From IMG/VR virus record IMGVR_UViG_3300046468_000670, positions 1 through 29,521 of that record: a DNA stretch of 29,521 nucleotides. The stretch is one strand, 5' to 3'. Source of the stretch: a virus. This document shows, piece after piece, positions 1 to 29,521 of the stretch. Every line of letters starts with the position of its first letter. Within the stretch, counting starts at the first letter, position 1. The notes beneath the pieces were generated by a model. It did no database searches. It was not told where the DNA came from and was given only the letters and a program-made list of their open reading frames with translations. The position numbers and the translations under genes were made by a program.

Positions 1-2
1 CT

Positions 3-503
3 TATTATAGAACCATTCCTTATGCAATAGGCGATTCTACAAAGCAAGAGCTTTTAGATATAGCTCTTACTCCTGATGCATTTATAGATATAAGTTATAA
101 AATAAGTTTCTTTAAATTACCTAGTACTATACAAAAATTTAACACAACTGGTTTAGACTGTGTATGTCAAATATTAAAAGTATCAGAGTCAGGTAGTAAA
201 ATACACAAGGATAAAAATCGTTATAACGAATACGAAAATATATACATGCCACGTCAAACTGTAATTAGTTTTCCATTAACAGAAAATTGTGGAGAAACAT
301 GGTTTTATAATGACAAAGAAGAAAATGTTGCAAAGATAAATTATGACGGCTATGGTGCAGTGTTAAATACTGGTGAACACTTTCATAATGTTTACTTCAC
401 AGAAGACGATAATACTAGAATTGTTTTCCAGTTATGCTTTGAAGAAACATATAATGAAGTATGTACTTTGTACGAAGAGCATTTGAAAGGATTTGTGCTA
501 TGA
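3..503 (+). CDS. Fe(II)/2-oxoglutarate oxygenase-like protein, 5' partial
   Basis: The reading frame is open from base 3 at the window edge to the TGA at 501-503, giving 166 visible residues; the true start lies outside the window. An ATG at 246 is internal, because the facial-triad histidine and aspartate lie upstream of it. Visible residues include H68-x-D70, H127 (in GEHFHNV) and R139, with the spacing typical of double-stranded beta-helix Fe(II)/2-oxoglutarate enzymes: HxD, a second His about 57 residues on, and an Arg about 12 later. This arrangement suggests a hydroxylase-type dioxygenase; the substrate is unknown. It overlaps the next gene by ATGA, so the two are probably translationally coupled. 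A metal-binding cupin without oxygenase activity is the main alternative. Confidence 0.6.
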   Translation, partial: YYRTIPYAIGDSTKQELLDIALTPDAFIDISYKISFFKLPSTIQKFNTTGLDCVCQILKVSESGSKIHKDKNRYNEYENIYMPRQTVISFPLTENCGETWFYNDKEENVAKINYDGYGAVLNTGEHFHNVYFTEDDNTRIVFQLCFEETYNEVCTLYEEHLKGFVL

Positions 504-1075
504 ACAACGATTATATTTTAACATTACCTAGTCTTTTAGATGAAGATTATATGAAAAAAATAGGTAAAGAAACTTTAACAGAAGAATGGTTAAGCATAGG
601 TGATGTACAAGCACTCCGTAAATTTACAGATACAGTTACTATAGATGTTGAATCAGATCCGTATTTAAAAAGTATAAGAGACACATATCCTAAATTAGAA
701 TCTTATATAAAGTTATTAAAAATGGATAAAGGACAATGGCCTACTCATGTTGATACACAACGTAGTTGTGCAATAAATATTCCTATTCAAAATTGTGATG
801 AAACTAAAGTCACACAAATGGGTAAAAAAGGAAAACTAGTAAAGAGTATTGTAACAACTTTTGGTGATGTAGAAGCTGAATGGCATTCACATCAGTATGT
901 ACAATATGTAGCTGACGCTGTAGTAGATTTTGAATTTGCATTACAAGGGCCAACTTTATTTAACACTAAGATTCCGCATGGCGTTATTAATTACACAGAT
1001 ACTCAAAGAGTTATAGCTACATGGTCATATGATGACGATTTTGATAATGCAAAAAAGGATTTCCTTAATGGATAA
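500..1075 (+). CDS. Fe(II)/2-oxoglutarate oxygenase-like protein
   Basis: 191 residues from the ATG at 500, which overlaps the previous stop as ATGA and follows GAAAGG at 485-490. An ATG at 461 would overlap the upstream gene by 43 bases and is less likely. The protein shows H83-x-D85 (PTHVDTQRS), H160 (KIPHGVIN) and R170, matching the iron and 2-oxoglutarate ligands of the dioxygenase fold. The 'PHGVxN...R' segment is like that of aspartyl/asparaginyl beta-hydroxylase-type proteins. Substrate unknown. It differs enough from the neighbouring oxygenase-like proteins that they look like distant relatives rather than recent duplicates. Confidence 0.6.
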   Translation: MNNDYILTLPSLLDEDYMKKIGKETLTEEWLSIGDVQALRKFTDTVTIDVESDPYLKSIRDTYPKLESYIKLLKMDKGQWPTHVDTQRSCAINIPIQNCDETKVTQMGKKGKLVKSIVTTFGDVEAEWHSHQYVQYVADAVVDFEFALQGPTLFNTKIPHGVINYTDTQRVIATWSYDDDFDNAKKDFLNG

Positions 1076-1643
1076 TAAAAAGTGGGACGAAGTCTACACA
1101 AGTAAAAACATTGCTTGGGGTAAGTCTACTAGTACCTTCTTAAAAGAAGTAATACATATGTTTCCGGAAAAAGGCAAAGTTCTTGACTTAGGTTGTGGTG
1201 AAGGCAGAAATCTACAGTATCTTATTAATAAAGGATATAATGCTGTAGGGTATGAATTTTCAAATGTAGCAATTTCTCAAGCAGTAACTAAAAATATAAA
1301 ACATAAAGATCTTATACAAGAAGAATGGAATATAGGTAAATTTGATGTAGTTATAGATTTTGGCTTTTATCATTTTTATCCAACAGATAAACAAAACGAA
1401 TATTTTAAAAAGTTAGATAGTGTATTAAACACTGGCGGAATTTATATAAATGAATCTGCTAGACTAGTGGGAGATCCTTGGACAGGCGAAGATAATCCTT
1501 TAGGTTATAAACCCCCTCAGCTTCAGCGATCTGACTTTGATATTTTTGATAATTATAATAGAGTAGTTCTTAATAAAGGAGAATTGCCTGCTCACGGAGA
1601 TTGGAAAACATATCTTTGTTGGCAAGCCGTATATAAAAAATGA
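1068..1643 (+). CDS. class I SAM-dependent methyltransferase
   Basis: 191 residues from the ATG at 1068, chosen because AAGG at 1055-1058 is well spaced; the upstream in-frame ATG at 1029 lies deep inside the preceding gene. Motif I, VLDLGCGEGRN, falls at about residues 38-48 and is the S-adenosylmethionine-binding loop. It is followed by an acidic end of strand 2 (GYEFS) and a FDVVIDFGFYHF segment in the motif IV position. The size and short N-terminal lead resemble TehB/thiopurine-methyltransferase-like small-molecule methyltransferases, but the substrate cannot be told. It overlaps the upstream gene by 8 bases and the radical SAM gene downstream by ATGA, so it belongs to the same translational unit. 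Confidence 0.8.
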   Translation: MDNKKWDEVYTSKNIAWGKSTSTFLKEVIHMFPEKGKVLDLGCGEGRNLQYLINKGYNAVGYEFSNVAISQAVTKNIKHKDLIQEEWNIGKFDVVIDFGFYHFYPTDKQNEYFKKLDSVLNTGGIYINESARLVGDPWTGEDNPLGYKPPQLQRSDFDIFDNYNRVVLNKGELPAHGDWKTYLCWQAVYKK

Positions 1644-3151
1644 AAAATGCAATAATTTTTAACGATAGTGGACAGGATCTTACCCGTAGAACTATGGGAG
1701 CATATAAAGTAGCTGATATGATGAGAAAGGTTGGCTGGACAGTTGAGATAATAGATTGGGTTGAGCATTGGTCAGATAAAGAGGTACAACAGTTTGTTGA
1801 TCAGTTACCTTATAAAGTTACTTTGTTTGCCTTTGGTAATCTATGGATGACAGATACAACTGTCGTAAATAAAATAAGTTTTTTGAAAAAAACATATCCA
1901 GGTTCAAAGTTTTTATTAGGAGGACCTAAGCCATACCAAACAGACTTTGGTGCTGACTGTATGGTGTTTGGTTATAGCGAAAAAGCTCTTTTGCCTGTAT
2001 TAGACTGGATGTTTGACGGTGGCGAACAACCTAAAGGAAGGTATCCTGAATGGGCACCTAATAGTTTGCTAGTAGATGCTAATCATATGTATGCGGGACT
2101 AGACATAGATAAATTTGATTGCGAATATCACTCTCATGATTTTATTGAGAATCATGAAGCACTAACATTAGAAACTAGTAGAGGATGTAGATTTAAATGT
2201 AAATATTGTAATTATGCATTTTTAGGAGTCAAAGAAGATTATGGTAGATCTGAAGATGATATGTATAATGAACTAATGCGTAATTACGAAAAATGGGGTA
2301 CAACAAATTATATTATAAGTGATGATACTTTTAATGATAGAGATAACAAGATTGAAAAATTAGCGTTAGCTGTTGAAAGACTTCCTTTTGAACCTAACTT
2401 TACTTGTTTCATAAGATTAGATCTAGTTATATCAAAACCACATCAAGTAGACTTATTGATAAGAGCAAGGTGTTGGGGACATTTTTATGGAATAGAAACA
2501 TTTCATCCACAAGCGGCAAAAGCAATTGGAAAGGGTATGCACCCTGATAAAATTAAAAAAGGGCTGTTATGGATTAGGGACGAATTTAATAATCGATTAG
2601 GTCTATATAGAGGCACTTGTGGAATGATAGCTGGACTACCATATGAACCTGTACAATCTTGGTATGATAGTTTAGACTGGTTAGATAAAAACTGGGAAAG
2701 TTTCTTCTATTGGGGATTACATATAAGTGATGATCCTGATACACAAACACAAAGTGACTTTAGTGTTGACGCACAGAAGTTTGGTTACTTTGAAACAAAA
2801 AATCAAGAAGTACTTGACTGGTCTATTGAAAAAGGATATAACGTTCCTTTTAAAGCTGATCCTATGGGAAGACTTAATAACAAGTTAGATAATAGAGCGT
2901 TAGTATGGGAAAATGATATTACTAATTTTAAAGAGGCATCATTGTTTGGAGAAATGTATCACAACAAATACTTTTTTAAACAACGACTTTCAAATTTTGA
3001 TATGACTGAATATATAGGAAAGTTTCCAGAAGATAAAAAAGAACTGTTAAGTTTGACTTTAGATGAAATGTACTTAAAAAGAAAATATTCTTCTGTTAAC
3101 AAAAAAAGAATAGAACAGTATAAACAACATAAACTATCTCTTTTTAAATAA
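1640..3151 (+). CDS. radical SAM protein with N-terminal B12-binding-like domain
   Basis: 503 residues. The C-x3-C-x2-C motif (C183, C187, C190 in SRGCRFKCKYCNY) would bind the 4Fe-4S cluster that cleaves S-adenosylmethionine. Residues 1-125 look like the Rossmann-type cobalamin-binding domain common in this superfamily: an N-terminal strand, KVADMMRKVGW, then FLLGGPKP. The DxHxxG cobalamin-ligand motif is absent, so cobalamin may bind base-on or not at all. After the barrel (to about residue 370) comes a C-terminal extension of roughly 130 residues with a basic tail. It starts at an ATGA overlap with the methyltransferase. A methylase or C-C/C-S bond-forming role is typical of relatives, but the substrate here is unknown. 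It ends 8 bases inside the convergent gene 3144-3836. Confidence 0.85.
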   Translation: MKNAIIFNDSGQDLTRRTMGAYKVADMMRKVGWTVEIIDWVEHWSDKEVQQFVDQLPYKVTLFAFGNLWMTDTTVVNKISFLKKTYPGSKFLLGGPKPYQTDFGADCMVFGYSEKALLPVLDWMFDGGEQPKGRYPEWAPNSLLVDANHMYAGLDIDKFDCEYHSHDFIENHEALTLETSRGCRFKCKYCNYAFLGVKEDYGRSEDDMYNELMRNYEKWGTTNYIISDDTFNDRDNKIEKLALAVERLPFEPNFTCFIRLDLVISKPHQVDLLIRARCWGHFYGIETFHPQAAKAIGKGMHPDKIKKGLLWIRDEFNNRLGLYRGTCGMIAGLPYEPVQSWYDSLDWLDKNWESFFYWGLHISDDPDTQTQSDFSVDAQKFGYFETKNQEVLDWSIEKGYNVPFKADPMGRLNNKLDNRALVWENDITNFKEASLFGEMYHNKYFFKQRLSNFDMTEYIGKFPEDKKELLSLTLDEMYLKRKYSSVNKKRIEQYKQHKLSLFK

Positions 3152-3836
3152 TTTGATTTTCTATTTGGTAATCGATATGATTATCTAAATGCGGTATTAG
3201 GTTAAAGTTAAGAACATATCTATCGTTATTGTTGTGAGAATTTACAGCACCGTGTGGCTTACCAGTATCAAGATAAAACATTTTATTTGACCTTGTAAAA
3301 GAATAATCTTTACCTAAAACTCTCCAAGTATAATCAGCACCTGGAGTAATACAAATGTGCATCCTAATTCCTCTATACCAAGGATAATCAATATGTGCAG
3401 TTTTTTCTTGACTTAGTAAATCGTGTCCAGCTTCTAGTTTTATTAATCTTATTTGTGTTACTTGTCCTTTAAATTTACTAACAACTTCATCTAAATAAGG
3501 AAACCAAGCAGGACTCTTTTCTGTATATTCAATATCTATTGGACTATCAATTGTTTTATGAGAATGTACATTACTTGATAATCCTTGCCCTAATGGGTCT
3601 TTAGAATTTAATGTTGATTTAAAACAAAGTCCGTAGTAGCCCGGAACCACATGTTTCCCTACAGGACTGTCAACAGTATATGGAATCATTTTAAAATTAT
3701 TTAAAACATCTTTTATTCCTCTATCAATTTCATCTAAATTTACATCGTATCTATTGGGTAACCCAACTACATTATGTTTGCTTGGCTGGTAGTTGGTATA
3801 TAGCTCTTGCCATTTATTCACATCGTACATGTACAT
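3144..3836 (-). CDS. Asp/Asn beta-hydroxylase-like Fe(II)/2OG oxygenase
   Basis: About 230 residues, on the strand opposite to its neighbours. Counted from the TTG at 3848, the protein has H152-x-D154 (TAHIDYPWYRGIR), H199 (TGKPHGAVN) and R210, the iron and 2-oxoglutarate ligands of the double-stranded beta-helix fold; 'GKPHxxxN' is typical of aspartyl beta-hydroxylase-like proteins. The start is unsure. TTG at 3848 has no ribosome-binding site, ATG at 3836 abuts a TATAAATA late box, and ATG at 3830 would be at or near the expected transcript start. I give the 3836 start. Convergent overlaps and isolation on this strand suggest separate insertion or separate regulation. Substrate unknown. Confidence 0.65.
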   Translation of the reverse strand: MYMYDVNKWQELYTNYQPSKHNVVGLPNRYDVNLDEIDRGIKDVLNNFKMIPYTVDSPVGKHVVPGYYGLCFKSTLNSKDPLGQGLSSNVHSHKTIDSPIDIEYTEKSPAWFPYLDEVVSKFKGQVTQIRLIKLEAGHDLLSQEKTAHIDYPWYRGIRMHICITPGADYTWRVLGKDYSFTRSNKMFYLDTGKPHGAVNSHNNNDRYVLNFNLIPHLDNHIDYQIENQII

Positions 3837-3843
3837 ATTTATA
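3836..3843 (-). promoter_or_regulatory. T4-type late promoter box TATAAATA
   Basis: The - strand reads TATAAATA immediately before ATG codons of the oxygenase gene 3144-3836. This is the exact T4 late -10 consensus. Transcription would begin about 5-7 bases downstream, near the ATG at 3830, so the mRNA would be leaderless or nearly so. The box could be fortuitous in AT-rich DNA. Confidence 0.45.
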
Positions 3844-3846
3844 GGC

Positions 3847-3854
3847 AATAAATA
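3847..3854 (+). promoter_or_regulatory. possible late-like promoter box AATAAATA
   Basis: AATAAATA, one mismatch from the T4 late box, lies about 27 bases before the ATG at 3882 in the 45-base gap between two divergent genes. It is the only promoter-like element seen for the 3882-7699 gene group. The match is weak for AT-rich DNA. Confidence 0.3.
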
Positions 3855-3881
3855 CTAACAGTTAAAAAAGAGAACCCTAAT

Positions 3882-4814
3882 ATGACCAAAGACATAGATC
3901 TTAACAATATGAATTATTACGAGCTCGAGCCAGAGAATAATTCGTTTTATGATATAGTAGTTGATATTACTCACCGTTGTAATATGGAGTGTAAGAACTG
4001 TTATGTTCCAAATAGATTTATACCAGATATGCGACTAGCTGAATATACTAAATTTGTAGCAAAATTACCAAAGCCAGTTATGTTACGCATTGTAGGAGCG
4101 GAGCCAACTCTTCATCCAGAACTTACAGAGTTTATAAGAATTGGATTTGAACACGGGCATAATTGTATCTTAATTACTAACGGACTTCGATTAGCTAGTC
4201 AACCCTTTGTAGATAAAGTAGAGGCAACTGGACTAAAACATGTATACATGAGTTTGAACGGTATAGATAACGATGATTGGTACGAACAGATAGATGAAAT
4301 GAGATGTGCTACTAAAAAAATAAAAGCATTTATAAATTGTAAAGATAAGTTTAATATGAATGCAGGAATAATTTTAGTAAAAGGTATTAACGAAGAAGCT
4401 CCAAGAGCCGCCTTTGATTTAATTACTAGAGAAAAAGTTCCTGATATAACCTTGCGTTTTAAGAATGTAGGGCAACTTGGAAGATATCAAAAAGATGCTG
4501 ACGAAAATTTAAAAATGGCAGATATGGTAAAACTATGTGCAGATCAATTAGGTTTTACAGAAGATTATATTTGGAGTCATTATGGTAAGCCTCATCGATA
4601 TAGTAATGTTGTAGAACCAGGCACTATTGAGTTTCCATTAGATCCTAATAATAAAGAAAGATACAAAGGGCAATGGGTAAAGATAACCGATTGGGATACA
4701 GATAACGAAGTAGGTATTCCTGATCCTGGTAGTGTACGTAGAGGGAGAGTAACTAAAGATTGGAAAGTAGCACCTTTCTATGAGCATGTTAAGATGAACG
4801 AAGGCGAGTACTAA
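3882..4814 (+). CDS. radical SAM protein (MoaA/SPASM-like core)
   Basis: 310 residues. C33, C37 and C40 (HRCNMECKNC) form the CxxxCxxC cluster-binding motif, and VGAEP at 71-75 is the position of the GGEP motif that contacts the S-adenosylmethionine amino group, with Ala replacing the second Gly. The core is most like the MoaA/PqqE-type radical SAM enzymes, but I see no C-terminal cysteine-rich SPASM or twitch domain; the last 90 residues are charged and aromatic. It opens the second half of the + strand cassette and is followed by the GMP-reductase-like gene with a one-base TAATG overlap. A purine-ring or peptide substrate are both possible; nothing in the sequence decides. Confidence 0.82.
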   Translation: MTKDIDLNNMNYYELEPENNSFYDIVVDITHRCNMECKNCYVPNRFIPDMRLAEYTKFVAKLPKPVMLRIVGAEPTLHPELTEFIRIGFEHGHNCILITNGLRLASQPFVDKVEATGLKHVYMSLNGIDNDDWYEQIDEMRCATKKIKAFINCKDKFNMNAGIILVKGINEEAPRAAFDLITREKVPDITLRFKNVGQLGRYQKDADENLKMADMVKLCADQLGFTEDYIWSHYGKPHRYSNVVEPGTIEFPLDPNNKERYKGQWVKITDWDTDNEVGIPDPGSVRRGRVTKDWKVAPFYEHVKMNEGEY

Positions 4815-5842
4815 TGAAAGTAAAGGATCTAAAGTTAGATTTTAGTGATGTACTTATTGAGCCTTGTGAGAGTGAGATTACTCTTACACGTAAAAGTGTT
4901 GACATTGAAATAGAGTGGTTAGATACTACAGCAACTCCTGTAATAGTATCTAATATGCTTAGTACTGGTACTTATAAGATTGCAAATATACTTACTCCAG
5001 AACGCATCTTTACATTCATACACAAAGAATATACTGTTGAACAGCATATTAATGAATTAGAAAAAATGAAAGATAGAAGGTTCATAGCTATTACTAGTGG
5101 TGTACGCTTACAAGATAGAGAAAAAACAATCGAAGTAATTAGTAAGTTTCCTGATATCGGAATAATCAATGTTGACATTGCAAATGTATATGCTAATATA
5201 CAAGGTATGATTGATACAATAAAATTATATAGAGAAAAATTTCCTAACATACAAATATGTGCTGGCAATGTAGCAACAGCAAGTCCTATACAAAAATTTG
5301 TTAAAGCAGGAGCAACATTAATTAAAGTAGGTGTTGGTAGTGGCGCCGCCTGTAGAACACGTTCAGAAGTAGGTACAGGTGTACCGCAACTAAGTGCTAT
5401 TATGGATTGTTATACAGAAGCACAAAAGTATGGTGTAGGAATTATATCTGATGGCGGATGTGTTACTGCTGGCGATATTTGTAAAGCAATTGGCGCTGGT
5501 GCTAAAATGGTAATGATAGCAGGTATGGTGTCTAAGTCAGAAGAGTGTGATAATATTGTAGAAATAGATGGTAAAAAATATATAAACTTTTACGGTTTAG
5601 GTAGTACAACTATGTACAATCGTACAAATCCAACAGAACAAGAGTATAGGCCTAACGAAGGTAGAGACTTGTTAATACCGTGTAAAGGGTCGATTAAAAG
5701 CATTTTAAAGCAGATACAAGGCGGTTTACGTAGTGTATGCACTTATGTAGGTGCAGAGAACATAACACAGCTATATAAGTGTACTACGTTTGTTCGTGTA
5801 AACAACCAAATTAACAACAGTTTGGCGAAGTATGAACAATGA
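4814..5842 (+). CDS. guaC: GMP reductase/IMP dehydrogenase-family enzyme
   Basis: 342 residues, about the length of bacterial GMP reductase (347). Family members use a (beta/alpha)8 barrel and a catalytic Cys to convert GMP plus NADPH to IMP and ammonia. The catalytic loop is conserved as GSGAACRTR with C180 and T182 (C186 and T188 in E. coli GuaC), as are CAGNVAT, SDGGC, the E282 equivalent in YRPNEGR, and GGLRSxCTYVGA near the end. There is no CBS domain pair, which favours GuaC over IMP dehydrogenase. Odd points: NMLSTGTY in place of the usual NMDTVGT, and DIANVYA in place of DVANGY, both near the substrate pocket, so a purine analogue rather than GMP may be the substrate. It overlaps both neighbours (TAATG, then ATGA). 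Confidence 0.85.
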   Translation: MKVKDLKLDFSDVLIEPCESEITLTRKSVDIEIEWLDTTATPVIVSNMLSTGTYKIANILTPERIFTFIHKEYTVEQHINELEKMKDRRFIAITSGVRLQDREKTIEVISKFPDIGIINVDIANVYANIQGMIDTIKLYREKFPNIQICAGNVATASPIQKFVKAGATLIKVGVGSGAACRTRSEVGTGVPQLSAIMDCYTEAQKYGVGIISDGGCVTAGDICKAIGAGAKMVMIAGMVSKSEECDNIVEIDGKKYINFYGLGSTTMYNRTNPTEQEYRPNEGRDLLIPCKGSIKSILKQIQGGLRSVCTYVGAENITQLYKCTTFVRVNNQINNSLAKYEQ

Positions 5843-6546
5843 TAGATTATGCTAATATATTAAACAATGGTGTAGAAATAAGCAGTAGTGGTACTACAGG
5901 ACCTGCTAAAAAGGTCTTTAGAACGCCAGATAACTTAAAGGCTTGTATTGATGTTGCTATTGAGGCTCAACAGCTTGTACGAAGCTCTAAGGTGCTTACA
6001 GTAACTCGTATGACACATGCAGGCGGCTTATTAACACAAACATTACCTGCTTATAGTATAGGTGCAGATTTTAAAGTACAACAATTTAATGCTTTTACAT
6101 TTTTAAAAGATTTTAAAGATTACACACATACATTCCTCGCTCCGGCACAAATGACCGCACTTATGAATACAAAAGGATTTGAAGATTGTGATCTTACAGG
6201 CAAACGTATACTAGGAGGAAGTGATCCTGTTAGTTGGGAAATGGTTGAAGCATTTGTAAGTAAAGGTGCTGTTGTACAGCCTAACTGGGGAATGAGCGAA
6301 ATAGGACCAATTACTATTAATATAGAATTTGATAGCATTGATAAAGTACAACACGTAAAATCAAAAACACCAGAAGGTTATACTATATTAGGAGATAAAT
6401 TTTATTGTGATTGGAAAATAGTCAAACACGAATTATATGTAAAAGGACCGACTAGTATATATAATGATTGGTATGCTACTGGAGATTTAGTATCTCTTGA
6501 TATGGGTAGACGGATGTACTATCTTGGACGAAAGGAAAACATATGA
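5839..6546 (+). CDS. short adenylate-forming (AMP-binding) enzyme, N-domain only
   Basis: 235 residues with the core motifs of the acyl-CoA synthetase/NRPS-adenylation/luciferase superfamily: A3 SSSGTTGPAKKV at 15-26, a THAGGL segment at about 59-64 (as in MenE-like ligases), A5 NWGMSEIGP at 149-157, A7 YATGDLV at 212-218 and A8 LGRKENI at 229-235. The protein stops exactly at the A8 hinge, so the approximately 110-residue C-terminal domain with the A10 lysine is missing, and the part before A3 is also shortened. Family members activate a carboxylate as acyl-AMP. The intact motifs and ATGA overlaps on both sides argue for a working mini-enzyme rather than a decayed gene; the missing lysine domain might be supplied in trans. 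Confidence 0.75.
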   Translation: MIDYANILNNGVEISSSGTTGPAKKVFRTPDNLKACIDVAIEAQQLVRSSKVLTVTRMTHAGGLLTQTLPAYSIGADFKVQQFNAFTFLKDFKDYTHTFLAPAQMTALMNTKGFEDCDLTGKRILGGSDPVSWEMVEAFVSKGAVVQPNWGMSEIGPITINIEFDSIDKVQHVKSKTPEGYTILGDKFYCDWKIVKHELYVKGPTSIYNDWYATGDLVSLDMGRRMYYLGRKENI

Positions 6547-7112
6547 AAAAGTGTATGTTCAAATTTGATTTTGATTATGATAAAGAAAAACTTTTAAAAG
6601 AATCACAGTTACTAAATTATACACCTGTTAATTATAATAATTTTTTAACACGATCATCTAATGAAACTAACAATGATAATCTTTCTTTTGTTGAAAAAGA
6701 CAAACAATGGTGGGATAAACAAACATCTTGGAATGCATCAAGAGAGCCTAAAAGCAAAAATGCTAATCTTTCTGAAAGTAAACGTATTATAGAATTATTC
6801 AAAAAAGTTTGTAATACTGATAAAATTAGACCTAGTTTCTTAACTCAAAAAAAAGATACAGAAGTTTTATTACATATTGATCCAGGTACATTATGTAAAA
6901 TCAATCTTGTTTTGCAAGGAGGTCAAACTCCTATAAATTTTCAAGGATACGGAGACGAACTTTACGAAGTAGCATTATTAAATATAACGTTGAACCATAG
7001 TGTACCAATTCAAACAGACCAAGATAGAATATTATTTACACTACGTTTTACACATCATAGTTATAACTATGTACGTCGAAATCTACAAAATTATTTTAGG
7101 AGCAGTAAATGA
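6543..7112 (+). CDS. Fe(II)/2-oxoglutarate oxygenase-like protein
   Basis: 189 residues. H111-x-D113 (LLHIDPGT), H152 (NHSV) and R162 (QDRILF) match the HxD...H...R pattern of 2-oxoglutarate oxygenases, with 39 residues between D113 and H152, a short version of the fold. The first 80 residues are charged, Asn/Lys-rich and not recognised. It begins with an ATGA overlap after the adenylate-forming gene and ends with an ATGA overlap before another oxygenase-like gene. Substrate unknown. With the short core, a non-catalytic cupin-like role is possible. Confidence 0.5.
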   Translation: MKKCMFKFDFDYDKEKLLKESQLLNYTPVNYNNFLTRSSNETNNDNLSFVEKDKQWWDKQTSWNASREPKSKNANLSESKRIIELFKKVCNTDKIRPSFLTQKKDTEVLLHIDPGTLCKINLVLQGGQTPINFQGYGDELYEVALLNITLNHSVPIQTDQDRILFTLRFTHHSYNYVRRNLQNYFRSSK

Positions 7113-7699
7113 GACCATACTTTGAATATGTAGAAGGTATAAACTTTTCAGAAGAAACACGCAAAGCACTAGCAGAAAATATTCTATCTAATGCTGAAGA
7201 TTATATTCGCAGTTCAAACGATCATGCTAACAAGTACGGAAAGTATGATTGGAATTGGTTTTGTCCAAGGGATTTAATTCCTACACAACTTATGGACGAA
7301 GTAGGAAAACTTTTTAAAATAGATGTAGCATATGAAATACTAGGACAAACACCTTACACTGACGGTAAGATACATATTGATCGTAAAGTAGAAGGACTAC
7401 CTCCTAGAGTAACACTTATTAATTTTCCTATATATCCATTTGATATGAATACATACGGACCAACAAACTTTTTTAAACTTACGTCAGGAAAATATTCTGA
7501 TTACGATAACGCTGTATTTGAAAAACAATGTAGTGTTGACTACAAACATAATAAGCCTGTAATTTTTAACTTACAAGAATATCATAATGCTGTTAATGAT
7601 ACAAATGATTATAGATTTAATTGCCAGTTTACAACTGGTTTAGAATTTAATGAAATTATTGAATTGTATGATAATAAAGAATTATTTAAACTAAGTTAA
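7109..7699 (+). CDS. Fe(II)/2-oxoglutarate oxygenase-like protein
   Basis: 196 residues, last gene of the + strand cassette. H89-x-D91 (GKIHIDRK), H159 (EYHNAVN) and R169 (DYRFNCQF) match the metal and 2-oxoglutarate ligands. The 'YHNAVN...R' segment is like that in several phage-encoded dioxygenases. It is coupled to the previous gene by an ATGA overlap and converges with the tail-fibre gene, overlapping it by 14 bases, so no dedicated terminator is visible between the two transcription units. Substrate unknown. Confidence 0.6.
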   Translation: MRPYFEYVEGINFSEETRKALAENILSNAEDYIRSSNDHANKYGKYDWNWFCPRDLIPTQLMDEVGKLFKIDVAYEILGQTPYTDGKIHIDRKVEGLPPRVTLINFPIYPFDMNTYGPTNFFKLTSGKYSDYDNAVFEKQCSVDYKHNKPVIFNLQEYHNAVNDTNDYRFNCQFTTGLEFNEIIELYDNKELFKLS

Positions 7700-8801
7700 C
7701 CCAAGCACTGTTTTCATAGCCTTGGAATTTATTATCAGTAGTATTGTAAATAACCATTCCGTTTGCGGCTGTAAGTGCATTACGTTCTGTAGTTGTCATT
7801 GATCCAAACTGTACAAATCCACCTGAAGTTACATTACCTGCTGAAACAAGATCGTTGTTACCTTTAATACGTAATGCTTCACCGTACGTGCTAACTGCCC
7901 CGTTTCTAGTTCTAATAATAATATCAGCATCAATATTTACTGTGCTTGCTGAATTGATAACAGTAGTCATATTTGCTGTAATCATATTATTGCCCGAATC
8001 ATCTAATGCTGACCAAGCAAAGCCGCCAATACTATCTCCTGCTAGAGCAGTTGTTTTGTTGGCAATAGTACCTCTTGCTTTATAAAAACCAAATTCGTGT
8101 GATATAGCACTATCTTGTACGTTTCTCAATTGAAACGTTGATAATGGAAATGATCCGGGTACAGTTGTGTTATAATAAAACACATTTGGGTTAACACTTT
8201 TTGTACCAATATCAATATTGTTGTCAAATGTAGACGCCTGCATAGCATTAATTTTACCAAGCAACTCACCTTTAACAGCATCTACTAAACTTGTACTGTC
8301 ATCACTAAATAATGAACCAACTACATCACCGTTAACATTACCAACTACGTTTCCAAAGTGTGTACCTGTTGTAGTACCAACTACGTTACCTGTAACTGAT
8401 CCTGTAACATCACCTGTTAAGTTACCAACTACATTAGTTGCTGTAACTGAACTAGTTACTACTGGTCCTACAATTCTTCCGTTTATAGCGTCAACTAGGA
8501 GCGTTGAGTCATCACCATAAATGTTACCACGTATGTCAATTGCTGGATTATCTGTTGCCGCCCAATTTGAACCGTTGTATACAAGGATCTGATCGTTCTG
8601 TGCGGCTAACGCTTGTACGTTACCTAAATCTTCTAAATTCTGTGTTGATACAGATACTGGAGTACCACCTGTTGTGGCTCCGTCTCCAACAAATACTTCT
8701 TTGCTGTCTGTTGTGTAAACAAGTTCACCTTCAGCTGGTACATAACCTGGACTGGTTTGTAGTGCTGTTTTGGTGCCTCGTTTGATTCGTAAAGTACCCA
8801 T
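7686..8801 (-). CDS. tail-fibre-like structural protein
   Basis: 371 residues. The N-terminus (LRIKRGT...PGYVPAEGELVYTTDSKEVFVGDGATTGG, residues 4-46, quoted in parts) is the small beta domain found at the start of many phage tail-fibre and tropism-determinant proteins. Residues 125-162 are a run of short G-[DN]-V-x-G repeats, flanked by two copies of a 23-residue module (92-114 and 162-184) with the shared core DDST-LVDA. The C-terminus (FGSMTTTERNAL...MVIYNTTDNKFQGYENSAWVNL, in parts) is a common fibre tip or chaperone-adjacent motif. It likely forms a trimeric adsorption fibre on the virion. A late promoter box at 8829-8836 and a ribosome-binding site AGGAGC support late expression. Confidence 0.8.
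   Translation of the reverse strand: MGTLRIKRGTKTALQTSPGYVPAEGELVYTTDSKEVFVGDGATTGGTPVSVSTQNLEDLGNVQALAAQNDQILVYNGSNWAATDNPAIDIRGNIYGDDSTLLVDAINGRIVGPVVTSSVTATNVVGNLTGDVTGSVTGNVVGTTTGTHFGNVVGNVNGDVVGSLFSDDSTSLVDAVKGELLGKINAMQASTFDNNIDIGTKSVNPNVFYYNTTVPGSFPLSTFQLRNVQDSAISHEFGFYKARGTIANKTTALAGDSIGGFAWSALDDSGNNMITANMTTVINSASTVNIDADIIIRTRNGAVSTYGEALRIKGNNDLVSAGNVTSGGFVQFGSMTTTERNALTAANGMVIYNTTDNKFQGYENSAWVNLV
8250..8528 (-). repeat. internal protein-level repeats in the tail-fibre gene
   Basis: Two related 23-codon modules (8460-8528 and 8250-8318) share G-x-[IL]-[YF]-x-DDST-x-LVDA-[IV]-[NK]-G-x-[IL]-[VL]-G. Between them lie tandem glycine/valine motifs of the GDVTG, GSVTG, GNVVG type. Such repeats give extended beta-structure in fibres and can change length by recombination. 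Confidence 0.7.
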
Positions 8802-8828
8802 GTAATGCTCCTAATTCATTGTTACATG

Positions 8829-8836
8829 TATTTATA
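8829..8836 (-). promoter_or_regulatory. T4-type late promoter TATAAATA
   Basis: The - strand has an exact TATAAATA 27 bases before the tail-fibre start codon, followed by a ribosome-binding site AGGAGC about 8 bases before the ATG. T4-like late genes for virion proteins are transcribed from this type of box by RNA polymerase carrying the phage late sigma factor (gp55). Position, sequence and gene type agree. Confidence 0.75.
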
Positions 8837-8853
8837 TCAAAACTACGATATCT

Positions 8854-9168
8854 CTACTTTTTCTTTTTAGTAGGATTCTTTAAAAATGCTCTAGTTTGCT
8901 TTTGAACATCACGTTTTACCTTTGTTGTATTTAATCTAAAGTCTACATGCACAATATCATCGCCGTATTCGTTAAACAAATCGGCGATAGTGTCGTCTAA
9001 ATTTGCGCCTGTACTACGTTTAGCATTACAATCTATCTCCCATATTTTACCTTTTTTAAACTCGATACGTATCGAATGAAGATAATTTATGGGTATAGTC
9101 TGTATATCTATATCTCTAAAAACTTCAGGCCAGTGTTTAATTACATCATCAGGTAGTGGCTTTGGCAC
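8854..9168 (-). CDS. conserved phage hypothetical protein
   Basis: 104 residues if read from the GTG at 9168, which I prefer: it follows AGAAG and gives only a 20-base overlap with the upstream gene. An in-frame ATG at 9252 would force a 104-base overlap and add a basic, low-information N-terminus. The protein begins VPKPLPDDVIKHWPEVF and contains a strand-rich middle (HSIRIEFKKGKIWEID) and a basic C-terminal tail. It resembles, from memory, a small conserved protein of marine T4-like phages, with no known function. It lies between the tail-fibre gene and two other hypotheticals. Confidence 0.65.
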   Translation of the reverse strand: MPKPLPDDVIKHWPEVFRDIDIQTIPINYLHSIRIEFKKGKIWEIDCNAKRSTGANLDDTIADLFNEYGDDIVHVDFRLNTTKVKRDVQKQTRAFLKNPTKKKK

Positions 9169-9808
9169 TAGTTTTCTTCTTTGTAGTAGGAACAAGCTCT
9201 TCTGCTTGTGCTCTAAGCGCCTTTGCTTCTTTGTATAGTCTGTCAGCATCACTGCGATATTTTGCGGCTAAATCAGCATCAGTTAATACACCGTCATTAG
9301 GTGCTTGTAAATTAGCGGCTTTTGCTTCAGCTACCACTGCCGGATTTGTTGGCTTTGGCATTTCACTAACACTACCAGCTTCAGTAATACTTTCACCTGG
9401 TTTTAGTTCATTGGGATCTTTAAGAGCCAAGTCACTAATAGTAACACCTCTTTGATCTGCAATAATTTTGTTAAGTTCATCTAGACCAATTACGGTTGCA
9501 GTGTTTGGTGTCATTTCAATTTCACTCATAGGTAACGGTTGTAATTTACCTGTGCTATGAAACCTTGCTAACATGTTAGCACCATCACTAAGTTGAGTTC
9601 TTGACATTACTTCAGCAAATTCAAATGCTGTTTGTGCCGAATTACTTTCAACTGTTTTAATTAAGACATCGTGATCTTCATCTCTAAGTGTAGCAGTATC
9701 AATTACTAAAGAATTCACAGGTGGATTTTCACCTGGAATAACTCTGTATGCTACTACAACTTTACGATTATTTTTCTTAAGTCTGCCTACGTGTTTAATT
9801 TCGGCCAT
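9149..9808 (-). CDS. conserved phage hypothetical protein with coiled C-terminus
   Basis: 219 residues. The N-terminal 130 residues (starting MAEIKHVGRLKKNNRKVVVAYR) are mixed alpha/beta; the rest is Ala/Pro-rich and then a predicted helix (about 175-208) rich in Ala, Glu and Lys, ending in a Lys/Thr tail. It resembles a conserved protein of marine T4-like phages of unknown role. It is coupled to the upstream 9808-10101 gene with a one-base overlap, and both may be virion or assembly components given their place beside the fibre gene; this is inference from context only. Confidence 0.65.
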   Translation of the reverse strand: MAEIKHVGRLKKNNRKVVVAYRVIPGENPPVNSLVIDTATLRDEDHDVLIKTVESNSAQTAFEFAEVMSRTQLSDGANMLARFHSTGKLQPLPMSEIEMTPNTATVIGLDELNKIIADQRGVTISDLALKDPNELKPGESITEAGSVSEMPKPTNPAVVAEAKAANLQAPNDGVLTDADLAAKYRSDADRLYKEAKALRAQAEELVPTTKKKTSAKATT

Positions 9809-10101
9809 TATGCATCTCCTTTAGGTGCTTCCGCTGGAGCAGTTCCTTCAGTCTTTGCTTTTGCTTCTTCTTCAGCTTTCTGGACTGTTTGTAGGAATGC
9901 ATCTAATTTATTAAATGTTTTTCCAACTGCTTCCATTTCGTTTGCTTTGAATGCGCCTCTTTGTGATGCGACATCAATAATAGATCTTAGTACTCCAAGA
10001 TCTTGTACAGTAAGTTCAACCGGTGCTGTTGATACACCTGCTTGTGGTGCTTCACCTGCGGGTGCCGCTTGAGCTTCTGCTGTTTTATTTTCTTCAGACA
10101 T
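9808..10101 (-). CDS. conserved phage hypothetical, Ala/Glu-rich ends
   Basis: 97 residues with a low-complexity Ala/Glu/Pro-rich head (1-27) and tail (76-97) around a helical core, LTVQDLGVLRSIIDVASQRG then KANEMEAVGKTFNKLDAFL. A ribosome-binding site AAGGAG precedes the ATG. The core resembles a small protein conserved in marine T4-like phages. Function unknown; next to two other hypotheticals and the tail-fibre gene. Confidence 0.65.
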   Translation of the reverse strand: MSEENKTAEAQAAPAGEAPQAGVSTAPVELTVQDLGVLRSIIDVASQRGAFKANEMEAVGKTFNKLDAFLQTVQKAEEEAKAKTEGTAPAEAPKGDA

Positions 10102-10138
10102 ATTGTTTACTCCTTGTATGTATTATATATGCACTTAA

Positions 10139-10146
10139 TATTTATT
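10139..10146 (-). promoter_or_regulatory. possible late-like promoter AATAAATA
   Basis: On the - strand AATAAATA lies 38 bases before the start of gene 9808-10101 and overlaps the end of gene 10142-10423. A TATAAT also occurs at 10122-10127, but without a recognisable -35 at 17 bases. A weak call. Confidence 0.3.
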
Positions 10147-10423
10147 TGTACTTCAAAAGTGGACATGCTAAAACGAAATAAGAAAGCTCTTTTGGGTCTT
10201 CAAACCCTGCTCTAAGAACCGTTTCAATCTTATTTTCTTTAGTTAATCCTATCACTTTTTTTAGAAAGTATCTCTTTTTTAGATTACTATCAATCCATTT
10301 AGAAATAGCATTTTCTATATTATAAGTGTGTGGTAAGTCTATTGTGGTAAGATGTGAAGACTCATAAGATAGCCTTCTTATCTCAAAAAAATCTTGAGCA
10401 GTAACTCTATTTTTAACGATCAA
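10142..10423 (-). CDS. small phage hypothetical protein
   Basis: 93 residues, starting at a TTG at 10423 that overlaps the previous stop as TTGA. A very strong ribosome-binding site, AGGAGG, four bases upstream supports this unusual start codon. The protein is Lys- and Leu-rich, probably mostly helical, with no recognised motif or membrane segment. It is translated right after the VWA/metallopeptidase gene, so it may act with that protein, but nothing in the sequence shows this. Confidence 0.6.
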   Translation of the reverse strand: MIVKNRVTAQDFFEIRRLSYESSHLTTIDLPHTYNIENAISKWIDSNLKKRYFLKKVIGLTKENKIETVLRAGFEDPKELSYFVLACPLLKYK

Positions 10424-11706
10424 CGTGCCTCCTCATAGTGAGCAGTTACACCAAACGGTGCTTTAGTATTCTTATCATGATGTCCATGTATAATGAATAC
10501 TGTTTCGCAGTAGTCTTCATCTCCCCAACTACCAAATGGGTATCCATCTGTAAACATAATAAACTTCTTAGGTGTTATATTATGTTCTTTCATATATTCC
10601 CAATTAGTCATAAAGTCAGTACCGCCACCGCCTTGTATATCGTAACTAAGCAAGTCCTCACCGCCATCTGCACTAAAGTCTTGTTCATTATATACGGCTG
10701 TATCAAATGTCCATAACTTAATATTATAATCTTTATATTCTTCCATAATGCCTTTAATCTCACCTAAGAAATCTTTAGCCTGATGATCACCAATTGAACC
10801 ACTCATGTCAAGTCCAATAGCAACATCAATTGTATCCATAAAGTTCATACCTGGAAGTATTGCACCAGTATGCCAGCCTTTACGTGAAGGACGACTAAAC
10901 GTATAATCGTTTCTAATTGTAGATTGTATTTGCTGACGTAGTAGTTCACGCCAGTTCATTTTAGGTTCTGTAAGTTCTTTAATAATACGTTGTACTTCTG
11001 CAGGAGTGTTACCAGCACCTGCGGCTTGTGCAGAACTTAACATGTTTTCTTTTACTTCGTCACGTATCTTTTTAAGTTCTTCTTTGGTGTATGTAGGACG
11101 ACCTTCGCCTTTGCCTTCTTTGCCACCGCCTTTGCTTTCGTTACTACCTTCTGATTCTTTTTCCCAGTCAACGTGTTCATCAAGTAAATCACCAAGTGCT
11201 TCTAAATATTCTTGGCCTTTTTCTTCTGCTTGTTTAAACAAGTCATCATACACTGCTTCACTCATCCAACCATCATATTTAAAGTCTTGATAGCATTGTA
11301 CAATCTTAACCATTTCACCAATACGGTCACGTACTAATGTATTGTTTACGATGTAATCACATGCGATATTGTGTAGTACTGGAATACGATCTTCTCTACG
11401 TGTAATATGATCGAAAACACAATGTAAAATCTCGTGTGCGATTACAAATTCTATTTCCTTATTGCTCATAGCATTAAAGAATTGTGTGTTATAATATAAA
11501 TGTTTGCCGTCTGTAGCGGCAGTAGGACACCAATCATCACAGTTTTTAACAATAAGCCTAGTAGCCATATTGCCAAAGAATGGGTGTCTAAGTAGTAAAC
11601 CAACACGAGCAACAATAATTCTATCAGCTACGTCTATTCGCATTTCTGCAAGTTCTTGCTCAGTAATGTCTGGATTAGGTTGAAAACCTTTTGTATCTAT
11701 GCCCAT
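10420..11706 (-). CDS. VWA-like metallopeptidase-domain protein (MoxR partner)
   Basis: 428 residues. The N-terminal half has a zinc-peptidase signature, H91-E92-I-L-H95 (AHEILHCVFDH). The C-terminal half is a von Willebrand A-like domain with a MIDAS metal site: D300-M-S302-G-S304, T363-D364 (GGGGTDF) and D387 (FTDGYP). A Gly/Lys/Glu-rich linker lies at about 184-205. This two-domain layout is found next to MoxR-like AAA ATPases in bacteria and phages, where the pair is thought to remodel or load metal into target complexes. It has its own sigma-70-like promoter and a ribosome-binding site AAGGAG. The MoxR-like gene lies just upstream, separated by a hairpin, so the two can be regulated independently. 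Confidence 0.8.
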   Translation of the reverse strand: MGIDTKGFQPNPDITEQELAEMRIDVADRIIVARVGLLLRHPFFGNMATRLIVKNCDDWCPTAATDGKHLYYNTQFFNAMSNKEIEFVIAHEILHCVFDHITRREDRIPVLHNIACDYIVNNTLVRDRIGEMVKIVQCYQDFKYDGWMSEAVYDDLFKQAEEKGQEYLEALGDLLDEHVDWEKESEGSNESKGGGKEGKGEGRPTYTKEELKKIRDEVKENMLSSAQAAGAGNTPAEVQRIIKELTEPKMNWRELLRQQIQSTIRNDYTFSRPSRKGWHTGAILPGMNFMDTIDVAIGLDMSGSIGDHQAKDFLGEIKGIMEEYKDYNIKLWTFDTAVYNEQDFSADGGEDLLSYDIQGGGGTDFMTNWEYMKEHNITPKKFIMFTDGYPFGSWGDEDYCETVFIIHGHHDKNTKAPFGVTAHYEEAR

Positions 11707-11740
11707 ATTGTGTACTCCTTGTGTGCCATTTTATACTTAC

Positions 11741-11769
11741 AGTATACAGTATTTAATACCATTTGTCAA
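11741..11769 (-). promoter_or_regulatory. sigma-70-type promoter of the VWA gene
   Basis: On the - strand: -35 TTGACA (11764-11769), 17-base spacer, -10 TATACT (11741-11746). The start codon of the VWA gene lies 35 bases downstream of the -10, with AAGGAG between. Expected to be used by unmodified host polymerase. Confidence 0.8.
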
Positions 11770-11782
11770 CAGTTTTGGTAAA

Positions 11783-11829
11783 ATATTGGGCAAGGTCTTA
11801 CCAGCATAAGCCGTTGCCTTGCCCAATAT
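11783..11829 (-). terminator. hairpin after the MoxR-like gene, probable terminator
   Basis: A perfect 13-base inverted repeat (ATATTGGGCAAGG at 11783-11795 and its complement at 11817-11829) encloses a 21-base loop. On the - strand it comes 12 bases after the MoxR-like stop codon and is followed by TTTT. That is consistent with an intrinsic terminator, though the U-tract is short and the loop long, so an RNA processing or protein-binding site is possible. It sits just before the VWA promoter. A second palindrome, GTGCCTATTAGGCAC at 11834-11848, overlaps the stop codon. Confidence 0.65.
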
Positions 11830-11840
11830 CACCGTGCCTA

Positions 11841-12929
11841 TTAGGCACTCTGTGCGGCTTGGATATACTTACCAAAACGCTCATGGAACTCATCAAAACA
11901 CTCTACTTCATCTGGGTCGATTGGAAGTGAGTATTGTGTTAGAGCTAGTTTGATACCCATAACAACTAATTCAGTATCAAAGTTATCCATTGCAAACCTT
12001 AAGAAGTTATTTACTTTGTTGTCAAACTTCTTATCGTTTTTATCGCATGCGTCTTTAAGTTCATAGCAAAGTGAAACAGTCAAGGAATACATGGCACTGA
12101 TTTCTTTAGTTTCACAATCCTTAACCTTACCTTCAAGTATGTCAGTAGGGTCAGGAAGTTTTGAAGCAACCTTACGATGCGCCATAAACTTAACGGCAAG
12201 TCCTTCGCCGACAGAACCACTTACCAAATCGGTAGTGGTGTTCTCATCATCATCGTCTTCGATAAGCTCGGAAACAAATGACCAAGAACGAGGTGTAGCA
12301 AACGAACGACTTGGGCTCTTTGGATCAAAGTCATACAAGTCCTTCTTGCTAAAAGTTAAGTAACCAACAACATCTTGGTGTATGTCGTTGTCTACTGCCC
12401 ACTGGAACCAGTCATCAAAATCAACTGCTAGTTCTAAGTGAACAAATCTATTTGCTAACGGAGCAGGCATTCTATAAGTAACACCTTTGTCAGCATCTCT
12501 ATTACCAGCCGCAACAATCAAAACATTGTCTGGTAATTTGTATTGTCCAATACGTCTGTTAAGAATAAGTTGGTAAGCGGCCGCTTGTACAGCCGGTGCC
12601 GCAGAATTCATTTCGTCTAAGAACAAAACGATGTAATCGAATTGTTTAGCAAACTCTTCCGTAGGAAGTTCTTGCGGTGGTGCCCAAGCCATTACATTAT
12701 CATTTGCCGAATAGTATGGAATACCTTTAATATCTGTAGGTTCCCAAAGTGACAAACGTATGTCAATTAAATGTGATTTTTTAAGTTGTTTAGTGATCTG
12801 TCCAACGATATCAGACTTACCAATACCTGGAGGTCCCCACATAAACACAGGACGTTTCTTTTTAAAAGCTCGTATAATGCTTTTTTTTGCGCCATTAGGT
12901 GAAACAGTACGTAGTGCAGTATTTTCCAT
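11841..12929 (-). CDS. MoxR-like AAA+ ATPase
   Basis: 362 residues from the ATG at 12929, chosen because GAGGAA precedes it at good spacing; an in-frame ATG at 12962 has no ribosome-binding site. From 12962 numbering, Walker A is GPPGIGKS (43-50) and Walker B is VLFLDE (112-117) followed by MNSAAPAVQAAAYQL, the usual sequence of MoxR-type ATPases that open ring oligomers. An AAA lid region with Arg-rich SPSRSFATPRSW follows at about 216-228. Its partner is the VWA/metallopeptidase gene downstream. Such pairs occur in several marine phages; the phage role is not established. A consensus promoter lies at 12986-13014. Confidence 0.85.
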   Translation of the reverse strand: MENTALRTVSPNGAKKSIIRAFKKKRPVFMWGPPGIGKSDIVGQITKQLKKSHLIDIRLSLWEPTDIKGIPYYSANDNVMAWAPPQELPTEEFAKQFDYIVLFLDEMNSAAPAVQAAAYQLILNRRIGQYKLPDNVLIVAAGNRDADKGVTYRMPAPLANRFVHLELAVDFDDWFQWAVDNDIHQDVVGYLTFSKKDLYDFDPKSPSRSFATPRSWSFVSELIEDDDDENTTTDLVSGSVGEGLAVKFMAHRKVASKLPDPTDILEGKVKDCETKEISAMYSLTVSLCYELKDACDKNDKKFDNKVNNFLRFAMDNFDTELVVMGIKLALTQYSLPIDPDEVECFDEFHERFGKYIQAAQSA

Positions 12930-12985
12930 ATTATATTCCTCGTTTGTTGTTATCAGTGCCATACTTTATTTCTAAGTATGTATAT

Positions 12986-13014
12986 ATTATACGATCATTA
13001 ACTTCGAAAGTCAA
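12986..13014 (-). promoter_or_regulatory. sigma-70-type promoter of the MoxR-like gene
   Basis: On the - strand: -35 TTGACT (13009-13014), 17-base spacer, -10 TATAAT (12986-12991). Transcription would start near 12979, leaving a leader of about 50 bases before the ATG at 12929, consistent with the chosen start. Confidence 0.85.
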
Positions 13015-13192
13015 CCACTTTTGGACATTTTTTATAAATTATTTTTTTGTACCATTTAATAGAACCTATGCGACAGACGCCTAAAATGTACGATTTTCAC
13101 GTCTAAACGGCTCTTAAACTGCATTTAACGTTTTTCTGGGGTGTTTGTATGTATTAGACTATAAGACCGTTATAAGAGCATTTAATGACGGT
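13015..13192 (-). other. intergenic region with short direct and inverted repeats
   Basis: No gene is seen here. GCTCTTA (13110-13116) and TAAGAGC (13173-13179) are complementary, ACCGT (13166-13170) pairs with ACGGT (13188-13192), and ATTTAA recurs three times (starting near 13052, 13123 and 13180). On the - strand this follows the stop of gene 13193-13573 and precedes the MoxR promoter, so it may hold an end-of-transcript structure or a protein-binding site. No clear U-tract terminator. Confidence 0.35.
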
Positions 13193-13573
13193 TTATTCGT
13201 GCCGTTTCATAGCCTTTGTAAGTCCGTACTTGCGTAAGTCCCCACTAAAAAGGTGTAATTCCATGCTCTTTTTTTCGTCTGTAACCCATATACTATATGA
13301 TGTTAGATAGTAAGGACATGTAATAAATTGGTCTAAAAATATATAAGTTTGTGTTGTAAATTTAAAATCCCTAGGAAAAGGAATCTCGTACATCTGAATA
13401 TCTAAATTTGTACCTAAAAAATCAAAGCCAGCTTCAGTAAGTCTTAGTCCGCCTGTTGATTTGCCTCTGGTGTTCTGCCACCAGTCTGACATATACTGTT
13501 TAACATTAGCATCACTGATAGCTGTGTCTGATTGTTTCAGAAAGACTTTAGTATATGTTTCTTTCCAGTTCAT
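13193..13573 (-). CDS. conserved phage hypothetical protein
   Basis: 126 residues with no recognised domain. The middle part (GGLRLTEAGFDFL, then a FPRDFKFTTQTYIFLDQFI-like stretch and CPYY) and the end (MELHLFSGDLRKYG) resemble a conserved protein of T4-like marine phages. It begins with an ATGA overlap after gene 13570-13860, indicating translational coupling. No membrane segment or catalytic motif is evident. Its gene is the last of its group before an intergenic gap. Confidence 0.65.
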   Translation of the reverse strand: MNWKETYTKVFLKQSDTAISDANVKQYMSDWWQNTRGKSTGGLRLTEAGFDFLGTNLDIQMYEIPFPRDFKFTTQTYIFLDQFITCPYYLTSYSIWVTDEKKSMELHLFSGDLRKYGLTKAMKRHE

Positions 13574-13860
13574 TCATCTGTAACCAGTTCACCTGAGGTA
13601 AGTTTATATACTGCAAAGTCTTCGCTTCTGAAAAGGTCGTTTAATTTTTTTGCTAGATTATGTGCATGTCCTGGATTTGAAAAAGATACTTTTTTGTATT
13701 TAGGTCCAGGATAGTTTGTAATTGCGTTTGACGTCTTTAGATTGAATGGAGCACCTTTAAAAAATACAGCCCAAATAGCTTCGGCTTGTAAAACTTGCTC
13801 GCATTTGTAAGATGCTTTGTCAACATTCTCTAAAATAATCGTTGGTTTTGGTCTACTCAT
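13570..13860 (-). CDS. conserved phage hypothetical protein
   Basis: 96 residues, starting MSRPKPTIILENVDK. The segment NYPGPKYKKVSFSNPGHAHN at about 49-68 is a distinctive conserved stretch recalled from T4-like marine phages. A small, basic, mixed alpha/beta protein of unknown role. The start follows AAGGA, which sits in the loop of a predicted hairpin. Coupled by ATGA to gene 13193-13573. Confidence 0.65.
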   Translation of the reverse strand: MSRPKPTIILENVDKASYKCEQVLQAEAIWAVFFKGAPFNLKTSNAITNYPGPKYKKVSFSNPGHAHNLAKKLNDLFRSEDFAVYKLTSGELVTDE

Positions 13861-13888
13861 ATGCGTATCCTTTTAATTAACTACGCAT
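13861..13888 (-). promoter_or_regulatory. leader hairpin presenting the ribosome-binding site
   Basis: ATGCGTA (13861-13867) and TACGCAT (13882-13888) form a 7-base inverted repeat directly before the start codon of gene 13570-13860. On the - strand the loop contains AAAAGGA, so the Shine-Dalgarno sequence would lie in the loop and part of the downstream arm abuts the ATG. It could modulate translation. Confidence 0.4.
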
Positions 13889-13889
13889 A

Positions 13890-13897
13890 TATTTATC
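13890..13897 (-). promoter_or_regulatory. possible late-like promoter GATAAATA
   Basis: The - strand reads GATAAATA, one mismatch from the T4 late box, 30 bases before the start of gene 13570-13860 and immediately upstream of the leader hairpin. No consensus sigma-70 promoter is seen here, so this is the best candidate for the small two-gene group. Confidence 0.4.
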
Positions 13898-13924
13898 TTT
13901 TTTTATTAGAAAAGTGCTACTATA

Positions 13925-14167
13925 TTAAACTTGTTGAGTGTTCATATAGTCTATTAGAATCTTAACATCATCTTGATTAATACAAAATACGTGTTGTATC
14001 TTGTTTGGATTACCGTCATACTCTTGTATTAACTTTTCAACTAGAGTTGGATAAAATTGAGGATCTGTTATAGTACCTGTACATAAATCTTCTGATTCAA
14101 ATGTAGGTTTTGTAAATAGATAAGGGTCGTTTTGATTTAAAAATAATACTAATATAAACCACTTCAT
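13925..14167 (-). CDS. small hypothetical, possible N-terminal hydrophobic segment
   Basis: 80 residues. The first nine residues after Met (KWFILVLFL) are hydrophobic with one basic residue, like a very short signal or anchor, but too short for a confident membrane span. The remainder is acidic and soluble-looking, with two cysteines. It overlaps the upstream gene by ATGA. Not recognised. Confidence 0.5.
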   Translation of the reverse strand: MKWFILVLFLNQNDPYLFTKPTFESEDLCTGTITDPQFYPTLVEKLIQEYDGNPNKIQHVFCINQDDVKILIDYMNTQQV

Positions 14168-14412
14168 TTCCAGTCTCCACCGCCGTCCATAGTAACTGTT
14201 ACAGTTTCATCATCTGCACTAGATTTATTATCAACGATAAGTTTTTCTAGTCTTCCTTGATGATTTGCCATTACAGTTCCTAAGGCGTATACAAGTGCTT
14301 TAGCTTGTGCTAGTGGAATTCTGATTTCTTTTTGGTTAGTAGTTTCAGCAGTCTTTACAACTTGTATAAACTGTTGAATTGGTATAGTATTAATTGGTTC
14401 GTTTGTTTGCAT
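14164..14412 (-). CDS. conserved phage hypothetical protein
   Basis: 82 residues. A helical core (IQQFIQVVKTAETTNQKEIRI then PLAQAKALVYALGTVM) and an acidic tail ending in GGGDWK. The pattern resembles a small protein recalled from marine T4-like phages. AGGAA precedes the ATG by seven bases. It overlaps the upstream gene by 23 bases and the downstream gene by four. Function unknown. Confidence 0.6.
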   Translation of the reverse strand: MQTNEPINTIPIQQFIQVVKTAETTNQKEIRIPLAQAKALVYALGTVMANHQGRLEKLIVDNKSSADDETVTVTMDGGGDWK

Positions 14413-14869
14413 CTGAAAGTTCCTGTCTCATTGTAAATTCAGTTTTAAAAGGACCTTTGTAATCATACTTTTCAAGTGTGACTAGTTTAGGACAAAAACT
14501 TCGTACCCAACCCTTGTCAAAGTGAATAATGTAATATCCTGCCGCATACAAACTCTTAGACTTTTTACTTTTAGTAAAGAGAGGTAATTTCTTTTGTACA
14601 TTGTACATTACATTGTAAGGTGTACTAGACGTCGAAAAACCGTGTATTTCTTTAGTAGCAGAACTACCATCTGATATAGTTGCTTTATCATAACTAATAC
14701 CACCAATAAAACTATTAAATGATTTAATATCAGTAAAGTAATCTGTTCCAGATGAACAACTATACATGTATCTTTTGTCTTCTTGTTTTGATAGTGTACC
14801 AATACGTTCACCATCTTTTTCTACAATCCAAAATTTGTTCTTTAGGATTGGCTTTGCCTTAATTGTCAT
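14390..14869 (-). CDS. conserved phage hypothetical protein
   Basis: 159 residues from the ATG at 14869. This start is set by GGAGG five bases upstream; in-frame ATGs at 14881 and 14959 lack such a site, and the latter lies inside the RNase H gene. The protein begins MTIKAKPILKNKFWIVEKDG and ends with a block (SLYAAGYYIIHFDKGWVRSF in part, then CPKLVTLEKYDYKGPFKTEF) that resembles a conserved T4-like marine phage protein. No motif suggests an activity. It lies directly downstream of the RNase H gene with a gap of 13 bases. Confidence 0.7.
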   Translation of the reverse strand: MTIKAKPILKNKFWIVEKDGERIGTLSKQEDKRYMYSCSSGTDYFTDIKSFNSFIGGISYDKATISDGSSATKEIHGFSTSSTPYNVMYNVQKKLPLFTKSKKSKSLYAAGYYIIHFDKGWVRSFCPKLVTLEKYDYKGPFKTEFTMRQELSDANKRTN

Positions 14870-14882
14870 TCTTGCCTCCATG

Positions 14883-15866
14883 TTATGAATACCTCGCATT
14901 GAGTGGATCAGCATATAACTGAACATTGTCTGCAATCCGTTGCATATCGTGTTTAGCACAAAATTTCATTAAACGCATACCTACTTGTGTAACTTCTTTT
15001 GCAACCATGTTGTCTTCAATTACATCGTTAATAATACTTCTAATGTTGCCGGGTTGTGCAGTTAAGTCACAAAGGACAACGTTACGTTGATAGTCATCAA
15101 GTACACGATGTTCTACACCTTCGTGATCAGTCCAGCGTTGTAGCATCATGTTGTTCCAGTTAAAGCCTTTATTGTCTTTATCTTCAAATGCTTCAATAAG
15201 ACCAACTTTGTTCTTAGTACCTTTTGTACGTACACCAGGGTATGCACTAAACACATTATCACTTGTGTCACCACGCATACACTTTTCAAACAACATAAAT
15301 TCTGGATTAGGAGCAGGCTTCGGCTCTTTAGTTTTCTTGTCAATAACAGGTTGCCTTTTCTTATCGTCAAAGTAACCTTCATGTGAAATAATTGTATTAC
15401 TAACACCATTGTACTGTGTTACGTTCGGACCAATAAGTTGTGCAAAGTCACCGTCAGTACTAATAATAACATGTTTATCATTAGGATGTGCTTGTACCCA
15501 ACCTGCAATAAGATCATCTGCTTCTAGCTCAGGGTGTTGCATCACAGTACAATTAGTCTTTGTAGTTACAAAGTCTTTAAACTCATCGAACATCTCCCAA
15601 AACACTTTATCTTCTTCAGCTTGCGATTCAGTAAGTGCATCACGTGCAACCTTTCTATTTCTCTTGTAAGGTTCGTAAAAGTCTTTACGCCAACTGCGTC
15701 CTTCTAAACAGAACACAACATGACTGCCATCAAAGTCAGCCCATGCTTTTTTAATACTGCTTAGTGTAATATGAAAAGCCATGCCTATCTTTGTGTCAAG
15801 ATCACCACGTATTACATGTCTTGCACGAAAGAATGTGTTAGCTGTGTCTACTAGAATATATGTCAT
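14883..15866 (-). CDS. rnh: T4 RNase H-like 5'-3' exonuclease (FEN family)
   Basis: 327 residues, close to T4 RNase H (305). In T4 the enzyme removes RNA primers and flaps from lagging-strand fragments. The acidic metal-binding residues of the FEN/5' nuclease fold are in place: D7 (ILVDTANTFFRA), E115/D117/D118 (ELEADDLIAG), D138/D140 (STDGDF) and D200/D203 (GDTSDNV). WRKDFYEPYKRNR at about 59-71 matches the conserved helical-arch base of the family. A consensus promoter precedes it, and AAGG lies seven bases before the ATG. Grouped with phage hypotheticals rather than the polymerase. Confidence 0.88.
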   Translation of the reverse strand: MTYILVDTANTFFRARHVIRGDLDTKIGMAFHITLSSIKKAWADFDGSHVVFCLEGRSWRKDFYEPYKRNRKVARDALTESQAEEDKVFWEMFDEFKDFVTTKTNCTVMQHPELEADDLIAGWVQAHPNDKHVIISTDGDFAQLIGPNVTQYNGVSNTIISHEGYFDDKKRQPVIDKKTKEPKPAPNPEFMLFEKCMRGDTSDNVFSAYPGVRTKGTKNKVGLIEAFEDKDNKGFNWNNMMLQRWTDHEGVEHRVLDDYQRNVVLCDLTAQPGNIRSIINDVIEDNMVAKEVTQVGMRLMKFCAKHDMQRIADNVQLYADPLNARYS

Positions 15867-15895
15867 TAGTTTGCCTTTTTGTAATTTATAGTAGT

Positions 15896-15924
15896 ATTAT
15901 AGCACCAGATCTGGCTTATGTCAA
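15896..15924 (-). promoter_or_regulatory. sigma-70-type promoter of the RNase H gene
   Basis: On the - strand: -35 TTGACA (15919-15924), 17-base spacer, -10 TATAAT (15896-15901). The spacer holds a 10-base palindrome, CCAGATCTGG (15905-15914), which could be an operator or chance. Start codon 30 bases downstream of the -10. Confidence 0.88.
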
Positions 15925-15927
15925 GCA

Positions 15928-16311
15928 TTATTTAACTTCAGCTTTACCATTATCGTCTGCTTTACTAGTTTCAATATATCCCATACCTCGATCAGTTTGT
16001 TGACCGTCTTCTTCTAACATCTGTGTAGCAATAGTTCTAAACCATTGATCAACAATATGCTCTGGTTGTTCGCCTGAGTATCCTGCATCAATAAGTTGTT
16101 CAATAAACTCATTGTTCCAATCGAGCTCAAAGAAACCGTTCTTAATGTTCTCTGGATTCACTTGTGTATCTAGTACTGCTACCCAAGGCTTCTTATCTTT
16201 AGTTGCTTGTGCTTTTTCTTTTTCAAGAATAGCTCTACGTTGTTCTTCTGCTGTAAGTTTTTTTACTTGTTCAGATTTCATACCCAACGCTTTTTTTACT
16301 TTATCTAACAT
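15928..16311 (-). CDS. conserved phage hypothetical protein
   Basis: 127 residues. The N-terminal 45 residues are Lys/Glu/Ala-rich and helical. The core NPENIKNGFFELDWNNEFIE then LIDAGYSGEQPEHIVDQWFR is a conserved segment recalled from marine T4-like phages. Function unknown. AGGA precedes the ATG at 16311. It is downstream of queE and upstream of the rnh promoter. Confidence 0.65.
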   Translation of the reverse strand: MLDKVKKALGMKSEQVKKLTAEEQRRAILEKEKAQATKDKKPWVAVLDTQVNPENIKNGFFELDWNNEFIEQLIDAGYSGEQPEHIVDQWFRTIATQMLEEDGQQTDRGMGYIETSKADDNGKAEVK

Positions 16312-16314
16312 ATA

Positions 16315-16413
16315 TTACCATCCTGCCTTTCTTATTTTATCTTCGTTAATAGGTGCTTTCATAGCTTTTTCATGTTGCTTATTTTTGTATCGTGCATCAA
16401 GTGCCCCACGCAT
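16315..16413 (-). CDS. possible 32-residue small protein
   Basis: A short open frame overlapping the 3' end of queE by 17 bases, starting at ATG 16413, basic in composition (KNKQHEKAMKAP) and ending four bases before the next gene's start. It fills the only gap between queE and gene 15928-16311. The ribosome-binding site is poor (GGAA immediately before the ATG), so this may be only intergenic sequence. Confidence 0.25.
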   Translation of the reverse strand: MRGALDARYKNKQHEKAMKAPINEDKIRKAGW

Positions 16414-17305
16414 TTCCGAAGAGTGAAATGTGTAGTCTTGGGGTAAATCTCCATCCTTCTGCCATACACGCTTCAGCCACGTCTTTAACGTTGAGGGCAT
16501 ATTCTTCACTGCGTCCACCCAACGGCATAAGATATACTGGACATTGTACCCCGGCACCTTGATAAGCACTGACAGCTCTTTTAACTTCATCAAAATCATC
16601 TTGAGTAGCGACAACAAACTTAAGATAGATGTCGCTATCAGTAACAGTGTTATACTGCTCAGCCACATCAGGCTTAATAGCAGTATCCCAAGGTTCTCCG
16701 CTAACACTAAGTTTTGGGGAACAAGACCAAGTAACTTGGATTCTGTCTTGATCGTTGAGATAGTTGAAGAAATCGTTGTGTAAGTGTTGTGTAGTATTTG
16801 TTTCAAATGTAACATTCCTTAAATCCTGCATACGTGGATGTTCAAATAAATCGATGTAGAGCTTTTGCCACGCCAATAAAGGCTCTCCACCTGTCATGAT
16901 CAAATGTACGTCTTGACCATTATCTTGTACCCACTTACCGTTAGGAGTAAGTGATAGTAAATGTTCAACAACAGCATCAACACCTGCTAGTTTGTTAAAG
17001 TGTTTAAACTCAGGATAGATACTTGCATATGTATCACAGCCTGTGTGTATAATAGGCAAGTCGTTAAATTCTTTTGTAGTTTCGTGTACACCTTGATTGA
17101 TAAGTTCCATTACTTCTGCGTTATGTTTCTTACCTGCTTTGTGTTGCTCCCAACGATCACGTTTTTCGTCTGTACCAAAGTTCATACAACGAAAGTTACA
17201 ACCAAAGGTACGTAAGAACACACTAGGCACTCCTACAAATTTACCTTCACCTTGTACACTATAAAATGCTTCTGAGTATCTTAATTGTTTTTCTTTACTT
17301 TCCAC
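16397..17305 (-). CDS. queE: QueE, 7-carboxy-7-deazaguanine synthase (phage type)
   Basis: 302 residues from GTG 17305, chosen because AGGAG lies seven bases upstream and the protein then begins just before the conserved EAFYSVQGEGKFVGVPSVFLR segment. QueE is a radical SAM enzyme that contracts 6-carboxy-tetrahydropterin to 7-carboxy-7-deazaguanine in preQ0 synthesis. The cluster ligands are C36 and C40 (GCNFRC) and, after an insertion, C90 (HTGCDTYAS), giving C-x3-C-x49-C instead of CxxxCxxC. MTGGEPLL, the ETNTT segment, WSCSPKLSVSG and the C-terminal HISLFGNAWGT are also present. It overlaps folE by 11 bases. Confidence 0.88.
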   Translation of the reverse strand: MESKEKQLRYSEAFYSVQGEGKFVGVPSVFLRTFGCNFRCMNFGTDEKRDRWEQHKAGKKHNAEVMELINQGVHETTKEFNDLPIIHTGCDTYASIYPEFKHFNKLAGVDAVVEHLLSLTPNGKWVQDNGQDVHLIMTGGEPLLAWQKLYIDLFEHPRMQDLRNVTFETNTTQHLHNDFFNYLNDQDRIQVTWSCSPKLSVSGEPWDTAIKPDVAEQYNTVTDSDIYLKFVVATQDDFDEVKRAVSAYQGAGVQCPVYLMPLGGRSEEYALNVKDVAEACMAEGWRFTPRLHISLFGNAWGT

Positions 17306-17984
17306 AAGCAAACTCCTGTTGTAGTTTAATGTTATCCATAAACTCTTTCTTAGTACCTGCGTCATCTTTAAACGCACCTTTAAGTACAGTTGTTTGTGTA
17401 AGACTACTGTGTGCCTTAATACCCCTGTTCTCAACACAACCATGTGTTGCTTGTACATAAACACCTAAGTGTTCTGCACCTGTTGCTTTTTGTATTTCAC
17501 GAGTAATGTCGTTTGCAAGTTCTTCTTGTAGTGTACCACGTTCAGCACACCATTGTGCAATACGTGTATACTTAGATAGTCCAATTAATTTGTCAGCGGC
17601 AATAATACCAATGTACGCAACACCTTTTACAATTTGATGATGATGTGAACACATACTTGTAAGTTCGCTTCTAACAACTAACATACCTGCATAACGGTCT
17701 TCACCATCATTTGGAAATGCAGTTGCGGCCGGCATAGGATCATAACGTCCTGCCATTAATTCATTAATATACATTTTTGCTAGACGTTTGCCAGTTCCCA
17801 TACTGTTAGGATCATTATGCCTATCAATCACAAGTGAGTCTAGCACACTTTCAAAGGCTACAGTTGCTTCTTCAATTAGTGCTTCTTTGTCACCGTCTAC
17901 TAAAACATCACTGATATTGTCACCAGCCCACGATCTAATACCAGCTTCTTCTAGCCTTGTTTTAATTTCTTCACTTTTGTTCAT
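17295..17984 (-). CDS. folE: GTP cyclohydrolase I
   Basis: 229 residues. The enzyme makes dihydroneopterin triphosphate from GTP, the first step of both folate and 7-deazaguanine synthesis. Zinc ligands are in place: C112 and H115 (MCSHHHQIVKG) and C183 (HGCVENRG). GLSKYTRIAQWCAERGTLQE at about 135-154 is the conserved core helix. The upstream sigma-70 promoter and GGAGA ribosome-binding site support this start. Coupling to queE suggests the product goes to deazaguanine rather than folate. The leader (17985-18029) contains a small hairpin (AGGCA/TGCCT) but no recognisable preQ1 riboswitch. Confidence 0.92.
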   Translation of the reverse strand: MNKSEEIKTRLEEAGIRSWAGDNISDVLVDGDKEALIEEATVAFESVLDSLVIDRHNDPNSMGTGKRLAKMYINELMAGRYDPMPAATAFPNDGEDRYAGMLVVRSELTSMCSHHHQIVKGVAYIGIIAADKLIGLSKYTRIAQWCAERGTLQEELANDITREIQKATGAEHLGVYVQATHGCVENRGIKAHSSLTQTTVLKGAFKDDAGTKKEFMDNIKLQQEFACGK

Positions 17985-18029
17985 TTACTTCTCCGATGTT
18001 AAGGCAGTGGATTGCCTGTAATAGTTTAT

Positions 18030-18058
18030 ATTATACAATATATTTAGGTCTATGTCAA
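18030..18058 (-). promoter_or_regulatory. sigma-70-type promoter of folE-queE
   Basis: On the - strand: -35 TTGACA (18053-18058), 17-base spacer, -10 TATAAT (18030-18035), an exact consensus promoter. The TGA stop of the upstream SGNH gene is inside the -35 hexamer. Confidence 0.9.
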
Positions 18059-18867
18059 CCTTTTTTAACATAATTTAGGTAGTCTTTGGCAATCAATTCA
18101 TGTATATTCTTAGTATAATGCTCGCCGTCGACTCTGTGTTCGTCCGTTTCTATGTTAATGGCCTTTGCTAATTGCAAATAACCTTCTGCGGACGATGATG
18201 CTTTTGTACCTGCTTGCCAATCTCCGTAAAGCTCAACATTGTCAGGAACAAATACTCTATTGTTAATCGTCCATTGATACCATTTAATATCTCGTCTAGC
18301 ACACATAGTATCAATTGCTAATAAGTCTAAACAATAGTCTTTGTATTGTAAAGGTGTTACTAGCTCGTGCCAAAGTTTTGTGTAGATATACTTTTCATGA
18401 AAGGGTTTAAAGTCTGCTTGTACTTTCATATCATCAAAAAAGAAACCTTTGAATTCTTCATAGTTCTCTTTTCTAACTTGATCAATCATTTCAATGTAAT
18501 TTTCAGTTACACGATGATCTGTATATCTTTGTATCTTTTTGTCTTTTGGTTGATTGTCATCTAAGAATAAATCTACATTTGTGTTTTCACCAACATCTAA
18601 GTTACGTGAACATGCAAGTAAGAATCTATTCCAGTATGTACTTTGTACAAATACTTCATCAATGTCGTCATAACGATCAAGTATTGATTTAACCCAAGCA
18701 GGATATTTTCTATTACATCCACCTGGTTGACTATAGATAACAACTTCTTTATTATTTTCATCAGCATAGATCTCAGCATAGTTATTATCTTGCCATGCTG
18801 AGATTGTATCACCAATTTCGGAATATCCGTGTGCGTGACTGTCGCCGATGAATAGTGTTCTAGTCAT
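18055..18867 (-). CDS. SGNH/GDSL-type hydrolase-like protein
   Basis: 270 residues. GDS at 8-10 (LFIGDSHAHG) is the block I nucleophile serine of the SGNH fold, and D247-G-E-H250 near the C-terminus is the DxxH catalytic pair. A YSQPGG segment at about 45-50 may be block II (Gly). Such enzymes are esterases or acyl hydrolases acting on lipids, sugars or acetyl groups. No signal peptide is visible, so action inside the cell or in the virion is likelier than secretion. Overlaps the upstream gene by eight bases; the folE promoter overlaps its stop codon. Confidence 0.6.
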   Translation of the reverse strand: MTRTLFIGDSHAHGYSEIGDTISAWQDNNYAEIYADENNKEVVIYSQPGGCNRKYPAWVKSILDRYDDIDEVFVQSTYWNRFLLACSRNLDVGENTNVDLFLDDNQPKDKKIQRYTDHRVTENYIEMIDQVRKENYEEFKGFFFDDMKVQADFKPFHEKYIYTKLWHELVTPLQYKDYCLDLLAIDTMCARRDIKWYQWTINNRVFVPDNVELYGDWQAGTKASSSAEGYLQLAKAINIETDEHRVDGEHYTKNIHELIAKDYLNYVKKG

Positions 18868-19066
18868 TAAAATACTTGTCTAGCATTTCCATACGATCGT
18901 GTGCCGCGGCCATTTTATCCAGTTCTTTTTGAATAGTTTCAATAATATCTGAATGTTCGCCAATGCCCACAACCTTTTCCATATACACATTAATATTAGT
19001 TTTGTGTAATAAGATTTCTGCTTCGGCATGTTTTCTTGCCGCTTCAATCATTTGCTGTTTCAACAT
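18860..19066 (-). CDS. small helical hypothetical protein
   Basis: 68 residues, rich in Glu, Lys, Ala, Met and His, and very likely a helical hairpin or coiled coil. AGGAA precedes the ATG. It overlaps the HIT gene by 23 bases and the SGNH gene by eight, in a chain of overlapping genes. Not recognised. Confidence 0.55.
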   Translation of the reverse strand: MLKQQMIEAARKHAEAEILLHKTNINVYMEKVVGIGEHSDIIETIQKELDKMAAAHDRMEMLDKYFND

Positions 19067-19412
19067 AAGTTCCTTTCCTGTAGTTTCCTTTGTTAGGTAT
19101 CACGTGTCTTACGCCGCCGCGTGGATCATCCATATCGCCTTTGCGCCTAGGAATTAAGTGAACGTGTGGATACATAACAGTTTGTCCTGCCGCTTCTCCA
19201 ACGTTTTGACCAATATTAAACGCATCACAATATCCGCGTTCAACCCAATCGTATCCCCATTTGTATGCCGCTTCCATACATTTAGTAAGGCCTTGCCAGT
19301 TTTCTTCTTTAGGAACAAAAAGTATATGTCCTTCAGTAACTGGATAACCATCTTTATATACTGTAAACTCTTTTGAGTCAATTAAAACATCTGTCCAAGG
19401 TTTAGAATCCAT
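19044..19412 (-). CDS. HIT-family nucleotide hydrolase/transferase
   Basis: 122 residues. The family acts on nucleoside phosphate anhydrides such as Ap4A or AMP-lysine, using a histidine triad. Here QTVMYPHVHLIPRR (78-91) aligns with QTVxHxHxHxxPR: H83 and H85 (catalytic His) are kept but the first His is Tyr81. N-terminal PVTEGHILFVPK (24-35) is the conserved strand pair of the fold. The start ATG lies nine bases after GGTGG. A role in nucleotide clean-up, possibly including AMP released by an adenylating enzyme, is inference. Confidence 0.75.
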   Translation of the reverse strand: MDSKPWTDVLIDSKEFTVYKDGYPVTEGHILFVPKEENWQGLTKCMEAAYKWGYDWVERGYCDAFNIGQNVGEAAGQTVMYPHVHLIPRRKGDMDDPRGGVRHVIPNKGNYRKGTYVETAND

Positions 19413-19983
19413 AATTAAATGCCACCATTATACGTTCTTTATCTACAAGTTGTTGTTCAACTTTGTGATGCAAATGACTTGGAAAAATAATTAAACTTCC
19501 TGTCATTGCCGCACAAGTTACATTAGGAGAGTTTGCTTCATTAAGTTCTGAAACATTTACTCTAGGCCAGTTGGCCTTCATGTTAGGATTAACAAGTGTT
19601 AGTCCCGGATGATCTTGATCTGCTTGAATATAGTATACTCCACTCCATGTGTCTGGAAGATGATTGTGTTCTTCGTGGTATGTGTATTTACGATTAATAC
19701 TAAACCAACTGCTCTTAAGTGAAGGCGTATGTTGTAGTTTAGTTTGTTTGTGACATTCTTGTACACATGTATCGATAAAGTTTTTTAAGTCTTCAAACAA
19801 CGGATTTTCTAAAATACTTTCATTACCATATGACGTGTATCCGTTAGCAGTATATCTTACAGGAGATGTATCTGTTTTTTCTTTTGCTAATAATTCAGGA
19901 ACTACAGACTTTTGTAGCTCTTGAGACTTATCGTATACAGCTCTAAATACTTGTGTTGGAAAGATAAACTGCTTTTCAATCAT
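19402..19983 (-). CDS. 2OG-Fe(II) oxygenase family protein
   Basis: 193 residues from ATG 19983, which overlaps the previous stop as TAATG and follows GGAGA; the upstream in-frame ATG at 20022 is inside the phosphoribosyltransferase gene. The core YHEEHNHLPDTWSGVYYI (102-119) resembles the putative 2OG-Fe(II) oxygenase family whose hallmark is H-x-H...SGVYY, and FPSHLHHKV (167-175) with R184 (ERIMVAFN) supply the distal His and 2-oxoglutarate Arg. Substrate unknown; homologues are frequent in marine T4-like phages. It is distinct in sequence from the oxygenase-like genes in 1-7699. Confidence 0.78.
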   Translation of the reverse strand: MIEKQFIFPTQVFRAVYDKSQELQKSVVPELLAKEKTDTSPVRYTANGYTSYGNESILENPLFEDLKNFIDTCVQECHKQTKLQHTPSLKSSWFSINRKYTYHEEHNHLPDTWSGVYYIQADQDHPGLTLVNPNMKANWPRVNVSELNEANSPNVTCAAMTGSLIIFPSHLHHKVEQQLVDKERIMVAFNYGF

Positions 19984-20519
19984 TAATATTCTCCTACGTT
20001 TTCCCACGGATAAACTAACCAAACATCTTCTTCGGCTTTATTAACTTCATGACATGTGTAGTTAACTTTATCAAAGTCACTTGCTAAGTTTTCTGTTAGT
20101 GTAGCAAAGCGAACATTGTTACCAAACACATTATTCCATTTAGGATCATCTGGCAAACAACCTGCTTTCCAATCTTGTGTAATCCAATTAAACGTAGCAC
20201 CAGTATCATTAATATCATCTACAATAAGAATGTTTTTATGATGCGGTCCGGCAGTAGGTCCTGGGTTTTCAACATAGCCATATGCATCTTCAGCCATCCA
20301 ACAGTTACTTTCACTTTCACTATTATCATCACGTAGACTTACTTTAATTGCTTCGCAACGTATGCCAGTCATGTTACTAATAATAGTAGCAGGTACATTA
20401 CCACCACGGGTAATACCTACAATATAATCAGGCTTCCAATTATCTTTATACATTTGATTTACAATACTAACGCACATTTTTTCAACGTCAGCCCAACTAT
20501 AATAATGTTTCTTAATCAT
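19983..20519 (-). CDS. phosphoribosyltransferase
   Basis: 178 residues from ATG 20519 (an in-frame ATG three codons upstream at 20528 follows GAGG and is also possible). The PRPP-binding loop is NILIVDDINDTGATF (96-110), and ITRGGNVPATIIS (36-48) is the usual strand and loop that binds pyrophosphate. These features mark the type I phosphoribosyltransferase fold, whose members join a base to PRPP. The hood region that sets base specificity (MAEDAYGYVENPGPTAGPH) is atypical, so purine, xanthine or deazapurine could be the substrate. Its place in the chain that includes folE and queE makes a deazapurine worth considering. Confidence 0.82.
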   Translation of the reverse strand: MIKKHYYSWADVEKMCVSIVNQMYKDNWKPDYIVGITRGGNVPATIISNMTGIRCEAIKVSLRDDNSESESNCWMAEDAYGYVENPGPTAGPHHKNILIVDDINDTGATFNWITQDWKAGCLPDDPKWNNVFGNNVRFATLTENLASDFDKVNYTCHEVNKAEEDVWLVYPWENVGEY

Positions 20520-20706
20520 GATATCCATCGTCCTCGTCTAGTAATTGAATATTTCTTTTTTCAACATGCTTTGTAATAGCCCAACTTGGAACTTCTAAAC
20601 ATGCATCTTTAATTTCTTGTTCTGTATAAGTTTCAGGTTGCCTAATACCATATTTGTTAACTTGTTCGATAGCCCATTCAGTGAGGTCTTGTCTTGTATT
20701 AAACAT
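20512..20706 (-). CDS. small acidic hypothetical protein
   Basis: 64 residues, acidic C-terminal tail (LLDEDDGYHD), no recognised motif. AAGGA lies eleven bases before the ATG. It overlaps both neighbours by eight bases. Not recognised. Confidence 0.5.
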   Translation of the reverse strand: MFNTRQDLTEWAIEQVNKYGIRQPETYTEQEIKDACLEVPSWAITKHVEKRNIQLLDEDDGYHD

Positions 20707-21118
20707 TTTTTAAATAATCCTTATTGTCAATCCATTTACCGTTTTTAACAAAGCCCCAGCTTTGTGCCTTTTTACCCATGAAGAACAAACTCCAACATGG
20801 AATATTATTTCCATCTTCGTCTTTAGCAAGTTCTAACCAATGTAAATCTTTTGCTGAACGAAAACGTATGCTACCTGGACCACGCCAAAACTTACCTTGT
20901 GGTGTATGTTCCCAATAGCCGCCTTTAATAATAAATGCTCCCCAACTCCACGGATGATCATGTAGTGTAGGTTCGTCACTTACTAAAACTTTATGTAGTG
21001 TAATATTAAAAGGAAAGTTTTTCCTGTCTTTTAAAAACAAATACCAACGTACTAAGTAAGGTACTTTTCCGCTTCTATCTGTAATTACACGTTTTCTATT
21101 TCTAAAAAATTCAAACAT
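20699..21118 (-). CDS. cupin-like small protein
   Basis: 139 residues. HDHPWSWGAFIIKGGYWEH (53-71) and HWLEL (93-97) carry the two histidine motifs of a cupin barrel, like those of cysteine-dioxygenase-type metal-binding proteins. N-terminal RNRKRV and LVRWYLFLKDRK are basic and may bind nucleic acid or a partner. Activity unknown. Overlaps both neighbours, TAATG upstream and eight bases downstream. Confidence 0.6.
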   Translation of the reverse strand: MFEFFRNRKRVITDRSGKVPYLVRWYLFLKDRKNFPFNITLHKVLVSDEPTLHDHPWSWGAFIIKGGYWEHTPQGKFWRGPGSIRFRSAKDLHWLELAKDEDGNNIPCWSLFFMGKKAQSWGFVKNGKWIDNKDYLKNV

Positions 21119-21465
21119 TATATGTTTCTTTCTTTTAATTTGCCTTCGTAGTCTTGCTCTGTCATTTTGTAAATTAGTTTAAACTGCTCATATGCTTTTA
21201 AAAGTGCAGGATATTCGTCACACATTTCTTCTATACGTGAAACAAGAGGCATTCTATCTACAAAATCTTTTTGTTCAAAGGTAGGCATATTGTACGTAAA
21301 CTCTGTACCTGTGTCGTTCATTTCCATACTATCTAAAGTTATAGTATGCGAAGTTGGATCACTGTCTGTTCCACCTATTGTAACTGTTAAATTAGAATCA
21401 TTAGCAGTAGCATAACTAGAACTAGAAGTTCCAGCAGTATAAGTTATATCGTAATCATCACCCAT
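21118..21465 (-). CDS. conserved phage hypothetical protein
   Basis: 115 residues. The first half is Ser/Thr/Asp-rich beta-like sequence (DITYTAGTSSSSYATANDSN in part); the second half is helical (FVDRMPLVSRIEEMCDEYPA then LLKAYEQFKLIYKM). The helical part resembles a conserved short protein of T4-like marine phages. A very strong ribosome-binding site, AAGGAGG, precedes the ATG, suggesting high expression. Function unknown; the first half could be a structural or display region. Confidence 0.6.
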   Translation of the reverse strand: MGDDYDITYTAGTSSSSYATANDSNLTVTIGGTDSDPTSHTITLDSMEMNDTGTEFTYNMPTFEQKDFVDRMPLVSRIEEMCDEYPALLKAYEQFKLIYKMTEQDYEGKLKERNI

Positions 21466-22534
21466 TGCTTACCTCCTTGTATAATGCTTCACCACTAAAG
21501 AAAGATCTTTTTAAGTTGTATAATTGTGTATTCATAGGAGCCTTGTAACTATCATAGTTTTCCATATAATCAATTACTTTGTCAATAAGTTGTGGTCTAA
21601 ACTTTTTGTATTGTTCAAAGTTTTTAGTCCAAATACTTGGATACTTAAAAGGTTGATCTGCCATTTCACTATAACTAAGTCTATCAGGAACCATAGGAAT
21701 AGTATCAACTAACAAACCTTCATACCAACTAATACCTAATGTTTCTTGTAAGTTAGCACTAAACACAAGTTTAGCTCTACCTAACAAATTATGATAATCA
21801 TTTTTTGATAGTTCTTTTTCTTGGCACACAACAAACTCATACTGTGGTAATTGTTCTTTTAAATCTCTAAAAATTTCAACTTGTTTCTCCGGAGCAACTC
21901 TGTGTGGAAACAAAATTATATCTTCTTTAGGCATACTTTTGTAACTATCTAAACTAGTAGCCAAATACTCCATTGGCCAACCAACACGTTTAATTTTATC
22001 TTCGTTTACCTGTTGGAATTCTTTAGGATTATCTTTGTTCTTAAATGTTTGTAAAAATAGATCAATATGAAACTGTGTAGCAAAAAAGTTGTGATCATAA
22101 CAATCAAACATACTACGTTCTGCATTTCTTACCCAAGGCTTGTCGCCTATGAGTCTACCTAAAAAGTCTTGTGGATCATAACTACCTGCATGCCACAAAC
22201 CACCAATGCGAATGTCAACACCCAATAGCTCTGCCATATAGCGTAGTTGAATAACTGTAGGATTCCAGGCATCGGTGTAGATAAAATAATCACCGTCTTT
22301 AATTTCACCACTTGCAAACATCCTGCTAATCTCTAACATCTGTTGAGATTTATAATTGTTAGTTCCAGCAAAGTTAAGAAATGCCCCAGGCGTTGTAGCC
22401 TGAGGTACTTCTCCACCACTAATAACAATGACTTCTTCATTCGTAGATCGTTGCAGTTGCTTTGGAAGATATTCTTTCCACTGCTTAGTATACCTAGTAT
22501 CTACTGCTTCAATGTCTACAATAAAGATTGCCAT
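21458..22534 (-). CDS. putative glycosyltransferase, phage type
   Basis: 358 residues. The C-terminal half is GT-B-like: HRVAPEKQVEIFRDLKEQLPQYEFVVCQEK (200-240, quoted in part) is the usual nucleotide-sugar side, and LQETLGISWYEGLLVDTIPMVPD (in parts) matches the E-x7-E region of retaining family 4-like enzymes. The N-terminal half (DAWNPTVIQLRYMAELL, HAGSYDPQDFLGR) is a phage-specific domain recalled from cyanophage homologues annotated as glycosyltransferases. The target could be DNA bases, lipopolysaccharide or virion protein; DNA glucosylation is known in T4. The ribosome-binding site is AGGAGA, and the start overlaps the upstream stop as TAATG. Confidence 0.7.
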   Translation of the reverse strand: MAIFIVDIEAVDTRYTKQWKEYLPKQLQRSTNEEVIVISGGEVPQATTPGAFLNFAGTNNYKSQQMLEISRMFASGEIKDGDYFIYTDAWNPTVIQLRYMAELLGVDIRIGGLWHAGSYDPQDFLGRLIGDKPWVRNAERSMFDCYDHNFFATQFHIDLFLQTFKNKDNPKEFQQVNEDKIKRVGWPMEYLATSLDSYKSMPKEDIILFPHRVAPEKQVEIFRDLKEQLPQYEFVVCQEKELSKNDYHNLLGRAKLVFSANLQETLGISWYEGLLVDTIPMVPDRLSYSEMADQPFKYPSIWTKNFEQYKKFRPQLIDKVIDYMENYDSYKAPMNTQLYNLKRSFFSGEALYKEVSNG

Positions 22535-22797
22535 TAGTGTCTCCTATTACTCTGATAACGTCCTTGACCATTACGGTCATTACGTTGGTTATTAAATTTA
22601 CGTTTACCGCCTGAACGGAATCTGCTATAAGCCTGCCAAGCACGACTTTTATTATTATACAGATTGCTTTCGTCCCAAGTGTAGCCATCATGACCAAACA
22701 AGTAAGCGGTTCTACAGAACGCTTTAAAACGTTCTATGTCATCAAAGATCTTGACAATCTCTGGATTATTAGCAAAGTATTCACCCTGGGTGGCCAT
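22534..22797 (-). CDS. small basic hypothetical protein
   Basis: 87 residues. The N-terminal 57 residues are helical with aromatics (FCRTAYLFGHDGYTWDESNL); the last 28 are rich in Arg, Asn, Gln and Gly, typical of nucleic-acid-binding tails. AGGAGA precedes the ATG. Resembles a small conserved phage protein; function unknown. Confidence 0.55.
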   Translation of the reverse strand: MATQGEYFANNPEIVKIFDDIERFKAFCRTAYLFGHDGYTWDESNLYNNKSRAWQAYSRFRSGGKRKFNNQRNDRNGQGRYQSNRRH

Positions 22798-22809
22798 TTG
22801 TTATCTCCT

Positions 22810-23271
22810 TTAATAGCTAGGGTATGTAATATGTGCACCGTTCTCTCCGTCTTCGGAAATTTCGATGTGGACCTCACGTCCGGTATATTTTGTTGTAATC
22901 TGCTCGTATAAATCATCTGACATCATTTCACATGACTTATAATCTAGTTCAAGTGTTTTTTCTGCGTAAAGTTTCTCCATCCATCTTTTAAATTGAATAA
23001 ACTCGATATCTCTGTCATTATGTGTAACAGTAATACCTACTCTAAAATGAAATATGTGTCTATGGGGATATCCCAAAAAACTAACATCATATTCATCTCC
23101 TGTTGCAAGACTAGGATCATCTAGTGCCGCAGGATACTTATGGATACCTTCTTTCTTAAAGGTTACCCAAATCATACGTTTTGCTTCTTTCATTGCTTTT
23201 GCTTTAGCGTCAATCATATCTGCCTCTTTCATTCTACGCATCATATAGTCATAATGTCGTTCTTGTTGCAT
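22810..23271 (-). CDS. divergent QueD/6-pyruvoyl-tetrahydropterin synthase-like protein
   Basis: 153 residues from ATG 23271; a shorter form from ATG 23217 (135 residues) is equally possible, because AGAGG lies just before it and the -10 of a consensus promoter lies only three bases before 23271. The protein fits the T-fold: H44 (EGIHKYP), H70/H72 (PHRHIF) as zinc ligands, DIEFIQFKRWMEKLY (88-102) as the D-F-x2-LK helix, CEMMSDDLYEQI (114-125) as the T-x-E-N-L helix, and EISEDGENG (137-145) as the C-terminal strand. QueD makes 6-carboxy-tetrahydropterin, QueE's substrate. The usual catalytic Cys before HxH is not seen, so the activity may differ. Similar proteins occur in cyanophages. Confidence 0.6.
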   Translation of the reverse strand: MQQERHYDYMMRRMKEADMIDAKAKAMKEAKRMIWVTFKKEGIHKYPAALDDPSLATGDEYDVSFLGYPHRHIFHFRVGITVTHNDRDIEFIQFKRWMEKLYAEKTLELDYKSCEMMSDDLYEQITTKYTGREVHIEISEDGENGAHITYPSY

Positions 23272-23273
23272 TT

Positions 23274-23302
23274 ATTATACTACCTTTACTCATCGTTGTC
23301 AA
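23274..23302 (-). promoter_or_regulatory. sigma-70-type promoter of the QueD-like gene
   Basis: On the - strand: -35 TTGACA (23297-23302), 17-base spacer, -10 TATAAT (23274-23279). It lies inside the 3' end of gene 23286-23816 and almost touches the ATG at 23271, which favours translation starting further in, at 23217. Confidence 0.8.
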
Positions 23303-23816
23303 TAGATATTGGTGAATCATTTTCATATTTTTCCCAAGATGTAAACTTATCTCTTGGTTGTAAATCTCTAGCATAATGTACCCAAACACCTGCATTTGAT
23401 GCTTTAAAGTCCTTATCATCAATTTTAACACATGCATTATAGTTAAGTTGATCGATATGAGGCAGTTTTACACTAATCATACTAATAAACTTATTATGTT
23501 CATTGTATCCTGCTTCTAGCACATATTCATGATATCTAACATCATAGTCTAGTGTAACCCAAAACCCTGCTTGGCATAATTCTTGAACTAATCCATCCCA
23601 TTGTCTACTAGTGCCGCCATCAATATTAAAACTTTGATTGGCACCTAAGTAGATATGTTCGACTGCTTCTTTCTTTGCCTTTGCAATTACTTCTGCAGGA
23701 TCTTGTGGACCTACAACAAATAATGTATGCTCGCCGTGTACTGGCGTATGCTCTACTTCGTAACCTGTAAAGTATACAACGTCATCTTTGACGCCATCAT
23801 CATAATCTCTATTCAT
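23286..23816 (-). CDS. conserved phage hypothetical protein
   Basis: 176 residues. Recognisable segments: VVYFTGYEVEHTPVHGEHTL (13-32), HIYLGANQSFNIDGG (54-68), FWVTLDYDVRYHE (85-97), FISMISVKLPHIDQLNYNAC (109-128, in part), and VKIDDKDFKASNAGVW (129-144). The set looks like a protein conserved in cyanophages and other marine T4-like phages, of unknown function. It lies between the QueD-like and DpdA-like genes, so it may belong to the same pathway, but no catalytic motif is evident. The promoter of the next gene is inside its 3' end. Confidence 0.65.
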   Translation of the reverse strand: MNRDYDDGVKDDVVYFTGYEVEHTPVHGEHTLFVVGPQDPAEVIAKAKKEAVEHIYLGANQSFNIDGGTSRQWDGLVQELCQAGFWVTLDYDVRYHEYVLEAGYNEHNKFISMISVKLPHIDQLNYNACVKIDDKDFKASNAGVWVHYARDLQPRDKFTSWEKYENDSPISIDNDE

Positions 23817-23994
23817 TTTTATTAAGCTGATCCTTTACAGCGAGTTTTTGTTTTTTAAGACTAATAAGGTGAGCTTTGTGATTGTATGATCTATCACCTA
23901 AACGTTCTTTTTCAACATCTTCTACTTTGTTATGTAAGTAGTCGTGCATACTTTGTAGTTTTTTTGCACTTTTACTTTTTCTTCCTGTCGCCAT
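23809..23994 (-). CDS. small helical phage protein
   Basis: 61 residues, strongly Lys/Glu/Leu-rich, probably one or two helices (VEDVEKERLGDRSYNHKAHL then ISLKKQKLAVKDQL). This is like the short YdcH/DUF465-type helical-hairpin proteins common in phages and alphaproteobacteria. Overlaps the downstream gene by eight bases and sits two bases after the DpdA-like gene. Function unknown. Confidence 0.55.
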   Translation of the reverse strand: MATGRKSKSAKKLQSMHDYLHNKVEDVEKERLGDRSYNHKAHLISLKKQKLAVKDQLNKNE

Positions 23995-23996
23995 CT

Positions 23997-25532
23997 TTAT
24001 ACCTCCGTAAATAAGTTTCCAAATCCTGTATTTGCATTTACAGTCTTTTTACCAGTTGCTCCTCTAGTGCCAATAATTGACATCCAAAATTTACTATATT
24101 CTTCTATGATTGCTTCTGCTTCATCTCTGTTTGAAGTTGCAAATATTGCTTCCACAACATCTCTAAAATATAGCCTGTCGAATTGCTCCTCCACAAGCAT
24201 TGCCGGAACACTTCCACTGTCGTATTGTCTATTTGCCTCTTGTACTGCATTAATATGACTCCATACATTATGACCCATTTGTATAGCATAGCTAAAACTA
24301 TCCCAACTAGTTGAATCTCTTTTACGCACTTGCTCGTTACCTTGCTCATCAAGGATAGGAGCACCATGCTTGTCTCGATCAATTTCACCTTTAAGTATTT
24401 TAGGCCCACCGACTTTATTAACATCACCAGGAGCATATATACAAACGTCATTTACTTTGATGTTTTTAGTTAAAGGACTATCAGTAAAGTTTTTAAAGAT
24501 ACCATCTGCTAATACTGCATCTCTAAAGTTACGTGTATCAGTTGCATACTTTAATTCATCAATACTTGGAACCATTCTATAGACCCATTTAGTTCTATCT
24601 TCAGTTTCAGTTTGAATATAAATTTGTCCATTTGCTGTAGCAAGGAAAGGAGAAGCACAATCAAATGTAATTGTAAAGTTTGGATTATGATACTTACGTA
24701 CTGCTCTTTGTATGTCAGTTAGTAGTGTAGCCCATTCTAGTTTACTTGTTCCTAGAAAGTGCATAAAGTCATGTTTGCCTTGTTCAAGCAAACCATCAAA
24801 ACGTAATGCTACAATACGTTTAAGAACTAAGTGTATATCACACATGTTCTGTCCACCCATTGACCATCCGTTAAAGTGTGTGTCTGGATACTTAGCCGGA
24901 TCACAATAGTCTTTCATTTGTTGATACCAATCTTCTGCATCAGCATGATTTTCGCCTTGTAGTACATTTAAGAACTTACAATTACCGTTACGGTTAGCCA
25001 TAAAGTAATCGTTATTAATACGTGTAGCATCAACTGCTTCTTGGTATGTACTAATACCTGTTGCTTTAACACCAGCAGGCGAACGTGCCACCCAAGCCGG
25101 AATATCAAGTATCATACCATAGTCCATATAAGCATCCATCCACGCAAGTACTTGCTCACGTTTCTTTTGTGCTTTAGGACAATTAGGATCTTTCCAGTCG
25201 CCTTCCCAAACACCTTTACCAATTTGGAAGCCACCACTGTCACCAAGTAACCAACTGTTTTTACGATCACGTTCTCTAACCATAAGTTCTTTAGGTGCAT
25301 CTTTCATTGTATCTAACTCAGCATGTCCTGCTGAGTACAATGTCCAATGATAGTTAAACAATCCTTCTTTTTTGTTTAACCAATTCATACTTTCCATATT
25401 AGGATAAGGAATACGACTTTCTTCAACATATTCTTCACGTCTTTGTTTACCTACAAATGTTGCGTAGAATCCACTTAGAGCTGGAAGAAAGATTGCATAG
25501 TCTTTTTGTTCTGTTGTTAAGTCCGTATTCAA
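23997..25532 (-). CDS. dpdA: DpdA-like tRNA-guanine transglycosylase homologue
   Basis: 511 residues from a TTG at 25532, supported by AGGAG six bases upstream; no ATG occurs until residue 46. TGT enzymes swap guanine for a 7-deazaguanine; the DpdA branch does this in DNA. DSGGFQIGKG (98-107) is the signature with the general acid/base Asp98, and FDCASPFLATANG (289-301) is the counterpart of FDCVMPTR-x-A-x-NG with D290 as nucleophile candidate. NVLQGE (188-193) and GWSMGG (221-226) match the substrate-binding loops. The CxCxxC zinc site of tRNA TGTs is absent, and the C-terminal 200 residues are unlike tRNA TGTs, so DNA is more likely than tRNA as substrate. Confidence 0.78.
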   Translation of the reverse strand: MNTDLTTEQKDYAIFLPALSGFYATFVGKQRREEYVEESRIPYPNMESMNWLNKKEGLFNYHWTLYSAGHAELDTMKDAPKELMVRERDRKNSWLLGDSGGFQIGKGVWEGDWKDPNCPKAQKKREQVLAWMDAYMDYGMILDIPAWVARSPAGVKATGISTYQEAVDATRINNDYFMANRNGNCKFLNVLQGENHADAEDWYQQMKDYCDPAKYPDTHFNGWSMGGQNMCDIHLVLKRIVALRFDGLLEQGKHDFMHFLGTSKLEWATLLTDIQRAVRKYHNPNFTITFDCASPFLATANGQIYIQTETEDRTKWVYRMVPSIDELKYATDTRNFRDAVLADGIFKNFTDSPLTKNIKVNDVCIYAPGDVNKVGGPKILKGEIDRDKHGAPILDEQGNEQVRKRDSTSWDSFSYAIQMGHNVWSHINAVQEANRQYDSGSVPAMLVEEQFDRLYFRDVVEAIFATSNRDEAEAIIEEYSKFWMSIIGTRGATGKKTVNANTGFGNLFTEV

Positions 25533-25541
25533 CTTTTTCTC

Positions 25542-26288
25542 CTACTTAGATTGTGCTGGTAAAATGTAATTATATGTACCCATACCACTGTCAACTGTAA
25601 TTTGCATTGCTCCTTGATCACTTAGACTCATTGTTGCTTGTCCATCTAAGTTTAGGATTGCTTGTACTTGTGCTACTGGATATGTCCATGGATGTTTCAA
25701 GTTACCTTCAACGCCTGTTTGGAACACAAACTTACCTGCGTGTGTATTTGCATCACCAAAGTAAAACATTACGTCACTAACACCACCAGTTTCTTCAACT
25801 TTAATTGTAAAAGTTGTTTCTTCTGAATGTGCCGCACTTTGTAATTTCATTCTTGTAATAGCCGCTAACGATGGAGTAAACTCTACGTCCCATGTTGCAC
25901 CTTTAAACTTAACACTTTTAAGTTTTTCATTAATAATTTCTGTTGACATAAAACGGAAATCATTCTGGAAATCACCTGCTTCATTTTCAAAGTGAATACC
26001 TGTTGGAATAGTTACTCCGTTACGGTCTTGTTCAACAACAGTAAGTTTGCTATTCTTTTGATACTCTGGATTCTTTAAATGCAATGCAAGTTTATCCAAG
26101 TTAGGCATACCAAAAATGTTTGCACCAAATTCAGCTACCTTTTCTTTTGTGTTTGCTGACAGGATCACACTACGATCTTCTGCCATTGATTCAACTGTAG
26201 TACCGGCATCATCGCCTGTTACTTTCACTAAGCTCAAAAAGCCTAGAGAATGTGTCTTTGCTACTACATCTTGTAAAATATCTTTCAT
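25542..26288 (-). CDS. gp45: probable sliding clamp (T4 gp45-like)
   Basis: 248 residues, near T4 gp45 (228). The protein has the length, strand-rich pattern and two-domain rhythm of the T4-type clamp; GMPNLDKLALHLKN (94-107) and the last strands, ATMSLSDQGAMQITVDSGMG (in part) then YNYILPAQ, resemble clamps of marine T4-like phages. The clamp tethers DNA polymerase and couples late transcription to replication. An exact consensus promoter precedes it and AGGAGA precedes the ATG. It is separated from the polymerase gene by sugar-nucleotide genes and is followed by the DpdA-like gene. Identification is by pattern rather than by a catalytic motif. Confidence 0.65.
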   Translation of the reverse strand: MKDILQDVVAKTHSLGFLSLVKVTGDDAGTTVESMAEDRSVILSANTKEKVAEFGANIFGMPNLDKLALHLKNPEYQKNSKLTVVEQDRNGVTIPTGIHFENEAGDFQNDFRFMSTEIINEKLKSVKFKGATWDVEFTPSLAAITRMKLQSAAHSEETTFTIKVEETGGVSDVMFYFGDANTHAGKFVFQTGVEGNLKHPWTYPVAQVQAILNLDGQATMSLSDQGAMQITVDSGMGTYNYILPAQSK

Positions 26289-26311
26289 TATACTTCTCCT
26301 ATGTTCCTTTT

Positions 26312-26340
26312 ATTATACGACATTTTGTTGATAAAGTCAA
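26312..26340 (-). promoter_or_regulatory. sigma-70-type promoter of gp45
   Basis: On the - strand: -35 TTGACT (26335-26340), 17-base spacer, -10 TATAAT (26312-26317). The TGA stop of the upstream cytidylyltransferase is inside the -35 hexamer. Distance to the ATG is 24 bases. Confidence 0.88.
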
Positions 26341-26744
26341 CTACTTTTTACTCTATTTCGGAGATCACTGCTCGAAAAACGGTGTTCTCTTTTGTTAAAA
26401 AACAGTTCGATTCCTCGTTTGGCACATATAGCCCTACCAGTAAACTTACCATTTTTGTATTCTTCACCTAAAATCCTAACGTCAATATGAAGCATATTTA
26501 GAATGTCTTCTAAGTCTGTTTCTGTTTGATATGGGATTATTTCGTCAACGTACTTGATAGCACTAAGTTGTGTATGTCTTTCTACTATAGTTTGTACGGG
26601 TGAATTCTTCTCTGGACGATCAAGACTTGGATCAATTTGTAAGCCACAAATCAAGTATTCACATTGTTCTTTTGCATCTCTCAGCATTTGTATATGACCT
26701 GCGTGGAGCAGATCAAATGTACTACATGTGAAGCCTATCTTCAT
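26337..26744 (-). CDS. cytidylyltransferase-like nucleotidyltransferase
   Basis: 135 residues. HAGH (14-17), in STFDLLHAGHIQML, is the HxGH motif of the glycerol-3-phosphate/phosphocholine/ADP-heptose-type nucleotidyltransferase superfamily, and RFSSSDLRNR near the C-terminus replaces the ISTTxIR motif. Length matches TagD-type enzymes (about 130). It would join a phosphorylated alcohol or sugar to a nucleoside diphosphate. The epimerase lies upstream (ATGA overlap) and gp45 downstream, so it is part of a sugar-nucleotide block. The substrate cannot be deduced. Confidence 0.82.
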   Translation of the reverse strand: MKIGFTCSTFDLLHAGHIQMLRDAKEQCEYLICGLQIDPSLDRPEKNSPVQTIVERHTQLSAIKYVDEIIPYQTETDLEDILNMLHIDVRILGEEYKNGKFTGRAICAKRGIELFFNKREHRFSSSDLRNRVKSS

Positions 26745-27454
26745 TTCTTAAAGCCTTGTTCTTTTAAAAATCCATCTACTGTATATTTAGGTCTGAAGCC
26801 TAACTTATCCATCAAATGTGTATTTGCCTGTGTTTTTGTTCTTTCGCCAACAGTATTTAACTTTACAGGCAAGTCGGGTCTTATATCTTGGATCCGTACA
26901 CATTCTCCTGTACCAATGTCTACATTTCCAGTAAGGTCTTTGTCCATTAATAAGATTATACCATCTGTAAGATCTTCTAAATGTATAAAGTCTCTTAGAT
27001 GATTAGTAGTATATTCTAATGTATCATTAAGTAATTTGTCAAAGAACATTTTAGCTCTTGGACTTTCACTATACACTGTATGAAAACGCATAAACAATGC
27101 ATTAGGGTGCGGAATGTTTTCTATAACATTCTTACTTGCGGCATACGGATTAAGATGCGGCTCATATTGTGAACTTGATCCTGCTACTAGTACTCGAACA
27201 TTATTGTAGAATTCAAGTAAACGTTTTGTTCCTTCTACATTAGTATTCCAATACTTTGCCGGATCAGCAAGACTTTCTCTTACTCCTCCAATTCCTGCTA
27301 AGTGTATTACAAAATCTACCTTAGGTAGTTCTGCTGTTAAGATATCAGTACCTTCTTTAATATCTATACCAACTACTTCGTGTCCGTCAACTACTAATTT
27401 TTCATATAGTCTTGAACCAATGAATCCAAGATGTCCTGTTAACAGTATCTTCAT
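26741..27454 (-). CDS. NAD-dependent epimerase/dehydratase
   Basis: 237 residues, shorter than typical sugar epimerases (about 310). The N-terminal Rossmann motif is TGHLGFIG (6-13; GxxGxxG). The catalytic pair is Y104 and K108 (YAASK), preceded by AGSSS (91-95). It belongs to the extended short-chain dehydrogenase superfamily acting on nucleotide sugars. The FRPKYTVDGFLKEQG-type C-terminus is typical, but the internal substrate-binding part is shortened. ATGA overlaps with both the dehydrogenase and the cytidylyltransferase imply coordinated synthesis. Confidence 0.85.
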   Translation of the reverse strand: MKILLTGHLGFIGSRLYEKLVVDGHEVVGIDIKEGTDILTAELPKVDFVIHLAGIGGVRESLADPAKYWNTNVEGTKRLLEFYNNVRVLVAGSSSQYEPHLNPYAASKNVIENIPHPNALFMRFHTVYSESPRAKMFFDKLLNDTLEYTTNHLRDFIHLEDLTDGIILLMDKDLTGNVDIGTGECVRIQDIRPDLPVKLNTVGERTKTQANTHLMDKLGFRPKYTVDGFLKEQGFKK

Positions 27455-28206
27455 GTTTCTTTCCTTTTGTTCTTATTGCTTTTTACAGCCGTTGATAATA
27501 TTGGTAACCAAGCGCCAACTACATTTGCTGAATACAACAATGCTTCTGTATCTTTTGGAAAACATGCTCCTCCAAAGCCTTTGTCGCCGTCTGGACCTGG
27601 AACTTGCATATGACTATGTGTAATTCTTTTGTCCTCACCTACCAATGCTTTAACTTGATTATAATCTATTCCTGCTGATTCGCATAGATCAAATACTTCG
27701 TTAAAGAAAGCAACCTTAGTTGCTAAAAAACTATTACGTAAATATTTTGTTAAAATTAGTTCTTCTATTGTAGCATAGATTGGATTGAATCCTTTACATA
27801 AGATAAACACATCATTCCAAAACTCTACATTACCTCCACCAAATAACATTGTTGTTTGATTTTTAAAGTCTTCATTTGCATTTGCGGCAGTCAAAAACTC
27901 TGGACTAAATGTAATTTCTTTGTCTTGTGGCTTAAGATCTTTGCGCCACCCTTCTAAACTAATTGTGCTTTTAATTAAAATAGGTTTATCACTTGGACAT
28001 GCTTTAACTACAGTTTCAACAATAGTCATATTACATGCTCCTGTTACTGTAGTAGGTGTTGGTACACAAACTATATAACCGTCACTATCGTTATTAATAA
28101 CATTATCGTTATATTCAGGATCAACAACCTTTACTTCATGATAGTCTTTGAGTACTTCGTATACAGCTTTGCCTACAAACCCATACCCAATTAAAGTTAA
28201 TTTCAT
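27451..28206 (-). CDS. UDP-glucose/GDP-mannose dehydrogenase-like, short form
   Basis: 251 residues, versus about 390-450 in the family. GYGFVG (7-12) is the NAD-binding motif. The central helix with K154 and N158 (LTKYLRNSFLATKVAFFNE) and the catalytic Cys215 in GGACFPKD (212-219) are present. The C-terminal UDP-binding domain is missing, so the protein ends soon after the active site. Family enzymes oxidise nucleotide sugars to uronates in two steps. Intact active-site residues and overlapping neighbours argue against decay. Overlaps the 28203-28418 gene by ATGA. Confidence 0.82.
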   Translation of the reverse strand: MKLTLIGYGFVGKAVYEVLKDYHEVKVVDPEYNDNVINNDSDGYIVCVPTPTTVTGACNMTIVETVVKACPSDKPILIKSTISLEGWRKDLKPQDKEITFSPEFLTAANANEDFKNQTTMLFGGGNVEFWNDVFILCKGFNPIYATIEELILTKYLRNSFLATKVAFFNEVFDLCESAGIDYNQVKALVGEDKRITHSHMQVPGPDGDKGFGGACFPKDTEALLYSANVVGAWLPILSTAVKSNKNKRKET

Positions 28207-28418
28207 TTAGTCTCCTTCTTTGCTTGCAACTTAGGATGTGGAGTTTTATCGTTAAAGATATCTCCAGCCATTGCTTGTATTTGTTCTACTAGATGAGTAA
28301 CTAACTGTTCGTCATACTCCTCACCTGGTGCCTTTTTGTATTTTTCTCTATGTGCCTGCACAGCAATTCCGTGCATTGCACTAACCTTGTCCATTAGTTG
28401 TTGTATTGTATGTTGCAT
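28203..28418 (-). CDS. small hypothetical protein
   Basis: 71 residues, helical, with His/Gln-rich N-terminus (MQHTIQQLMDKVSAMHGIAV) and basic C-terminus. It sits directly after the polymerase, starting in its stop codon (TAATG), where T4 has regA, but it does not look like RegA. Not recognised. Confidence 0.55.
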   Translation of the reverse strand: MQHTIQQLMDKVSAMHGIAVQAHREKYKKAPGEEYDEQLVTHLVEQIQAMAGDIFNDKTPHPKLQAKKETK

Positions 28419-29521
28419 TATTCACCTCCAAAGTCAAACAAACTATTGAACGTATTGTTCTGTTTAGTGTCTTCTAAATCATAGTTTAGAACACCAATTA
28501 GGTTATCTAGTTTGTTATCAATAATAGTTGCTTCCATAGCATCGCCATCAAATGGCAGTTCTTTAAACCAATCCGGAATACGCAATTCATCTGTAGGATA
28601 CGCAACACTTGTATAACCCAGCGGATTCTGTTTTAGTTTACAAACAATAACTTTCATACCATCTACAATTTCTTGCGAGTACTTGTCACCGTTCATACGT
28701 TTAAGTGTATTCCAGTTGATACTTGCTCTTACGTGTCCAGGCATGTTTGCTTTGCCTTGTTTTTCTTCAAGACGTTGATAGTGTCCAATTTTGTTTGCAC
28801 GTTTAGGCGCACCTTTTTCAAAACCAGGACGTAATTTAAACTCCTTACGAAATTCTGTAATACGATCTAATACTTTTCTTTCTTCAGCATCAGTAAGCAC
28901 CATAAGTAGTAACTCACTTAAGAACTCTTGCATAAACACAGGTGTATCTGATCTACGTAAGTCTAAGCCCATTGCTTTTACTTTACCTGGCTTACCTTCT
29001 ACGTCTGTTCTAAAGCCTTCGTTATCAATTACTAGTGCCGCATAACGTTTCTTAGTAATATACAATCCACTTTTTGCAACAATCTCTCTACCTGCCGCAA
29101 TAACATCTGCACGACTCTTTGGACAATGGAATGCATCATACATAAAGTCTATAAACGTGCTATCAACAGCATCACTTACTTGGTCATAAAGTTTAATAGC
29201 GTTCTCTGTACTCCAAGGAATGTCACCTTTGTCAATCTGCTCTTTAAGTGTAGGATATGCACTAAAATATACCGAGTCTGTATCTCCGTAAATTACTGCA
29301 TCACCTGTATGATCATACGTACCTGTAATAACTTTATTTGCTTCTGCACTCATATGTTTAACAATAGTACGACCTGATAATGTAGTTGACTGTCCAATAC
29401 GTTTATCAAAGAATCTACAGCCCGGATTAAGAATAGCACCATACAAACTGTTCAAGTTAATCTTTTTGACTAACTGTCTTTTGTCCCAATACTCAATTTC
29501 AGTAGCATTGCCTGCGTCTTT
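28418..29521 (-). CDS. gp43: T4-like DNA polymerase (gp43), C-terminal part
   Basis: 5' partial: the frame continues past 29521, giving 367 visible residues. A TTG at 29455 is an internal Leu codon, since the preceding in-frame codons read ...DKRQLVKKIN and continue motif B as KKINLNSLYGA (19-29). Motif C, YGDTDS (78-83), holds the metal-binding aspartates of family B polymerases. A KKRYAALV motif (KKxY) lies downstream, and the C-terminal NNTFNSLFDFGG resembles the tail of gp43 that binds the sliding clamp. The replicative polymerase is upstream in the same direction as gp45, as in T4, but with four accessory genes between them. Confidence 0.92.
   Translation of the reverse strand, partial: KDAGNATEIEYWDKRQLVKKINLNSLYGAILNPGCRFFDKRIGQSTTLSGRTIVKHMSAEANKVITGTYDHTGDAVIYGDTDSVYFSAYPTLKEQIDKGDIPWSTENAIKLYDQVSDAVDSTFIDFMYDAFHCPKSRADVIAAGREIVAKSGLYITKKRYAALVIDNEGFRTDVEGKPGKVKAMGLDLRRSDTPVFMQEFLSELLLMVLTDAEERKVLDRITEFRKEFKLRPGFEKGAPKRANKIGHYQRLEEKQGKANMPGHVRASINWNTLKRMNGDKYSQEIVDGMKVIVCKLKQNPLGYTSVAYPTDELRIPDWFKELPFDGDAMEATIIDNKLDNLIGVLNYDLEDTKQNNTFNSLFDFGGE

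Follow-up and report, generated by a model that had tools for sequence, protein, structure and literature searches.

Marine T4-like phages have a variable tail-fibre island, the host recognition cluster (HRC), which lies between VrlC and the neck gene gp14. The HRC of pelagimyophages and cyanomyophages is a large variable island with tail fibres and surface-sugar genes that has gained radical SAM cassettes (PMC7029224). The T4-like environmental virus TARA_ERS488813_N000010 has 12 radical SAM genes, which were discussed in connection with the supply of Fe-S clusters (PMC5332604). Further tailoring classes are represented by the cyanophage halogenase VirX1 (Syn10; PMC8407142) and by the cyanophage prnA, 2OG oxygenase and carbamoyltransferase genes (PMC3037559), whose natural roles are unknown or only proposed. 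Time and again, halogenases, 2OG oxygenases and radical SAM enzymes have been reported from marine T4-like phages, with no purpose known for them.

The locus studied here belongs to the same general type. It occupies positions 3-7699 of the window, the whole stretch of 29,521 nucleotides that was analysed (IMG/VR record IMGVR_UViG_3300046468_000670), and is carried by a marine T4-like virus of bacteria. It forms the 3' third of an island that spans at least 21 kb and is bordered by tail-fibre proteins upstream, in the near-identical 72.8-kb contig G001, and by an Mtd_N fibre downstream. Like the HRC, the island combines tail-fibre proteins on both sides with gene turnover, and like TARA_ERS488813_N000010 its genome is rich in radical SAM genes. 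Based on the tail fibres and the turnover, we read the island as a probable part of the HRC of marine T4-like phages. An earlier note on this DNA knew of no described phage system with this combination of enzymes. This was too broad with regard to variable tail-fibre islands carrying halogenases, LPS genes, 2OG oxygenases and radical SAM cassettes, which are known from marine T4-like phages (PMC7029224, PMC3037559, PMC5332604). For the particular core reported below no description was found: a mini-adenylating enzyme with a GNAT, a DUF6356 membrane protein and an aminotransferase was not found in the available part of the HRC description (PMC7029224), and our literature search returned no report on a pair of adenylating enzyme and acetyltransferase in marine phages and a single, unrelated mention of DUF6356.

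Tailoring genes in the window

Positions 3-7699 contain ten intact ORFs, with a coding fraction of 0.994 (99.4%), followed by the fibre gene at the island border:

3-503, + strand: A, HxD..H..R oxygenase-like protein (F8), truncated at its 5' end by the window boundary; G001 has the complete copy of 173 aa at 54053-54574
500-1075, + strand: B, HxD..H..R oxygenase-like protein (F25); conserved motif residues, hhalign
1068-1643, + strand: C, class I SAM methyltransferase (F26); Pfam PF13649, E=1.6e-10
1640-3151, + strand: D, B12-binding-type radical SAM enzyme (F27); PF04055, 1.6e-15
3144-3836, - strand: E, HxD..H..R oxygenase-like protein (F45); conserved motif residues, hhalign
3882-4814, + strand: F, radical SAM enzyme (F35); PF04055, 5.7e-13
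4814-5842, + strand: G, GMP reductase-like enzyme (F3); IMPDH/GMPR profile, 1.5e-62
5839-6546, + strand: H, mini-adenylating enzyme (F1), 235 aa; PF00501, 2.6e-13
6543-7112, + strand: I, HxD..H..R oxygenase-like protein (F46); motif residues in 4 sequences
7109-7699, + strand: J, HxD..H..R oxygenase-like protein (F19); invariant motif residues, hhalign
7686-8801, - strand: tail-fibre protein with Mtd-type N-terminus (F20), island border; Pfam Mtd_N, 3.6e-11; PHROG tail fiber, 1.2e-9

The ORFs and the overlaps of 1-8 bases given in the earlier note were all recovered, and its radical SAM, methyltransferase, GuaC-like and AMP-forming ligase calls were borne out by the profile values listed. With the starts of B and C taken at 500 and 1068, the overlaps inside the two + strand runs are 4, 8 and 4 bases and then 1, 4, 4 and 4 bases, and E, starting from an ATG at 3836, overlaps D tail to tail by 8 bases. 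A lacks nothing but its first seven codons, which are found in G001. Compared with relatives, A, D, F, G, H and J have dN/dS values (NG86) of about 0.12-0.14. The GC content of the window is 32-38%. A scan for the late-promoter-like TATAAATA gave 2 matches against 5.5 expected and is therefore by itself no evidence.

Upstream of the array, G001 holds radical SAM enzymes, a sugar aminotransferase, a carbamoyltransferase, nitroreductase-like proteins, the GNAT, the DUF6356 membrane protein and a class IV aminotransferase. Enzymes of surface or sugar type in the island are a PseC/LegC-like aminotransferase (below cut-off) and a NodU-type carbamoyltransferase; clear glycosyltransferase profiles are scarce, with one weak match in a relative. 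In the island proteins inspected or scanned, with partial coverage of short ORFs, we recognised no carrier protein, NRPS, PKS or RiPP precursor. An anti-phage defence system was considered and rejected, as PADLOC returned partial radical SAM or methyltransferase-core matches and no system.

Oxygenase-like, radical SAM and GMP reductase-like enzymes

In all five oxygenase-like families, for which 4 to 19 sequences each were compared, 93-100% of the members keep the HxD, H and R residues. They are invariant in A (H68, D70, H128, R139; 19 sequences) and J (H89, D91, H159, R169; 15 sequences), occur in 93% of 15 sequences of B (H96, D98, H173, R183), and were also located in E (H152, D154, H199, R210, numbered from the TTG at 3848) and in four sequences of I (H111, D113, H152, R162). 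Profile-profile probabilities of 83-96% tie four of the five families to one another or to an Asp/Asn-hydroxylase-like family: hhalign links J to A (95.5%) and to B (93.6%), and the Asp/Asn-hydroxylase-like family to B (83%) and E (96%). The link to curated 2OG enzymes runs from B and E through this family, which weakly matches Asp_Arg_Hydrox, and from A and J via B, with no curated cut-off reached. Judging from these profile links, at least four of the five putative oxygenase families belong to one superfamily. For I, the link is weak (43%) and the Pfam Asp_Arg_Hydrox match (E=0.04) is below cut-off.

D and F both have the CX3CX2C motif and PF04055 above cut-off. The B12-binding profile of D (1.1e-4) is below its cut-off and the PhpK-like TIGR04479 match (4e-14) far below, and an equivalog search with F gave nothing above cut-off.

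G matches NCBIfam PRK05096 at E=2e-89 and 300 bits, less than the equivalog cut-off of 397 bits, and for this reason we call it GMP reductase-like and not a certified equivalog. It matches human GMPR1 at 5.5e-73 and is 34-38% identical to annotated phage GMP reductases; such enzymes are known in other phages, e.g. Cr30 and XacN1. The catalytic C180, T182, K71 and E282 are invariant in seven phage copies. G shares the catalytic Cys, Thr, Lys and Glu with GuaC and with TubD/ToyE, but it scores below the equivalog level and lies inside a tailoring operon. TubD, which is related to ToyE, is a GMP reductase homologue in tubercidin biosynthesis (PMC6112128), one of the 7-deazapurine antibiotic pathways that employ such homologues.

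The mini-adenylating enzyme and its partners

H comprises the ANL core from motif A3 to A8 (span 170-333 of the 384 positions of PF00501). Its AlphaFold (AF2) model has a pLDDT of 91.6 and matches MenE, the o-succinylbenzoate-CoA ligase, in Foldseek at E=7e-14. In common with MenE and other ANL enzymes, H has the catalytic-core fold and the ATP-site motifs A3 (SSGTTGxxK), A5 (GMSE), A7 (TGD) and A8 (R), although the A7 Gly and the A3 Lys are not present in every copy of the nine-sequence alignment. In contrast to them, all aligned copies are short of about 120-170 residues at the N-terminus and of the entire C-terminal lid, A10 lysine included; they stop at or just past A8, which is also where bacterial orphan copies end. 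Without the lid and the catalytic lysine, full ligase activity is doubtful.

H and the GNAT, an acyltransferase of GNAT fold, are near-obligate partners, usually accompanied by the small membrane protein DUF6356 and often by the aminotransferase, a PLP enzyme of fold type IV, and the GMP reductase-like gene, and this core recurs in dozens of ocean phages. In 47 of the 53 dereplicated H loci with upstream sequence, the GNAT shares the strand of H and lies no more than 10 kb away. Reciprocally, H lies within 8 kb of the GNAT in 38 of 40 dereplicated loci, and the remaining two are contigs already counted among the H loci, with H just beyond the flank examined. The gene order is swapped in some loci (L015, L077, L102, L108 and L109), with adjacency retained. 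GNAT and DUF6356 are adjacent in 33/38 cases, and DUF6356 and the aminotransferase in 29/29. The GNAT model (pLDDT 86) matched GNAT structures at E about 4e-6 and TM about 0.5, a match at fold level only; where the confidence of the model is low is its acetyl-CoA loop (residues 88-93). Distances of H and the GNAT are moderately correlated (r=0.58, with vertical descent uncontrolled).

The other families of the window also recur around H, and the outcome that would have refuted the earlier note, homologues never being together elsewhere, did not arise: among 56 dereplicated H loci, G occurs in 23, A in 16, D in 14, J in 13, C in 12 and B in 10, with E and I in just 2. In two loci (L009 and L084), a halogenase-family gene occupies the place of B-C-D-F. 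The halogenases of the relatives are about 30% identical to isolate ones, and their slot, between F8 and the GMP reductase-like gene or the core, is swappable. The oxygenase, methyltransferase and radical SAM genes are interchangeable with, for example, a halogenase. The fibre family F20 is present within 10 kb in 26 of the 56 loci; it is co-directional and immediately upstream in L104 and similarly placed in L085 and L111.

Discussion

The tight gene coupling had earlier been taken to suggest a pathway. An accessory, tightly coupled cassette is indeed present, but a single fixed pathway is not supported: the conserved unit is smaller and lies partly outside the window, and the rest is interchangeable. 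We suggest, with a probability of roughly 40%, that the cassette is the 3' part of a modular biosynthetic island, which has an acyl- or aminoacyl-activation core and makes a decoration on a surface glycan, a lipid or a tail fibre. In the order that we propose, the aminotransferase would determine whether a small acid is in its amino or its keto form, H would convert the carboxylate of this acid to the adenylate, and the GNAT would pass an acyl group to an amine, while DUF6356 may bring this chemistry to the membrane. The attached group would then be diversified by the variable oxygenases, methyltransferase and radical SAM enzymes or halogenase, and might end up on a glycan or lipid at the surface of the infected cell, or else on a component of the tail fibre. 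Altered receptor recognition or the shutting out of rival phages could be the payoff. The H-GNAT partnership, the retained active-site motifs of H and G, the position between tail-fibre genes, the sugar- or surface-type enzymes of the island and the swapped halogenase slot speak for this reading. Against it stand the missing lid of H, the absence of a recognised carrier protein from the genes covered, the scarcity of clear glycosyltransferase profiles, a GNAT match that goes no further than the fold and the moderate correlation of the H and GNAT distances. G has no obvious role in such a pathway and may belong to plain nucleotide metabolism.

A narrower version is rather doubtful, namely that the lid-less adenylating enzyme and the GNAT, possibly on a DUF6356 membrane platform, constitute a dedicated marine-phage acylation system, without described counterpart, which installs an amino or acyl group that exchangeable oxygenases, radical SAM enzymes or halogenases then vary, as in a chemical arms race with fast-varying chemistry on the cell surface or virion. 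Should the decoration reading be true, ocean phages change surface chemistry with a modular enzyme kit, and the pair of a stripped-down adenylating enzyme and an acyltransferase could interest enzymologists as a new, minimal kind of acylation system. The small core offers an experimental handle of four or five genes.

It is unlikely that there is no joint pathway at all and that the region is a hypervariable parking place for separate host-take-over enzymes, with a GMP reductase (GMP to IMP) serving the nucleotide balance of an AT-rich genome. The high turnover of most genes, the low GC content and the GMP reductases of Cr30 and XacN1 would agree with this, but the near-obligate partnership of H and the GNAT, their kept adjacency, the overlapping genes and the purifying selection argue against it.

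Decidedly unlikely, in our view, is a diffusible small molecule, antibiotic-like or a signal, made during infection by a true phage biosynthetic gene cluster. The tailoring set is of natural-product type (halogenase, oxygenases, B12-type radical SAM enzyme, methyltransferase, aminotransferase and adenylating enzyme) and modules are strongly swapped. However, we recognised none of the usual assembly components (an NRPS, a PKS, a carrier protein or a RiPP precursor) among the proteins covered, the core usually comes with a membrane protein, and the tail-fibre neighbourhood points to the surface or the virion.

This neighbourhood, with F20 near almost half of the loci and tail fibres also at the upstream border, could instead mean that the enzymes modify the tail-fibre protein of the phage after translation, by hydroxylation, halogenation or acylation, and so diversify the receptor-binding tip. 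Proteins are among the possible substrates of Asp/Asn-hydroxylase-like enzymes. We consider this distinctly improbable, because the adjacency is possibly just inherited synteny and neither the aminotransferase nor the GMP reductase nor the adenylating enzyme is in itself an enzyme that modifies proteins.

That the cassette makes a hypermodified DNA base, which the earlier note had raised as a possibility and for which a further altered 7-deazaguanine would be an example, is very improbable and gained no positive evidence: although the window has FolE and QueE-like genes (QueE by PHROG; NCBIfam below cut-off) and a TGT/DpdA-like DSGGFQ motif read by eye at 23997-25532, and the homologue TubD acts in tubercidin biosynthesis (PMC6112128), the DpdA assignment has this motif and no profile match, the 7-deazaguanine genes are about 9 kb off on the opposite strand, a DpdA-like gene was not seen in 10 of 18 mini-adenylating-enzyme contigs searched (fragments may hide one), two 204-kb contigs (G359 and G360) have the core and no DpdA-like gene, and the GMP reductase-like gene is missing near 33 of the 56 core loci.

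Relatives in isolate phages and bacteria

The GNAT and the radical SAM enzyme D were absent from the isolate phage records searched, and H had only 26% matches there and no close relative. A concatenated query of seven island proteins against isolate phages gave a sole match, the Asp/Asn-hydroxylase-like gene of Pelagibacter phage Mosig. In bacterial chromosomes of the class of G019, several DUF6356 loci have an Lrp-type regulator close by, a setting that was not informative, and among 289 genomes of this class the mini-adenylating enzyme was found in the query genome only. Copies in four bacterial MAGs were solitary and gave no operon clue. Relatives in bacteria are rare, occurring in 5 of 54 genomes of one gammaproteobacterial order.

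Gene content of the cassette

All ten genes that the earlier note had recognized in this 29.5-kb virus record are present in the window, and the overlaps of 1-8 bases within both plus-strand runs were confirmed. The coding fraction of 3-7699 is 0.994.

3-503 (+): A, oxygenase-like
500-1075 (+): B, oxygenase-like
1068-1643 (+): C, class I methyltransferase
1640-3151 (+): D, radical SAM enzyme with a weak B12-binding domain
3144-3836 (-): E, oxygenase-like
3882-4814 (+): F, radical SAM enzyme
4814-5842 (+): G, IMPDH/GMPR family
5839-6546 (+): H, AMP-binding family (mini-adenylating enzyme)
6543-7112 (+): I, oxygenase-like
7109-7699 (+): J, oxygenase-like
7686-8801: Mtd_N tail-fibre gene, downstream of the enzyme island

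Pairwise dN/dS against relatives was 0.12-0.14 for A, D, F, G, H and J, which are therefore functional genes and not decaying cargo; the divergence of C was too high for a firm value. In A, B, E, I and J, the HxD/H triad and the arginine are conserved in 93-100% of family members. Profile-profile comparison linked A with J and J with B, and B and E each with one Asp/Asn-hydroxylase-like family; the link of I was weak. The best matches of G were GMP reductases, and Cys180, Thr182, Lys71 and Glu282, whose equivalents are catalytic in GMP reductase, are retained in 7/7 aligned phage copies. Because its score is under the NCBIfam equivalog cut-off, we name it GMP reductase-like.

H spans the stretch from just before motif A3 to A8 and thus, unlike normal ANL enzymes, has neither the N-terminal part nor the C-terminal lid. 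All nine copies in the alignment share this architecture and keep the ATP-site residues, and a confident AlphaFold model (pLDDT 91.6) matches MenE structures (E=7e-14). Short viral ANL proteins are not new in themselves, because BFVD already contains a phage protein of 214 aa with a similar fold. In locus L106 (8173-9201), and probably in L100, GNAT, DUF6356 and the mini-adenylating gene are directly preceded by a gene for a lid-less AMP-binding protein of 342 aa whose P-loop is degenerate (TNRSTPEPK); this protein possibly serves the mini enzyme as a pseudo-adenylating partner.

Conserved core and exchangeable enzymes

A search of viral contigs with H returned 80 loci; when loci from genome contigs were taken in, those with a detectable H gene numbered 80, and 56 were left once H sequences had been clustered at 95% identity. 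In the 10-kb surroundings of H in these 56 we counted GNAT (47), DUF6356 (39), radical SAM (35), an Asp/Asn-hydroxylase-like family (32), class IV aminotransferase (31), tail fibre (26), GMP reductase-like (23) and a halogenase family (8), as well as A (16), D (14), J (13), C (12), B (10), E (2) and I (2). GNAT was found in 47 of the 53 loci having upstream sequence, always on the strand of H; it neighbours DUF6356 in 33/38, and DUF6356 neighbours the aminotransferase in 29/29. Loci without GNAT include orphan H copies from four bacterial MAGs; L048, L049, L051 and L053 are lone mini-adenylating genes of this kind among ordinary chromosomal neighbours. The reciprocal GNAT search also gave 80 loci, and H lay within 8 kb in 38 of the 40 dereplicated loci with sufficient downstream sequence. 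Both exceptions carry H just beyond the 8-kb flank (L135 = L073 and L191 = L062, by contig name).

By these two-way counts the pair is close to obligate. L015, L077, L102, L108 and L109 have the opposite gene order with adjacency retained, which argues for function over passive synteny. We consider it very probable that H and GNAT form a co-selected unit. Their distances correlate with r=0.58, a value uncorrected for vertical descent. Dereplication used H or GNAT only, several records are fragments, and the contigs are metagenomic. The GNAT assignment comes from Pfam hints in 11/34 members and a model (pLDDT 86) matching GNAT structures; the nearest relatives of the core aminotransferase are fold-IV amine and branched-chain transaminases.

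The slot between the aminotransferase/A block and G-H holds B-C-D-E-F in the window and a flavin-halogenase-family gene in L009 and L084, and is empty in L014, where the aminotransferase runs directly into H. Such variation is what would be expected if the core is fixed and the tailoring enzymes around it can be exchanged.

The island extends beyond the window. Contig IMGVR_UViG_3300047353_000337 carries the same genes (99-100% protein identity) and continues further 5', in this order:

twitch-domain radical SAM proteins (NF033640, above cut-off)
further radical SAM genes
two proteins read as nitroreductase-like (one scanned, no profile match)
sugar-type aminotransferase
NodU-type carbamoyltransferase
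second methyltransferase-like gene
Asp/Asn-hydroxylase-like oxygenase
GNAT-like protein
small DUF6356 protein
class IV aminotransferase

Tail-fibre and tail-collar-like proteins lie upstream of these genes, so the island is bracketed by tail-fibre genes. It is a variant of something already described in marine T4-like phages: these have a hypervariable host recognition cluster in which tail fibres, LPS genes and radical SAM cassettes occur (PMC7029224), 12 radical SAM genes have been counted in one T4-like environmental genome (PMC5332604), and cyanophage gene lists include 2OG oxygenases, prnA-type halogenases and carbamoyltransferases (PMC3037559). A viral halogenase, VirX1, is already characterized (PMC8407142). 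No description of the core was found in the literature searched, which covered few subscription papers, and this absence is weak evidence.

Possible function

Gene content, conservation, the partnership, two predicted folds and the island position are what we observed. The mechanism that we consider most likely is inferred: the aminotransferase may prepare a small acid, H would make its adenylate and GNAT would transfer an acyl group, with DUF6356 perhaps localizing the chemistry at the membrane and the variable enzymes diversifying the added group. The target could be a surface glycan or lipid, or the tail fibre. We give this decoration reading as a whole a probability of about 0.4; it is weakened by the absence of the A10 lysine from H and of a carrier protein from the island, and it leaves the GMP reductase without explanation.

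A DNA-base pathway, the hypermodified base proposed earlier, would fit the window's FolE and QueE-like genes, and TubD is a precedent (PMC6112128).

16397-17984 (-): QueE-like radical SAM and FolE genes
23997-25532 (-): 511-aa protein with a TGT/DpdA-like DSGGFQ motif, no profile match

These are probably a 7-deazaguanine DNA modification set. Against a DNA-base pathway for the cassette, the core occurs in two 204-kb contigs that lack a DpdA-like gene, and the DpdA call itself is by motif only. That the island makes a diffusible metabolite, or that it serves to modify the tail fibre, is in either case improbable, and a loose assembly of genes unrelated to one another is unlikely.

Neighbouring genes and sites

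The T4 late promoter-like TATAAATA occurs at only two window sites, 3836-3843 (-), at the start of E, and 8829-8836 (-), 28 bases upstream of the tail-fibre gene; they are noteworthy by position only, because matches overall were below chance. In 16-18 loci the mini-adenylating gene has tricarboxylate transporter genes nearby, of TctA type (PF01970) and probably of TctC type, 2-5 kb downstream in L093, L113-L117, L123 and others. Just downstream of the mini-adenylating gene, 22 loci have a family of ~250 aa with a P-loop-like GAxGHxxxR (e.g. L120:10656-11411) and no Pfam match, beside a gene with a weak sulfotransferase match. A MoxR-type AAA ATPase and VWA-type protein pair (window 10420-12962, -) also adjoins the core in the distant phages L101 and L106; the PHROG name HNH endonuclease for the VWA-type protein looks wrong. 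At 26337-28206 (-), consecutive nucleotidyltransferase (RfaE/HldE-like), NAD-dependent epimerase-like and UDP-sugar dehydrogenase-like genes are additional sugar-nucleotide genes of the phage.
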